In this document: positions 1 through 53,318 of the stretch, in pieces
How positions within the stretch are numbered: position 1 is the first letter of the stretch
Layout of the letters: each line of letters begins with the position of its first letter
Virus record (IMG/VR): IMGVR_UViG_3300043803_001519
Location: 1 to 53,318 of that record
DNA from: a virus
Length of the DNA: 53,318 nucleotides
Reading direction: 5' to 3' (one strand)
Translations under genes and position numbers: made by a program
The notes under the pieces: generated by a model
What the model saw: the letters and a program-made list of their open reading frames with translations, nothing else
What the model was told of the DNA's origin: nothing
Databases searched by the model: none

Positions 1-1
1 A

Positions 2-298
2 CTCGAGATCAACCCCTGGGGGTATATAGACCCACCAATTCTGGTGACCGCTTCGACGTGCTCACTCTGCCAGGCCTTTTATCAACCTTTCAACGAATAT
101 GATGATGACCCTTGCCAGAAGTGCCCGCTTTACCAGGCTCGTGGGAATATTCCTTGCGATGCCGAGCGGGATGACGAAGAGCTCGCCCCGTATTACGAGT
201 TCTTCCAGGGAGACGAGACTCCAGAGCCCATGATTTCCTGGCTCCGCAAGACCCTTGACTTCGTCACTGAGCAACAGCGCAACAAGGAATCCCGCTGA
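2..298 (+). CDS. Cys-rich small protein, 5' end outside window
   Basis: The reading frame is open from the first bases of the window. An internal GTG at 44 could start an 84-residue protein, but no Shine-Dalgarno sequence lies at a suitable distance, and the upstream codons (INPWGYIDPPI) look coding, so the true start is probably outside. Two CxxC pairs and one further Cys (CSLC, CQKC, then a Cys about 9 residues on) suggest a small metal-binding fold. The C-terminal half is acidic. I do not recognise the family. The last codons carry an 8-bp-phased GTCAC/GCAAC array, and the stop overlaps the next start (TGATG). Confidence 0.6.
   Translation, partial: LEINPWGYIDPPILVTASTCSLCQAFYQPFNEYDDDPCQKCPLYQARGNIPCDAERDDEELAPYYEFFQGDETPEPMISWLRKTLDFVTEQQRNKESR
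263..283 (+). repeat. 8-bp-phased pentamer array 1
   Basis: The sequence reads GTCAC-TGA-GCAAC-AGC-GCAAC, three G(T/C)(C/A)AC pentamers exactly 8 bp apart. It sits directly before the AAGGA ribosome binding site of the gene starting at 298. It belongs to the dispersed family described in the findings. Confidence 0.6.
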
Positions 299-498
299 TG
301 AGCAACGAGTTCTTCGCCACCATCATGACAACCATCGTCGTCACTGGCGCTTGCATCGTTTACGGGGCATTCATCCTGATTGCCACCCAAGCCGACATCG
401 CCGAAAACTGCGAGCGCTACGGCGCCTTCTACGTCAACGACGACCGCTACGAGTGCCGGCCGGCGACGTTCAACCAGCCGCAAGGGGAGACGCCATGA
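298..498 (+). CDS. small single-pass membrane protein
   Basis: A 66-residue protein with one strongly hydrophobic segment at about residues 7-30, followed by a polar tail with two Cys (near residues 38 and 53). The ATG overlaps the preceding stop and AAGGA lies 9 bases upstream. Topology is probably N-in or signal-anchor. Function is unknown. It could be an envelope-acting early protein; holin is possible in principle, but the gene lies far from the lysis cassette on the opposite strand, so I do not call it one. Confidence 0.6.
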   Translation: MSNEFFATIMTTIVVTGACIVYGAFILIATQADIAENCERYGAFYVNDDRYECRPATFNQPQGETP

Positions 499-773
499 CC
501 ACCGTAGGCAAGATCGAGCAGTTGGCGAATGGCACGATACAGGACGCCCAGACCGTACCAGTGTCCGTGCTGGCCGAGCGCGACGCCTTGCGCGCCGAGG
601 TCGGGCGGCTGCGTAACTGCGTCACGAATCTCCGGGAGCTGCTCCTCCACATGCCACCCCCTGCGTCGATCCGCGACAGCAGCCACCCCCGGCACGGCGA
701 CTACTACGACGAGGACTACGCCTACTGGTACTACGGTGAGCGCCTCGACGCCCTTGACGAGGTCAACGTATGA
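495..773 (+). CDS. unknown protein with coiled coil
   Basis: The ATG at 495 overlaps the preceding stop (ATGA) and has GGGGAG upstream. The 92-residue product has a leucine-heptad segment at roughly residues 20-50 (VLAERDALRAEVGRL) and a Tyr/Asp-rich C-terminus. This resembles short coiled-coil accessory proteins common in phage early regions. No function is assigned. A GTAAC-TGC-GTCAC phased pair lies inside the gene. Confidence 0.55.
   Translation: MTTVGKIEQLANGTIQDAQTVPVSVLAERDALRAEVGRLRNCVTNLRELLLHMPPPASIRDSSHPRHGDYYDEDYAYWYYGERLDALDEVNV
613..625 (+). repeat. 8-bp-phased pentamer pair 2
   Basis: GTAAC-TGC-GTCAC inside the coding sequence of the 495-773 gene. The two pentamers have the same 8-bp pitch as the other arrays. 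Confidence 0.45.
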
Positions 774-862
774 AGGCCATCGGCGGCATCCTGTGGGGGC
801 TCTTGCTCTCCACTATCATCATCACATTCTTGAGCGCACTCGCGAGGATTCTCATCTCGTGA
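770..862 (+). CDS. 30-residue membrane miniprotein
   Basis: The ATG at 770 overlaps the preceding stop (ATGA), and the frame closes with TGA at 860-862. The product is almost entirely one hydrophobic helix (ILWGLLLSTIIITFLSALA) with a Lys near the N-terminus and an Arg after the helix. Translational coupling and composition support it as a real gene despite its size. A small inner-membrane effector or holin-like peptide is possible, but only the membrane segment is visible. Confidence 0.5.
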   Translation: MKAIGGILWGLLLSTIIITFLSALARILIS

Positions 863-864
863 CC

Positions 865-1107
865 ATGAAACTCTGGTTACTCAAGCCTCTCAGCGAGAAG
901 CCCTGGGTCCCCTGGTACGACAAGTGCTTCGGTATGGTCGTCCGGGCTGCCACTGAGCCCGAGGCCCGCCGCTGGGCCAGTATGTACGGCGGTGACGAGG
1001 GCGAGGAACCCTGGCTCAACTCCAGCGACAGTACCTGCGTCGAGCTCCTCGCCGACTACCACGGCGCCGAACCTGGCCCAATCCTCATCGACATCCACTC
1101 CGCATGA
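865..1107 (+). CDS. unknown small protein
   Basis: The ATG at 865 follows the previous stop by two bases, and the stop overlaps the next start (ATGA). The 80-residue product is rich in Trp and Pro at the N-terminus (WLLKPLSEKPWVPWYDK). It resembles small phage proteins that begin with this WLL...PW pattern, but the family is not known to me. No membrane segment is present. Confidence 0.6.
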   Translation: MKLWLLKPLSEKPWVPWYDKCFGMVVRAATEPEARRWASMYGGDEGEEPWLNSSDSTCVELLADYHGAEPGPILIDIHSA

Positions 1108-1328
1108 ACGCCGACAACTACGTCTACGTCGACGAGAGCGGGCCAGCCATTGCGGTCTACGCAGCCAGCGGGGAGGTCCCGGCTCGCGTGTTCGTCGTCG
1201 GGGAAGAGAACCGCCAGTACGAGCAAGACCAGGTCTTCGAGGACATCCACGATGCCCGCCGCTATGCCGAGCGTTATGCCGCCGCCCTGGCGACCACGCT
1301 CGGTTGCGACTGGGGCACTAACTACTAG
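1104..1328 (+). CDS. unknown small protein
   Basis: A 74-residue soluble protein coupled to the previous gene by ATGA. It has a beta-rich N-terminal half (YVYVDESGPAIAVYAASG) and an amphipathic helix (DARRYAERYAAALATTL) near the C-terminus. No motif allows a functional call. The gap of about 150 bases after it suggests the end of a short operon segment. Confidence 0.6.
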   Translation: MNADNYVYVDESGPAIAVYAASGEVPARVFVVGEENRQYEQDQVFEDIHDARRYAERYAAALATTLGCDWGTNY

Positions 1329-1343
1329 GAACCGCTCGCGCGC

Positions 1344-1359
1344 CCGGAGGGCTCCGGGA
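1344..1359 (+). other. short GC hairpin in intergenic gap
   Basis: CCCGGA and TCCGGG pair around a GGGC loop 15 bases after the stop at 1328. There is no U-tract, so this is not a convincing intrinsic terminator. It may be a mild RNA-stability or pausing element. Confidence 0.3.
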
Positions 1360-1441
1360 TAAGCCCCGAACGAGCAGAGTGACTACTGAAGGTTCGCGAA
1401 CGGCGTGTCCCAGTCACGTCCGTAAGCCCTCTGGCCCGGAG

Positions 1442-1470
1442 GTGACTTAGTCACAGGGCAACCACATCAC
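1442..1470 (+). repeat. 8-bp-phased pentamer array 3
   Basis: GTGAC-TTA-GTCAC, then AGG-GCAAC, then CAC-ATCAC: four pentamers in 8-bp register. The array is followed immediately by the AAGGAGG ribosome binding site of the gene at 1482. It is intergenic and one of the longest arrays seen. Confidence 0.65.
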
Positions 1471-1481
1471 AAGGAGGCTTC

Positions 1482-1910
1482 ATGACCCAGCGCGACCCCA
1501 ACGGCATCAGCCAGCACGCGCCAGGCGCCAAACTCGACGCCGGCAAGACCCCGATCGTCAAGGGCCTCCTGGCCCAGTTCCCGCACGCCTGTACCGAAGT
1601 CGCCGAGATCTCCGCCTACGGCGCCCAGAAGTACACCTGGGGCGGCTGGCGCTCCGTGCCCGACGCGAACACGCGCTACCTCGACGCTCTTGGTCGGCAC
1701 CTCATCATGTACCTCTGCGGCGAAGACCTCGACCGCGAGTCGCAGCGCATGCACCTGGCCCACATGGCCTGGAATGCGCTTGCCGTACTCGAGCTCAGCC
1801 TCACTGAGATCGAAGAAGCCTACATTCCGGCCACTGCCCCCGACAAGATCGTCACTCAACTCGACGACAGTTGGGAGATCGTCAAGGCCACCGAGTTCCA
1901 CAACGAGTAA
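1482..1910 (+). CDS. dATP/dGTP diphosphohydrolase-like nucleotide hydrolase
   Basis: A 142-residue protein resembling the small all-helical phage family annotated as dATP/dGTP diphosphohydrolase N-terminal domain, related to MazG-type NTP hydrolases. Visible signatures are GAKLDAGK at about residues 15-22, then EVAEISAYGAQKY, a WGGW turn, RYLDALGRHL and HLAHMAWNAL. The acidic EVAE, ED and His residues fit a Mg-binding helical site. Expected role: hydrolysis of purine deoxynucleotides in nucleotide-pool remodelling. A related enzyme (MazZ) serves 2-aminoadenine synthesis, but no purZ or datZ is visible here. The start is set by AAGGAGG 4 bases upstream. Confidence 0.65.
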   Translation: MTQRDPNGISQHAPGAKLDAGKTPIVKGLLAQFPHACTEVAEISAYGAQKYTWGGWRSVPDANTRYLDALGRHLIMYLCGEDLDRESQRMHLAHMAWNALAVLELSLTEIEEAYIPATAPDKIVTQLDDSWEIVKATEFHNE

Positions 1911-1920
1911 GGAGTCCCTC

Positions 1921-2340
1921 ATGGGAGACCGTGCCCTCATCCAGTTCGTCAGTTGGCCTTCTTCCGACCCCAGCCTCATCAAGAAACGGTGCGAGGTCCA
2001 GGACGGCAGCTACAGTCCCGTCGTCTACCTCCACTGGATGGGGGAAGACGTTCCTCGCCTTCTCTCGGCGCTGCAGACCCTCATGGGGGACCGCCAGGGC
2101 GACGTCGACTACACCGCCGCCCGTTGTATCGGGCTTGCCTGCCAAAAGACTCCCGGCAACCTGAGCGTAGGTGTTTTCAACTCAGGCAACCGCGTCTGGT
2201 GGGGCCAGGGCGACACCCACGGCGACGCCGGCGTCATCCTCGTGAACGTTCACCCCAACCACTGGTTCGAGACCCACTGCGAGGGCGGCTACATGACCCC
2301 CGAGCTCATCAAGGAGGGCATTGTCCATGGTATCGCTTGA
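1921..2340 (+). CDS. conserved-looking unknown protein
   Basis: The ATG at 1921 is preceded by AAGGAG. The 139-residue product begins MGDRALIQFVS and has aromatic-rich stretches (SPVVYLHWMGE, NRVWWGQGDTHGD, VHPNHWFETH). The pattern is typical of a compact globular phage protein, but no fold is recognised. It sits between a nucleotide hydrolase and a run of coupled genes, and its stop is 14 bases downstream of the next start. Confidence 0.6.
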   Translation: MGDRALIQFVSWPSSDPSLIKKRCEVQDGSYSPVVYLHWMGEDVPRLLSALQTLMGDRQGDVDYTAARCIGLACQKTPGNLSVGVFNSGNRVWWGQGDTHGDAGVILVNVHPNHWFETHCEGGYMTPELIKEGIVHGIA

Positions 2341-2752
2341 GCCCAACCTGCCCACGATGCTCATTGCCGCCATGCGGAAGTACGGCATCGCCCGCATCGA
2401 AGTCGAGTACAGCGGCTACGGCGACAGCGGCCAGATCGATTACGTCTACTTCTACGGCACCGGCGGCAAGGACTTCGATGCTACCGGCCTCACGGTCCCC
2501 GGCTACCAGAAGAATTACGACTGGCAGACCAAAGATTACATCGTCCACAAGGAGGACTACCTTACCGAGCTTGCCCAGGACGTCGTCTGGTATTGGCTCG
2601 AAGAGGCCCACGGCGGCTGGGAAATCGACGAGGGCTCCGACGGCAAGTACGCGCTCACCCTCGACGAGAACGTTCTTGCCGTCGCTAACACGCACAACAA
2701 CCACTTTACCCAGACCGACACGGAAGAGTCCGATTTCGAGGTGACGCCATGA
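2327..2752 (+). CDS. unknown acidic protein (GYGDSGQI motif)
   Basis: The start chosen is ATG 2327 because AAGGAGG lies 9 bases upstream; a TTG at 2321 is less likely. The 141-residue, very acidic protein contains EVEYSGYGDSGQIDYVYF, which resembles the DUF6878 group from memory; this assignment is tentative. It overlaps the preceding gene by 14 bases and is coupled to the next by ATGA. Confidence 0.6.
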   Translation: MVSLEPNLPTMLIAAMRKYGIARIEVEYSGYGDSGQIDYVYFYGTGGKDFDATGLTVPGYQKNYDWQTKDYIVHKEDYLTELAQDVVWYWLEEAHGGWEIDEGSDGKYALTLDENVLAVANTHNNHFTQTDTEESDFEVTP

Positions 2753-3966
2753 TCAGCTTCACGACGCCTGGTCTCATCGACATGCGGGCGTTCACGCACT
2801 TCGGTGTGAACGCCAAGGAGAACACCAACCCCATCGGCTACTTCGGCACCGGCCTCAAGTACGCCCTGGCGGTCCTGGCCCGGCACGACGCCCGCGTTAC
2901 CATCAACCGCGGCGGCCAGGATTACACGCTCCGCGTCCGCCCCGGCAACATGCGCGGCAAGGAGTTCTCGTTCATCGACCTCGTCAGCGGCGACGAGGTC
3001 ATCGAGTTGCCGTTCACCACTGAGCTCGGCAAGAACTGGGAGCTCTGGATGGCGTTCCGGGAGCTCTACTCGAACACCCTCGACGAGAACGGCATGGTTC
3101 TCGAAAAGATGCCGAGTGTTGACGAGTCCAACGTGACGGTCATCGTCGTCGACCACCCCGAGTTCGATGCGATCTGGGCCGAGAAGGGCGAGTACTTCCT
3201 TGATACGAAGGGTCGCACTCCGCTCGCCAGACTCAAGGATATCGAGATCTACCGCCGTTGCACTGCTCAAGGCGCCATCTTCATGCAGGGGATCCGCGTC
3301 GGCACCACCGACGGCGACTCCCTCTTCACCTACAACCTCACGAAGAACAAGCGTCTTACCGAAGATCGCGCGCTCGCCGACGACTCGGCTTTCCGTATGA
3401 CCATCGTCGGCCAGCTCCGCGAACTCGATAGCACGCACGAGAAGTTTCTTCGTGAGATCCTCGTCGCCCCTTCGCGGAGCTATGAGGGCCGACTTGATCA
3501 CCGCTTCGGCCTCAACTACGACAAGGCGACAGACTTCTACAATGGCTTCGTCTCCAACCTCGTTCGTGATCGCGTTGCGGGCCTCAACCCGACCCTGGCG
3601 GGCTACGTCAGGCTCTACAACATCGATGGCGGGGTCGCCCCTGACGAGGTCCAGCCCAGCGAGCTCGATACCAGGCGGCTCACCAAGGCCATCTCTTTCT
3701 GCAAGTCCCTCGGCTTCCTGGTCGACAAGTACCCCATCAGGGTTTTTGCCCCGGGGGACTCCAGTCTGCTTGGCATGGCCATCGACGGCCAGATCTGGGT
3801 CTCGGCCCAGAGTTTCCGCCAGGGCACCAAGAACCTGGCCGGTACCCTGATCGAGGAGTACATCCACCTCGAGCATGGGCTCCAGGACGAGACCCGCGGC
3901 CTGCAGAACTTCCTGGTCGACACCGTCGTCTCCTTCGGTGAGCGCATCATCGGGGAGCCCCTGTGA
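2749..3966 (+). CDS. GHKL-type ATP-binding protein
   Basis: A 405-residue protein. The N-terminal region carries a Bergerat-like glycine motif (IGYFGTGLKYAL, about residues 29-40) after an Asn/Glu-containing segment, as in the GHKL/HATPase fold of HSP90, MutL, gyrase and histidine kinases. No dimerization/phosphoacceptor or transducer domain is apparent. Near the C-terminus, LIEEYIHLEHG (about residues 366-376) resembles a metallopeptidase-type helix with the first His replaced by Glu. Phage proteins of this general layout exist but their role is not established to my knowledge. It is coupled to both neighbours by ATGA. Confidence 0.55.
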   Translation: MISFTTPGLIDMRAFTHFGVNAKENTNPIGYFGTGLKYALAVLARHDARVTINRGGQDYTLRVRPGNMRGKEFSFIDLVSGDEVIELPFTTELGKNWELWMAFRELYSNTLDENGMVLEKMPSVDESNVTVIVVDHPEFDAIWAEKGEYFLDTKGRTPLARLKDIEIYRRCTAQGAIFMQGIRVGTTDGDSLFTYNLTKNKRLTEDRALADDSAFRMTIVGQLRELDSTHEKFLREILVAPSRSYEGRLDHRFGLNYDKATDFYNGFVSNLVRDRVAGLNPTLAGYVRLYNIDGGVAPDEVQPSELDTRRLTKAISFCKSLGFLVDKYPIRVFAPGDSSLLGMAIDGQIWVSAQSFRQGTKNLAGTLIEEYIHLEHGLQDETRGLQNFLVDTVVSFGERIIGEPL

Positions 3967-4163
3967 AAGAAAGCGTGGAGGCCGTCACCCTTCGGTTGCG
4001 CCAGGAAGGCCGCACCGACGACTACATCGCGTCTTACCTGAGAGGCTACTTCTCCGATGCCCTCTTCGCGCCGCCTTCTCGCCCCCCACCGGCCTCCAAG
4101 GTTTCACGCAAGAAAGGCTCGGCTGCGGAAGGCCGGGATACTGATCCGGGTCTTCCGGGTTAG
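3963..4163 (+). CDS. unknown small protein
   Basis: A 66-residue protein starting with ATGA overlap to the preceding gene. The N-terminal 35 residues form a plausible helical unit (VEAVTLRLRQEGRTDDYIASYL). The rest is Pro/Lys-rich and may be unstructured. A second frame (4057-4575) overlaps its 3' end, so the exact 3' boundary or a frameshift here is uncertain. Confidence 0.5.
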   Translation: MKESVEAVTLRLRQEGRTDDYIASYLRGYFSDALFAPPSRPPPASKVSRKKGSAAEGRDTDPGLPG

Positions 4164-4575
4164 CCGCTACGAGATCTTCGTCCACGGTGTCCTGGTCGTC
4201 TCCCGGCTGCACCGTATCCCCCACCACAAGGTGGAGTCACTTCGTCCGGTCGTGATCCTCTGGGGCAAGGCGCTCCAGGAGGCCGAGCGCATTCATGCCC
4301 TACTTCGGCAGTGGCACAACATCAACAGGGGTATGTATGGTGCTGTTACGTGGAAAGTACCTCGTTCTGGCTGCCGAGCTGACGGCGCTTATTGCGCTAC
4401 AGGTGGTCTATCTGGTAAAACGCCGGCGCAAGAAGCCGCGCGGGGGGACTGCCCATTCTGTCAACGGGCAGCCGGTCGTCTCCGCGCAATCGCTGAACTC
4501 CCAGTCGCCCCGCCGGTCCGAGGAGCCCGAATTCCGTTATACGCCTCCGCCTGCGGCAGCCCCGCCTACGACTGA
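4057..4575 (+). CDS. possible overlapping gene or frameshifted segment
   Basis: This frame contains a convincing stretch from about 4130 to 4330 (VSRYEIFVHGVLVVSRLHRI, then VVILWGKALQEAERIHALL) not covered by another gene. The only start upstream is ATG 4057, inside the preceding gene. After about 4335 the composition becomes erratic, where the membrane protein at 4337 begins in another frame. Either two genes overlap heavily, or an indel separates the good segment from its true end. Confidence 0.35.
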   Translation: MPSSRRLLAPHRPPRFHARKARLRKAGILIRVFRVSRYEIFVHGVLVVSRLHRIPHHKVESLRPVVILWGKALQEAERIHALLRQWHNINRGMYGAVTWKVPRSGCRADGAYCATGGLSGKTPAQEAARGDCPFCQRAAGRLRAIAELPVAPPVRGARIPLYASACGSPAYD

Positions 4576-4579
4576 GTAG
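4337..4579 (+). CDS. single-pass membrane protein with Pro-rich tail
   Basis: ATG 4337 was chosen because AGGGG lies 6 bases upstream. The 80-residue product has one hydrophobic segment (about residues 8-26), then a strongly basic stop-transfer (KRRRKKPR), then a Ser/Pro/Ala-rich tail ending in TPPPAAAPPTTE. The layout suggests an inner-membrane protein with a cytoplasmic or linker-like tail. Function is unknown. Confidence 0.5.
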   Translation: MVLLRGKYLVLAAELTALIALQVVYLVKRRRKKPRGGTAHSVNGQPVVSAQSLNSQSPRRSEEPEFRYTPPPAAAPPTTE

Positions 4580-4662
4580 GGTGGATCGCCTGTGAGAACC
4601 AACCCGAACATCCTTCCTGGCACAGGGCCAGGGCCGGGACTTGCCTTCCAGAAAGACAAGGG

Positions 4663-7020
4663 ATGAGATTCGATTTTCTCTCGGCGGCCCTGCCGCTGAC
4701 CAAGGCCTTCAACCTGCGTGACGACGGGACCTACGAGTCCCAGGCCTACCCGCTGGTCCGGAACATGACTTCGACCTCGGTCGAGGCCGCCGGTCCTGCG
4801 GAGCTGCTCCAGGCGATCCAGGAACACGGCGCCTCCGGCAACTGTCTGCTCAAGGGGCTCCTCAAGGACCCCATCAGCAACCAGTCCCGGGCCGGCATGA
4901 CCGACCCTCGGACACCTACTCACTGGATCGTCTTTGACCTCGACCGGATCGCCGGCGCCTTCGCCAGCGCCGAGGCGTTCATTGCCGCCCTGCCTCCGGC
5001 GTTCCACGACGTCACCTACATCCACCAGTACTCGGCGTCCTACGGCATTACCAAGACCACCTACCGGGCCCATCTCTTCTTCCTCCTGGCCCGTCCTGTC
5101 TCGCCGCTTGTCCTCAAGGAGTGGTTCGCCGGGCTCTGCTACCACACTGAGCCACTGCGTCACTTGGTCACGTTGAGCACGAACAACCTCGCGCTCAGCC
5201 TGCCGGTCGACCACACCGTGGCCCAGAACGACAAGCTGATCTACATCGCTCCGCCCGACTGCCGCAACTTCACTGACCCCGTCACCGAGCGGCTGTCCCT
5301 CGTGGCCAAGGGCGCTGACTTCGTCCAGTACGACTTCCCCGCCCTGGTCCCGTCGCTCTCCGCGGCCCACGACGAGCTCCTCGCCGAGCTGCGCGAGAAG
5401 GCGGGGCTCCCGGCGCGCAAGCCGAAGCTTAAGCTCCTGAACGGCGAGGAAGTCCTGACGAACCCGGACGGCGTAGTCGTCACCGACATCAAGGAGCAGA
5501 ACGGCTACATCCGCCTCAACCTCAACGGTGGCGACTCCTGGGCCTACTTCTTCGACCCGGAGAACCCGCGCCTCGTCAAGAACTTCAAGGGGGAGCCGAA
5601 CCTGCTCCTGACCGACATCGCCCCGGACCTGTACCGCAAGGCGCGCGACATGATGCCGGCGCCGACCAAGAAGACCTCGTACGTCTTCCGTGACCCGGCG
5701 TCCGATCAGTGGTACGCCGGCGTCTACGACCCGTACCTCCGGGCCTGGGAGCTGCTGGCTCCCATCGGCAGCTACGAGAAGATCAAGGCGTTCTTCGCCA
5801 CCCGCGGCGGCATTGCCCCGGACGCCGAGCAGATCCCGGACTGGGACTACGAGTTCCGCCCGTACGAAGACGAGGTCTGCGACCCGCCGCGGAAGTTCGT
5901 CAACCGCTTCCAGCCGACTGACTTCATGCGGCTCGCTCCCAGGAACAACACTTTGCCGGCAACTGCCGCCAAGATCCTCAAGAGCGTCGTCGGCGGGGAC
6001 GAAATCGTCATGGACGCCCTCATCAACTGGCTCGCGTGCATCTTCCAGTACCGCACCAAGATCGGCACGGCCTGGGTCCTGTCCGGCGTCCAGGGCACCG
6101 GCAAGGGCCTGCTGATCCACGAGCTGCTGCGCCCGCTTTTCGGCCCTACCTGCGTGGCCAAGCAGCTCCACCACTTCTCGGACCAGTTCAACGCCTTCCT
6201 CGAGACGTCCCTCATCGTCAACGTCGACGAGGTGCGGCTCGACTCCTCCCGCGGCGAGTCGGCCAAGCTCCTGGCCATGGTGAAGAACCTCATCACCGAG
6301 CCTACGGTCGACATCCGGTCGATGCGCCAGAACAGCCGCCAGGCCAAGTCGTACTCGAACTTCATCTTCACGTCGAACGACTACGACGCGATGCGCATCG
6401 ACCGCACCGACCGCCGCTTCAACATCGCGCCGCGCCAGGAGACCCCGATCTCCGTCACCCAGGCCGAGGTCGACGCCCTCAAGCTCGAGCTCTTTGACTT
6501 CGCCGGGTTCCTTGCTTCCTACCCGGCGGACCTCGACCGGGCCCGGCGCCCCATCGAGACGGAGGCCAAGGAAATCATGCGCAAGCACGGGCTCGACAGC
6601 GTCGAGCAGCTCGTCGACGCCGTCCTCGGCGGCGACCTGTCCTTCGTCATCCGCATGCTCTCCTTCGGGATGGACTTCCGCGAGTCCGGCGTCTGGGTCG
6701 AGGTCGACAAGGTCGTCCGCAGATGGGCCGAGGCTGCCAACACCGGCAAGGTGTGCGTCATCCGCCGCCGCGATCTCTACATGCTGTACCGCTACGGCTA
6801 CGACGCGAACGCGAAGCCGCAGAGGTTCAACCGCATGCTCGAACACAAGAACTTCCCGCCCGTCAGCCAGTGGCTCGACGAGCTGTCTGGCCGCTACGTG
6901 CTGGGCACCGTCACGGTGTGGAAGTGCGATCCCGAAGTCCTGCAGGAGTACGCCAGCTCGAAGGAAGAGGACACCAAGCCTGCCACCATCGTCCAGTTTC
7001 CCCGCGCTGCATCCGAATGA
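4663..7020 (+). CDS. primase-helicase (PrimPol + SF3-type ATPase)
   Basis: A 785-residue replication protein. The N-terminal part looks like an archaeo-eukaryotic primase (PrimPol) core: FDLD with candidate metal ligands Asp92 and Asp94, a His in TYRAHLFF at about 137, and a third acidic candidate near PVDHT (about 183). The C-terminal half is a superfamily 3-like ATPase of the phage DUF5906/NrS-1 type: Walker A GVQGTGKG (475-482), Walker B LIVNVDEV, sensor FIFTSNDYD and arginine finger DRTDRRF. Expected role: origin or fork unwinding and primer synthesis, possibly DNA synthesis. GACAAGGG lies just upstream of the ATG. A phased pentamer array is embedded at 5143-5171. Confidence 0.8.
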   Translation: MRFDFLSAALPLTKAFNLRDDGTYESQAYPLVRNMTSTSVEAAGPAELLQAIQEHGASGNCLLKGLLKDPISNQSRAGMTDPRTPTHWIVFDLDRIAGAFASAEAFIAALPPAFHDVTYIHQYSASYGITKTTYRAHLFFLLARPVSPLVLKEWFAGLCYHTEPLRHLVTLSTNNLALSLPVDHTVAQNDKLIYIAPPDCRNFTDPVTERLSLVAKGADFVQYDFPALVPSLSAAHDELLAELREKAGLPARKPKLKLLNGEEVLTNPDGVVVTDIKEQNGYIRLNLNGGDSWAYFFDPENPRLVKNFKGEPNLLLTDIAPDLYRKARDMMPAPTKKTSYVFRDPASDQWYAGVYDPYLRAWELLAPIGSYEKIKAFFATRGGIAPDAEQIPDWDYEFRPYEDEVCDPPRKFVNRFQPTDFMRLAPRNNTLPATAAKILKSVVGGDEIVMDALINWLACIFQYRTKIGTAWVLSGVQGTGKGLLIHELLRPLFGPTCVAKQLHHFSDQFNAFLETSLIVNVDEVRLDSSRGESAKLLAMVKNLITEPTVDIRSMRQNSRQAKSYSNFIFTSNDYDAMRIDRTDRRFNIAPRQETPISVTQAEVDALKLELFDFAGFLASYPADLDRARRPIETEAKEIMRKHGLDSVEQLVDAVLGGDLSFVIRMLSFGMDFRESGVWVEVDKVVRRWAEAANTGKVCVIRRRDLYMLYRYGYDANAKPQRFNRMLEHKNFPPVSQWLDELSGRYVLGTVTVWKCDPEVLQEYASSKEEDTKPATIVQFPRAASE
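5143..5171 (+). repeat. 8-bp-phased pentamer array 4 (inside primase-helicase)
   Basis: CACAC-TGA-GCCAC, then TGC-GTCAC, then TTG-GTCAC: four pentamers in strict 8-bp register within a coding sequence (encoding TEPLRHLV). Confidence 0.6.
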
Positions 7021-7403
7021 CCCCCGTTGAGCCAGAGACCAACCTCATCCAGCTCGCCGCTTCCGGCGACCACCCAGTCGTGGACATGTCCGTCTACTGC
7101 ACTTCCGTGATCTACGGATCGTGCGTGATGGTCACACCCCAGGCCACGGCCGCTACGATTCGCGAGCGCCGCGACTCGCTACTCACCAGCATGTCAGCGG
7201 CAATCTCGCACGCACTCAACGACACCAAGGGCGAGATCATATCGATCTCGTTCAAGCACAGCGTCAAGTACGGCCGCGCCAAGGACGCTCGCGCCGTGCG
7301 CGACGTCGTCGCGTACCCACGCCACAAGCACGGCACCGGCAAGCCTTACGTCCTGCTCTGCGAGCCAGGCTGGCTGCCCGATGACGGGGAGGTAATCCAT
7401 TGA
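7017..7403 (+). CDS. unknown protein in replication operon
   Basis: The ATG at 7017 overlaps the primase-helicase stop (ATGA), and the gene's own stop overlaps the next start. The 128-residue product shows a mixed alpha/beta pattern with a basic segment (KHSVKYGRAKDARAVRD). No catalytic motif is recognised. Tight coupling between the primase-helicase and the nuclease suggests a replication- or recombination-linked role (inference). Confidence 0.6.
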   Translation: MTPVEPETNLIQLAASGDHPVVDMSVYCTSVIYGSCVMVTPQATAATIRERRDSLLTSMSAAISHALNDTKGEIISISFKHSVKYGRAKDARAVRDVVAYPRHKHGTGKPYVLLCEPGWLPDDGEVIH

Positions 7404-8107
7404 TCACTGCATGGTCCTGGTCGCGGCTCGAGGTCTTCGAGAAATGCCCTTACCAGGCGTACCTGAAGTTCTACGAGAAGCGCCCGGAGCCCGAGAATCC
7501 CAGGCGCGACGCCGCGCTTTCTCGCGGCACCCTGTTGCACGAGGCCGCCGAGGCCTACATCCGCGGCGAGCTCAAAGACGCCGACATGTCGCCCTTCAAG
7601 CGGGTGATGGCTGATCTGGACAAGAGCCGGGACCTGTTCGCCCAGGGCAGGGCCCGCGTGGAAGAGGAGTGGGCATTCGATGTCGAGTGGCAGCGTACAG
7701 AGTGGTCAGCTCCAACTACCTGGCTTCGAGTCAAGACCGACGTGTGCCAGGAACCCACTGACGACCTCACCGTCGGCGAGGTCATCGACTGGAAGTCCGG
7801 CAAGAAGGAAGGCAACGAGATCAAGCACATCCAGCAGGGGCAGCTCTATGCAGCAACTGCCTTTGTTTGGCAGCCCCAGTACGACGTAGTCTCGGTAAAG
7901 TTCCGCTACGTCGACCACAGCGAGAAGCTCGACCGCACTTACACGCGCGCCCAGGGCGCCCAGTTCCTCGATGCCTTCACCAAGCGCGCCAAGCGCATGA
8001 CCGAGGCCGAGGTCTTCCCGGCGAAGCCGAACAAGATCAACTGCAAGTACTGCCCCTACGGGGTAGCGAACGGAGACGGGTCGTGCCTGCACGCAGCAGT
8101 ACCTTGA
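7400..8107 (+). CDS. Cas4/RecB-like PD-(D/E)XK nuclease with Fe-S cysteines
   Basis: A 235-residue protein. It shows the RecB/Cas4 (PDDEXK_1) order: an early Cys in FEKCPYQAY (Cys16), GTLLHEAAE with the motif I His (47), VIDWKSGK (the D-x-K core, about residues 129-136), a QxxxY helix (QQGQLYAAT), and a C-terminal CKYC...C triad (Cys215, 218, 229). One N-terminal plus three C-terminal Cys is the 4Fe-4S arrangement of AddB/Cas4-type exonucleases. Likely role: DNA end processing in replication or recombination. It is coupled by ATGA to the gene upstream. Confidence 0.8.
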   Translation: MITAWSWSRLEVFEKCPYQAYLKFYEKRPEPENPRRDAALSRGTLLHEAAEAYIRGELKDADMSPFKRVMADLDKSRDLFAQGRARVEEEWAFDVEWQRTEWSAPTTWLRVKTDVCQEPTDDLTVGEVIDWKSGKKEGNEIKHIQQGQLYAATAFVWQPQYDVVSVKFRYVDHSEKLDRTYTRAQGAQFLDAFTKRAKRMTEAEVFPAKPNKINCKYCPYGVANGDGSCLHAAVP

Positions 8108-8358
8108 CCAAGGAAGCGGCCATTGAGATTCTTGCTGGCGTTGCCGCCGAGCAAGTCACTGAGCTCGTTCTCTTTGATCACGACGACTCCGAACTGCTCG
8201 CTTTTCTATACCACCTCATGTACGACTCCTACACCGACGAAGAGGCTGTCGCCCACGCCAACGACATCCTCGAGTCCCGACTCGATTCCATCGACGAACC
8301 GGAGCGCGATCTTGAGCTCGATTCCACCTCTCTTCTCCCACCAACAGGAGACGATTAG
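8104..8358 (+). CDS. small acidic protein
   Basis: TTG at 8104 overlaps the nuclease stop (TTGA) and is the only coupled start; 84 residues. The product is highly acidic (VLFDHDDSELLAFLYHLM, later EPERDLELD). It is probably helical and could be a regulatory or DNA-mimic-type peptide, but this is speculation from charge only. The 3' end overlaps the start of the SNF2 helicase. Confidence 0.5.
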   Translation: MTKEAAIEILAGVAAEQVTELVLFDHDDSELLAFLYHLMYDSYTDEEAVAHANDILESRLDSIDEPERDLELDSTSLLPPTGDD

Positions 8359-9688
8359 TCTCCTCCGGTCTTCGCCCCGGGTGTTCGACATGTCGGACCC
8401 CGGCACCGGTAAGACCCGCGCCGCCATCGAAGCCTTCGCCGAGCGGCGGCGCAACGGCGGCGGCAAAGCCTTGGTCCTCGCCCCGAAGTCGATCCTCCAG
8501 GCTGCCTGGGGCAACGACATCGACCGCTTCGCGCCTGGCATCTCCTACATGTGTTGCTACGCGCGCAACCGCGAACAGGCCTTCAAGCTCGACGTCGACG
8601 CCTACATCACCAACCACGACGCCGTTTCCGGCCTCGACAAGCTCCTGCCAGCGAGCTACTGGCGAGACTTCGACACGCTCATCATCGACGAGTCGACGGC
8701 CTTCAAGCACAACGGTTCGCAGCGGTCCAAGGCCGCCCGCAAGCTCGCTACCCGGTTCCAGTACCGTGAGCTCATGACTGGTACCCCGAACCCCAACAGC
8801 GTCACTGAGCTATGGCACCAGGCGTTCCTGCTCGACGACGGCGAACGGCTCGGCAAGTCGTTTTACAAGTTCCGCAACATGGTCTGCGAGCCGACCCAAG
8901 TTGGCCCTGCAGCCAACCACCTCAAATGGGCCGACAAGGAAGGTATCGAGCAGGCCGTCTACGCGCTGATCCAGGATATTTCGATCCGGCACAAGTTCGA
9001 GGACTGCGTCGACATCCCGCCGAATCACACCTACTCGGTCTACGTCGACCTGCCCCCCAAGACACGAAAGCTCTACAACACGCTGCTCGAACAGACCGTG
9101 CTCGAGTTGGACAGCGGCGCCATCACGCCCATCTCGGCATCTGCCGTCGCCACCAAGCTGGCCCAGATCGCCGCCGGGGCTGTCTACGTCAACGACGCCG
9201 CCGAGGTCATCGACGACACCCGCACCGAGGTCATCATGGATCTCGTCGACGCCCGCCAGAGTGTCGTCGTGCCCTTCATCTGGAAGCACCAGCGCGACAT
9301 GCTGACCAAGGCAGCGGAGGAGCGGGGCTTCACCTTCTCGTCGATCGACGGCGACGCCAGCGATCGCGAGCGCGCCAGCGCTGTCGCCGCCTTCCAGGCC
9401 GGCGACCTCCGGGTTCTCTTCATCCACCCGCAGTCCGCCGGCCACGGGCTCACGCTGACTCGCGGCACTGCCACGATCTTCGCAAGCCCGACCTACAACG
9501 CGGAGCACTACAAGCAGGTCTTCCACCGGATCTACCGTACCGGCCAGACCCAGCGCACCGAGACCATCCACATCATCGCCCGCGATACCATCGATGAGGT
9601 CATCTACGACCGCCTCGACGGCAAGCTAACGGCCATGCAGCTACTGCTGGCCTTGGCCGAGGCGAATCAGCGACAGGAGGCTGCGTGA
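8312..9688 (+). CDS. SNF2-family DNA helicase/translocase
   Basis: The probable start is TTG 8312 (GGAG 7 bases upstream), giving 458 residues that begin just before the Q motif (LFSHQQ). Walker A DPGTGKT has Lys34; motif II is IIDESTAFKH (about 127); motif III-like MTGTPNPN follows. The C-terminal RecA lobe has FIHPQSAGHGLTL and motif VI HRIYRTGQTQRTE (about 404). This is the compact phage SNF2 type without accessory domains. Likely ATP-driven dsDNA translocation in replication, recombination or branch migration. It is adjacent to two nucleases and coupled to 9685 by GTGA. Confidence 0.85.
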   Translation: MSSIPPLFSHQQETISLLRSSPRVFDMSDPGTGKTRAAIEAFAERRRNGGGKALVLAPKSILQAAWGNDIDRFAPGISYMCCYARNREQAFKLDVDAYITNHDAVSGLDKLLPASYWRDFDTLIIDESTAFKHNGSQRSKAARKLATRFQYRELMTGTPNPNSVTELWHQAFLLDDGERLGKSFYKFRNMVCEPTQVGPAANHLKWADKEGIEQAVYALIQDISIRHKFEDCVDIPPNHTYSVYVDLPPKTRKLYNTLLEQTVLELDSGAITPISASAVATKLAQIAAGAVYVNDAAEVIDDTRTEVIMDLVDARQSVVVPFIWKHQRDMLTKAAEERGFTFSSIDGDASDRERASAVAAFQAGDLRVLFIHPQSAGHGLTLTRGTATIFASPTYNAEHYKQVFHRIYRTGQTQRTETIHIIARDTIDEVIYDRLDGKLTAMQLLLALAEANQRQEAA

Positions 9689-9885
9689 TAGCGCTCGACG
9701 ACAGCTACTTAGGGTGGCGGGTCGAAGCCGTCGATTCTTTCGGCGAGAAGCGCCGCTTCTACGTCAGCAAATCAATGGGTCGGATCCCGGTCTTCCTTGA
9801 GCTCAAGACCCGGCGCTCGCTCGGCGGCTACGCGGCCTGCTACGAGTATCAATCCATCACCCGTCTCTACAGGAGGGACGAATGA
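9685..9885 (+). CDS. unknown small basic protein
   Basis: GTG start overlapping the helicase stop (GTGA). The 66-residue beta-rich product includes SLGGYAACYEYQSITRLYRR. It is coupled to the following gene by ATGA. No family is recognised. Confidence 0.55.
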   Translation: MIALDDSYLGWRVEAVDSFGEKRRFYVSKSMGRIPVFLELKTRRSLGGYAACYEYQSITRLYRRDE

Positions 9886-10298
9886 AGACTGACACCGCAA
9901 CCCTGCCCCCGCCTGTCGAGAACAGGCAGCCCCTCGCCCTGGGCGAGATCATCGCCCGGATGCTCGAGCTCCGGGACGCCAAGCGCGCCCTCGAGGCCCA
10001 GGTCAAGGACATCAACGAGGAGTTCTCCACCCTGGAGGCCCACCTCATCGTTGCCCTCGACGAGCAGGAGAGTACGACCGTCGCCACCAAGCAGGGGACT
10101 GCCAGCATCACCGAGACGGTGGTCCCACAGATCGTCGACTGGGACGCGTTCGAGAACTACGTGATCATGAACGGTGCCCTGCACCTCCTCCAGCGCCGCC
10201 CCGCCACGGCGGCCTTCCGGGAGCTGCAGGAAGCCGGAGAAGCGGTCCCTGGCCTCGAGCCGTTCACCAAGAGGGCGATTTCACTCCGTGCCAAGTAA
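9882..10298 (+). CDS. coiled-coil phage protein
   Basis: A 138-residue protein. A coiled coil spans about residues 20-60 (IIARMLELRDAKRALEAQV), followed by a small domain ending in LLQRRPATAAFRELQEAGE and PGLEPFTKRAISLRA. The C-terminal signature recurs in many phages next to single-strand-binding or recombination proteins (from memory). It is probably a replication accessory protein. The stop codon lies inside phased array 5. Confidence 0.6.
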   Translation: MKTDTATLPPPVENRQPLALGEIIARMLELRDAKRALEAQVKDINEEFSTLEAHLIVALDEQESTTVATKQGTASITETVVPQIVDWDAFENYVIMNGALHLLQRRPATAAFRELQEAGEAVPGLEPFTKRAISLRAK

Positions 10299-10315
10299 CG
10301 AGGTAACAACGTGAC
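10295..10315 (+). repeat. 8-bp-phased pentamer array 5
   Basis: GTAAC-GAG-GTAAC-AAC-GTGAC, three pentamers in 8-bp register. The first contains the TAA stop of the upstream gene and the third contains the GTG start of the next gene, so the array spans the whole 12-base intergenic gap. Confidence 0.6.
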
Positions 10316-10994
10316 AGCCAAGACCAACCTCCCCGCCAACATCGAGGCCCAGCTCAAGGCCCAGATGGAGGCCCTCCGCAGCCAGCTCCAGGCCCCCTCC
10401 AGCAACAAGATCTCGACCAGGGGCAAGATCTTCACGCTCCCCGACGGCAAGTCGAGCCCAGGCCCTCTCCGGGTCATCGTCGTCGACTTCGCCTGGGCGC
10501 TGGTCCACTACAAGGGCATCTACAGCGCCGCCCAGCCCCAGGGCCCGGACTGCTGGGCTCTCGGCCGGGACAACCCCGACTCGGGCAACCTGGTCCCCAG
10601 CCCGACCATCGTCAAGCCCTACGCGACCTCCTGCAACAAGTGCCCCAAGAACCAGTGGAAGAGTGATCCGCAGGGTAAGGGCAAGGCGTGCAAGAACCAG
10701 CGCCGGCTCATCGTGGTCGGGGCCGACGCCAACAAGGACAGCGAGCCGCTGACCCTGTACGTCTCGCCCGGCGCCCTCAAGAACTTCGACGGCTACGTCG
10801 CCAGCCTCGCCTCGACCCACGGGCTCCTGCCCATCCAGGTCGTCACCGAGGTCAGCTTCGACGCCAACCAGGCGTACCCGTCGCTGAAGTTCTCGATGGT
10901 CGAGAAGCACGCCCGGCTCGAGGAGATGTTCGCCCTCAAGGCGAAGGCCGAAGAGATGCTCTTCCGGCCGCTGGAGACCCGCGAGGCTGCGTGA
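10311..10994 (+). CDS. Cys-cluster protein, possible ssDNA-binding/recombination factor
   Basis: A 227-residue protein with GTG start. An N-terminal helical stretch is followed by a beta-rich core with a Cys cluster (CNKCPKNQW, then GKGKACKNQRRL), and a C-terminal helix (MFALKAKAEEMLF). The position between an SNF2 helicase and a PD-(D/E)XK nuclease, and the OB-like beta content, suggest a single-strand DNA-binding or recombination mediator role. This is inference, not a recognised match. The start codon lies in a phased pentamer. Confidence 0.55.
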   Translation: MTAKTNLPANIEAQLKAQMEALRSQLQAPSSNKISTRGKIFTLPDGKSSPGPLRVIVVDFAWALVHYKGIYSAAQPQGPDCWALGRDNPDSGNLVPSPTIVKPYATSCNKCPKNQWKSDPQGKGKACKNQRRLIVVGADANKDSEPLTLYVSPGALKNFDGYVASLASTHGLLPIQVVTEVSFDANQAYPSLKFSMVEKHARLEEMFALKAKAEEMLFRPLETREAA

Positions 10995-11422
10995 ACGAGG
11001 CCGGCTTCCTGACTAGTCTCAGGACGTCAGTAGCGAATCGCTGCTACTGGCTCAAGACGAACTTGCCGTTTGCCCGCGGCATCGCGGACCTGTGGCTGTC
11101 AGGAAGCCGGTCAGACTTCTGGCTCGAGGCGAAGTTCGCCCCGAAGCTGAGCCCGGCCACCGACCTCACCGACCATCGCTACTGGCTCACCAAGCCACAA
11201 CAGCACTGGCTCCTCGCCAGGCATCGCGAAGGTCGCCAGGTCGGTGTCCTCTTCGCCTCCGTCGCGGGGCCCAGGACCTACCATGCGATCCTGCTGCCGG
11301 GCGACGCCTGGCGGGATCCTATCCCCCGGGAGGGGTTCGCCGAGAAAGCCATGCCGGTCAAGGACTTGGCCGACTATCTGGTCCGTGTCGTTGGACACAG
11401 TGGGGAACTGCCACTATCCTAG
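10991..11422 (+). CDS. PD-(D/E)XK nuclease (VRR-NUC/resolvase-like)
   Basis: A 143-residue protein, GTG start overlapping the upstream stop. The core is GIADLWLSGSRSDFWLEAKF: Asp33 followed by the E-x-K triad (Glu46, Lys48), the minimal PD-(D/E)XK catalytic pattern of VRR-NUC or Holliday-junction-resolvase-like enzymes. A strand-helix region follows (HWLLARHREGRQVGVLFAS) with the expected position of a basic helix. Likely a structure-specific DNA nuclease working with the adjacent SNF2 helicase. It ends just inside a promoter-like sequence for the SspA gene. Confidence 0.7.
   Translation: MNEAGFLTSLRTSVANRCYWLKTNLPFARGIADLWLSGSRSDFWLEAKFAPKLSPATDLTDHRYWLTKPQQHWLLARHREGRQVGVLFASVAGPRTYHAILLPGDAWRDPIPREGFAEKAMPVKDLADYLVRVVGHSGELPLS
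11391..11420 (+). promoter_or_regulatory. possible sigma70-type promoter for the SspA-like gene
   Basis: TTGGAC at 11391-11396 and TATCCT at 11415-11420 are separated by 18 bp, at the 3' end of the nuclease gene and 36 bases before the SspA-like start. Each hexamer matches the sigma70 consensus at four positions. This is only a sequence match. Confidence 0.35.
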
Positions 11423-11455
11423 CGGGCGCTCCCACTTCGTCCAAAGGAGGGACGT

Positions 11456-12019
11456 GTGGCTTCTCCCATCGAGACCGCGCTCAGCGTCGGCATCGCGACG
11501 CTCTACACCCACCCCGACAACCTCGAAGGACACCGCCTCGGACTGCTGATCACCTACAAGCAGTGTCCGTGCAAGATCGTCACCGTCACCACCGAGGGCC
11601 CTCCAGAGGGCTTCGCCGTCGTCAACCCAGGCAACTACGTCCCCTTCTTCGTCGACCGCAATCTCGCCCTCTGGTCCCCTGACGCCATCGAGCAGTACCT
11701 CGAGGAACGCTTCCCGCATCCCACGCTGCTCCCCGTCGACCCCAAGCTCCGCGCCCAGCTCCGCCAGATGAGCTACGAGTTCCGGAGCTGGTACCCCATC
11801 CAGCACGACCGCTTCGCCCTTGGGGCGCTCCATGAGTTCGCTGAGATCCTCGGCGACGGTCCCTGGGTCACCGGTAACACCCGGACTACTGCCGATCTCG
11901 CTGCCTTCCCGTTCCTCTGGCGCTGGCGCACCCTTCTCAGGGAAGCCGGCCCGGCAGTCTGCCGGTACTTCACGCGGTCCGCTCCCCTCGGGGCTGCCGC
12001 AGCCGAAGCGGAGACGTGA
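11456..12019 (+). CDS. sspA-like: SspA-like (stringent starvation protein A) GST-fold regulator
   Basis: A 187-residue protein, GTG start 5 bases after AAAGGAGGG. An N-terminal thioredoxin-like domain (TLYTHPDNLEGHRLGLLI) leads to the SspA signature NPGNYVPFFVDRNLALW and then EQYLEERFPHPTLLPVDP. This closely parallels host SspA (NPNQSVPTLVDRELTLW; YLDERFPHPPLMPV). The Pro-His-Pro triad (87-89) corresponds to the P84-H85-P86 surface of E. coli SspA needed for phage P1 late transcription. SspA binds RNA polymerase holoenzyme and lacks GST activity. Likely role here: redirecting host RNA polymerase (inference). The C-terminal helical domain is somewhat short. Confidence 0.75.
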   Translation: MASPIETALSVGIATLYTHPDNLEGHRLGLLITYKQCPCKIVTVTTEGPPEGFAVVNPGNYVPFFVDRNLALWSPDAIEQYLEERFPHPTLLPVDPKLRAQLRQMSYEFRSWYPIQHDRFALGALHEFAEILGDGPWVTGNTRTTADLAAFPFLWRWRTLLREAGPAVCRYFTRSAPLGAAAAEAET

Positions 12020-12022
12020 AGC

Positions 12023-12361
12023 ATGGTCAACCGGGTCAGCACGAAGATCGGCCCTGACGGCAAACGTCTCCCCGCCGGCATCTGGTGGGACGCCAAGAAG
12101 AACCGCTACCGCGTCCGACTCTACAAGAACCGCGTCAGCCACCTCTGCGGCTACTTCAAGACCTTCCACCAGGCTACCAAGGCCCTCCAGGAGCTCAAGG
12201 TTCGCTTGAGCCACATCCCCGCCGTCCGGCGCCGCAAGCGGATGCGGGTAGGGCAGTACAACACCGCCCCCACGCACGAGGCGACCCTCGGCGGGCTGGC
12301 CAGGTCAATCCGTGAGCACCAGCTCATCGATCCCCTGGTGATGCAGCGAAAGGAGTTATGA
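12023..12361 (+). CDS. AP2-domain DNA-binding protein
   Basis: A 112-residue protein starting 4 bases after the SspA-like stop. Residues about 19-60 match the three-strand-plus-helix AP2/ERF pattern: GIWWDAKKNRYRVRLYK, then CGYFKTFHQATKALQEL. The C-terminal half is very basic (VRRRKRMRVGQ). Such domains occur in phage HNH homing endonucleases and integrases, but no catalytic domain is attached. It is therefore probably a stand-alone DNA-binding regulator, co-transcribed with the SspA-like gene. Confidence 0.65.
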   Translation: MVNRVSTKIGPDGKRLPAGIWWDAKKNRYRVRLYKNRVSHLCGYFKTFHQATKALQELKVRLSHIPAVRRRKRMRVGQYNTAPTHEATLGGLARSIREHQLIDPLVMQRKEL

Positions 12362-12558
12362 CCCACAGCTACTTTGTTGGCTACGAGGTCGTGCCTCTGC
12401 GTGAAGTCGATGACAGCTACGCCGTAGTAGCGGACGACGACACAGCAGATTTCTGGAGCCTCTACGGAGTGCTCCCTGGCGGCAAGCGAGTCTGCATAGG
12501 CGACTATTCAGACCAGCATGAAGCCAACTCCGTCAGGGATCTCCTGACCAACTCGTAG
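12358..12558 (+). CDS. unknown small acidic protein
   Basis: A 66-residue protein coupled to the AP2 gene by ATGA, with AAGGAG upstream. The sequence contains YAVVADDDTADFWSLYGVLP and a C-terminal helix. No family is recognised. It is the last gene before the terminator at 12574. Confidence 0.55.
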   Translation: MTHSYFVGYEVVPLREVDDSYAVVADDDTADFWSLYGVLPGGKRVCIGDYSDQHEANSVRDLLTNS

Positions 12559-12573
12559 CTACATCACCCCCTT

Positions 12574-12617
12574 GCGAAGGCCTCGACTGGGCAACTGGTC
12601 GGGGCCTTCGCTTTTTT
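12574..12617 (+). terminator. rho-independent terminator
   Basis: GCGAAGGCC pairs with GGCCTTCGC, extended by TCGAC/GTCGG, around a 10-base loop, followed by six T. It lies 16 bases after the stop at 12558 and ends the SspA-AP2 transcription unit. Confidence 0.9.
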
Positions 12618-12628
12618 GAAAGGAACGA

Positions 12629-13330
12629 ATGCTTGTCTACTCAGGTCCTTCCCGACTCACCGGTGATCCTGTCGTTGTACTTGCGACTGGTCTCGACCGC
12701 CCAAGCGCCAACCGAAAGACTGGGCCAATGGTCCAGACCTGGATCCTTCGAGCTGACATGGAACCCCGCGAAGCGATCAATCGATCTCACGATGACGCGG
12801 TGTGTGGCTCCTGCCCCGCTCGCGGAACCTGGTGCTATGCCTCGATTGGTCATTCGGGAGCTGCGCTGTCTGGGATCTATCGAGCTTTCCGCGACGGTCG
12901 CTACAGCCCTTATTCTCTCGACGCCTTCCGAGGCCGCGCTGTCCGGTTTGGTGCCTACGGGGATCCTGCCGCCGCCCCCGTCTCTGTCTGGAGAGATCTT
13001 GCCGGCGTAGCCCGGATGCACACCGGCTACACCCACCAGTGGCGTACCTGTGACCAGGCGCTCAAGGACTACTGCATGGCGAGCGTCGACTCCCACGAGG
13101 AGTACGTGCTCGCCAAGTCCATGGGCTGGCGCTGCTTTCGTGTCGTCGAGTCCTTTGACCAGAAGGTCAAGAACGAAGTCATCTGCCCGAACACCAGCAC
13201 CGGCATCACTTGTGCCGAGTGCGGGGCTTGCGATGGAGCCGGGCGCAAGCTCAAGGGCGACATCGTCATCGAGGTCCACGGCACCTCGGCCAAGAAGTTC
13301 GCCACCGCCCAGGCCACCGTGGCGGCGTAG
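12629..13330 (+). CDS. conserved phage Cys-rich protein
   Basis: A 233-residue protein; ATG preceded by AAGGAACGA. It resembles a family seen in many phages (DUF7227-type, from memory): VLATGLDRPSANRKTGPMVQ, a CGSCPARGTWCY cluster (about residues 60-70), and a second C-terminal cluster CPNT...CAECGACDG. The two clusters could bind zinc or an Fe-S centre. Its biochemical role is unknown to me. The gene starts 11 bases after a strong terminator with no obvious promoter between, so read-through or antitermination is implied. Confidence 0.65.
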   Translation: MLVYSGPSRLTGDPVVVLATGLDRPSANRKTGPMVQTWILRADMEPREAINRSHDDAVCGSCPARGTWCYASIGHSGAALSGIYRAFRDGRYSPYSLDAFRGRAVRFGAYGDPAAAPVSVWRDLAGVARMHTGYTHQWRTCDQALKDYCMASVDSHEEYVLAKSMGWRCFRVVESFDQKVKNEVICPNTSTGITCAECGACDGAGRKLKGDIVIEVHGTSAKKFATAQATVAA

Positions 13331-13392
13331 TAACGGGGCCAGTCCGGGCGCGGAATTTCCTCCATGGACCTTTCGCCGCGTGACCGGATCGG

Positions 13393-13410
13393 TGCCCCCG
13401 CAAGGGGGCA
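13393..13410 (+). other. perfect GNRA-type hairpin in intergenic gap
   Basis: TGCCCCC and GGGGGCA pair perfectly around a GCAA tetraloop. No U-tract follows. It lies immediately upstream of phased array 6 in the 112-base gap before 13443, and may be an RNA-processing, stability or weak termination element. Confidence 0.45.
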
Positions 13411-13412
13411 TC

Positions 13413-13441
13413 GTCACTTAGCCACTGAGTAACGGAGTGAC
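13413..13441 (+). repeat. 8-bp-phased pentamer array 6
   Basis: GTCAC-TTA-GCCAC, then TGA-GTAAC, then GGA-GTGAC: four pentamers in 8-bp register, ending one base before the ATG at 13443. The ribosome binding site (CGGAG) lies within the array. Confidence 0.65.
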
Positions 13442-13442
13442 C

Positions 13443-13661
13443 ATGCCGCGCATCTACGACAGCGCCAGCAACCCCATCGACTTCTGCCATCGCCACTTCC
13501 CGAAGAGCGAAGAGGACGCTTTCGACCTCTACGGCAACGGCGATGACGGTCCTGACGACCGCGGCAACTGCTTCGGTTACGACTGCGAGCATCCCGACTA
13601 CCAGGACAGCCACTATCGCTGTCACGTCTGCAGCTCGCTGCTTACAGCCCAGGACAACTGA
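13443..13661 (+). CDS. small putative zinc-binding protein
   Basis: ATG 13443 was preferred over an in-frame GTG at 13437 because CGGAG sits 6-7 bases upstream. The 72-residue acidic protein ends in CFGYDCEHPDY and HYRCHVCSSL, a C-x4-C plus C-x2-C arrangement with nearby His, consistent with a small zinc ribbon. Function is unknown. Confidence 0.55.
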   Translation: MPRIYDSASNPIDFCHRHFPKSEEDAFDLYGNGDDGPDDRGNCFGYDCEHPDYQDSHYRCHVCSSLLTAQDN

Positions 13662-13670
13662 GGAGACCTT

Positions 13671-13937
13671 ATGAAGCTGAACCACACGACGATCTGGAGT
13701 CGGATCGATCGCGGCTGGGATCCGGAGCGCGCCCGCACCACGCCACCCATTCGCCCCAAGGCTGGTCCGTCGCCGAAGGGCATCAAGAAACTTCTCCGGC
13801 AGCTCGGCATCCCGCTGTCGACGTACTACTCACGCCGTCACAAGGGACTCAGTCACGAGCAGGCGATCCGCACTGCCGCGAGCCGCAAAGGTGACTCGAT
13901 CAACGAAGTCATGAAGCGATGGAGGACAGCGGCATGA
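13671..13937 (+). CDS. small basic DNA-binding-like protein with duplicated helix motif
   Basis: An 88-residue protein, strongly basic, with AGGAGA upstream. It contains two copies of a similar unit: TIWSRIDRGWDPERART (about residues 7-23) and TYYSRRHKGLSHEQAIRTA (about 53-71). Each fits a helix-turn-helix recognition element of the type seen in phage regulatory repeats (S-R-x-x-x-G-x-x-x-E-x-A). Likely DNA binding (inference). Its stop overlaps the next start. Confidence 0.6.
   Translation: MKLNHTTIWSRIDRGWDPERARTTPPIRPKAGPSPKGIKKLLRQLGIPLSTYYSRRHKGLSHEQAIRTAASRKGDSINEVMKRWRTAA
13844..13856 (+). repeat. 8-bp-phased pentamer pair 7
   Basis: GGGAC-TCA-GTCAC inside the basic DNA-binding-like gene. 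A weak member of the dispersed array family. Confidence 0.3.
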
Positions 13938-14167
13938 AGCTCTACTTCGCCGAGTGGAGCAAGTCCGCAAACGTCCCTTGGCAGCACCGCTGGTTCCGCA
14001 CCGAGGATGAAGCGTGGCGATTCATCGACGAGCTTGTCGCCACGAACCAGCTCGACAGGTCCGAGTACAGCTACTTCTCGGTCCTGCCCCACGACATCAA
14101 TATCCCGACCAACTCCTGGATGCTGGTCGATCTGCTCAACCATCTCGAAGCGAGGCCCCCCGCATGA
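13934..14167 (+). CDS. unknown small protein
   Basis: ATG 13934 is chosen (GGAGG 8 bases upstream and ATGA overlap) over an in-frame ATG at 13919. The 77-residue soluble protein has an aromatic-rich N-terminus (KLYFAEWSK) and a helix with TEDEAWRFIDELV. No family is recognised. It belongs to a chain of coupled small genes running to 16,038. Confidence 0.55.
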   Translation: MKLYFAEWSKSANVPWQHRWFRTEDEAWRFIDELVATNQLDRSEYSYFSVLPHDINIPTNSWMLVDLLNHLEARPPA

Positions 14168-14376
14168 CTTCCATGACCATGGATGAGTTCCGCAAGGCCG
14201 TCGACCGGCGCGTCCGCAACATCGCGGCTGTCGGCCTCGACGATCTCCCCGACTTCGACCTCTACAACTACTGGTACGAAGGCATCGAGCCCGACGAGGC
14301 CAAGCTCGTCGCCAACGACGCCGCCATGGACCTCCTCGCCCAGGAAGGCTTCCCGGTAGAGGAGGGCGACTGGTGA
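14164..14376 (+). CDS. unknown small acidic helical protein
   Basis: A 70-residue protein, ATGA-coupled to the gene before and GTGA-coupled to the one after. It is acidic, predicted helical (MDEFRKAVDRRVRNIAAVGL), with a Tyr-rich centre (DLYNYWYEGI). No motif supports a function. Confidence 0.55.
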   Translation: MTSMTMDEFRKAVDRRVRNIAAVGLDDLPDFDLYNYWYEGIEPDEAKLVANDAAMDLLAQEGFPVEEGDW

Positions 14377-14600
14377 TTCTCGACACGCCCGAGGGCATCG
14401 CCCGCTACCAGATGGCCGTCCAGCTCGGCGCGATCAAGCTCGAGCTCAAGGGCCTGAAGCACTCACGCGGCAGCGTCGCCGCTGCCGTCAAGCGCCACTA
14501 CGGCTTCAAGGGCAACAAGCAGAAGGTCTATGACCAACTTGCTGCCCTCTACGAGCAAACCTACGGAGAGCCCTTTGCGGCCAGGAGCAGCAGGAAGTGA
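14373..14600 (+). CDS. unknown small basic helical protein
   Basis: A 75-residue protein, GTG start overlapping the previous stop. It has helices (RYQMAVQLGAIKLELKGLK) and a basic second half (VAAAVKRHYGFKGNKQKVYDQ). Phage proteins with this length and pattern are common in early regions but uncharacterised. Possible nucleic-acid binder by charge. Confidence 0.55.
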   Translation: MILDTPEGIARYQMAVQLGAIKLELKGLKHSRGSVAAAVKRHYGFKGNKQKVYDQLAALYEQTYGEPFAARSSRK

Positions 14601-14824
14601 TCACCAAGATCCACGTCAACCAGCACGCGATCCGCGCCAACCAAGGCAAGCGCGGCCAGCCCGTCATCACCGTCAAGGACTACCAGCGCAACCGGAAGAC
14701 CGACGAAGCCCGCATCATCGATGCCAACGGCAACGTCGTCGCCCGCATCGTCTACAACCCCGACAAGCCCCTCGACTGCGGCGCAAAGTGCTGGGTCGAG
14801 ACTTCCCTGGAGGTCCGCACATGA
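14597..14824 (+). CDS. conserved-looking small beta protein
   Basis: A 75-residue protein, GTG start coupled to the previous stop. It begins MITKIHVNQHAIRAN and ends ARIVYNPDKPLDCGAKCWVET, a pattern I have seen in many phage hypothetical proteins (from memory). Probably a small all-beta fold. Function is unknown. Confidence 0.6.
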   Translation: MITKIHVNQHAIRANQGKRGQPVITVKDYQRNRKTDEARIIDANGNVVARIVYNPDKPLDCGAKCWVETSLEVRT

Positions 14825-15231
14825 TCGCTTCGTTCGACAAGAAGATCGCCGACTCGCTCCTGGCGCAGCTCAAGGGCGCACTCGACCCGCTTCTCAAGGA
14901 GCATTCGCTTAGCCTCACGAAGGCCAACGGCCGGTACGACGACAACGTCCTCAAGGTCAGCCTCGAGCTGTCGGTCGCCGGCGGCAAGAGCCGCCGCGAG
15001 GAACAGGACTACCGTGACTGGGCGCCGCTCTTCGACCTCGACTCGTCCTGGTACGGCCTGCCGTTTGCCTTCGCCGATGGCACCGTCTACAAAATCGCCG
15101 GCATCAAGCCGCGCGCCAAGAAGAACGCCGTTATCATCGCGCGCGTCTCCGACGGCAAGCGGTTTCTCGGTCCGGCCTCCGTGGTCCGCGACTACATCCA
15201 GCGCGAGCTGAGCAAGGGGAAGGCGGCATGA
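14821..15231 (+). CDS. unknown protein
   Basis: A 136-residue protein with ATGA coupling upstream and downstream. It has helical N-terminal half and beta-rich C-terminal half (VYKIAGIKPRAKKNAVIIARV), and a conserved-looking WAPLFDLDSSWYGLPF stretch. The overall length fits a family often found in large phages as part of early gene strings. No function is assigned. Confidence 0.6.
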   Translation: MIASFDKKIADSLLAQLKGALDPLLKEHSLSLTKANGRYDDNVLKVSLELSVAGGKSRREEQDYRDWAPLFDLDSSWYGLPFAFADGTVYKIAGIKPRAKKNAVIIARVSDGKRFLGPASVVRDYIQRELSKGKAA

Positions 15232-15500
15232 AGCGTCAGGTCATCTTCTCCCGCAACCTCGAGAACTTCCTCTCCGAGCTCACGGCGGAGCTGCACAACG
15301 GCGACGTCTCTGTCGCGTTCGCGTTCAAGCTCTCCGGCGTAGTCAACGTAGCGTTCCCTCGCGGGTCGACAATGCACGGTTCCCAGAACTACGTTCTGGA
15401 CAGCGTCCGCGGTCAGCTTATCGAGCAGCTCAAGGATTCCGACTACGCTTGTTCCGACATCTTCGACGAAGTCGAGGTCCTCGACTCGGAGTATCTATGA
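15228..15500 (+). CDS. unknown small protein
   Basis: A 90-residue protein, ATGA-coupled. It is a mixed alpha/beta, acidic protein with LENFLSELTAELHNGDVSVA near the N-terminus. No membrane segment or metal motif. Function is unknown. Confidence 0.55.
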   Translation: MKRQVIFSRNLENFLSELTAELHNGDVSVAFAFKLSGVVNVAFPRGSTMHGSQNYVLDSVRGQLIEQLKDSDYACSDIFDEVEVLDSEYL

Positions 15501-15790
15501 CCGAGAACATCGAAATCGTCGTGGCCCCGCCACGGAAGGGTCGCGCCAGCTCCTGGTCGACCTTCGAGCGGCGCTATGACCCGATCGTCGACCCGAGCGG
15601 CACGGTCGTTCGCTCCTGGAACGACCCCGCTGTCCTGGCGGCCAGCGTCCGCCAGGTCTGGACCGTCGTCGACGCCGAGGGCCACCTCTACGTGGTCCCC
15701 GGCCTTGCCACGGTCAACTACATCGGCCGGATCATCACTCGAAAGGGGTGGTCCGACGTCGAGCTCACCAACACCGGATACAGGTTCTGA
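15497..15790 (+). CDS. unknown small beta-rich protein
   Basis: ATG 15497 overlaps the previous stop; 97 residues. It has strands such as VWTVVDAEGHLYVVPGLATV followed by NYIGRIITRKGW. Similar proteins occur in phage genomes as a short beta-sandwich-like unit (inference from pattern). No function is assigned. Confidence 0.55.
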   Translation: MTENIEIVVAPPRKGRASSWSTFERRYDPIVDPSGTVVRSWNDPAVLAASVRQVWTVVDAEGHLYVVPGLATVNYIGRIITRKGWSDVELTNTGYRF

Positions 15791-15792
15791 AC

Positions 15793-16038
15793 ATGAGCAA
15801 GTGCATCACCAAGATCGAACAGTCCCTCATCGCCACGCGCTGGCAGGATCGCGCCGCGTCGCTCGGGCTCAAGAAGGGAACCAAGCGCTACAAAGACGCC
15901 CAATTTCACTTCGTTGCCGGCGCCGCGTCGGCTCTTCACGCGACTGACCCCGAGGCTGGCCCCCAGGACCTCAGTAACCGCGTGCCGGTGGCGTGGGTGA
16001 TCGCCGGCCTGAGTGGTCGTGACCCGTTTGATCTCTGA
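15793..16038 (+). CDS. unknown small protein, last gene of the left arm
   Basis: An 81-residue, basic N-terminal half (SLGLKKGTKRYKDAQFHF) and an Ala-rich helical region. ATG begins two bases after the previous stop. It is the final plus-strand gene before the strong terminator at 16043. Function is unknown. Confidence 0.55.
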   Translation: MSKCITKIEQSLIATRWQDRAASLGLKKGTKRYKDAQFHFVAGAASALHATDPEAGPQDLSNRVPVAWVIAGLSGRDPFDL

Positions 16039-16042
16039 GACC

Positions 16043-16074
16043 CAGGGGGGCCGAAGCCCCCCTGTTTCTTTTTT
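16043..16074 (+). terminator. strong intrinsic terminator ending the left arm
   Basis: CAGGGGGGC and GCCCCCCTG form a perfect 9-bp stem around a CGAA tetraloop, followed by TTTCTTTTTT. It starts 5 bases after the last plus-strand gene, at the junction of the two convergent transcription arms. Confidence 0.92.
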
Positions 16075-16121
16075 CTCAGTAACTACTTAGGTGGGGTGCG
16101 GGGAGGATGGCTAGAAGCGCA

Positions 16122-16160
16122 TCAGCACTTCTTGCCGCCCTTGCCTTTCTTCTTACGCAT
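16122..16160 (-). CDS. 12-codon lysine-rich micro-ORF
   Basis: On the minus strand an ATG (16160) is preceded at 6 bases by AAGGAG and is followed by 11 codons and TGA, giving MRKKKGKGGKKC. It is the last reading frame of the right arm. The ideal ribosome binding site, the extreme Lys/Gly composition and the terminal Cys argue for a real peptide rather than chance, but there is no independent support. Confidence 0.4.
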   Translation of the reverse strand: MRKKKGKGGKKC

Positions 16161-16196
16161 TGCAATCTCCTTGGTTGTCGGTGAGTAAGGTGATAG

Positions 16197-16613
16197 TCAC
16201 TGTGGGCCACGAATGCGGCCGATCTCGGCGGAGCGCGCTCTGGCCGCAGCTACGGCCTCATCGACGGACCTAAACCGTGGGAACTGCTGCCCACGGCGCA
16301 GCGCCTGGCGAGCTCGTTTGATCGCTGCCTCTTCGTCGAGCTCGGCGCCATCCCAGATCGTCGGGATGTTGTAGAACCCGTCGTCGAAGCCCACGGTGAT
16401 GGTCCGCTCCGTTGAGAACGAGCCGTCGGGGTTGGCGAGCTTCGGGCGCGAGGTGTCGATCGGGAAGCCGGCCGGATCTACCGGGGCCCCTACACCCCAC
16501 ACCGGGGCGAGGCTGCTTAGCGACTGCATGGACGGTGCGACCGCCCTGCCGCCCTCGATCAGCCGTTGCAGGGAAGACTGCACCCGGGCGTGCTTGGCGA
16601 TCCCCTTGGCCAC
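16197..16613 (-). CDS. phage protein with NPDGSxSTERTIT motif
   Basis: Probable start GTG 16613 (138 residues), since the coding pattern (VAKGIAKHARVQSSLQRL) extends upstream of the alternative ATG at 16529. The centre contains PKLANPDGSFSTERTITVGF and NIPTIWDG followed by DEEAAIKRARQAL, a small domain found in phage virion-associated proteins (from memory) with unknown activity. It follows the tailspike gene by four bases, so it may act with or on the virion. Confidence 0.6.
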   Translation of the reverse strand: MAKGIAKHARVQSSLQRLIEGGRAVAPSMQSLSSLAPVWGVGAPVDPAGFPIDTSRPKLANPDGSFSTERTITVGFDDGFYNIPTIWDGAELDEEAAIKRARQALRRGQQFPRFRSVDEAVAAARARSAEIGRIRGPQ

Positions 16614-16621
16614 TTGGTCAC
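16609..16621 (+). repeat. 8-bp-phased pentamer pair 8
   Basis: GCCAC-TTG-GTCAC on the plus strand, spanning the junction between the tailspike stop (16618) and the next minus-strand gene start. Confidence 0.4.
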
Positions 16622-19200
16622 GCAGCCAGCTTGGGGTTCGCCCCGGTGTACTGGGTGATCGTATTGCCGAACTCCGCGCTGATTGTGAGCCGGCCGGCCG
16701 TCGACACTGCGTCACCAAGTACGTCGAGCGTGCTGTTGGTGATCGCCGCCGTGCCGGTGATGCCGGAAGCACCGCCAAAGAAGACGCCGCCGTCTTCCTT
16801 CGCGCTCCGTACGGTGCAGGCGTTCATCGAGAACGACGACGTTGGGCCATACGGATCGTGCAGCACGCAGTGGAGGTTCGTTGCGCCCGGCGTAGGATCC
16901 CAGCAATGCTCGAAGGTCGAGTTGAGAATGACGACGTTGTTGCTGCTGGCGACGAGCGCATAGCCGTCGAGGTTGTAAGCCCCGCAGCCATTGATGAGAA
17001 TGAGCGCGTTCCAGGGACCGATGCCGGTATGCGAGAAGTCAAAGCCGTCACCGGCGTACGCGGTGTGGTCGGACGCCCAGCCAGTTCGGCTGTCGTACGC
17101 GCCAAGCACGCAGCCCGTCGCCGTGATGTCGCCGGTCTGCGGGCCCTTGACGTAGAACATCTCGCCGCCGTGGTTCTTGGCGGTGCAGTTAGTGAATGTC
17201 AGCGCGCCCCAGGTCATGGCCTCGTAGCCAGGCGTGCCACCGCCGAAGGCGTGGAAGGCCTGGGCCACGTTGCCCTCGAAGTAGCTGCCGACGAGCTCAA
17301 TGTCTCCGTACGCGTGCAGGTTCTGGTCCCGGATCGGCCCGATGCACCAGGCCCCCTGCTGCGTGTTCGGGGTCGACAGCCCCGTGAAGAACCCGCCAGT
17401 GACGGTCAGCTTGTTGGCGCGATCTGCCGCGCAGAGCGCAATCCGGGTGTTGAAGAACGTGGCCTGCGAGGCGTCGACTTGAGTCGTCGATGGCCGTACG
17501 TGGAGGTCGCGGGGCTGCCGGCCGATAGCCACTACTTTGTCGGTGGAAACGGTGAGCGGCACCAGCAGCGTCGAGTGCAGGGAGAGCTTCCTGAGCTCCG
17601 GCCAGACGATCTCGGCGATGCGCTTGTACCCGGCCGACGTCGGGTGGACGTCACCGTCGAGGACGTCAGTACGCTTCGTGTCATTGCCGTCTGGAGTCGT
17701 GACGGCCCGATCGTTGTCCGGGTGCGAGCCGATGGCGTACTCGGGCGGCTGCGTGCCAACCGGCGCCCACAGGGGCCAGGTATCGACCCGTGCGAACTCG
17801 ACCGGTTGCCCGGAGCCGTTGACCAGGGCGGGCGCCAGTGTGGCCAGGAGCGCTCGCTGGTTGGCGATCTCCGCGTAGTAGCCGGCAGCCTTGGTGGTGG
17901 CGACAGCCTCGGGAGTATAGAACGGGTCGAACCAGATCAACTTCTGGAGGCTCTTGCACTTCAGTGCGACGCCCTCCAGGTAGATCTTGATCTGGAAGAC
18001 GTTGTTGCTGTCCATTGGGTCGCTGACTGCGCCAGCGGTGAAGCCGCTGACGTCGTTAACGGAGCCAAGGGCGATGATGACGTCGGGCCCAGTCCCGCTT
18101 TCCCAAGCGGCCAGCGCGTCGCCAGGCCCGCCGCCGAACGGGTTCAGGTCAGTGCGGTAGCCATTCCCCGGATCCCCGGCGTTGAAGATCTTGAACCAGA
18201 GCCGCTGGCGGTTGTAGAGGTACGCCAGCGACTGCAGCCACCAGCCCCAGTAGCCGTTGCCCTGCTCGGCGTTGATGCGCGCCGCGCGGGCGGCGTTGAC
18301 GGCCCCGTCGGTCTGTACGCCCTCGATGTCCGCCTGGGTCTGCGTCTTCGGCTCGCCCGCCGTGTTACGGTTGGTCGCTCCGGCCACGAACGAGTCGCCG
18401 ATGAGCCCGACGCGCAGCGCGGACGTGATCGGGGCGAGCGTCCGCTTGAGGAACTGAACGCGGCGTATCGCGCCGTTACGCCAGAAGGCAGACGGAGCAG
18501 CATCGCCGCGCCCGCCGATTGTGACCGTGCCCATGCGTGCTGCGCCGCTGGTGACCGTCTCGGCGCTGATAACCAGCCCGTCGATGATTAGATACTCGGT
18601 AGTGCCGTCCCACGTCAGGATGACAGTCGCCCACTCCTGGTCGAGGAATGACGGAACATTGTCCGCGATCCGGGTGATCTGGGCCATGACCGGGGCAGCC
18701 GCGGTCTTCAGGTCGTCGTGCCAGACGAGCGTGCGGGTCGTGGCGTTCTGGTTGAGGTACAGCCACCGCTCGGTGCTGAAGTTGTTGCCGGACCAGAGCA
18801 GCGAGGCCGTCGCCGTCGCGGTATCGGTGTTGCCGTCCAGGTCCGCGAAGTCGCCCGGGTCGAACGTCGAGTCGTCGTAGGCGAGCCCGGACCGCTGGAC
18901 CTCCATGACGATCGCGCCAGCAGCGGCCATCGCCGCGCTGTGGGGAAAGGAGGTTCTCTGGAGCGCCTTCAGGCCGTTGGGGACGAAGCCCAGGACAGGG
19001 TCAGGAACGTAGGTCCCGCTGACGGACGCAGTGCGCTCTGCCCACGCCGCCTGCGGCAACCGGAGGTCTAAGTCGAGGACCAGGTCCGGGTCAGTGGTCG
19101 GGACGAGCGGCGAGAACGTGTCGGCGCCGGCCTCGAAGCGACCAACGATCGAGCGCAGGATGTCCTGCGCGATATCGCTCGTGGCCGCTGCAGTCGTCAT
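16618..19200 (-). CDS. tailspike with SGNH esterase and beta-helix
   Basis: An 860-residue protein. The N-terminal part resembles a lectin-like jelly roll (ERWLYLNQNATTRTLVWHDD; TTEYLIIDGLVIS). The middle is an SGNH/GDSL hydrolase: block I VGLIGDSFVAG (about residue 270), VIIALGSVND (about 380) and DGDVHPTSAGYKRIA (about 517) holding the catalytic Asp/His. The C-terminal region has the turn-rich repeats of a right-handed beta-helix (LTVTGGFFTGL, ALTFTNCTAKN, LILINGCGAYN). Likely a receptor-binding spike that de-acylates host surface polysaccharide. Start ATG overlaps the upstream stop (TAATG). Confidence 0.75.
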   Translation of the reverse strand: MTTAAATSDIAQDILRSIVGRFEAGADTFSPLVPTTDPDLVLDLDLRLPQAAWAERTASVSGTYVPDPVLGFVPNGLKALQRTSFPHSAAMAAAGAIVMEVQRSGLAYDDSTFDPGDFADLDGNTDTATATASLLWSGNNFSTERWLYLNQNATTRTLVWHDDLKTAAAPVMAQITRIADNVPSFLDQEWATVILTWDGTTEYLIIDGLVISAETVTSGAARMGTVTIGGRGDAAPSAFWRNGAIRRVQFLKRTLAPITSALRVGLIGDSFVAGATNRNTAGEPKTQTQADIEGVQTDGAVNAARAARINAEQGNGYWGWWLQSLAYLYNRQRLWFKIFNAGDPGNGYRTDLNPFGGGPGDALAAWESGTGPDVIIALGSVNDVSGFTAGAVSDPMDSNNVFQIKIYLEGVALKCKSLQKLIWFDPFYTPEAVATTKAAGYYAEIANQRALLATLAPALVNGSGQPVEFARVDTWPLWAPVGTQPPEYAIGSHPDNDRAVTTPDGNDTKRTDVLDGDVHPTSAGYKRIAEIVWPELRKLSLHSTLLVPLTVSTDKVVAIGRQPRDLHVRPSTTQVDASQATFFNTRIALCAADRANKLTVTGGFFTGLSTPNTQQGAWCIGPIRDQNLHAYGDIELVGSYFEGNVAQAFHAFGGGTPGYEAMTWGALTFTNCTAKNHGGEMFYVKGPQTGDITATGCVLGAYDSRTGWASDHTAYAGDGFDFSHTGIGPWNALILINGCGAYNLDGYALVASSNNVVILNSTFEHCWDPTPGATNLHCVLHDPYGPTSSFSMNACTVRSAKEDGGVFFGGASGITGTAAITNSTLDVLGDAVSTAGRLTISAEFGNTITQYTGANPKLAA
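16703..16715 (+). repeat. 8-bp-phased pentamer pair 9
   Basis: GACAC-TGC-GTCAC inside the 3' end of the SGNH tailspike gene. Confidence 0.35.
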
Positions 19201-19496
19201 TAGATGAGCACCCCGCCACCGATGGTGCCGGACGTGCGCGACGTGACGTTGAGACGAACCGCGTCGACATGCCCGATGCGGACGATCTTGTTTTCGGTGA
19301 TGCCTGTCTCGACCTTGGCCCAGGCGAGCGAGGCATCGACGCGGGCCTCGATGTCGACGATAGCGGCGCCGGTCAACACAACCTGTACAGACGCCTCCTG
19401 ACGACCGAGGCGGGCCGCCTTGGCCATCCCGGAGAGTTCAACGGCGGTGGTCTGCCCGACGCCAGACAGAGTGTCGAAGGAGGTGTACATGCTCAT
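19200..19496 (-). CDS. small virion-associated protein
   Basis: A 98-residue Ala/Val-rich, beta-type protein (ASVQVVLTGAAIVDIEARVD; VRLNVTSRTSGTIGGGVLI) lying between two tailspikes. The composition fits a structural or capping component of the receptor-binding apparatus. No family is recognised. It starts four bases after the upstream tailspike stop. Confidence 0.55.
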   Translation of the reverse strand: MSMYTSFDTLSGVGQTTAVELSGMAKAARLGRQEASVQVVLTGAAIVDIEARVDASLAWAKVETGITENKIVRIGHVDAVRLNVTSRTSGTIGGGVLI

Positions 19497-19499
19497 GGT

Positions 19500-21431
19500 C
19501 TAAGCTCCGAGGTTGGGCAGGTTCTTCCAGCCCGTTGAGGTGAACTGGCGCCCCATGGCCGCTCCGGCCGCGGCGTCGGTGTAGATGGCTGTGTCGCCAA
19601 CGACGAACGGCCCACCACCGGCTTCGTAGGCTGCCTGGCTTGCAACGCTCCAGCGCAGGACCAGCTTGCCAGCCTCGACTGAGCCGACTGCGTTCGGGGC
19701 CGACTCGACCCGGCCTTCGTAGATCGCTTCGGCGCAGTCACCGGGGGCGAAGACCACCTCGTCGATGACGACGTACTCGGTCCCGGCAGCCAGGCTGTTG
19801 GAGTCGTTCAGGTAGACCCACAGGATGATGCTCGTGACAGCAGCCGGGATGTCGGCCACCACCCACACGAAGTTGTAGGCGCCAGGGGTCAGGTACTTGG
19901 TCGGGTCGGACTTGGTCTCGGCCAGGCCGGAGCTCGTGGTCGTGGCCACGCCGATGCGCACCGGCATGGTCGGGGCGGGGCCAGCGAAGCCGTCAGCCTC
20001 CGGGACGTAGAGCCAGACAGCGAACGTCATCCTGCGCGCGGCAGTCGCGTTCAGGAGCTCCGTGGAGATGAGGGAGAAGCCGTAGCGGTTCTGGGGCGTC
20101 CCCGCGGTGGCCGTTACGCGCATGGCGTTGGGCGGCGTCCTGACGAGGACAGACTCGTTGGCGTCGCTGACGTTGACTGCCGCGCGCCCGGTGCCGAACC
20201 GCTGCCCCTCGAGGAACCGGTTGGGGAACAGGTTCTGGGCAAGCGGGAAAGTCTCTTCGACGGCCGCGGTCGGGTAACCGAAGGCGACGGCCGGCATCCG
20301 CGGGCGCCGGTTCGACGTGGCCGAGGTCGTCTTGATGCTGCGCCGGTTCGTGCCGGTGTCAAAGCGGACGTCGATGTCCCAGTCGCGGACCTTGTCGAGC
20401 TCGATGGGGTAGGCCGCGCCACCGGGGCCCGAGACGGTTCCGCTCTGGATCTTGAACCCGTTGACCTTGGAGACCGTGCCGACGCGGAGCCACGGCGTCT
20501 CGATACGGCCAACCTGGGCCGTCTTGTAGACCCCGATGATGAGGTTCCCGCCGCCGTTGATGGCGCTGGCCAGGGTGCCGTACGCCGTCAGGTCGAGCCA
20601 GCGGAGGATATTCAGGGCGACCGTGTCGTTGAGGTCGAGCGACCGCAGGGCGTTGATGCTGACGAGGTCCAGGAGCCCGCCGTTCAGCCGTTCGCCCCGC
20701 AGCGACAGGCCGCAGTTGTCGGTACGGATCCGCAGGGTGCCGTTCTCGCCCATGGCCCAGACGCCCTCGGCGCAGCCGAAGACGTGGACGTCGAGCTCGC
20801 CGTTGCTGACGTCGTCGACGTCCGGGTTGCCGCCCGGCCGCCCCCACTGGAGGCCGACGCACTGCACGGCCTGGGTCGGGCCGGCGACGTCCGCGCCGAT
20901 CCCGAAGCCGGCCAGGTAGGCGCCGGTGAGCGCCGGGTCGACCCGCAGGACCGGCTGGAGGGCGCCGTTGTCGTCCAGGTCCGTGATCAGGGCCTTGAAC
21001 CAGGAGCGGGCCACCGCCGACGAGCGCCCGTAGCCAAGGCCGATGATCGGGCACGTCACGTCGACCGTGCGGCCGACGCCGATGCCGAAAGGCGTGGGGG
21101 AGACGAGCAGCCCCAGCTTCCGCTCGGTCAGCTCGGCGATGGCCGCCTCGAGCTCGTCAGCCTCGTCCTCGCCGCTGCCGGACAGCCGCATCTCCTCGGC
21201 CGTGACCCAGCCGCTGGAGAGGCCGTACGTCGGCCGGAACGACTGGAGCATGCGCTCGAAGTCCGAGGGGGTGGCGGCTACGACGCGCTTGGCGTTCGAG
21301 TCCCAGACGAGCGGGGCGTCCCGCGTCGGGTCAAGGTCAAGGTCGCTGTCCCCCGTACCGTAGACACCGATACGAAGGTTGGCCAACCCCTCCAGGGGGC
21401 CGCGGTTCCTGACTGGTCCAGATGATGGCAT
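19500..21431 (-). CDS. tailspike/tail fibre with beta-helix
   Basis: A 643-residue protein. The N-terminus (GPLEGLANLRIGVYGTGDSD) resembles virion-attachment segments of spikes. Residues about 120-330 show short-strand beta-helix repeats (LDLVSINALRSLDLNDTVAL, LIIGVYKTAQVGRIET). A C-terminal beta-sandwich (SLISTELLNATAARRMTFAV, FVWVVADIPAAVTSIILWVY) looks like a carbohydrate-binding module. Catalytic residues are not identifiable by eye. Likely a second host-recognition spike. Confidence 0.6.
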   Translation of the reverse strand: MPSSGPVRNRGPLEGLANLRIGVYGTGDSDLDLDPTRDAPLVWDSNAKRVVAATPSDFERMLQSFRPTYGLSSGWVTAEEMRLSGSGEDEADELEAAIAELTERKLGLLVSPTPFGIGVGRTVDVTCPIIGLGYGRSSAVARSWFKALITDLDDNGALQPVLRVDPALTGAYLAGFGIGADVAGPTQAVQCVGLQWGRPGGNPDVDDVSNGELDVHVFGCAEGVWAMGENGTLRIRTDNCGLSLRGERLNGGLLDLVSINALRSLDLNDTVALNILRWLDLTAYGTLASAINGGGNLIIGVYKTAQVGRIETPWLRVGTVSKVNGFKIQSGTVSGPGGAAYPIELDKVRDWDIDVRFDTGTNRRSIKTTSATSNRRPRMPAVAFGYPTAAVEETFPLAQNLFPNRFLEGQRFGTGRAAVNVSDANESVLVRTPPNAMRVTATAGTPQNRYGFSLISTELLNATAARRMTFAVWLYVPEADGFAGPAPTMPVRIGVATTTSSGLAETKSDPTKYLTPGAYNFVWVVADIPAAVTSIILWVYLNDSNSLAAGTEYVVIDEVVFAPGDCAEAIYEGRVESAPNAVGSVEAGKLVLRWSVASQAAYEAGGGPFVVGDTAIYTDAAAGAAMGRQFTSTGWKNLPNLGA

Positions 21432-21440
21432 TCGCGGACC

Positions 21441-21890
21441 TTACGGACTGACCTTGCGGGCTGCCACTTGCGCGCTCAGCACAGGCAGGCCACAGGAGTT
21501 CACGACCTCGCAGGCGATCTCCGCGGCCCGGACGGCGTCGGCTCCCGCCAGCATGGCCGCCAGGGCCGCCTGCTCGCCGCTCCCGGCGCTCAGCGGGACA
21601 TCGGCGGGCCAGGGCATCGGAATGGTGGCGTCGTCGTAGACCTCCACCCGGCCGTCGTCGTAGAGCAGGATGACCTCGGAGTCGTCCAGGTCGTCCGGCG
21701 CCAGGCGCTCGGGGTCCTCGAGCCAGGCGTACAGCTCATGGATCTTCGAGAGTGTTCCAGCCCCGGCTGCCCACGCCCGCAGTCGCTCGATCCTCACCAG
21801 CTTCTTCCAGCCCGGTCTCAGCTTCGTAGAACCGGAGCACACTAGGGAGTCGACGGCGAGCGTACCGTCTTTGTAGGCGACGACTGTCAC
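21441..21890 (-). CDS. proteasome-beta/HslV-like Ntn-hydrolase fold protein
   Basis: A 149-residue protein starting MTVVAYKDGTLAVDSL, the opening of the 20S beta/HslV-like family with a Thr directly after the initiator Met (potential N-terminal nucleophile), and a DS pair at the usual position. Later, GSGEQAALAAMLAGADAVRA matches the GSG...A..A.. helix of that fold. Such proteins are widespread in phage lysis/tail regions. Proteolytic activity is not established, and maturation would need removal of Met. It is coupled to the Rz1 stop by a 4-base overlap. Confidence 0.7.
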   Translation of the reverse strand: MTVVAYKDGTLAVDSLVCSGSTKLRPGWKKLVRIERLRAWAAGAGTLSKIHELYAWLEDPERLAPDDLDDSEVILLYDDGRVEVYDDATIPMPWPADVPLSAGSGEQAALAAMLAGADAVRAAEIACEVVNSCGLPVLSAQVAARKVSP

Positions 21891-22165
21891 TTTCCTCGGC
21901 TCCAGGTTGCGATTTCGGCCTTGTCTTCGTTACACCGTCGGAGTGCTCGGACGGCGGCAGCGGCTTCGGCCTCCAGTGAGTCGTTCTTTTCGATCTGGGC
22001 AAAGTCGGGCACCTTAGTCGGGGTCAGGAGTTCCTCCGGCGGCTGCACGCGCACGTACTCCACCACCGGCGTTGCCACAGGCTTCACCACCGGCGGCTTC
22101 ACACAGCCGGCGGCGAACGCTGTCAGGTACAGGGCGATCAGCCCATTCCGCGTAGTCGGGTTCAT
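21887..22165 (-). CDS. Rz1: outer-membrane spanin (Rz1-like lipoprotein)
   Basis: ATG 22165 gives 92 residues with a signal peptide and lipobox TAFAAGC (Cys21), then a Pro/Val-rich segment (KPPVVKPVATPVV) typical of Rz1. It overlaps the i-spanin 3' end by about 150 bases in another frame, the classic nested Rz/Rz1 arrangement, but extends well beyond it with a helical C-terminus. Expected role: outer-membrane lipoprotein that binds the i-spanin and fuses the membranes in the last step of lysis of a Gram-negative host. Confidence 0.75.
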   Translation of the reverse strand: MNPTTRNGLIALYLTAFAAGCVKPPVVKPVATPVVEYVRVQPPEELLTPTKVPDFAQIEKNDSLEAEAAAAVRALRRCNEDKAEIATWSRGK

Positions 22166-22499
22166 TGGTCCTGGCCTCCTGCTGCTGGCGGCGGAACGTC
22201 TCCACCTCACGCTCGGCACGACGTGCCCGGTCACTGAGTCGCTTGGTCACTGCGTCACGGGCAGCGACCTCACCTTGCAGCGCGATGATCCCGCGCTGCA
22301 GGGCTTCGATCTGGAGTTGCTTGCTGGCCGAGGTGTCGGCGGCCACGATCCCGGCGATCTCAGCCTGGCAGGCCAGCCCGGCGGCCCGGAGCTCCGCGAC
22401 CTTGTCGACCAGTAGCTTGGTGGCCAAGATCGTAGTGACGAGGAGCGCCACGATCGCGTATGCCCAGAAGGGCAGCTTGGCGAGTAGCGCCTTGATCAC
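22014..22499 (-). CDS. Rz: inner-membrane spanin (Rz-like)
   Basis: GTG 22499 (overlapping the endolysin stop as GTGA) gives 161 residues. One N-terminal transmembrane segment (WAYAIVALLVTTILATKLL, about residues 12-30) is followed by a long periplasmic coiled coil to about residue 110 (ALQGEVAARDAVTKRLSDRA, EREVETFRRQQQEA). This is the i-spanin topology. Rz1 is encoded out of frame in its distal part. A phased pentamer array lies in its coding sequence at 22230-22258. Confidence 0.8.
   Translation of the reverse strand: MIKALLAKLPFWAYAIVALLVTTILATKLLVDKVAELRAAGLACQAEIAGIVAADTSASKQLQIEALQRGIIALQGEVAARDAVTKRLSDRARRAEREVETFRRQQQEARTNEPDYAEWADRPVPDSVRRRLCEAAGGEACGNAGGGVRARAAAGGTPDPD
22230..22258 (+). 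repeat. 8-bp-phased pentamer array 10
   Basis: GTCAC-TGA-GTCGC, then TTG-GTCAC, then TGC-GTCAC: four pentamers in 8-bp register on the plus strand, inside the Rz coding sequence and 65 bases upstream of the Rz1 start. Confidence 0.65.
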
Positions 22500-22990
22500 A
22501 CCTCGGCCCCGGTCTCGGCCGAGCAGGCCAGCGCGAAGAACGGCTCGGCCTTCTCGATGGTGCCCTTGCCGAGGAGGGTGTTGTAGAACACCTTCCAGTA
22601 CTTGGCCATGCCCAGGCTGTTCGCCGGGCCAGGGAGTTCCTGGGGGATCCGCCGGTAGAAGACCCGGCACATCGCCGCCGCGTAGCAGAGGTTGCCCTGC
22701 ATCTCGAAGACGCTGTCGGCGACCGGGTACATCCCGGAGCGCAGGACCATGACCTTGTGCTCGAGGTCCGGGCGCTCCTTCAGCCAGCGCAGGAGGTCCT
22801 TGTAGGTCGCCGGCTCGATCTGGAAGATCGAGATGGCCGGGCCTTTGACCTGGCGCACGTAGGCCGCCTTGGACTCAACCAGGGCGGTACCAAGGACCAG
22901 GTTCTCGGCGGCCGGGCTCCAGAGCCCGATGGACTCCAGGGCCGGCCGGATGACGAACTGACGAAGCTGGGTAGGGTCAAGACCACGCAT
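22496..22990 (-). CDS. endolysin (lysozyme/transglycosylase-like)
   Basis: A 164-residue protein. It carries a lysozyme-like glutamate motif LGTALVESKAAY (Glu39 the candidate catalytic acid), followed by SIFQIEPATYKDLL and GNLCYAAAMCRVFYRRIP, resembling soluble lytic-transglycosylase-type phage endolysins. Genes in order (endolysin, Rz, Rz1) form the lysis cassette. No signal peptide or SAR domain is seen, so a holin elsewhere must release it. None is obvious next to it. Confidence 0.7.
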   Translation of the reverse strand: MRGLDPTQLRQFVIRPALESIGLWSPAAENLVLGTALVESKAAYVRQVKGPAISIFQIEPATYKDLLRWLKERPDLEHKVMVLRSGMYPVADSVFEMQGNLCYAAAMCRVFYRRIPQELPGPANSLGMAKYWKVFYNTLLGKGTIEKAEPFFALACSAETGAEV

Positions 22991-23027
22991 GGGGGTAGCC
23001 TACGAAGCCCCTCGCGGGGCTGCCGCC

Positions 23028-26000
23028 TTAGCCGCCGGCCAGGGTCGCCCCGACCGCCCTGCGGGCAGGCGGGAGCTGGTTCAGGATGGGGACCGCCCGG
23101 ACGAGGCTGGTCGAGGCCGGGTCGGCCACCCAGCCGTTGACCTGCTCCACGGTCGGGCCCAGGAGCCCGATGAAGCCGTTGTTGCCCCGCTCGCTGGCCT
23201 CGAAGAAGTCCATGGCGTACTGGCCGATACCCAGGAAGCCCGTCCGCTGCGCCAGGTTACCAAGGTAGGCCAGCGCGTCCTGGTCGTCGGTCGGAGTCTT
23301 TGCGCCCCACAGCCGGTACTGGAAGAGCTCGCGGAGCTCGAGGCCGATCGCGGTCATGAGCATCATCATCATCGCCGGGCCGGCGAGCTTCATCGCGCCC
23401 TGCCAGCCGAGGCCGGCCGCCTTCGCGTTGGCGAACATCTGGCCCATGATCGTGTTCTGGAACAGGTACATGAACTGGTGCAGATGGAAGATGAGCATCG
23501 CCGCCGGGTGCGAGGCCCAGAGCGGGCGCTGCGACGGGTCGGGACGCATCACGGACTCGTTGACGAACTGGATCAGCGCGTCGACGACCTTGTTGTCGGC
23601 CGCGGCGATCGCCGGGTCCGCCTGGCTGTAGGTGGACTCGCCGGGCAACTGCCGGCCGCCCTGCAGCCAGGCCGTGGCCTCCTCGACCGACAGGTTGAGC
23701 TGCTGCAGGTCGTGGATGGCAACCGGGTCGCCCTGCACGGCCTTCGCGGCGCGCTCGGCGATGAAGTCGAGGCCCACGCGCATGCCGACCGAGCGGGTGA
23801 AGTTGGTCCAGCGGTGGAGCTGGATGGCGGTGAACATCTTGTCGTTGATGTTGCGGGCCATGGGCGAGAACCAGTGGTTGTCGTAGTCGTACGACAGGAT
23901 GTGGTTCTGGAACTCGTCGGTGTAGATGCCGTAGATCCGTGCGAGCTGGTTGAAGTCGGAGTTGCGGTTGGCGACGTCCTTGATGCCAGCCTTGAGCGAC
24001 TTCCACGCGAGCTGCATGTTGTTGGCGCGGATGGCCGGGCCGATGATGTCGGGGAACGACGAGAGCGTGCCGAAGAGCAGCGTCCGCATGTTCTGGTAGG
24101 TCAGCACCCAGCCCATGGCCGTGCGGACGTTGGGCGGGAAGTCGCGGCCGTAGCGCCCCAGGGCCGCGTCGACCAGGTCCTTCGTGCGGCGAATCTGGGC
24201 GGCGGTAGCACCGGCCTGGCCCATGTCGTTCAGCATGGACATGAGCTTGGCACGCGGGTTCCAGTTCTTGTAGACCTCGCCGGTCTGCTGGCGCTCCTCG
24301 GGGGAGTTGCGGATCGCCTCCTCGCCGAAGTACTCGTTGAACACCGCGGCGTTCGACAGCGCGTGGATGTAGCGGATCATGCTGACCCGCGGGTTCTGCT
24401 CGATGTACGGCTTGAAGAACGCGTCGCTGAGCATCTTGTGGCGCTTGTTGAAGAAGCGCCCGCTCGGCGTGTCGATCTTGTCGTTGACACCGGGGTTGAA
24501 GTTGATCTGCTCGGGCGCGCCGCTGACCAGCGAGTCGAAGAGCTTCTCCGCGGCCTCCGTGCGCTCGGCGGCCGTGAGCTGGGCCGTCGGGCTGCTGGGC
24601 GTGATGTAGTTGGCTGCCAGGTGCGCCACGATCTTCGTGCGGTCGTCCAGGAGCTTCTGCTTCTCGCCCCACATCAGCGGGATGTAGTTCCTGCGGAAGA
24701 TGAGCGGCAGTCCGCTCTTACGGCCCTTGCCGTAGGCGGCCTGGTAGAAGTCGAGGATCTTCTGGGCCAGCGGTGAGACCTGGGCCGGAGCCTGGCGCCC
24801 GGTCGTGAGCTTCCAGAGCTCCTCGAACGCGGCGTTGATCTCGGCCTCCGGCACGTCCTTGAAGATCTTGATGCCGTCCGCGATCAGCTCGCTGCGGAAG
24901 CGCTGCATCCGGTTGTAGAACGTCGGCTTGTCGTTGCCCGAGATCTGCCCGCGGATGCGGAAGAAGATGTCGGCGAGCTTGTCGCCGCCAGGGATCCGGC
25001 GGAGCTGACCGGCGACGGTGGCGAACGTCTGGTCGAAGAGATCCATGCCGAGCTTCTCGCCATAGGCGATCGTCGGGCTAGCATCGAGCTTCCGCTTGAT
25101 CCGACGGAGCGTGCGCTCGGCGTACCGCTGGCGGACCTTGGCGTCGTAGCCCTTCTGGCCTTTGCGCGGGCGTGGGGCGCCGCCACGAAGTTGGGAAAGC
25201 CGCACCGTCGTGGCGATCTGCTGGGCCAGCTCGAGAAGCGCCGGTGCGCTTTCCCGCGCGCCCTCGATGAGCCACTGTGGCGCACCCGGCACGTCAGCCT
25301 TCTGATTGGCCACCAGCTCAATGAAGGCCTGCGTAATCGCCAGTTTCCCGCGCGAGTTACTGTCAACGGTGCCAGGCGGGCGTTTCTGGCCCATGAGCGC
25401 CGACCGCAGGAATTCGCCGTAGGCCTCCGACGGGCGGAAGAAGCGCGCGAGGGCGTCGTAGATCTTCCGCATCACGCTTCCAAGAGACGCAAAGAACTTC
25501 TCTGTCTCCGGGGTCGCGGCCGGGGCCTTGGAGCCTTCGGACGCCACCGTGCTGATGAACTGGGTAGCCGCCCACTCCTCTACAACACGCACAAGGGCGC
25601 CGAAGTAGGCGTCGCTCCTGCCTAGGGCTTCTACTGGTGACTGTGTCTTGGGATCGATGCCATCGCGCGCAGCAGCAGCGTCCAGCTCGTCCCGATAGGC
25701 CTCGAACGTCGGGCCGAAGATACGGAATCGGCTGGGGACTGTAACACCGGCCTTCCCGCTGTAGATGTCAGCGAGGGCGTCCCGGACGAGAGCGGCGCGA
25801 ACGGCCAATGGCGCGCTCGAGAAGTACTTGCGGAACACGACATGACCGAGCTCGTGGCCGACCACCATGGCGGCCCGGCCACCGGGGCCTCCGAACTCAT
25901 CGATCTCGAGCAGGTTCTTTGGCAGCGTGATGTAGATGCCGTCGTTGAGCACCAGGACAGCGCCGTACTCGGTACCGGTCTTTGACATTGGCCCGCGGGC

Positions 26001-29000
26001 GCTCTTGGCCCCGTCGGTCAGCGACACCACAATCGGCGCATCGGAGACGCCGCCGATGTCAGCAAGCTCGGCGATCATCTTGCCGAACTTGGTCACTGCG
26101 TCACCGAGCTTCGTCCTGTCGCCAGAGCGCTCGTCGAAGAAGTAGAGGCTCTGTCCGGAGTTCATGCGGATCTCGAGCGCCGGGACGATGCCCGCGGCGG
26201 CGTGCGCAGCAATGGTCTCCGACACCGACATCGTGCTGTCTGGTGACACCGCGACCAAGTCACCAAGATCCTTGGTCGTGGTCTCGCCAGTCTGGTTCGC
26301 GGTGTTCCGAAGCGTGCCCAGGACATTCAGCTCAGCAAACGCGGCGGCGTACTCGTTCGTGTAGCGCCGCTCGGCTCCGAGCGAAACGTACTGCGCCACG
26401 CCGTCCAGGAACTCGGCGAACGTGTCGTTGAGCTTGTACTTGGCCCGGACGCGCTGGTAGAAGTCGTAGAGCTTGTCGACGACGCGCTTGAAGAACGAGT
26501 CGACGGCGTTGCGGGTCTTGCGGTTCCGGTCGATGGCCCAGGACACAAGCTGGTCGGCTGCCCACTCCTCGAACCGGCCGCCAGTCTGCGAGCCACGCGG
26601 CGCAGCGGCACGGAGGCGGGCCTGCAGCTCGGGCGTCAGCTTGTTGAAGTAGATCTCGAAGACGGCGTGGCCGAGCTCGTGCGCGATCGCGCGGTAAGCC
26701 CGCTGCCGCGCGACCTCCGGCGAGACGCCCGCCTGGTTCTCGGACACCATCTTGTTCGACAGGTAGATGGTGATGCCGTGGATGGGGTGCATGAACACCC
26801 GGGCAGTGACGCTCGGGTCCGCGGCGGCCTGCTTGAGCAGCTCGCCGAACGGGTGGTCGTCGAACATCGCCGAATTGCGGATCGCCTCCGCGTCGAAGAT
26901 CTCCACGCGGTCCTTGAGGCCGAGGGTCTCGCGGAACACCTCGACCAGTTCGATGACGTCCTTCTGCGTCTGCTCGGACACGCTGTCGAGGCGGACGTAC
27001 GCGACCTGGTCGCGCTGCCCGCGGCGTACGCCGGGCTGCCGCTGGCTCGGCGCCTCGGTGCTCTCCCGGTTGCGGTCCGCCTCGGTGTTCTTGCCGCCGG
27101 CGAACTCGCTACCCGGCATGTCGATGGCCTGCTGGCCGTCGAGCGTGCGCGCATTCAGCTTGGGTTTCCGGACGTTGTCGAGGAACCGGTCTGGCTGGAG
27201 CGGCTGGGCGGCCTCGAAGTTGGCCTGTGCCGGCGACGTCCAGTCCGGCTGGACGAATGCGACGTCTTCGCGCTCAGGGATTCCGTTCTCGTCCAGCGCC
27301 CTGCCAGGGAGGTTGCGCGACTCAACCGCCTGCGGGGCCGAAGGCGTGAAGAACGGGTCCGCGCCACGGTCGAAGACCGGCGTGGTGTCGCGCTCGCCGA
27401 TCTCCTTCTTGGCGGCGCGCTTCTGCTTCTCGTACAGCTTGCCGTAGAACTCGTTCTGGGCCTTGAGCCCCTGGCCCTTCTTCGGAGCGTCAGAACGCGT
27501 ACCAAGAACGCCGCCAGACCCAGGCTCGCCGCGGAAGTCGGACGCCTTGTCCTCTTCCGACTGCTCCTCATCGAAGCCGAGCGGCTGGCCGTCGCGCGAC
27601 CTGTTGCGCGCCTCCATCGTCTCCTTGCGGAGCTCGCCGTAGGTGTATGGCTTCTTGTTGCGGTCGACGCGAATGACGACGGCATCGAGGTCCGCAGCCG
27701 TAAGCGCGCCGTCCTTGCCGGAGCCGCGGATCGCCGGGGCAGAGGCCGAGCCAGTCTCGAGCATGCGGGCGACCGCGGTCTCGAAACCGATGACCGCGCG
27801 CTCAGTCGGATCCTCGGTCTGGAAGACGCCGCCTTCGGCCTCATAGATCCGTGCGCCAGCCTCGGCGAACTGCTTGGCGTCCAGGCGAGAGGCCTTCTCG
27901 CGACCGGGCCAGCGAACGCGGATGATCTCGGCGGGGTTGTCGAAGTCGCGCGCGCTAAGCCGGGCAGACTCGAACCCTTCGTAGAGCTTGAGCCGGGCGG
28001 ACGTGGCCTCGTTCTGCATCGCATCGAGGATGGCGACGTAGAACTTGCCGCCTTCCTCCTGGATGTCGAATGCCGACTCGTCGAGGTCGAAGAAGATCTC
28101 ACGGAGGTCGGCGAGCGCCTTCTCCGCCTGCAGGCGCGTGTTGAACGGAATGGCCTGGCTCGTCTTGCCGTCCCGGCTGAACTTGTCAACGATCGTCCGC
28201 TTCTCGCCCTCGATCCGTTCCTTCGCCTGCTCGGTCCTGTTCTTGACGCGGCGCCCGGCGGTTTTGAGCACATCCACCGGCGACATGCCGAAGCGCTGGC
28301 GCGTGAGCTGCTCGCGGGCCTCGACCTCGTTCAGGAGCTTCCCGCTCTCGAAGTCGTTGCGTGCCATCCGTGACTCGGCATCCAGCGTGGAGTCCTGCTG
28401 GCGCTCGTAGTCCTGGTCGTCCTCGAAATCGTCCGGCCCCATGTCCTTTACGGTCGGGTCACTCAGTGGCGCGGTGTCGAGGTACTTGGCGAGCTGGTCG
28501 GAGTACTTCTTGACGAGCGGCGACACAGTCTCCTGGCGGAACTGGTCCACACGCGCGCGGAAGGTCTTGTTGATCTCGTCGAGGCGAGCCTGCTGCTGGT
28601 CAGCAGGGAGCGCCGCTACCTCTTCGAGCGCCGCGTCGAGCTCCTTGCGAAGGATAGCTGCGAACTCGAGGCCAGGGGTAGCGAGCTCCTGTCCGAGCAT
28701 CTCGGACATGGTCCCGACAGACGTGAGGATGGCCTTGATGTCTTCCTCTGGGAGGATGCCGCCAAAGAGCTTGTCCGCCTCGCGGGCAATGCGTTCGGCT
28801 TCGTCGATCGGCCCCTTGATGTCGGCGTCAATCGCGCCAGAGAAGTAGTTACCGAGGTCCGTGCGGAGCGCGTCCGCAGCGCTCGGCGGCGTCGCGAACG
28901 GATCGGCTGGGCCTGCCGTCGGCGCTGCGGCGCCGCCGACTGCGCTGCCAACCGCCGTCGCGGTCTGCGACATCGGCTGAATGGACATCTCGCGGAGGCG

Positions 29001-30074
29001 GTCCATGAACTTCGCCTTGCGCTCCTTGGCCGCGGCCCAGGCCTGCGTCGCCCGGCCGCCGGCAGCCTGGCTCAGTGCCCGCGGGCCGTCGGCCAGGACG
29101 GTGCTACCGCCGCCCATGACGGCACCGACCAGTGCGCCGGCCGCCGCGGCCTCGAGGATCCGGTCCTTGTTGGCAGGGTCACCGATGTCGAACGACGGGT
29201 CTGCAAACGCCCGCGCGGCGAGCAGCGTGGTCTCCTGCAGGCCCTCGGTGATACCCTCGGCGGGAATGCCCTTGCCGGCCGCCAGGGCGGCTTCCTGGAT
29301 GAAGCTGCGCGCGAGCTTCGGCTCGACGCCCGGGAAGAACTTGCTGATGAACATCATGCCCGGCACGGTGTCGAGCGCGCCCATCGTGAGGCCGGCCGCG
29401 AGGGCCGTGCCCGGGGCGCTGACGCCGGCGTCCATGAGCTCGCCCTGGGCCTCGCCGGTACCGAGTGCCGATGACGACGCGAAGAGGTCGCGCCCCGTCC
29501 GGCGCTGGACGGCCTGGGCCATCTGCCGCTGGACGAGCGGGTCGGCCATCATCTTGCGCACGGTCGCCTGGACTGCGTCCTCGGAGGCAGCCGGCCAGAA
29601 CGCCTTGGTGGCAGCTTCCGCCTCGGCGAACACCGAGCGGCGGAGACCCTGCTCGAAGACGCGGCGGGTGATGGCCGCACCGACGCCGGCCTGGGCGCCG
29701 AGACCGATGATGTACGGCGTCGTCTCGCCGAGCGTGCTGGCGCTCCACTTGAAGAAGTCGCCAACGCTGTTGATGTCGTCGAGGCCACTGACCGCAGCGG
29801 GGTTCCTGGCCATGTCCTCCGACTGCTGCTCCCGCCCGCGCATAGCGGTAGCGCGCGCCGCGGTGTTGCCGGTCAGGTCGCCGACCAGGCCAAGTAGACC
29901 ATACCCGAGGTCCTGGACCTGGTCTACGCCGCGGCTTGCACCGCTGACAAACTCGCCGCCGACGCCCGACGGCTGCGCGCGGTCAAGCCACCCGCTGGGG
30001 GCGCTGCGGACGCTGCTGGCGAGGCCAAGGTCGGCCGAAGGGACCGAGCGTACGTCGAACGGATCAGTAGCCAT
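23028..30074 (-). CDS. giant ejection-type internal virion protein with two metallopeptidase domains
   Basis: A 2,348-residue protein. Its size, position next to the lysis cassette and long helical/coiled-coil regions fit the phage ejection (internal virion) proteins that form a channel through the envelope. Two zinc-metallopeptidase cores are visible: AIAHELGHAVFEIYF near residue 1130 with a downstream RFEEWAADQ, and VVGHELGHVVFRKYF near 1406 with VEEWAATQF. Each offers HExxH plus a distal acidic residue. The C-terminal 700 residues are helical with hydrophobic stretches (MMMMLMTAIGLEL). A cell-wall or protein-cleaving role during genome entry is inferred. Confidence 0.7.
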   Translation of the reverse strand: MATDPFDVRSVPSADLGLASSVRSAPSGWLDRAQPSGVGGEFVSGASRGVDQVQDLGYGLLGLVGDLTGNTAARATAMRGREQQSEDMARNPAAVSGLDDINSVGDFFKWSASTLGETTPYIIGLGAQAGVGAAITRRVFEQGLRRSVFAEAEAATKAFWPAASEDAVQATVRKMMADPLVQRQMAQAVQRRTGRDLFASSSALGTGEAQGELMDAGVSAPGTALAAGLTMGALDTVPGMMFISKFFPGVEPKLARSFIQEAALAAGKGIPAEGITEGLQETTLLAARAFADPSFDIGDPANKDRILEAAAAGALVGAVMGGGSTVLADGPRALSQAAGGRATQAWAAAKERKAKFMDRLREMSIQPMSQTATAVGSAVGGAAAPTAGPADPFATPPSAADALRTDLGNYFSGAIDADIKGPIDEAERIAREADKLFGGILPEEDIKAILTSVGTMSEMLGQELATPGLEFAAILRKELDAALEEVAALPADQQQARLDEINKTFRARVDQFRQETVSPLVKKYSDQLAKYLDTAPLSDPTVKDMGPDDFEDDQDYERQQDSTLDAESRMARNDFESGKLLNEVEAREQLTRQRFGMSPVDVLKTAGRRVKNRTEQAKERIEGEKRTIVDKFSRDGKTSQAIPFNTRLQAEKALADLREIFFDLDESAFDIQEEGGKFYVAILDAMQNEATSARLKLYEGFESARLSARDFDNPAEIIRVRWPGREKASRLDAKQFAEAGARIYEAEGGVFQTEDPTERAVIGFETAVARMLETGSASAPAIRGSGKDGALTAADLDAVVIRVDRNKKPYTYGELRKETMEARNRSRDGQPLGFDEEQSEEDKASDFRGEPGSGGVLGTRSDAPKKGQGLKAQNEFYGKLYEKQKRAAKKEIGERDTTPVFDRGADPFFTPSAPQAVESRNLPGRALDENGIPEREDVAFVQPDWTSPAQANFEAAQPLQPDRFLDNVRKPKLNARTLDGQQAIDMPGSEFAGGKNTEADRNRESTEAPSQRQPGVRRGQRDQVAYVRLDSVSEQTQKDVIELVEVFRETLGLKDRVEIFDAEAIRNSAMFDDHPFGELLKQAAADPSVTARVFMHPIHGITIYLSNKMVSENQAGVSPEVARQRAYRAIAHELGHAVFEIYFNKLTPELQARLRAAAPRGSQTGGRFEEWAADQLVSWAIDRNRKTRNAVDSFFKRVVDKLYDFYQRVRAKYKLNDTFAEFLDGVAQYVSLGAERRYTNEYAAAFAELNVLGTLRNTANQTGETTTKDLGDLVAVSPDSTMSVSETIAAHAAAGIVPALEIRMNSGQSLYFFDERSGDRTKLGDAVTKFGKMIAELADIGGVSDAPIVVSLTDGAKSARGPMSKTGTEYGAVLVLNDGIYITLPKNLLEIDEFGGPGGRAAMVVGHELGHVVFRKYFSSAPLAVRAALVRDALADIYSGKAGVTVPSRFRIFGPTFEAYRDELDAAAARDGIDPKTQSPVEALGRSDAYFGALVRVVEEWAATQFISTVASEGSKAPAATPETEKFFASLGSVMRKIYDALARFFRPSEAYGEFLRSALMGQKRPPGTVDSNSRGKLAITQAFIELVANQKADVPGAPQWLIEGARESAPALLELAQQIATTVRLSQLRGGAPRPRKGQKGYDAKVRQRYAERTLRRIKRKLDASPTIAYGEKLGMDLFDQTFATVAGQLRRIPGGDKLADIFFRIRGQISGNDKPTFYNRMQRFRSELIADGIKIFKDVPEAEINAAFEELWKLTTGRQAPAQVSPLAQKILDFYQAAYGKGRKSGLPLIFRRNYIPLMWGEKQKLLDDRTKIVAHLAANYITPSSPTAQLTAAERTEAAEKLFDSLVSGAPEQINFNPGVNDKIDTPSGRFFNKRHKMLSDAFFKPYIEQNPRVSMIRYIHALSNAAVFNEYFGEEAIRNSPEERQQTGEVYKNWNPRAKLMSMLNDMGQAGATAAQIRRTKDLVDAALGRYGRDFPPNVRTAMGWVLTYQNMRTLLFGTLSSFPDIIGPAIRANNMQLAWKSLKAGIKDVANRNSDFNQLARIYGIYTDEFQNHILSYDYDNHWFSPMARNINDKMFTAIQLHRWTNFTRSVGMRVGLDFIAERAAKAVQGDPVAIHDLQQLNLSVEEATAWLQGGRQLPGESTYSQADPAIAAADNKVVDALIQFVNESVMRPDPSQRPLWASHPAAMLIFHLHQFMYLFQNTIMGQMFANAKAAGLGWQGAMKLAGPAMMMMLMTAIGLELRELFQYRLWGAKTPTDDQDALAYLGNLAQRTGFLGIGQYAMDFFEASERGNNGFIGLLGPTVEQVNGWVADPASTSLVRAVPILNQLPPARRAVGATLAGG
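26092..26104 (+). repeat. 8-bp-phased pentamer pair 11
   Basis: GTCAC-TGC-GTCAC, an exact pair preceded by TTG, inside the giant virion-protein gene. Confidence 0.5.
26243..26279 (+). repeat. 8-bp-phased pentamer array 12
   Basis: GTGAC-ACC-GCGAC, then CAA-GTCAC, then CAA-GATCC and TTG-GTCGT: five positions in 8-bp register, three close to consensus. It lies 140 bp from pair 11 in the same gene. Confidence 0.5.
28458..28478 (+). repeat. 8-bp-phased pentamer array 13
   Basis: GTCAC-TCA-GTGGC-GCG-GTGTC, in 8-bp register with the second and third pentamers degenerate, inside the giant virion-protein gene. Confidence 0.35.
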
Positions 30075-30077
30075 AGG

Positions 30078-32123
30078 TTACGGAGGCAGTACCATCGCGC
30101 GGTTGGCGGTCGTCTGAGTCTGGCGCTCCAGTTCGTCGGCAAGAGCCTTCTCGCCCAGCATGGCTACCCGGTACATCTCCGGCGTGGCCTGTACCTCGCC
30201 ACGCATGATCTGCTGCCGGAGCTCGCGCACCATCTCGGGGCTCTGCTGAGTCCGCGGGACTTCGATTCGTGCGGTAGCGCCATCGCCGGAATTGTAGTTG
30301 ACCAGGTTGGTATCGCCGGTCGAACCGATCTCGCCACCAGTCCAGCGCCTCCAGAAGAACCGGTTATCCTCGACGCGCTTGTACTTAAGCCAGCGTGCTG
30401 CGTTAGTGACTACGGTGGCCAACTTGGTCGGGTCGGCGGTACTGAGATCGCTCAGGTCGATGCCATAGGCAGCCTGGATCATGTCGGCGTTGTTCCGCAG
30501 GGTCGCGAGGACATCAGTCCGATCATTGGTGATGTCGCCGTTGATTGGATTCGCTGCGACGATCTGGTCGACCATGTCGAGGCGCTCTTTTGGCCACTCC
30601 TCCATGATCTTGCGGCGCTTGCCTTCGTCGATCAGCGGCCGCCCCGTCACGAGGTTACGGATCGGCGCCCAAGTGGTGCCGTAGCGCACGCCCATCATGC
30701 CGTCGCTTGTGGAGAGCTCGACGCCCTTCTCGGGGTCCGGGGGCGCGTACTGCTTCGCGAGCGCCGTGATGGCCGCCGCGGGGACGCCGTTGGCCATGGC
30801 GATGCCGAGGGCCTGCATCTGCCGATTGTTGAAGGTCTCGGCGTCTACGGGCAGCCGCGAGACCGTCGTCACCGCGCTGCGCACGGCGCCCGGCTCGGCG
30901 TACGGATACGGCGAGTCCTGGGACATAGCGACCTGGGCGACGGTCTCGAGGAACCTCGGGCTGCGCGCGTCGAAGGTGCCCGGCGCGACGGCGAGCGCAC
31001 GGATCTCCGTGAGCTCGGTGATCGGGGTCTTGGCTGCGTTCGCGAGGACCGCAGTCGACACGTCGAGCTCGCGACGCGCCGTCCTGAACTCGGGGTCCTT
31101 CGGGTCAAGGCCGCGCAGCTTGGTCGCAGCGGCCTCTGCGGTCTGCCGGGCGTACTTCGCTACGAACGGGTCCGAGACCTTCCGGGCGTCGTCACTCAGT
31201 GAGGCGCGGACGGCTCCGTAATTCCGTACCATCTTGTATGGGTTGGCCTCGAAGTCAGCCCGATACTTCTCGAAGCCCTTGTCATTGCGCGCGACGCCAG
31301 GCCAGAACTGTTCCTGCGTGACCGCGTCGCGCCGCATCCCATCCCGCCCGCGGGTGTCAGCGTAGAGCGGTACGCCGACAGCAGGGGCGCTGGGGTTGGA
31401 GGAGAGGCCGGCGAGGACCGACGAAAGCGCCGGTCGGTCAGGGACCGCCTCTGGGCCGGCGTAGCCGAGCGGGGCCGGCGGCTCCATAAGGTCGGGGTTA
31501 GGGCCAGGCAGTGCGTCGTAGTCAGCGCCGTTCGCGGGCGACATGACCAGCTCTGTCTTCGTCGGCGGCCTCGGCGCCTGGGGCAGCGCGGCCGGGCCAG
31601 CGGCAGCGGCGTCCGCCTCCCCGCTCAGGACACGGCGCGCCTGCTCGAAGCCGTCGAGCATCCGCTGCCGCTCCGCTGCCGCGGCGACGCGGGCCCGCCC
31701 TTCGGCCGCGACGCGCTGACGCTCGGCGATGTCCTGGTTGAGGAAGTTCGCGAGCGTCGGGTTGGTCGCCGCGCGCTGCATGAAGAACTCGCGGTCCGTC
31801 GGCGCAAGGGCGTCGAGCTTGAAGCCGGTGTCGGCGAGCTTGCCGAACGCGTAGCGGTCCTGGTAGATGTCCGCCAGACCTTGGCTGCGGATGTTCCGGC
31901 GCTCGTTAATCTCCTCGCGATTGAGCTCGTCGATCTCCCGCTGGCGAGCCTGGTCGATCTCGTAGCGCCGGTTGTTCTCGGCGTCGAGACGGCCGATGCG
32001 CGCCGTCTCGCGCTCCTGCAAGTCGATCTGCCGTCGACGCTGGAACAGCGTGTCGACGAACCCGTAGCCGGCCAGGAGCCCGCTTGAGAATGCGTTAGCC
32101 CGAAGGCCGCTGATCCCGCTCAT
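30078..32123 (-). CDS. putative internal virion/ejection protein
   Basis: A 681-residue protein just upstream of the giant ejection protein. The N-terminal 150 residues are charged and coiled-coil forming (RRRQIDLQERETARIGRLDA, QAREREIDEL-like heptads). The rest is Ala/Pro-rich and helical with no catalytic motif. In podoviruses two or three such proteins are packed in the capsid and ejected in order. The position fits that role, but no sequence match is claimed. Its start overlaps the preceding gene by 29 bases. Confidence 0.55.
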   Translation of the reverse strand: MSGISGLRANAFSSGLLAGYGFVDTLFQRRRQIDLQERETARIGRLDAENNRRYEIDQARQREIDELNREEINERRNIRSQGLADIYQDRYAFGKLADTGFKLDALAPTDREFFMQRAATNPTLANFLNQDIAERQRVAAEGRARVAAAAERQRMLDGFEQARRVLSGEADAAAAGPAALPQAPRPPTKTELVMSPANGADYDALPGPNPDLMEPPAPLGYAGPEAVPDRPALSSVLAGLSSNPSAPAVGVPLYADTRGRDGMRRDAVTQEQFWPGVARNDKGFEKYRADFEANPYKMVRNYGAVRASLSDDARKVSDPFVAKYARQTAEAAATKLRGLDPKDPEFRTARRELDVSTAVLANAAKTPITELTEIRALAVAPGTFDARSPRFLETVAQVAMSQDSPYPYAEPGAVRSAVTTVSRLPVDAETFNNRQMQALGIAMANGVPAAAITALAKQYAPPDPEKGVELSTSDGMMGVRYGTTWAPIRNLVTGRPLIDEGKRRKIMEEWPKERLDMVDQIVAANPINGDITNDRTDVLATLRNNADMIQAAYGIDLSDLSTADPTKLATVVTNAARWLKYKRVEDNRFFWRRWTGGEIGSTGDTNLVNYNSGDGATARIEVPRTQQSPEMVRELRQQIMRGEVQATPEMYRVAMLGEKALADELERQTQTTANRAMVLPP
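31191..31203 (+). repeat. 8-bp-phased pentamer pair 14
   Basis: GTCAC-TCA-GTGAG, in 8-bp register with the second unit degenerate, inside the 681-residue virion-protein gene. Confidence 0.3.
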
Positions 32124-33129
32124 CCTGCAACCTCTTCACTTCGGCCGTCAGCTCCTTGACCGCCGCAAACAGAACACCGAGCGCGTCGACATAGTGGATG
32201 ACGCCCTCGCCACTAAGCTCGAACGTCTCGTTGAAGTCTTCCGCGTACGGGCCGACATGCACAGCGTCATCGCCCTTGTACTGCCAGCGATCGACGTCAA
32301 GACTCGCGATCTTGTCGAGCACTCCCGGCTCAATCGGGCCGATTGTATCCTTGATGGCGCGGCTGCTGGCAGCGATCGCCGACCCGATGCTGATGGCAGC
32401 GCCGACGCCAGTCCCGATCGCACCCTGCTTGCCGGCGCTGTTGGCGGCGTCCTTCTGCTTGTCGCGGAGATCGCGGCTGATGATCGAGTTGACCTGCGAG
32501 CCGAGCTGGTCGTAGGCGATCTGGTCGAACTGGTCGGCGTAGCTGAGCCCCGCCGCCTGGGCAGTGCGGTTGCGCTCGAGCGCGCCGCGGATGCCGGTGT
32601 TGCGGGCGCCGACCTGGGCGGCGGTCTGGCCCAGCGCGGCGATACGGCGGAGGCCCGCGCTCGGGTCCTCGACCGTACCGCTGCGGCCGGACATGCCGCG
32701 CAGCGTGTCGGCCATCTGGGTCTTGGTCAGCCCGGCCGCGTCGGCGTCGCGGATGCGGGCCTTCTGGATGAGCGCATCCAGAGTGAGCGGCCGGCCCTCA
32801 TCGAGGGCCAGCCGCTCGATTTCGCCGTACCCGTCACGGTTGAACCGCTGGATGTTGTCCAGGGAGAAGTTCCGGAGGGTGGCGCCGGCCAGGGGATTGC
32901 CCTTGTCGTCGAAGGCACGGCGGATGTCGTCGCCCGAATCCCAACGGCCGTAGGCTGCCGGATCACCCCCTTCCGCGTAAGTCGACAGATTCCGAAGTCC
33001 GTACCGCCCGGTTCGCTCGACCGGGAGCGGCTGCACAGTGCGGCGAGTGCCGTTTGCGGCCGCGTCGAACGCCGCCCCCTGCCCGCGCTGAAGGGTCCGC
33101 CCGACGATTCCTGCAAGTCCAGCGAGCAT
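32095..33129 (-). CDS. virion protein with C-terminal S74-like chaperone domain
   Basis: ATG 33129 gives 344 residues. The N-terminal 230 residues are helical and Gly/Ala-rich, as in internal virion or tail proteins. The last 100 resemble the peptidase S74 intramolecular chaperone: SSRAIKDTIGPIEPGVLDKI, VHVGPYAEDFNETF, IHYVDALGVLFAAVKEL and a final coiled coil. In spikes, S74 trimerises and then cleaves itself off at a Ser. Here the SSRAIK Ser is a plausible cleavage residue. A chaperone tail on a non-spike virion protein is unusual. Confidence 0.6.
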   Translation of the reverse strand: MLAGLAGIVGRTLQRGQGAAFDAAANGTRRTVQPLPVERTGRYGLRNLSTYAEGGDPAAYGRWDSGDDIRRAFDDKGNPLAGATLRNFSLDNIQRFNRDGYGEIERLALDEGRPLTLDALIQKARIRDADAAGLTKTQMADTLRGMSGRSGTVEDPSAGLRRIAALGQTAAQVGARNTGIRGALERNRTAQAAGLSYADQFDQIAYDQLGSQVNSIISRDLRDKQKDAANSAGKQGAIGTGVGAAISIGSAIAASSRAIKDTIGPIEPGVLDKIASLDVDRWQYKGDDAVHVGPYAEDFNETFELSGEGVIHYVDALGVLFAAVKELTAEVKRLQDERDQRPSG

Positions 33130-33131
33130 GA

Positions 33132-33947
33132 TTACGGCCCAATCTTGGTATTGGCGACGATGCTGCCAGCCGACGGGCCGATCGTCGACGAGCCAGCGCT
33201 GGCAATCGCGCCCGGCGCGGTCGGCGTCGGTGTGCGGTTCATCCACAGGTTAGCGGCGCCACCCAGGCCTATGCCGGCCAGGCCGCCGATGAAGTTGGCC
33301 TTGTTGACGTCGCGGAACTGGTTGACCGCGTCCATGCCGCCCTGGTAGCCGGACAGCATCTCGTTGAACTTGGCGACGCTACGCAGTCCCGTAGCCTGCA
33401 TGCCACGGCCGGCCTGGGCCGCCTGCATGCGCGCCTGGAGCAGGTTCATCTTGCCGGCGTCGCTCGTGGCCATGGCGATCCGGGAGAGGGCCTTGACGCG
33501 GCTCATGCCGCCGGCGAGCTCGTCTTCGGGGCGCACGGCGTTGTTGCCGGTGCCGGCGGGGCGGAGGCCAGCGATCTTGGCCTCGGTCTGCCCGGCGTTG
33601 ACGGCCGCCTGGGTCTCGGCGTCGTTGCCGTAGAGCATCCGCCGGAGGTGCTCCGAGCGGGCGTCGCGGGCCATCGACCCGCTGCGGTAGATCTGGTCGG
33701 CCGCGGCCCGAAGGTCGCCCTCGAGGAGGAAGTACGGGTTGCCCGCGTTATTCCATTCCTTCTCGGTGAGGCGCTCCGGGTTTGGATTCGTACGCGTGCC
33801 GAGCACCCCACCGACCATGCGGGTGAAAACGCCCCCCCGGTTCTTGGGCATCTCCAATGTCATTGACGGGAGCGGCTCGGGCGTGAAAACGCCCCCCCGG
33901 TTCTTGGGGATCTCCAATGTCATTGACGGGAGCGGTTTGGATGCCAT
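33132..33947 (-). CDS. virion-associated protein with tandem 20-residue N-terminal repeat
   Basis: A 271-residue protein. The N-terminus contains two nearly identical 20-residue units (PLPSMTLEIPKNRGGVFTPE and PLPSMTLEMPKNRGGVFTRM). The rest is helical and Ala/Gly/Met-rich (LLQARMQAAQAGRGMQATGL) with a Gly-rich hydrophobic segment (IGGLAGIGLGGAANLW). It sits in the ejection-protein cluster, 4 bases from the S74-like gene start. Probable internal or tail-associated structural protein. Confidence 0.55.
   Translation of the reverse strand: MASKPLPSMTLEIPKNRGGVFTPEPLPSMTLEMPKNRGGVFTRMVGGVLGTRTNPNPERLTEKEWNNAGNPYFLLEGDLRAAADQIYRSGSMARDARSEHLRRMLYGNDAETQAAVNAGQTEAKIAGLRPAGTGNNAVRPEDELAGGMSRVKALSRIAMATSDAGKMNLLQARMQAAQAGRGMQATGLRSVAKFNEMLSGYQGGMDAVNQFRDVNKANFIGGLAGIGLGGAANLWMNRTPTPTAPGAIASAGSSTIGPSAGSIVANTKIGP
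33823..33935 (-). repeat. 60-bp tandem duplication
   Basis: Two copies of a 60-bp unit (33823-33875 and 33883-33935) differ by one base in the compared part (33849 versus 33909). In frame it duplicates 20 residues at the N-terminus of the 33132-33947 protein. The near-identity indicates a recent event. Confidence 0.9.
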
Positions 33948-33986
33948 AGGTCCGCAACCTACTGCCTGGGCGCTGGGGCTGCCCTG

Positions 33987-36599
33987 TTACTGGTTGACGC
34001 CGGTCAGGCGGGAGCCGAAATTCGTGCACTGGGCCACGATGGTCCCGCCGTAGGTCGTAACGCCAGTCTGTAGGCCGCTGTTGGGGTCGACCCGGCCCTC
34101 CAGGCGATACCTGACAGTGTTCCTGGCCCCGAGGTAGCTGTCCCTCTCTAGCAGGCTGGTTCGCCGAATGACGGACACGTCGAGGGTCTGGTAGACAATC
34201 GGGTTGAAGGTCTTGGAGGTGATGTCCTGGACCAGGGGGTCGAAGATCGGGAGGCCATAGCGCTTGCTGCCCACCGGAGACCACTCGCCCGCGCCGTCGA
34301 ACTGGCACGTAAAGCGGAACTGGATAGTGCGCTGCGACGACCCGCCGACGTTCCGGGCGTCGACCTTCGCGCTGAGGAGGATGCCCTCGGTCGGGTGCTG
34401 CACCCGCTTGAAAGCATCGGCGTTCGTACCGTGCCAGGGGGCCACCCAGTCGATCTCGGGGCCTAGCGCCACCCATTGCGCGGCCGTGAGCGCATAGTTG
34501 TTGTCCCACTCAAACAAGCGGGTGATGGCCAGGTCGAAGTCGAGCCCGGCCGTTGTCTTGGGCCGGAACAAGGTCTCGGCGCCGACGATCTCCGGCGTCT
34601 GGAGCGTCCCGGTCATGTAGAGCTTGCCGAGGGCAATGTCGTACCAGAACTTGGCCTGGGCGCCGGGGGACCCGCTCTCCGAGCCTTTGACCCCGGACCC
34701 AATCCAGATCGGGAACGTCGCGTCGCCCTCGAGCTCGACCCGGACGTCGCCCTGGGTCTTGATTATGCCGCCGATGACGAGCTCCGACTCCAGCTTGTCG
34801 GCCGTGACCGCGCCTGCCTCGATGTGGACTGCCTGGACGGCGTTGGCCTTGATCTTCTCGGACTCGACAGCCTCGGAGAAAAGCTGGGCCGCGCGTACAG
34901 CGCCGGCGGCGATCTTGCCGAACTCGACCGCGTCAGCGGCGATGTTGACGGCTTTGACCTCGCCGGCCAGGATCTTGCCGGACGTGATCGCGTTGGCCGC
35001 GATGTTGTCGGCCTTGACCTCGCCCGCGGCGATCTTCTCCGAGGTGACGGCGCCCACATCCAGCTCGCGAGCGGTGATGGCCGCGGCTTCGATGGTTCCG
35101 GCCGTGACCGCGTCAGCCGCGATGTTGCCGGCCTGCACGGCGTTGGCGGCGATGTTGCCGGCCTGGATCGCGTTAGCGGCGACGTTACCGGCCTGGACCG
35201 AATTGGCCGCGAGCTTGCCGGCGATGACCTCCTGGGCCCCGATCTTGACGGCCGTGACCGAGTTCGCCTGGAGCTGGTCAACGCCGATGGCGCCGGCGGC
35301 AACCTTGCCGACGATGACCGCGTTAGCCGCGATGTTGTTGGCCTCGACCGCATCGACCCCGAGCTTGCCAGCGATGACTTCGCCCGCGGCGATGGTCGTC
35401 GCCGTCACGGCGTTCGCGGCGATCTCGCCCGCGCGCACGGCGCCGGCGGCGATCTTGCCGGCAATGACCGCGTTGGCCGCGAGCTGGCCAGGCCCGATCG
35501 TACCGTCGGGGATGTACGTCTCCGCCGGCAGCCAGTCCGCCTCGGCGGTCGAGTAGCGGTAGAGGATGTTGTCGGACGTCAGCAGTACGACGCGCCCGTC
35601 GGTCAAGCCCGTGGTCGGCAGCGTCCCGACAACCTCGACCGGCGTGATGCCGGCGGCGAGCTCCGTGAGTCCGATGGAGGAGGGGGCAATCTGCCCGGCG
35701 GCAATCTGCCCGGCCAGGTCCGCGGCAGGGAGCTTGTACTCCCACTCGTCGTCTACCAGGCGGTAGATCTTGCCGTTGGTGGTAAGGAACACAACCTTCG
35801 GGCCGGTGTAGCCGGTCGGCGACGGCAGGGCGTTGACGACCGCGACCGGCTCGATGCCAGCGGCGAACTTGGTACCGGAGATCGAGCCGTCGGCGATCTG
35901 GTCCTCGTCGATCTCGCCGACGACGTCGACGGCAGGAACCGCAGCCGTCCATTCGCCAGAGACCAGGCGGTAGAGCTTGCCGTTGGACGTGCGGAATACC
36001 ACCCTGGGGCCGGTATAGCCGACCGGGTCAGGGAGGTCGTCGACGATACCGACAGCCTCGAGGCCGCTGGCGAGCTTGGTGCCAGCGATGGTGCCGTCGG
36101 CGATGAGCGCCGGATCGATCGGGCCGCCGATGTCAGCAGGGTCGATCACCTTGGTCCAGATGCCCTCGACCAGCCGCCAGAGCTTGCCGTCGGCCGTGTT
36201 GAAGACAACCTTCGGGCCGGTGTAGCCGACCGCGCTGGGGAGGCCGTCAACGACGCCGATCGGCTCGATGCCGCTCGCGAAGCTGTCGAAAGTGATGGTG
36301 CCGAAATCTCCGCCGCCCTCGATGATGACGGTGTTCCCGCCGCCGGCGGCCGGCGTGACGCCGACCTTGACGAGCTTGGTCATCGTGCCCGTGATCGCGG
36401 AGGCGATCTCCGCCCGACCGGACCGCTGCACGGCCTTGACGAGGCCGGCGGCCTCGAGCTCGCCCAGGGTGACGTAGCGGTCCTTGGACGCGCCGCGGAA
36501 GCCGTCGGCGATCTCGATGGCCTCACGGACGGCCTCCAGGAAGGCCCGGAGCTCGCCCGTTACGCCACTGGGGATCTCGAGTGACGAGGCAGCGCGCAT
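33987..36599 (-). CDS. repetitive tail fibre
   Basis: An 870-residue protein. After an N-terminal attachment region, residues about 110-350 hold four units of about 68 residues (DGLPSAVGYTGPKVVF...GKLWRLV...IADGTIAGTKL). Residues about 360-605 consist of about two dozen decapeptides of the type A-N-A-V-x-A-G-x-I-A, forming a long beta- or helical shaft. The C-terminal 250 residues form a globular domain with TFKPIV-like and RTSLLERDSYLGARNTVRY segments, probably receptor-binding. Start ATG overlaps the nozzle gene stop. Confidence 0.75.
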   Translation of the reverse strand: MRAASSLEIPSGVTGELRAFLEAVREAIEIADGFRGASKDRYVTLGELEAAGLVKAVQRSGRAEIASAITGTMTKLVKVGVTPAAGGGNTVIIEGGGDFGTITFDSFASGIEPIGVVDGLPSAVGYTGPKVVFNTADGKLWRLVEGIWTKVIDPADIGGPIDPALIADGTIAGTKLASGLEAVGIVDDLPDPVGYTGPRVVFRTSNGKLYRLVSGEWTAAVPAVDVVGEIDEDQIADGSISGTKFAAGIEPVAVVNALPSPTGYTGPKVVFLTTNGKIYRLVDDEWEYKLPAADLAGQIAAGQIAPSSIGLTELAAGITPVEVVGTLPTTGLTDGRVVLLTSDNILYRYSTAEADWLPAETYIPDGTIGPGQLAANAVIAGKIAAGAVRAGEIAANAVTATTIAAGEVIAGKLGVDAVEANNIAANAVIVGKVAAGAIGVDQLQANSVTAVKIGAQEVIAGKLAANSVQAGNVAANAIQAGNIAANAVQAGNIAADAVTAGTIEAAAITARELDVGAVTSEKIAAGEVKADNIAANAITSGKILAGEVKAVNIAADAVEFGKIAAGAVRAAQLFSEAVESEKIKANAVQAVHIEAGAVTADKLESELVIGGIIKTQGDVRVELEGDATFPIWIGSGVKGSESGSPGAQAKFWYDIALGKLYMTGTLQTPEIVGAETLFRPKTTAGLDFDLAITRLFEWDNNYALTAAQWVALGPEIDWVAPWHGTNADAFKRVQHPTEGILLSAKVDARNVGGSSQRTIQFRFTCQFDGAGEWSPVGSKRYGLPIFDPLVQDITSKTFNPIVYQTLDVSVIRRTSLLERDSYLGARNTVRYRLEGRVDPNSGLQTGVTTYGGTIVAQCTNFGSRLTGVNQ
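34790..35510 (-). repeat. about 24 degenerate 30-bp repeats in tail fibre
   Basis: Each unit encodes a decapeptide around (A/G)-x-(I/L)-A-A-(N/G)-A-V-x-A. Repeats diverge at third positions and in the two variable residues. They are likely to allow length variation by recombination. Confidence 0.75.
35585..36250 (-). repeat. four about 204-bp repeats in tail fibre
   Basis: Four copies at a pitch near 204 bp encode a module with LPSxxGYTGPKVVF and NGKLYRLVxxEW. The copy nearest the decapeptide shaft is the most degenerate (LPTTGLTDGRVVLL). Confidence 0.65.
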
Positions 36600-38851
36600 C
36601 AGTCGAGCATCAACTCAGCCACTGAGTCACTGATATGGATGAGGTGGACCGGCGTGGCTGCGGTCACAGCGACCTGGTACTCAGTGGCCAGGTAACCAGA
36701 GGGGAGGCGGAAGATGTCGTCGTTGTTGACCGTCCGGGTCGCGACGAGCTCGCCGTGCTTGTACAGCGAGAACGTCACCGGGTAGGAGTCGGCCACGACA
36801 CGCCCGCACGCCATGTTCAGTGGCTCGCAGCGCAGTACCTGCGAACGCCAGGTGTACGTGAGCGGTGACTCAGTGACTGCGTCCCACTTGCGGATCGTCG
36901 TGCCGCTCACGTAGAAGAGGGCGTCCTGCAGTGGCTCGTAGAGGATCGTGCTGGCCACCAGCGTGAGGTCCGAGAGGCCGACCGTGGGATTGCCGGGGTC
37001 GAAGATGAACGCCTTCGTCGGGCCGACGCCGTAGTAGGCCTGGTCGAGCACTGCGGCACGGAGCTGCGAGGGCTGGTAGGCCGCCCACTCGCGCTTGGTC
37101 ATGTAGGGCTCGGTGACGAGCTCAGCGCCGCCGGAGCCGATCGCGGCCAGGCCATCCGGGGATGGGTAGATCACGGTGTCGCGGACCACGACGACGCCGC
37201 GCTTCGAGAGGCACGGCTGCTCGAAGTCGACCTGGCGCGGGGCCATCTGGCGCGGGTGGGCGCCGGTCAGGACGTACGGCGTGCGGTCGGTCAGCACGAG
37301 CAAGCTCGTCGAGAAGACCGCGAGGCCGATGATGTTGGCGTCGATCTGCTTCTTGTACGGCCAGGCGTGCGGGTAGTACGGCTCGCTGAACCAGACCTGA
37401 TTGCCGATGAAGCCCGCGAGCGAGCCGTTGGGCAGGGCGACGATGCCGCGGAGGGCGTCCGGCGGCGGGTCCCACTCGGTCGTGGACAGAACCGCGCCGA
37501 GCAGCGTATTGGTGACGGCCTCCGTCGTCGTGGCGGTCCCGGCGTCGATCTCCTTGACGAAGAGATAGTCAGTGCTCTCGATGCCGGTAGACGTCCGGTA
37601 GATCCGGTACTTCGTGATGTAGCTGGTGTACGGCGACGCTGCATTCACGAGGCCAGACAGCGACACCGTGTCGCCGTCGTAGACCTCGAGGATCGTGCTG
37701 GGCGCCGACGGCGGGCCCTCTTCGTTCAGGCTCGTCACGTAGGTGTAAACGTACGCGCGCGACTCGACCAGGTCGATGTCGGCGTTACCCCGCCGGACCT
37801 CGAACCACCAGGCGCCGGTGCAGTTGAAGAAGGCCGTGCCGGTGTCGTCGCGCCAGACGGCGCGCTGGTTGTGCGTGTAGAGGAAGCTGCCGCCGGAGAC
37901 GTAGCCGTCGGGGGCGCCCCACGCCTCGGCGTCGTAGACGCGGTCGTTGTCGTTGAAGAAGAGCCGACCGGGCGAGATCTCGCTCGTCACCTTGAGGATG
38001 TTGCCGACCTTCAGGTTGTGGCCAGGGACCGCGAGCTCGGCGCCATCGGGGATGAAAAAGCGCGCCCCGCCGCCGATCTGGTGGGTCTTGCCCGTTTCCG
38101 GCTGCCGCGCCCAGACCGCATTGGGGGCAGTGGTGATCGCGATGTAGCCGATGTTGGCCTTGTTACGGACCGTGACGTAGTTGGCGTCGACGATCCCGGT
38201 TACCTCGAGCTCGGTCAGCGGAGCGACGCCCGACGAGATGATCGGGGCGAAACCATCGAAGGCGTACTCGGTCGTCGCGGCGACCGTGTTGATCTCGAGC
38301 CAGTCGGAAACCGCGGCGTTGCCGGGCCAGGTGCCGATGTTGTAGCTCAGGGACATCAGCAGCTTCTTCGTGCGGAAGAGGCCGCCGTAGAGCACCGGCG
38401 TCTGCAGCGCGCCAGGGGTAGCGACCGGGGAGCTCGCGGGGGCAGGCACGCCCATGTAGCGCCAGCTCTTCGGGTTCGTCGGCGAGCCGCCGCTGGCGGC
38501 GAACGTCTTCCAGGTCATCTTCGGGCGGGCGAGGCCGGCCAGGTTGCCCGGATCGTCGGGGGCACCGGTGAAGTAGATGCGGTCGAGCTCGTCCTCTTCG
38601 ACCGGGCTGCGGGCTACGTCGACGTCGGTGGGCCACTCCAGCCACAACGGAGCCCCGTCGTTCTCGTAGCGGTAGAGCGACGCCGGGTTCGTCAGGACCG
38701 TGTTGGCGACGCTCTGGCCGCCGCGCCAGACGTCCAGGGCCCCGGAGCCAAGGCGGACGTTGGACGAGACGGTGGCCTCGCCCTGGCCGAGCAGGCGGGG
38801 CGCGACGCGGGGTCGGAGCCCCCGGAAACCCTCGAGCTTAAATCCCGCCAT
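36599..38851 (-). CDS. tail tubular protein B-like nozzle protein
   Basis: A 750-residue protein. N-terminal GFRGLRPRVAPRLLGQGEAT, with GALDVWRGG, matches the start of the podovirus nozzle/stabilisation protein family (T7 gp12-like). Later segments LNEEGPPSAPS, GIVALPNGSLAGFIGNQVWF and PYYPHAWPYKKQI, and HPRQMAPRQ, are characteristic. It forms the distal tail tube. It overlaps the upstream tubular A-like gene by 14 bases. Phased arrays 15-17 lie at its 3' end. Confidence 0.75.
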   Translation of the reverse strand: MAGFKLEGFRGLRPRVAPRLLGQGEATVSSNVRLGSGALDVWRGGQSVANTVLTNPASLYRYENDGAPLWLEWPTDVDVARSPVEEDELDRIYFTGAPDDPGNLAGLARPKMTWKTFAASGGSPTNPKSWRYMGVPAPASSPVATPGALQTPVLYGGLFRTKKLLMSLSYNIGTWPGNAAVSDWLEINTVAATTEYAFDGFAPIISSGVAPLTELEVTGIVDANYVTVRNKANIGYIAITTAPNAVWARQPETGKTHQIGGGARFFIPDGAELAVPGHNLKVGNILKVTSEISPGRLFFNDNDRVYDAEAWGAPDGYVSGGSFLYTHNQRAVWRDDTGTAFFNCTGAWWFEVRRGNADIDLVESRAYVYTYVTSLNEEGPPSAPSTILEVYDGDTVSLSGLVNAASPYTSYITKYRIYRTSTGIESTDYLFVKEIDAGTATTTEAVTNTLLGAVLSTTEWDPPPDALRGIVALPNGSLAGFIGNQVWFSEPYYPHAWPYKKQIDANIIGLAVFSTSLLVLTDRTPYVLTGAHPRQMAPRQVDFEQPCLSKRGVVVVRDTVIYPSPDGLAAIGSGGAELVTEPYMTKREWAAYQPSQLRAAVLDQAYYGVGPTKAFIFDPGNPTVGLSDLTLVASTILYEPLQDALFYVSGTTIRKWDAVTESPLTYTWRSQVLRCEPLNMACGRVVADSYPVTFSLYKHGELVATRTVNNDDIFRLPSGYLATEYQVAVTAATPVHLIHISDSVAELMLD
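36618..36630 (+). repeat. 8-bp-phased pentamer pair 15
   Basis: GCCAC-TGA-GTCAC (followed by TGA) in the last codons of the nozzle gene, 17 bases from the tail-fibre start. Confidence 0.5.
36676..36696 (+). repeat. 8-bp-phased pentamer array 16
   Basis: GGTAC-TCA-GTGGC-CAG-GTAAC, three units in 8-bp register near the 3' end of the nozzle gene. Confidence 0.4.
36865..36885 (+). repeat. 8-bp-phased pentamer array 17
   Basis: GTGAC-TCA-GTGAC-TGC-GTCCC in the nozzle gene. On the minus strand the first two units read GTCAC-TGA-GTCAC. Confidence 0.55.
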
Positions 38852-39491
38852 ACGCGACGACTCGCGTAGGCCGACCGTAGTCGGCGTCAGCCCGGGACTT
38901 GGCGGCTTTGATGCCCTGCTCGTAGGACGACGAGTAGACGCCAGCCATCTGCGGATCGCTCCAGTCCTTGCCCGGCATCTTGAGGACGTTCATCAGCACG
39001 CCGGCAGTGATCTCCTCGGAGAACTCGTTCAGGAGCTCCTCCGGGATCGCCTGGACGGACGGCTGGACGCTGATCGCGAGGCGCAAACGGATGGCGTTCG
39101 TGTAGGCCGTGACGGGGCGCGGGACGAGCGCGTACTCGCCCAGGTTGAGCTTGGTCCACCAGGTCGGGCCACCGGCCGTCTCGTCCTGCCAGTTACTGAC
39201 CTGGCGATCGAGCTGGTCACGCGCCTTGAACGGGATGTTGAGCCCCGTCGGTACCCATGTCACGGCCACCGGCTCGACGATGTAGGTGTGCGCCGGCGTC
39301 ACGTTGCTAGTGGTCGGCCAGGTCTGGTTGGCCGAGATCGGCAGGATGCCGGTGTCCCAGCGCCAGGCGCGGGTCCGGTGGAAGAAGTCCTTGAGCGTCT
39401 CGACGTAGCGAGCGTGCAGCAGCGGCTCGGCGATGCCAGGGGCTTCGCTGCGGATCTTCCAGAACTCAGTACTGATCGCACGGTCAGCCAT
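38838..39491 (-). CDS. tail tubular protein A-like / tail adaptor
   Basis: ATG 39491 (GGAGG 6 bases upstream, overlapping the preceding stop) gives 217 residues; an in-frame GTG lies one codon upstream. The pattern FWKIRSEAPGIAEPLLHARY, ILPISANQTWP and the helical C-terminus (LLNEFSEEITAGVLMNVLKM, GIKAAKSRAD) resemble podovirus tubular A/gatekeeper proteins that connect portal and nozzle. Order (adaptor, tubular A, nozzle B, fibre) supports this. Confidence 0.6.
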   Translation of the reverse strand: MADRAISTEFWKIRSEAPGIAEPLLHARYVETLKDFFHRTRAWRWDTGILPISANQTWPTTSNVTPAHTYIVEPVAVTWVPTGLNIPFKARDQLDRQVSNWQDETAGGPTWWTKLNLGEYALVPRPVTAYTNAIRLRLAISVQPSVQAIPEELLNEFSEEITAGVLMNVLKMPGKDWSDPQMAGVYSSSYEQGIKAAKSRADADYGRPTRVVAYGGI

Positions 39492-40150
39492 CACGAACCT
39501 CCAGGCGGCTTGTTGGCCTGCGGGCCAACGCGGTACTCGACGACCGGCTTCTCGTTGATCGCGAGCAGGAACTTGTTGTAGAGCTGGGTCGCGCGCTCGC
39601 CAGACACGCCGTAGCGACTGTCCTTCGTGAGGGCCCGGTAGACGGCGTACTCGATGAGGCCGTTGTCGAAGACCGCGCTCAGCGGGCTATCGCCGTTGGC
39701 AGCGGCTGCGGCAGGGATCTCGGAGAACACCACGTACGCGTGCATGCCTTGCGTCGGCACCGGGTAGACGTAGAAGACGCCGGGCTCGCGAGGGTCGTGC
39801 AGGTAGTGGACGAGCTGCCCGCCGGTGGCGGAGATGGTCTCCCAGGCCGGCTCGAAAGTGTCGAGGGCGTCCCGCTCGACGTACCGGATCTGGGCGCCGC
39901 GGGTATCTGGAGCCGGCGAGTTGGCGCTGACACGCACGAACTTGACACCGGCCGCGGGGAGCGTCTGGCGGGCGGACAGCGCCAGGGAGAGGCGCCGCTC
40001 GACGATGTTGGCCTCCGGCTGCAGCACGATGATCTGGCGCACGCCGGCGTTGATGTACCGGACAAGCTCGGCGTCCGACCACCGGTAGGGGACCTCGACG
40101 TCGTTCAGGCCGTCACGGATCTCCGTAAGCAGTGTCGCGATCGCGGTCAC
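39491..40150 (-). CDS. head-tail adaptor (DUF6682-like)
   Basis: A 219-residue protein resembling the phage adaptor family DUF6682. Key features: N-terminal helices (IATLLTEIRDGLNDVEVPYR, WSDAELVRYINAGVRQI), a beta domain with PREPGVFYVYPVPTQ, and the C-terminal NGLIEYAVYRALTKDSRYGV followed by RATQLYNKFL. It would dock on the portal ring. Overlaps both neighbours by 4 bases. Its first codons carry a GTCAC-TCA-GCGGC element. Confidence 0.75.
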   Translation of the reverse strand: MTAIATLLTEIRDGLNDVEVPYRWSDAELVRYINAGVRQIIVLQPEANIVERRLSLALSARQTLPAAGVKFVRVSANSPAPDTRGAQIRYVERDALDTFEPAWETISATGGQLVHYLHDPREPGVFYVYPVPTQGMHAYVVFSEIPAAAAANGDSPLSAVFDNGLIEYAVYRALTKDSRYGVSGERATQLYNKFLLAINEKPVVEYRVGPQANKPPGGS

Positions 40151-40668
40151 TCAGCGGCCTCCTTGGCGGCCCGGCGCCGCTTGGCCGCGCGCTGGTGGAT
40201 GTCGATCGAGAGCGGGACGCCGTCGATGGCCGGCGTCGAGAGCGTGCCGTCGAAGAACTCGCCGTCCGGGAACGTCAGGCGGCCCTGGTCGAGCATGACC
40301 TTGGTCCACACGTTGAAGACCTCGGCCGAGGTGACCTTGGTGCCGGCAGGCAGGAACTTGGTGACCGCGGCGACCTTCGGGGAGCCGTTGAACACGCCGG
40401 CCTTGACGAAGTCTTCCTTGCTCCCGGACTCGACAACGCGCAGGACAGCGCCGTACAGGCCCTTGTCGACGGCGATCTGCAGGGCGGGCTCGAGGCCCTC
40501 CTTCGGCGGCGCCGCAACGCCGGTGTGGGACAGGAACTTGCAGCCGGCGGCCTTGGCCTCCGGGATGACGCCATCTGGCACCTCCCGCGGGACGCCAGGC
40601 TCGAACGGGAGGATGAGGCCGGAGCGGCAGGCAAGCCGCAGCGGGGAGTCTGAGTACATCAGCGGCAC
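40147..40668 (-). CDS. unknown head-tail region protein
   Basis: GTG 40668 (GGAG 9 bases upstream) gives 173 residues; ATG 40659 is an alternative. The sequence has a Gly/Pro-rich first half (FEPGVPREVPDGVIPEAKAA), then an alpha/beta half ending in a basic helix (QRAAKRRRAAKEAAE). It follows the decoration/capsid unit after a terminator, so it may be translated from read-through or from its own promoter. Function is unknown, probably head completion. Confidence 0.5.
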   Translation of the reverse strand: MPLMYSDSPLRLACRSGLILPFEPGVPREVPDGVIPEAKAAGCKFLSHTGVAAPPKEGLEPALQIAVDKGLYGAVLRVVESGSKEDFVKAGVFNGSPKVAAVTKFLPAGTKVTSAEVFNVWTKVMLDQGRLTFPDGEFFDGTLSTPAIDGVPLSIDIHQRAAKRRRAAKEAAE

Positions 40669-40686
40669 AGTGCCGTCTCCAGAAGT

Positions 40687-40720
40687 GAAAAGGCCCCGGG
40701 AGTATTAGTCCCGGGGCCTT
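40687..40720 (-). terminator. intrinsic terminator after decoration gene
   Basis: On the minus strand AAGGCCCCGGGA and TCCCGGGGCCTT form a perfect 12-bp stem with a 7-base loop, followed by TTTTC. It lies 23 bases after the stop of the 40744-41133 gene. Confidence 0.85.
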
Positions 40721-40743
40721 GGGGCTGCCTCGAACCTGAGCAG

Positions 40744-41133
40744 TTAGCCCTGGTTCTCGTTGCCGCGGCCCTTACGGATGTAATGGACCGTGACGCGGAA
40801 CGAGCCCTGGCCGGCGGCAGCGCCGGTCGAGGCGTAGGTGAAGTCGAGCATGTCGGTCGCCGAGTACACGAAGCCCGTGATGGTCAGGGCAGTGCGCGCG
40901 GCGACCTTCAGGTCGATGTCATTGGCGTACCGGTTGGCAGAGCCACCGTCGCCGATGTCGAGGAGGTTGGTGGTCGAGTTGAACACCTGGGTCACCACGA
41001 TGTCACCGCCGATGACGATCGCATCGCCGGGGAGCTCGATCGCCGGGTTCACACCGGCGGCGAGATCGGCGTACGAGACGTCGACGTAGGCGACCAGCGG
41101 GTACTGGCGCTCGAAGTTCTGCTGGATGGACAT
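40744..41133 (-). CDS. putative capsid decoration protein
   Basis: A 129-residue all-beta protein (VAYVDVSYADLAAGVNPAIE; IVIGGDIVVTQVF; GSFRVTVHYIRKGRG) starting 18 bases after the major capsid stop, with AAGGAG upstream. The position directly after the capsid gene, the small size and beta content fit a capsid cement/decoration protein, though similarity to a specific family is not recognised. The pair is closed by a terminator. Confidence 0.55.
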   Translation of the reverse strand: MSIQQNFERQYPLVAYVDVSYADLAAGVNPAIELPGDAIVIGGDIVVTQVFNSTTNLLDIGDGGSANRYANDIDLKVAARTALTITGFVYSATDMLDFTYASTGAAAGQGSFRVTVHYIRKGRGNENQG

Positions 41134-41151
41134 GATGCTGTTCTCCTTCCC

Positions 41152-42276
41152 TTAGATCGCGGTGTCGACGCAGATGACGCCGAAGTCTTCGACGGCTGCA
41201 TCGATCTGCGACCGGAACTTCGGCTTCAGGAGGCCGAACATCTTGGCGATCGCGATGGCCTGCTGGTTGTCGTAGTCGAAGCCCTTCTCAGTCCACTCCG
41301 GCGCACCGAGATCGACCATGCCGAGCGCCTGAGCGCCGGCGAAGATCACCCGCTGACCGTCGACCGCACCGCCGCCCCACTTCTGGCCGTTGGGGGCGCC
41401 AGCAGTGTTGTAGACGTGGCGGAACTCGTGGATCATGAGGCCCTCGACCAGGATCGAGCTGGACGCGCCCGCGAAGAGCTCGTTGCTCGAGCCCCGCACC
41501 CCGGCGTTCCGGGCGTTCGCGAGGTAGTCCGGGTCCTGGCGCAGCTTGGCCATGCCCGTCGGCGTCATGAAGACGTGGTAGATCTCCTCGCCGCCAGCGC
41601 CCTTGATGCCGCGGAGGTAGCGCTCCTTGGCGTACGCCTTCAGGTCGACGAGCATCGCCCAGGTCGGCGTGTCGGAGGTCGTGAGGTCCGCGTTCGACGG
41701 GTTGTGGGCCGCACCGATCCGCAGGCCATCAGTGGCGTCCCAGCGGCCGTAGCGGTTGGCCGTCGGAGCCGAGACGTCCGCAGCGAAATCGAGCTGGAGG
41801 AAGCCCGAATTCGCAGCGCGCGCGGCGCCGCGGTTCGTCTTGTCGTACGTCATGCCCGACAGGGTGAGGAAGCCGAGCTGGTCCATGCGATCGGCCAGCC
41901 AGTAGGACAGCACGTCGCGGGACTGCTCACGGAAGGTGACGACCGAAGCCTGCTCGGCCATCTTGCCCTTGTGGCGGTTGGCCTGGCGGAGCTGGTCGAT
42001 CTGCACGACCAGGTCGTAGGCCTTGATCTCCTCTTCGTTGCCCTCGAGCTGATCGTCGCCAGCGACGCCGTCAGTCTCCAGGTCCGCGACGAGGGTGAGA
42101 ACGGCACGGGTGCCCTTCTCGGACTTGGTGAGCTCGGTGATCCGCTGAATCATCGAGTTGGGGCCCTTGCCGGTGAACTTCGAGAGGAAGCTCATGTTGC
42201 GGGCCTGCTTCCACAGGTCGCGAGACCATACGGTCTTCTGCTCCGTGGTCAGCGCGTTGAAATTTGTCTTGGACAT
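41152..42276 (-). CDS. major capsid protein (N4-gp56 family)
   Basis: A 374-residue protein. Motifs of the N4-gp56/DUF4043 capsid family are present: GDDQLEGNEEEIKAYDLVVQ with IDQLRQANRHKGKM, then SYWLADRMDQLGFLTLSG, and GLMIHEFRHVYNT, PEWTEKGFDYDNQQAIAIAK near the C-terminus. An HK97-like fold is expected. AAGGAGGGG precedes the ATG, consistent with high expression. The gene lies between two strong terminators, implying its own promoter or controlled read-through. Confidence 0.85.
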   Translation of the reverse strand: MSKTNFNALTTEQKTVWSRDLWKQARNMSFLSKFTGKGPNSMIQRITELTKSEKGTRAVLTLVADLETDGVAGDDQLEGNEEEIKAYDLVVQIDQLRQANRHKGKMAEQASVVTFREQSRDVLSYWLADRMDQLGFLTLSGMTYDKTNRGAARAANSGFLQLDFAADVSAPTANRYGRWDATDGLRIGAAHNPSNADLTTSDTPTWAMLVDLKAYAKERYLRGIKGAGGEEIYHVFMTPTGMAKLRQDPDYLANARNAGVRGSSNELFAGASSSILVEGLMIHEFRHVYNTAGAPNGQKWGGGAVDGQRVIFAGAQALGMVDLGAPEWTEKGFDYDNQQAIAIAKMFGLLKPKFRSQIDAAVEDFGVICVDTAI

Positions 42277-42438
42277 CCTACGCCCCTCCTTGGGGTTGAG
42301 GTTAAACGAACGAACGAGTCAGCCGTCTGTGCTCGATTTACCGCCCGATCACCAAGGCGTGGACCGTCTGTTCTCGGTGACGAGCCGGGCTCCCTGTATC
42401 GCCGGGCGCCAGTTGCGATGAGCGGATCCTCACAGAAC
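42277..42438 (-). promoter_or_regulatory. capsid leader region
   Basis: A gap of about 160 bases between the terminator and the capsid ATG. It contains an AAGGAGGGG ribosome binding site and a short CGAA tandem, but no convincing sigma70 hexamer pair. Since the capsid gene follows a terminator, a promoter of another type or a read-through control is expected here (inference). Confidence 0.35.
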
Positions 42439-42470
42439 AAAAAAGGGGCTGCCAATTGCTTGACAGCCCC
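42439..42470 (-). terminator. intrinsic terminator between scaffold and capsid genes
   Basis: On the minus strand GGGGCTGTCA and TGGCAGCCCC pair (one wobble) around AGCAAT, followed by six T. It is 30 bases after the scaffold stop and about 165 bases before the capsid start. Confidence 0.88.
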
Positions 42471-42499
42471 CAAGAAGGCCAGGTGGCCTTGGTAGTGCG

Positions 42500-43510
42500 T
42501 TACGCCGCGATGAAGTCACCGCGCAGGCGGCGCCGGGTCGACTCCGGCAGCGCGTCGAGCTCCTTGTCGGTCAGCTTCGCGACATCCATCTCGGCACTGA
42601 CGCCGGCCTCGTCGCCGCCGGCGCCTGCGTTGGCCAGGGTTGGCGGGGCCTTCTTGGCGACTGCGACCTTCGCCTTGGTGGCGTCCTTGCCGGCCGGGAT
42701 CGTCACGACCTTGCCCTTCGCCGGCTTGGTGTCCTCCGCCGGCGGAGCGGCCAGGCCGTGGATCTTGGCGATCGCGTCGATGGCCTTCTGCATCGCGGCC
42801 GGGGCGGAGTCGCCCAGGTTGAGGCGAGTACCGAAGTAGGCCGAGACCTCCTCAACCAGGTCGGGGCGGAATGCCTCCTCGTTCTTCGGGTCGAGGGCCG
42901 GGAAAGCCTCCTCCGCGGCGCTGACGATGCGGTCAATCTCCCGCTGGGTCTGCGCGGCCTGGGTCGTCTGGGTCGCCTTGGTGGTCGCCAGGGCTTCGTA
43001 GGAGGCGCGCTCAGCGGCCCGGATCTCGGCCCGGATCGCCTTCGCCTCGGTGGCCTTGCCGTCGAGCACGGCCTCCATGTACCGCTCCTCGGCGGCGTCG
43101 AAGTCGTACTCCTGCTGGCTACCGGCCTCGGCGGCCTTGCCCTCGCGGGTCAGGCGCTCCTCGAGCGCCGCGAGCTTCTCCTCGGCCGCCTTCTTGGCCG
43201 CGTTGACCTGGTCGAAGCGGCTCTTGGGAATGCTGAACTCGGCGGCCTTCTCGGGCTCCTTCGTGTCCGCTTCGGCGGCCGGCTCTTCGGCGGCTTCGGC
43301 AGTCTCCGGCTCGCCGACGCCGCCCTCCGCGGGCTCGTCGGCAGGCTCCGGCTCCTTGGCGACGGCCTTCTCGGGCTCCGCTGCCGGCTTGTCGTCCGCC
43401 AGATCGTTGCCGCGGTCGGCGTTGCTGAAGTCCTCGGCGTCGAGCTCGTCGGTCTGGCCGCCGAAGTCCTCGAACGTGGGAACAGTCAGCTTCTCGTCCT
43501 TGGGGGGCAT
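42500..43510 (-). CDS. scaffolding protein
   Basis: ATG 43510 (AAGGAG 5 bases upstream) gives 336 residues. The N-terminal 100 are very acidic and Pro/Glu/Ala-rich (EPADEPAEGGVGEPETAEAA). A long coiled-coil middle follows (FDQVNAAKKAAEEKLAALEE; RAEIRAAERASYEAL) and a basic/hydrophobic C-terminus ends LPESTRRRLRGDFIAA. This architecture and the position between portal and capsid genes are typical of internal scaffolds that shape the procapsid through C-terminal capsid contacts. Confidence 0.8.
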   Translation of the reverse strand: MPPKDEKLTVPTFEDFGGQTDELDAEDFSNADRGNDLADDKPAAEPEKAVAKEPEPADEPAEGGVGEPETAEAAEEPAAEADTKEPEKAAEFSIPKSRFDQVNAAKKAAEEKLAALEERLTREGKAAEAGSQQEYDFDAAEERYMEAVLDGKATEAKAIRAEIRAAERASYEALATTKATQTTQAAQTQREIDRIVSAAEEAFPALDPKNEEAFRPDLVEEVSAYFGTRLNLGDSAPAAMQKAIDAIAKIHGLAAPPAEDTKPAKGKVVTIPAGKDATKAKVAVAKKAPPTLANAGAGGDEAGVSAEMDVAKLTDKELDALPESTRRRLRGDFIAA

Positions 43511-43519
43511 AGTCACTCC

Positions 43520-45778
43520 TTACTTGGCTTTGGGTTTGGGTTTGGGTTTCTGGGCGGCTTTCTTGGCCGCGGCTTTCGCCTTCATCTCGGTCTGGCGCTC
43601 CTGGGAGTCGAGCTGAGCCTTGAGCTGCCGTTCGTTGCCAGCCGCCTCGACGCGCTTCGTCATGCTGCCGACCTGGGCCACGAACATGTCCTTCTGGTTC
43701 TTCTCGGCCGAGATCCGGAGGCGCGTCTGCATCTCGGTGCGCGACTTCTCCATATCGGCCGCGAACTTCTCCATGTCCATGCGGAGCTGCGAGCCGATCT
43801 TCTGCATTTCGAGCATCGGGGCCTGCTCCGCAGCGCCCGCCTGGGCCGCGGCGAGCATCGCTCGCGCCTCGTGCTCCATCGCCTTGGCCATCATCATACG
43901 CACGTTGGCCTCGGCGGCCTGCATCTGCAGGGCCTGCTGCTGGGCCTGCATCTGGAGCTCTTCCTCGCTCGGGTCCGCCAGGCCCTCGAGCGACTTGACG
44001 ATCTCCGCGATGCGGTCCCGCATCGGCATGCGGCTGTTCTTGACCACCATGTAACTGGGGATCGGGATCCCGCGGTCCCGCATCGCCATCATCTGCTCGA
44101 AAACGGCGTCCTGGACGACGTCACTGGTCTGCTGGGACGAGATGACGACGCCGTACTCGCCCAAAGTGAGGTCGTTGATGAGCTCGCCAGCGGAATTTCG
44201 CTGGTTGATGGCCACTTCCTCGGTGTATTCGTCACCCAGTTCGTCGTACTTGGTAACGTGGAGCACCCGTTCCTCGGTGTAGAAGCGCTGGATGAGGCCC
44301 AACATCGTCCGCGCGCGGATGTGGCGCGTCTTGGCGAGGTTGTCAAAGACGATTTCGAGCTGCGCGAGGCCGTTGGCGTTCTGCTGCTGGAGCGCGTCGC
44401 CAGAAGTCTCTCGCGTGACGATGCCCATCATGCCCTCGGGCACGCCAGAAATGGTCCGGAAGTGGAATTCCGCCTTCTGGCTGACCTGGGCGAGGCCCGT
44501 TGGGACCTGGTTGGGCTGGATTTTGACCGGTGGGTCAAAGCCTTTCTGGTACTCGAAGACGAAACCGGTCTTCGCGCCGTCGCGCTCGAGGTCAGAGCGG
44601 TCCATGTCGACGAGCGAGCCCGACTGGAAGATCCAGCCGGAGTTCGCCGTGGTGTTGACGACGTGGAGCTCCTGCGAAGTGACCTTGTTGAGCGTGTCCT
44701 GGGGCGAAAGCAGGTTCCGGACGACGCCAAACGGCTTGCCGCGGCGGAAATACGGGAAGAACGGCACGACGGTGAAGTCGTCGTACAGGCTCCAGTCGTC
44801 GTACAGGAGCACCTGGTCGGCCGTCACGGTCCAGCGGACGCGCCGCTCGACCTTGTCGATGACTGTCAGGCCGAAGTCCGCGGCGAACTGGGAGACCTTG
44901 TACTCCTCCCAGTCGTCCGGTACAGGCCTGGTGTCGCCGTTGATGAGGTCGACGAAGTGGCGCCGGCGGTGCAGCTTGCGGTGCTGCCGCTCGATGATCC
45001 GGACCTTCTGGATCGCGTCGCTCTCGTCCTTGTCATCGGGCACCGGGACCGTACCGAAGGTGCTCGTATCGCCAGCGAACGTCTGCCGGTCGTAGTCGAC
45101 CGAGTCGACGCCGAAGGAGTCGCGGCGGGCGATCTTGCGGACGTCGTCCGCCTTCGCCTTGCCGTACATCTCCTGGATCTCGTCGATAGTCAGCCAACGG
45201 GTGACGATGACCTCGGGCCAGGTCTCGGGGTCGTACTCGGCCCCGGTCGGGGGCAGGAGGACGTCCCTGGGGCTCAGCGCGGTCTCGCGGACCTCGCCGT
45301 AGATGTTGTCGCTGAAGTCGATCCGGATGTCGAAGAACCCGCGGTCCTCGATGATGCCATCCATGAACACCTGTTGTTCCACCCACTTCGACGTATTGTT
45401 GTCCTGGATCTGCTGGATCACGGACTGCAGGGCGGTGGCCACGTCTTCGGAGGCCCCGCCGCCGCGGGGGCGGAAGGCGATGTCCTGGCGGTTGGTGATG
45501 TGCTGCCCGAGGATCGCGTTGACCGTCGAGAGCACCATGTTGACGGTCTGGTGCGGTCGGCCCTCGGACTCGAGCTTGGAGATGTCGGCCGGATCCCACT
45601 GGTCGCCGACGTAGTACCGCTCGTGCTTGGCGGCTTCGCGGACGAATTCCAGGTGCCCGTGGTCACGGGCCCGGGCGTAAGCGTCCCAGTTGGCGTCGAC
45701 AGCGGCCTTCTCGGCCCCCAACGAGGCGGGCGTGGCCGGGGCGGCCTCTCCCTGCTTGAGGTAGTCGTATTTCGCCAT
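43520..45778 (-). CDS. portal protein (P22 type)
   Basis: A 752-residue protein. The portal-like start HERYYVGDQWDPADISKLES, TVNMVLSTVNAILGQH and the clip/stem region (GIVTRETSGDALQQQNANGL; IVFDNLAKTRHIRARTMLGL) resemble the P22 gp1-like family. The last 150 residues form a long Gln/Ala/Met-rich coiled coil (a barrel-like extension) ending in a Lys/Pro tail (KAAQKPKPKPKAK). It forms the dodecameric DNA channel and docks the terminase and adaptor. Four bases separate it from the terminase stop. Confidence 0.85.
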   Translation of the reverse strand: MAKYDYLKQGEAAPATPASLGAEKAAVDANWDAYARARDHGHLEFVREAAKHERYYVGDQWDPADISKLESEGRPHQTVNMVLSTVNAILGQHITNRQDIAFRPRGGGASEDVATALQSVIQQIQDNNTSKWVEQQVFMDGIIEDRGFFDIRIDFSDNIYGEVRETALSPRDVLLPPTGAEYDPETWPEVIVTRWLTIDEIQEMYGKAKADDVRKIARRDSFGVDSVDYDRQTFAGDTSTFGTVPVPDDKDESDAIQKVRIIERQHRKLHRRRHFVDLINGDTRPVPDDWEEYKVSQFAADFGLTVIDKVERRVRWTVTADQVLLYDDWSLYDDFTVVPFFPYFRRGKPFGVVRNLLSPQDTLNKVTSQELHVVNTTANSGWIFQSGSLVDMDRSDLERDGAKTGFVFEYQKGFDPPVKIQPNQVPTGLAQVSQKAEFHFRTISGVPEGMMGIVTRETSGDALQQQNANGLAQLEIVFDNLAKTRHIRARTMLGLIQRFYTEERVLHVTKYDELGDEYTEEVAINQRNSAGELINDLTLGEYGVVISSQQTSDVVQDAVFEQMMAMRDRGIPIPSYMVVKNSRMPMRDRIAEIVKSLEGLADPSEEELQMQAQQQALQMQAAEANVRMMMAKAMEHEARAMLAAAQAGAAEQAPMLEMQKIGSQLRMDMEKFAADMEKSRTEMQTRLRISAEKNQKDMFVAQVGSMTKRVEAAGNERQLKAQLDSQERQTEMKAKAAAKKAAQKPKPKPKAK

Positions 45779-45781
45779 GGG

Positions 45782-48781
45782 TTAGGACGCCATCGAGCTT
45801 GTCCGGCCGGAATTGGCCTTCTGTGTATACCCACTCAGTTTGGACCGCCAGTTCTTGTCGGCCCCGCGGCCCCGCTTCTTGCCCCGGTACTGGACGTCGG
45901 CCAGGATCTGGGCCAGCCAGGCGTCCGCGTCGACCCGGTCGGAGTAGACGCCGGTCGGGAACCGCAACAGCTCGTTGATGTGGTCGTCGGTCCAGAGGGC
46001 CCCCGATGGGAACAGCACCTCGCCGCGCGACATCCGGCCCTGGAGCGGCCTGGCGCGGGCCTCCTTGTTGCCGCGGTGGGTCGGCGGCATCTCCTCGACG
46101 GCGAAGCTGATCTTCTCCTCCCGGAGCCGGCGCTCGAGGTGGGGGCCGATCGCCATCGAGATCTGGCCCTTCTCGATGCCGAACCGGAGCGGTTTCCAGA
46201 CCCGGATGATGTCGATGATCTGCTCGACGATCTCGTCCGCACCCCACTGGCCGCGGCGCTCGTCGAGCATGTAGATCTTCTGGTCGAAGTCGAGCCCGGC
46301 CACCATGAGCACGGTGAAGCAGGCCGCGTCTTCCTTCGAGATGGCCAGGTCGCCCGACGCGTAGATGTCGAGCTCCTCCGGATGGCCGCCGTGATAGAAC
46401 CGGAGCATCGTCTTCTCGAAGTAGGCGCCCTCCTCGACGATCGGCGACTGCTGGTAGAGCGCCGCCCAGTCGCGCGGGATCATGGTGCGCTTCTTCTTGA
46501 GCAATTCCCCGATCGGGAACCGCTCCGGGTGCAGGGCCTCGCCCCGCTTCCGGTACGGCTCGTCGGCCGTCGCGATGGCAGGGTACGAGACAACCTGCCA
46601 ACGCTCGGCGTCGGCGGGCCAGATGCCGGTCTCCTCGTACTCCTTCTCGGCCTTGGCCTGGCCCTGCAGGATCCAGCCGGAGAGGTCGTCGTCGTGCCAC
46701 CTGGTGTTGTGGGAGACCAGGCCGTTCGCGATGAAGTTCTCGGTGCCCTCGATCTGAACATCAAAGACCTCGTGGGCGCCGGCATCCTCGATCGAGACCA
46801 GCTCAGTGACCGTGAAGTCTGAGGTATGCAGCCATGGCTTCGGCGGTGGCGGGAGACGATCTGATGCGCCCCAGGGTGACATTGCAGTCGTCGCAGAGAA
46901 GTCCGCGGACTTTGCCGGTGTCGTGGCAGTGGTCAACGCAGAGCTTTCCGCCCCAGTGCGAAGGTACATTGTCACCTGGCGGCTGACGGCAGATAGCGCA
47001 GCGCCCGCCTTGCTCAACCAGACGCTGAGCATACTCTTCGGCAGTGAGGCCATACCGGTGCTTGAGATGAGCCGCCCGACGAGAGCGCGAATTGGCCGAC
47101 GGAGGGCGATGCCCATCAGCCCACTTGCGCTTCTGGTAGTGGGACTGGCAGAGCCCGCGGCACTTGGCGGGCTTGCCGCAGCCTGGCTCGGCGCAGGCGA
47201 CCCCGCGCCACTTGCCCCACTGCCCTTTACGACCACGATTGTGTGGCCCGTACGAAGGTCTCTGGTCCGTACCCACTTCAGGTCTCCGTTCTCAAGCACC
47301 AGGAACGGGTGCCGGGCGTTGGCCCGCACGCTCGCGCCCGAGGCGGTGGTGAGCCGATAGCACTGGTCATAGCCGTTGCTGGCCCAATTGACGACCGCCG
47401 CCGTGCCCAGGCGGCCATCCCGATAGGTTGCGACGATGTCCCCGGGGCGAAGCGCGTCCAGACGCCGCTGTGCGCCATTCGGCAGCAGTACGGGCGTATC
47501 GCCGGTCATGCACTGAATGATCAGCACGCCGCCGCCGGGCGCCAGGCGGGTCGACGCCGTGGATGAGTACCAGCTCTTGGTCGAGGCCCGCGTCACGGCC
47601 GAGTCGGCCTCTTCGCGGTTCTTGACCGGGTCGTCGATGTTCAGGACGTGCGCGCCGCGGCCGGTGATCGGGCCGCCGACGCCGGCCGCCAGGAAACCGC
47701 CGCCGGTGCGGACGCCCTTGCTGTCGGAGATACCCCACCGCTCGAGGGCCTCGTTGCCCTTCATCACCGAGGTGTGCGGGAAGATGGCGCGGTACTCCGG
47801 CGTGCGGAGCAGCTCCTGGATCTTGCGCGAGAAGTCGATCTGCAGCGACTGGGCGTACGACGCCGAGATGATCTCGTGCTGGGCCGCCCGGCCGAAGTGC
47901 CAGGCAGGGAAGTACTGCGACGCGATCAGCGACTTGCCAGCCCGGGGTGGCAGGAACAGCATCAGCCGCGGCGAGCGGCCGGCGATGACGTCGTCAGAGA
48001 ACTGCTCGAGGCGCAGGCAGATGTCCTTGTGGACCCAGCCGGCCTTGTAGTCGCGCTCGAAGAGCTCGATGAACGGCAGCAGATGCCGCCGGGAGAGCTC
48101 GCGCCGGGCGAGCTCCTGGCGGGCCCGCCCTTCCTCGTCCTCCGGGTCGATGATCTTGGGCTCGGGCGGCGGTACCTGCCCGGCTTTGCGCGCGGCCCAG
48201 GCCAGCGCCCGCGGGCGGTCCCGGTGCGAGAGCTTGTAGAACGCCTGGCCGGTGTAGCCATCCGGGTCCTTGCCTGCCAGGGCAAGCTCCTGCAGGAAGT
48301 ACTCATTGCGCATGATCATGCTGCCGACAAACGCCTGCCGCATTTTCTCGATGCGCTCAGCCTTGCGTGCCGCGAGCTCGGCCTTGGCGGCGATCCGCTC
48401 GCAGTTGTAGCAGGTCCAGTGCTCCGTGCCATCCTTGTTCGTCGTGAGCAGCCCGGGGTGGAATTCCCCGCACTCCTCGCACTTCCGGACCATGGGCACC
48501 TGCTTGGCCCTGGTCTTGTAGTTGATCCAGAACAAGCCTTTGAGCAGCCGGGCGCCCTTGGTCAGCTTCGGGAAGGTGATCTCGAACGGTTCAGACGACT
48601 CCAGCGACGACTTCATCACCGGGCGGACCTTCGGCATACGCTTCTTCTCCGCCCGGTCGAGGGTCGGCCTCCGGGCGAACTTCGTGACCTTCTTCTTCTT
48701 CTTGCCCGCCTTCTTGCGGGTAGAGGGCCGGCGGGAGCTGGAAGACGGCGCGTCCGCCGGCGAGTCGGAGGAGTTCGTCAT
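45782..48781 (-). CDS. terL: terminase large subunit precursor, intein-interrupted
   Basis: A 999-residue precursor (about 730 after splicing). A basic N-terminal extension and a CEECGEFH...CYNC zinc-ribbon-like pair precede the packaging ATPase: Walker A LPPRAGKS (about 280), Walker B HVLNIDDP (about 380). The coupling motif GGGVLIIQ/TRWHDDDL is split by the intein. After it comes the RNase H-like nuclease with ASGDLAISKED (about 810), FGIEKGQ and DRVDADAW. It translocates and cuts phage DNA at the portal. Start ATG 48781 lacks a clear ribosome binding site; internal ATGs at codons 49 and 56 are alternatives. Confidence 0.85.
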   Translation of the reverse strand: MTNSSDSPADAPSSSSRRPSTRKKAGKKKKKVTKFARRPTLDRAEKKRMPKVRPVMKSSLESSEPFEITFPKLTKGARLLKGLFWINYKTRAKQVPMVRKCEECGEFHPGLLTTNKDGTEHWTCYNCERIAAKAELAARKAERIEKMRQAFVGSMIMRNEYFLQELALAGKDPDGYTGQAFYKLSHRDRPRALAWAARKAGQVPPPEPKIIDPEDEEGRARQELARRELSRRHLLPFIELFERDYKAGWVHKDICLRLEQFSDDVIAGRSPRLMLFLPPRAGKSLIASQYFPAWHFGRAAQHEIISASYAQSLQIDFSRKIQELLRTPEYRAIFPHTSVMKGNEALERWGISDSKGVRTGGGFLAAGVGGPITGRGAHVLNIDDPVKNREEADSAVTRASTKSWYSSTASTRLAPGGGVLIIQCMTGDTPVLLPNGAQRRLDALRPGDIVATYRDGRLGTAAVVNWASNGYDQCYRLTTASGASVRANARHPFLVLENGDLKWVRTRDLRTGHTIVVVKGSGASGAGSPAPSQAAASPPSAAGSASPTTRSASGLMGIALRRPIRALVGRLISSTGMASLPKSMLSVWLSKAGAALSAVSRQVTMYLRTGAESSALTTATTPAKSADFSATTAMSPWGASDRLPPPPKPWLHTSDFTVTELVSIEDAGAHEVFDVQIEGTENFIANGLVSHNTRWHDDDLSGWILQGQAKAEKEYEETGIWPADAERWQVVSYPAIATADEPYRKRGEALHPERFPIGELLKKKRTMIPRDWAALYQQSPIVEEGAYFEKTMLRFYHGGHPEELDIYASGDLAISKEDAACFTVLMVAGLDFDQKIYMLDERRGQWGADEIVEQIIDIIRVWKPLRFGIEKGQISMAIGPHLERRLREEKISFAVEEMPPTHRGNKEARARPLQGRMSRGEVLFPSGALWTDDHINELLRFPTGVYSDRVDADAWLAQILADVQYRGKKRGRGADKNWRSKLSGYTQKANSGRTSSMAS
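46706..47512 (-). other. intein in terminase large subunit
   Basis: Codons 424-692 of the precursor. Block A starts at Cys1 (CMTGDTPVLLPNG), and block B is VRANARHPFLV with the His (Thr replaced by Asn). The C-terminal blocks F and G are VFDVQIEGTENFIANG and LVSHN, with the terminal His-Asn and Thr as the +1 residue. Removal rejoins VLIIQ to TRWHDDDL, the conserved terminase motif III. The middle 157 codons in the terminase frame are low-complexity Ser/Ala/Pro sequence because they overlap a separate HNH gene. Residues for splicing are intact. Confidence 0.9.
46803..47276 (-). CDS. HNH homing endonuclease (endonuclease VII type) nested out of frame in the intein
   Basis: A 157-residue protein in a frame offset from the terminase. 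GTG start at 47276 with GGAG 7 bases upstream inside the Hint N-terminal coding region. That frame has a stop at 47292-47294, so it does not read through from upstream. The N-terminal half has a CxxxxxC/CQSHYQKRKW zinc-like element. The C-terminal half is the endonuclease VII core CAICRQPPG, LCVDHCHDTGKVRGLLCDDC and NVTLGRI. It ends at 46803 where the C-terminal splicing blocks begin. Likely the mobility endonuclease for the intein. Confidence 0.85.
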   Translation of the reverse strand: MGTDQRPSYGPHNRGRKGQWGKWRGVACAEPGCGKPAKCRGLCQSHYQKRKWADGHRPPSANSRSRRAAHLKHRYGLTAEEYAQRLVEQGGRCAICRQPPGDNVPSHWGGKLCVDHCHDTGKVRGLLCDDCNVTLGRIRSSPATAEAMAAYLRLHGH

Positions 48782-49136
48782 CGGATAGGGCCCGTAGTTC
48801 GTGCTTGTGGGTGTGCTCGTGCTTGATGGGCTCCGCGATGCCGTGAAGTTTCACGAGCTCGCGGACCGCCATCACCTGTTCGCTGGCGCTCTCGGCGTTC
48901 CGGTACGCCTGCATCAGCATGTCGTGGGCCTCTTCGCGCGTGAACCCGACGGCGCGCGCGGAGATGGCCCTACCGGAGTTGAGCGCGGCCTGGATGTCCG
49001 GGTTCCGCTCGACCTGGGCGCCGCTGGCGTAGCCGGCGATCGCGGCGGCGGCAGCGGCGGACTTGCCGGAGAGGCGCTGTTCGACGTAGAGACGCTGGCG
49101 GTCGGTCAGGCCTTCAAGCGCTGGCTTCAGATCCAT
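48591..49136 (-). CDS. terS: terminase small subunit
   Basis: ATG 49136 gives 181 residues. The N-terminal LTDRQRLYVEQRLSGKSAAA with AAAIAGYASGAQVERNPDIQ is the helix-turn-helix DNA-recognition domain of the small terminase family. A central helical oligomerisation region follows (MLMQAYRNAESASEQVMAVR), then a His-rich stretch (HEHTHKHEL). The last 60 residues (Gly/Glu/Pro) overlap the TerL start by about 190 bases in another frame, so either TerL starts later or the tail is genuinely overlapping. Role: recognises phage DNA for packaging. Confidence 0.75.
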   Translation of the reverse strand: MDLKPALEGLTDRQRLYVEQRLSGKSAAAAAAIAGYASGAQVERNPDIQAALNSGRAISARAVGFTREEAHDMLMQAYRNAESASEQVMAVRELVKLHGIAEPIKHEHTHKHELRALSDDELLRLAGGRAVFQLPPALYPQEGGQEEEEGHEVRPEADPRPGGEEAYAEGPPGDEVVAGVV

Positions 49137-49374
49137 TTACCGAGGCTACGCCGACCTGCCCGGGGGCTGCCGTGTGGGACTCCTGGTAGAGCCCGCTCAC
49201 GAACTCGAGCACGCGCTGCATGATCGGGTGGGCCAGGGTGCCGTTGACGACCAGGAGGATCAGGTTCTCGGACACCTGGACCCCCGTCACGGAGGTGCCA
49301 TCCCCGGAGGGGAGGGCGTCAACGAGCTCGGCCAGGGTGAGGCCGGCGTCCAGGGCGTTCTGTGGCTCAGTCAT
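49114..49374 (-). CDS. unknown small protein upstream of terminase
   Basis: An 86-residue acidic protein with NLILLVVNGTLAHPIMQRVL and a helical region. The ATG at 49374 lies within phased array 18. It overlaps the small terminase start by 23 bases. No family is recognised; the placement suggests a packaging- or head-related accessory. Confidence 0.5.
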   Translation of the reverse strand: MTEPQNALDAGLTLAELVDALPSGDGTSVTGVQVSENLILLVVNGTLAHPIMQRVLEFVSGLYQESHTAAPGQVGVASVNGSEASA

Positions 49375-49390
49375 TCAGTGACCTTGTGGT
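49362..49390 (+). repeat. 8-bp-phased pentamer array 18
   Basis: GTGGC-TCA-GTCAT, then TCA-GTGAC, then CTT-GTGGT: four units in 8-bp register that cover the start codon of the minus-strand gene at 49374. Confidence 0.55.
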
Positions 49391-49403
49391 TGGTGGAAGT
49401 GGA

Positions 49404-50741
49404 TTAAGCGCCGGCGGAGACGAGGAAAGCGTCGACCGAGCCGTCGACAGTGTTGACGGCGATAGCGATCTCCACTCCGCCAGAGTAGGAGAAGACCTGG
49501 AAGCGGTTGAACACCTGGTCAGGGTTCTCGACCTGGCTCTGCGGCTGCAGCGTATTGGACGGCGCCGTGATGTTGGTCCAGTTGTAGGTGAGGTTGCCAT
49601 CAACGCCGATCGCCCCCTGCGCGCCACTGGCGTACGCGAGGCGGAAGACGTTGGCCTCCGCAGCGCCAGGCCAGTACAGGACGGCGCCAAGGGCCGGCGA
49701 CCAGTCGACGCCAGCGCCTTCGACCTTGCGCGTCGGCGGAGTGCCGGTCTCGGAGATCAGCCAGGCGGTGGACGTCGACAGGCGGTACTGCGAAAGGTCC
49801 GCGGGCTTGAGGTACCGGATGGTGTCGGTATAGCGGTAGTCGAAGAAGATGACGATGTCGCGGATCGGGTCGTGAACGATCGACTGGGCGATGCCGTTGC
49901 CCGACCAGAAGTGCGCCGCGCCGGCGCCAGGCGGCCGGTTCGTCCACTGCCCGCCAGGGGAGGCCAGCGGGTTGAGCGTCGCGACGATGTTCGCAGTCTG
50001 GGCCCGGGTCACCGCTAGGAAGACGTAGTGCCCACGGACGGCGTCCCAGAACCCGGACGGCGAGTACTGCCACGCGTTCCGCGTGTCGGCGCCGACGATG
50101 GGGTCCCCGCGCACCCAGGGAGCAGTGGGGTTCGCCAGGTCGAGCCAGTGCGGGTACCGCGTGGCGACGGCGACCGTGCTGTCGTCGTAGTTGGACACCG
50201 CGCGCGGCGAGATGAGCAGGCCGTTGGGGAAGCCCGGCAGAGGGCCGGTGCAAGCGAGCTGGAAGTAGGTATGCGTCGGCAGCGGCGAGCCGTCAGGGAA
50301 CTCCCCGAAAGAGTTGCCGGTGAGCGCGTTGTAGTTGGCCGTGGCGGGGCGCAACTGCGTCCAGGCACGGGTGCCGAGGTCGAACCGGAAGAGGTCGTTG
50401 CCTTCGTAGCCACTGCCGGACCTGGAGTGGGCGCCACCGAGGCCGACCAGCATGGACTGGTACGCGCCGAGAGCGGGGGCGCGAGCGCCGCCGTTCCACG
50501 ACGAGAGCGACCGCTGGAAGTTGACGTCGGTCGGGTTGACCGTCTTCACGTCGCGCATGACGTTGGTGGCCGAGAGGCCGAAGCCCGGCGTGGCGCCGCT
50601 GATGCGCGCCCAGGTGCCGACCTGCCAGCCGGCGGCGATGGCCTGGGCGATCCAGGGCGGCGGGGAGCCGGGGCCGACGGGCGGCACGACTGCCGCGGGC
50701 ACACGGATCCGCAGGCGATTGGGGCTCAGGGAAGAGGGCAT
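49404..50741 (-). CDS. kelch-like beta-propeller virion protein
   Basis: A 445-residue protein. Repeats of the kelch/galactose-oxidase style run through the protein: YQSMLVGLGGAHSRSGSGYE with NDLFRFDLGTRAWTQL; FWDAVRGHYVFLAVT; HDPIRDIVIFFDYRY with TIRYLKPADLSQYRL; WSPALGAVLYWPGAAEANVF. Most units combine a beta hairpin with W/F at the turn, giving about six or seven blades. No active-site residues are evident. Likely a host-surface-binding structural protein; it is one of three such genes in a row. Confidence 0.6.
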   Translation of the reverse strand: MPSSLSPNRLRIRVPAAVVPPVGPGSPPPWIAQAIAAGWQVGTWARISGATPGFGLSATNVMRDVKTVNPTDVNFQRSLSSWNGGARAPALGAYQSMLVGLGGAHSRSGSGYEGNDLFRFDLGTRAWTQLRPATANYNALTGNSFGEFPDGSPLPTHTYFQLACTGPLPGFPNGLLISPRAVSNYDDSTVAVATRYPHWLDLANPTAPWVRGDPIVGADTRNAWQYSPSGFWDAVRGHYVFLAVTRAQTANIVATLNPLASPGGQWTNRPPGAGAAHFWSGNGIAQSIVHDPIRDIVIFFDYRYTDTIRYLKPADLSQYRLSTSTAWLISETGTPPTRKVEGAGVDWSPALGAVLYWPGAAEANVFRLAYASGAQGAIGVDGNLTYNWTNITAPSNTLQPQSQVENPDQVFNRFQVFSYSGGVEIAIAVNTVDGSVDAFLVSAGA

Positions 50742-50755
50742 TCGGGGCTACTCCA

Positions 50756-51868
50756 TCAGAAGCCGGACGGGGGCTTCCAGATAAGGCTGTTCGGCTGGCC
50801 AGGGTTGTTCGTGGCCGTCGGGCAGAGCCGCCAGTACGCGCCGTAGTCGGGCACGAACATCGGGGTGCCGTACTCCTTCAGCGCGTCGCTGAACCGGAAC
50901 GGATGCTCGAAGGCCTGCAGCTCCCACTCCAGCGTCGAGGTGTTGAGTCTCCAGACGCGCTGCGGGTTGGCGGCGTTCGTACACTCGAAGATGGCCACAC
51001 TGCCGGCCGGAGTAGCCAGCATGGCGTTGCGCCGCGAGATGCCATCGCTCGCCGAAGGGAAGCAGGACACGAAGAGCGGAAGGTCCCCGGTACCGCGGGT
51101 CACCGTCGGCGTGGCGCCGGGGTTGATGAGCCACCACGGGCGCCCGCCGGCCAGGTAGTCGCCCTCGTGGCCGTGCGAGAACACGACCTTGTCGAGCAGC
51201 TCGCAGTAGACGCCGATCTGGTGACGGGAGTTGGTCGTCGGGATCGAGGTCAGGGTGCCGATCTGCGACCACACGCCGGTCGACTTGCGCCAGGCAAAGA
51301 CCGTGGTCGCCCGCTGCAGCACGAGGCCGCCGTCGCCGGCGCCGAAGAGGTTCGGGTGCCACTCGAGGCCCCACGGCCCGGCGCCGTCGCCGGTGGTGTA
51401 CACGCCGGTGTTGTCCCAGGTGGCGGTGTCCGGGTTCCAGATGCCGGCGCGCTCGCCGCGGTAAGGCACCGCGTAGAGTGCATCGTCCTCGAAGTCGAGC
51501 GCGGCGAAGGCGCGCATGAAGTCGCCGTTGTCCGAATCGGTGTTCAGGCCGCCGACGTTGTTGAACGGCGACGTGAAGCTGTTCGTCTCCTCGTCGTAGA
51601 CGATGAGGCGCCAGTTGCCGCCGGTGCCGGACGACTTGCCGAGGAAGTAGGCCTTGTGCGGCCCCCACAGCCAGCGGCCGATGGTGTTGGTGAACCACGA
51701 GCCAGTCCAGTTCCACGAGGCGTCGAGTGTGAAGGACGCGCTGGCGCCGGCTGCAAGCGCGGCAACGGCCACCGCCAGGGCTGAGTCCCCCAGCGGCGTG
51801 TAGCTCGGCGGTGGCGGAGGCGGGTCGGTGATCGTGAAGGTCAGCGTGAAGCTGTTGGTCGAGGCCAT
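50756..51868 (-). CDS. kelch-like beta-propeller virion protein
   Basis: A 370-residue protein starting with a Pro-rich linker (ITDPPPPPPSYTPLG). It then has propeller-type repeats: WLWGPHKAYFLGKSSGTGGN with WRLIVYDEETNSFTS; FAALDFEDDALYAVPYRGE with GIWNPDTATWDNTGVY; VLQRATTVFAWRKSTGVW; VAIFECTNAANPQRVWRLNT. Its blade pattern resembles that of the 49404-50741 protein, suggesting an ancestral duplication. Probable surface-binding virion protein. Confidence 0.6.
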   Translation of the reverse strand: MASTNSFTLTFTITDPPPPPPSYTPLGDSALAVAVAALAAGASASFTLDASWNWTGSWFTNTIGRWLWGPHKAYFLGKSSGTGGNWRLIVYDEETNSFTSPFNNVGGLNTDSDNGDFMRAFAALDFEDDALYAVPYRGERAGIWNPDTATWDNTGVYTTGDGAGPWGLEWHPNLFGAGDGGLVLQRATTVFAWRKSTGVWSQIGTLTSIPTTNSRHQIGVYCELLDKVVFSHGHEGDYLAGGRPWWLINPGATPTVTRGTGDLPLFVSCFPSASDGISRRNAMLATPAGSVAIFECTNAANPQRVWRLNTSTLEWELQAFEHPFRFSDALKEYGTPMFVPDYGAYWRLCPTATNNPGQPNSLIWKPPSGF

Positions 51869-51871
51869 CGA

Positions 51872-53317
51872 TTACGGCTCCGGCGCGTTCGGGATGGCGT
51901 AGCCACCCGGGAACGGAATGGGCTTGGTGCTGGTGACCCAGTCGAGGACGTACCAGTACATGTCGGGCCGGCCGGGCTCGTCACCCGCGCCGGTCGAGTG
52001 GTACATGGCCTCCATCTCGAACCAGTGGTTGCTGCTCGAGCCGAACGGCGTAATGCCGCGCGCATCGCGAGTGAGCTTCGGGGCGTCGCCTTCCAGCGCC
52101 TCCCACATCATGAACGAGCTCTTCGATGGGTCGGCCTCGTTGTACTCCGCGAAGATCTCCCAGACCCACGGGCGGTCCGCGCCAATCGGCACGGCGTTCT
52201 TCGCCGCCGCCGAGTCCGGCCACCCGCGTCCGCCCGGGTGGACCCGGTTGAACATGTAGCACTGCTCGAGGTTCACCAGCGGATTGACGTACGAGTTGTC
52301 CAGGTTGCCGATCCGGCCGAGCTGGCCGAAGTTCTCGAGCCACTTCGCCTGGCGCTCGGCAGTCGTGCCGGTGTCGAAATTGGGCACGTTGCCCTGGACC
52401 GCGAACGCCAGGTGCGGGGCCTGGAAGCCGCTGCCCCAGGGGCTGTTCGTGAAGACCGCCCCGATCTCATCCTCGAGCGCCGGGCTGCCCCGGATGAACA
52501 CCGACGCAAAGCCGCTCGTGCGGTAGTGCTGGATCGCAATCTGCGCCGGGTCGAGCGTCCCGAGCGTGAAGAGCTTGAAGCCGCCGTTGCCGTTGCTATG
52601 GCGGTAGCCCAGCGTCTCCTTCGGGTAGTAGTACCGGCCGCGGATGTAGACGCGCTTGACCTCGGTCGAATTGACGCCGTTGACGAACTGCTGGTAGCCG
52701 GCCTCGTTGTAGCCGGCGTTCCACCGGCGCCGGAACCGCGCGGCCTTCTTCCCGGGCTCGACCGGCGAGTCTACCCAGTCGATGGAGTCAGCGCCGACCG
52801 TACCGGTGATGCCGCCGCCTGAGTTGCCGCGGGAGTCCTGAAGCAGCCGGGCCTTGTCGGTGATCGCCCGGGTCGGCACCTCCGCCGCGTTGATGTACAC
52901 CTTCTCCCAGTCGGTGGCGAAGAGCCCGCCGACGGCCGTCGCGATGCTGGCGAACTCCGCGCCGCCAACGGCGGGCTGCTGGACGACGACCGAGAACGTC
53001 TTGGCCACCCACTCGCCGCCGCTGTCGCCAACGGTGATGGTGATCGAGTACGTGCCCGGCGTGAGCGGCGTGCCGGTCAGCGTGCCGCCGGTGATGGCTG
53101 CGTAGTCAGCGAAGAACAGGCCGAGCCCTGCGTCCTGGGACATGACGCCCCAGAACTTGGCGCCGGCGGCTCCGCCCGTTGCCGCCAGCGAAGCAGTGTA
53201 GGGCTGTCCGGCCGTCGCGGCCGGGAGCGACACGGTCGTGATCCGCAGCGTCGGGTCAACACCAGGCGCGACCCCGTCGTCGGCGGAGAAGGTGACCGTG
53301 TAGGTGCCAGCCGTCGT
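51872..53317 (-). CDS. Ig-like/lectin-lyase-like adhesin, 5' end outside window
   Basis: The frame is open to the window end; an internal GTG at 53233 is inside an Ig-like domain (GTYTVTFSADDGVAPGVD before it), so the gene is 5' truncated by the window. Residues after that contain another Ig-like repeat (AGQPYTASLAATGG...GTYSITITVGDSG). The distal 350 residues form a jelly-roll-like domain (VKRVYIRGRYYYPKE; GGFKLFTLGTLDP; FEMEAMYHSTG; DMYWYVLDW) similar in style to polysaccharide lyases/lectins of the concanavalin type. Likely an adhesin acting on host or biofilm polysaccharide. Confidence 0.55.
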   Translation of the reverse strand, partial: TTAGTYTVTFSADDGVAPGVDPTLRITTVSLPAATAGQPYTASLAATGGAAGAKFWGVMSQDAGLGLFFADYAAITGGTLTGTPLTPGTYSITITVGDSGGEWVAKTFSVVVQQPAVGGAEFASIATAVGGLFATDWEKVYINAAEVPTRAITDKARLLQDSRGNSGGGITGTVGADSIDWVDSPVEPGKKAARFRRRWNAGYNEAGYQQFVNGVNSTEVKRVYIRGRYYYPKETLGYRHSNGNGGFKLFTLGTLDPAQIAIQHYRTSGFASVFIRGSPALEDEIGAVFTNSPWGSGFQAPHLAFAVQGNVPNFDTGTTAERQAKWLENFGQLGRIGNLDNSYVNPLVNLEQCYMFNRVHPGGRGWPDSAAAKNAVPIGADRPWVWEIFAEYNEADPSKSSFMMWEALEGDAPKLTRDARGITPFGSSSNHWFEMEAMYHSTGAGDEPGRPDMYWYVLDWVTSTKPIPFPGGYAIPNAPEP

Positions 53318-53318
53318 G

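Follow-up and report, generated by a model that had tools for sequence, protein, structure and literature searches.

An ejection-type podovirus protein with two probable zincin-type metallopeptidase domains

Why does a single, very large podovirus protein carry two apparent zinc peptidase motifs, and what might they cut? The protein, of 2,348 residues, is encoded in a 53,318-base virus sequence from IMG/VR, referred to throughout as the window. The original prediction saw in it two metallopeptidase cores within an ejection-type virion protein, a description that the analysis supports. Over its last 350 residues the protein matches PHROG 30152, annotated as "virion structural protein" (3e-24), and its gene shares a block with genes for a portal of the P22 type (Pfam, 1e-102), for a capsid protein, and for further tail and virion proteins; because of this homology and this position, we regard the product as a probable virion protein. 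KPP25 has a portal 39% identical to the one encoded here, and comparison of the genes indicates that we are dealing with the late structural genes of a Kochitakasuvirus-related podovirus. A tblastn search with the full protein gave matches in KPP25, phiR18, CRPAP1904, tf, Aeromonas phage phiA008, JB8, and Roseobacter phage CRP-810, and the adjoining large gene (30078–32123, 681 aa) corresponds in size and place to phiA008 gene 67 (681 aa). The large ejection proteins of the KPP25/LUZ24 type are marked by homologous N- and C-terminal modules and a place in the late structural block, and both were found here, so that by homology the protein appears to belong to the KPP25/phiA008/LUZ24 podovirus group of ejection-type virion proteins. 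By analogy with these podovirus relatives, it would be packaged and ejected. Searched by sequence against the PDB, the whole protein gave chance matches only. Long open reading frames also cross the gene on the opposite strand; we took these to be by-products of high G+C.

We confirmed the exact positions of the two HELGH motifs, which had been noted as lying about 275 residues apart in this one protein, each with EEWAA downstream (Table 1). The motif starts are 275 residues apart, and the distance from HExxH to EEWAA is 37 residues in copy 1 versus 92 in copy 2. When the protein was shuffled 2,000 times, HExxH occurred on average 0.0065 times per protein and never twice, which argues that the HELGH pair did not arise by chance.

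Table 1. Features of the ejection-type gene and its product, in window coordinates
Feature	Residues	Window positions	Strand	Basis
Zincin-bearing ejection-type virion protein, whole gene	1–2,348 (2,348 aa)	23028..30074	-	ORF; C-terminal PHROG 30152 match; tblastn matches
N-module, rich in small residues; hydrophobic stretches at 225–243 and 310–328	~3–424	28803..30068	-	Family profile, hydropathy
Variable middle, without recognized domain	~425–1040	26955..28802	-	No Pfam match
Predicted zincin domain 1	1039–1231	26382..26960	-	AlphaFold model; dN/dS ~0.05 vs sibling phage
HELGH, putative zinc-binding/catalytic motif, domain 1	1132–1136	26667..26681	-	H, E, H invariant in 16-domain alignment
EEWAA, domain 1; Glu 1170 presumed third zinc ligand	1169–1173	26556..26570	-	Glu is fourth invariant column of 16-domain alignment
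Predicted zincin domain 2	1310–1578	25341..26147	-	AlphaFold model; Foldseek PDB ranking
HELGH, putative zinc-binding/catalytic motif, domain 2	1407–1411	25842..25856	-	Invariant in alignment A5
EEWAA, domain 2; Glu 1500 presumed third zinc ligand	1499–1503	25566..25580	-	Invariant in alignment A5
C-module, common to all family members	~1645–2338	23061..25142	-	Family profile

To place these motifs in their family, we used a set of 40 non-redundant long homologues that cover the zincin region, drawn from scans of IMG/VR and genome contigs and including annotated phages. In every one of the 40, HExxH occurs at least once at the corresponding place and is followed by a glutamate motif, and the sequence around this conserved motif pair was only about 20% identical among them. 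In an alignment of 16 divergent zincin domains (A4), the sole invariant columns were the H, E, and H of HExxH and the E of the downstream motif, which follows the pattern [x]E[WY]xA[DSE]; the HExxH residues and the downstream Glu were likewise invariant in alignment A5. HExxH with a downstream ExxAD glutamate is the gluzincin pattern, in the ExxAD form of M48. The zincin domains of relatives matched M48 (five members, best 5e-6), M78/IrrE (seven members), and the PHROG 87 "metallo-protease" family, and one of them, the first zincin of the IMG/VR phage L010, exceeded the Pfam M48 cut-off (23.7 vs. 20.3 bits). The window copies share the motif and the ExxAD-type glutamate with the M48 and M78 gluzincins but match neither profile, nor any other family in a Pfam search. 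When domain profiles were compared with PDB sequences, metalloproteases led the list at E >0.05.

Structure prediction around the HELGH helices gave a zincin-like order of elements in both copies, rather than the lack of a metallopeptidase fold that would have told against the original prediction, and so supports the fold without proving it. AlphaFold modeled copy 1 (pLDDT 72.5, pTM 0.63) as alpha-beta-beta-beta-alpha(HExxH)-alpha(Glu) and copy 2 (pLDDT 65.7, pTM 0.69) with the same order, with the HExxH and Glu motifs of both copies in predicted helices; the match in the order of helix, three strands, and two active-site helices comes from models of moderate confidence that had no significant PDB match. 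Among the Foldseek matches of copy 2 in the PDB, the top four were anthrax lethal factor (two entries), an M61 aminopeptidase, and SPRTN (E 0.09–0.96), and ZMPSTE24 ranked ninth and tenth, with none significant over the listed E range of 0.09 to 1.7. The corresponding list for copy 1 was not dominated by zincins and contained no significant match; against BFVD, copy 1 matched three uncharacterized phage proteins of ~980 aa with probability 1.0. The non-significance of every PDB fold match is what could be said for reading the HExxH motifs as accidental or purely structural, with no peptidase behind them. We consider that reading very improbable, given the shuffling result and the retention of the motif pair in every long homologue despite the divergence around it. 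From the motifs and the models, we read both copies as zincin-type metallopeptidase cores defined by HExxH and a downstream Glu of the ExxAD type.

Profiles built from the ends of the family proteins defined an N-module (~430 aa) and a C-module (~650–700 aa). The long members run in the order N-module, variable middle, at least one HExxH, C-module, and in those that were profiled the last HExxH lies 105–400 residues before the C-module, the distance being 606 in CRP-810 when two neighboring genes are read together. In that phage, a 31-bp tandem duplication where genes 35 and 34 meet (L006:10671–10735) shifts the frame, and the two genes together correspond to what is one long ejection gene in relatives; the split may be real or an assembly error. 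The large virion proteins of the LUZ24/PaP3/tf type (about 1,020–1,060 aa) share the N- and C-modules by profile but lack both the middle region and the zincin: tf gp51 (1,021 aa; N-module 1e-24, C-module 3e-66) and p19 of the PaP3-type phage Epa1 (1,056 aa; N-module 9e-30, C-module 4e-44) have little between their modules and no HExxH, and the JB8 homologue (1,043 aa) has no HExxH either. The middle can hold cargo, as we interpret the cpYpsA (SLOG-type) and DUF7831 domains at residues 736–1054 of the 3,755-aa ejection protein of IMG/VR phage L014.

A duplicated zinc peptidase had been considered unusual for such a protein, a view that the family weakens. A single zincin is the rule, and more than one occurs in 5 of the 40 long homologues: the window protein, L010 (three), L014 (two), CRP-810 (two), and the homologue from Microcystis phage Mae-Yong1326-1 (two). 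The relatives closest in C-module sequence, L045 and L046 (37–38% identity), carry one zincin each. Gene 66 of Aeromonas phage phiA008 resembles the window protein in its N-module, zincin (HELGH ... DEWFADQ), and C-module (33% identity) but has a single zincin. The virion structural protein of KPP25, phiR18, and CRPAP1904 (Kochitakasuvirus) has a homologous C-module (25% identity over 425 aa), alongside the related portal, and a zincin (HESMH ... EERIA) just before it; this group differs in having one zincin, of a distinct subgroup (100/100 support), rather than two. In cultured P. aeruginosa phages of the KPP25 type, the zincin is unannotated (HESMH ... EERIAY, residues 1052–1110 of a partial ORF in L031, KPP25).

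Giant proteins of this kind have a precedent in the polyvalent proteins, which carry one to five copies of zincin-like MPTase domains per protein, about 8% of the MPTase-bearing ones having more than one (PMC5512222, Iyer et al. 2017). Their MPTase core consists of a helix, three strands, the HExxH helix, and a later glutamate-bearing helix (PMC5512222), the layout predicted for both window copies, and in both cases a giant phage protein is encoded among late structural genes. A polyvalent protein is a large phage or plasmid polypeptide with several unrelated domains, catalytic ones included; the window protein combines an N-module, two predicted zincins, and a C-module. It differs in that neither an LPD nor another catalogued enzyme was recognized in it and in that its sequences are too far from the Pfam models to match. 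The family is tied to the polyvalent proteins by the Mae-Yong1326-1 homologue (L056:1283–8608; C-module match 1e-54), because this protein carries LPD1 (PF18796) behind its second HExxH (1.8e-12, above cut-off). That homologue was deposited as a "peptidoglycan transglycosylase," and a Pfam search at E 0.01 found no transglycosylase domain in it. The main text of PMC5512222 does not name the KPP25/LUZ24 ejection-protein family, which its supplements may list. Taken with the motifs and models, these likenesses make it probable that the window encodes an ejection-type polyvalent protein with two metallopeptidase domains of the zincin type. Single zincins are standard and double ones occasional in the family, and the window protein is a clear but rather unexceptional representative of an established class of multi-domain phage proteins.

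The virion RNA polymerase of N4 (gp50) is likewise a giant ejected protein, with RNA polymerase cargo, a zincin (HELVH 2228 ... NEFMA), and a C-terminal region in that order; it differs in having no detectable homology to the N- or C-module, and the zincins are alike in motif only. A match of the window protein to PHROG 2206 (E 0.0014) was not upheld by the family profiles, and we attributed it to composition rather than to homology with the N4 modules. The RNA polymerase that is fused to the tape measure in P23-45 also has a metallopeptidase, described as a feature typical of many such tape measures (PMC10770324).

We were also interested in how one protein came to have two zincins. The original prediction had explained them as an internal duplication that kept both active sites. 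Their identical HELGH and EEWAA strings and neighboring positions would suit a recent tandem duplication within the gene, and sisterhood of the copies is not rejected by the AU test (p 0.39 and 0.15) in zincin trees that resolve the placement of neither. However, the copies gave only two short local matches to each other (29.3 and 27.3 bits), compared with 61 bits for the best match of copy 1 among relatives (L021) and 39 bits for that of copy 2 (L013), and their motif spacing is unequal. At E <0.01, copy 1 matches the zincins of 22 relatives and copy 2 those of eight; by position it is copy 2 that occupies the usual family slot, and by sequence it is copy 1 that is nearer to the usual single domains. 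A recombination boundary also separates the two. Over positions 13031 to 27234 the window shares 99.5% identity with a sibling contig (IMGVR_UViG_3300042556_002280), and the two ejection proteins are near-identical from residue ~1256 on and strongly diverged toward the N-terminus, which points to a sharp recombination boundary at about position 26300, close behind zincin 1 and between the two zincins. A recent tandem copy is thus improbable, and gain of the second domain by mosaic shuffling, or an old duplication or separate gain, would fit the sequences better. Elsewhere in the window, two 53-base stretches 60 bases apart (33823–33935) show cross-matches to the sibling contig of the kind that a short tandem repeat would give.

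The same comparison allowed an estimate of selection on zincin 1 alone, since the amino acids of zincin 2 are identical in the two phages. Across residues 1041–1265 there were 26 synonymous and 3 non-synonymous codon changes (dN 0.009, dS 0.182, ratio 0.05). The dN/dS figures were 0.12/0.34 for the middle region and 0.39/0.68 for the N-module, the latter being rough owing to alignment and saturation. No other part of the diverged stretch is as constrained as zincin 1, which is under strong purifying selection.

Both zincins are most likely active peptidases that work after ejection, on their own protein or on host proteins. In the mechanism that we propose, the N- and C-modules would keep the protein in the head and take it through the channel. 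The zincins, placed between the middle region and the C-module, would act as zinc peptidases during or after ejection, and self-cleavage would separate everything upstream from the C-module once the protein has been delivered. The protein's own chain is the likeliest single target, with a chance that we put slightly short of even, because the place of the zincin is fixed at the border of middle and C-module, because the compact homologues lack both the middle and the zincin, and because the N4 virion RNA polymerase shows a similar order, a likeness of layout only. Speaking against self-processing, the N4 polymerase is packaged uncut, and the literature examined reports neither a processed product nor a cleavage site for the KPP25-type protein. 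Host proteins, such as channel-blocking envelope, defense, or transcription proteins, are nearly as likely to be what the zincins cut after ejection, in which case they would leave their own chain intact. Such an effector role has been proposed for some MPTases of polyvalent proteins (PMC5512222) and agrees with the conservation of the catalytic residues in all 40 long homologues and of copy 1 in particular; that the compact LUZ24-type homologues dispense with the zincin is also what would be expected of optional cargo. On the other hand, the near-fixed place of the zincin just before the C-module better suits a processing site.

Action at an earlier stage seems unlikely. The zincins might trim their own protein or neighboring virion proteins before entry into the head or within it, as P1 DdrB, an MPTase-bearing polyvalent protein, is processed before packaging (PMC5512222); the N4 virion RNA polymerase, with its comparable layout, is packaged uncut (PMC5512222), which argues against obligatory processing before packaging, and the homologous protein of tf and PaP3-type phages lacks a zincin altogether. 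That these phages do without one also makes a general need for a peptidase in channel assembly unlikely; the original prediction had the two copies perhaps acting on envelope proteins, or on phage proteins at that stage. Returning to self-processing, we tentatively suggest a model for the whole group in which the N- and C-modules form a delivery chassis, the zincin at the junction cleaves the protein once it has been ejected, setting free a changeable cargo, and the second, differently derived zincin of the window protein allows another cut or another target; the compact LUZ24-type proteins would then be the chassis with neither cargo nor peptidase.

We found no paper on metallopeptidases of podovirus ejection proteins. 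The near-universal zincin of the KPP25-type protein and its chassis and cargo relation to the LUZ24 type were likewise not found in the literature examined and may be new, unless the supplements of PMC5512222 list them. Across a broad group of podoviruses, among them the cultured phages KPP25, phiR18, phiA008, CRP-810, and Mae-Yong1326-1, an unannotated metallopeptidase appears to be a regular part of the large ejection proteins, and its presence goes with that of a cargo-bearing middle region. Whether virion-borne zincins act on their own protein or on the host has been a question since polyvalent proteins were described, and these cultured relatives make it testable.

Two further observations concern other parts of the window. 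The large terminase gene (45782–48781, minus strand) contains an intein (Pfam Intein_splicing, 5e-17) that starts with CMTGDTPV, ends with VSHN, and lies directly before the TRWHDDD motif. The early block encodes a SNF2-type helicase and a DUF5906/VapE-like primase-helicase (8123–9688 and 4663–7020, respectively, both on the plus strand).
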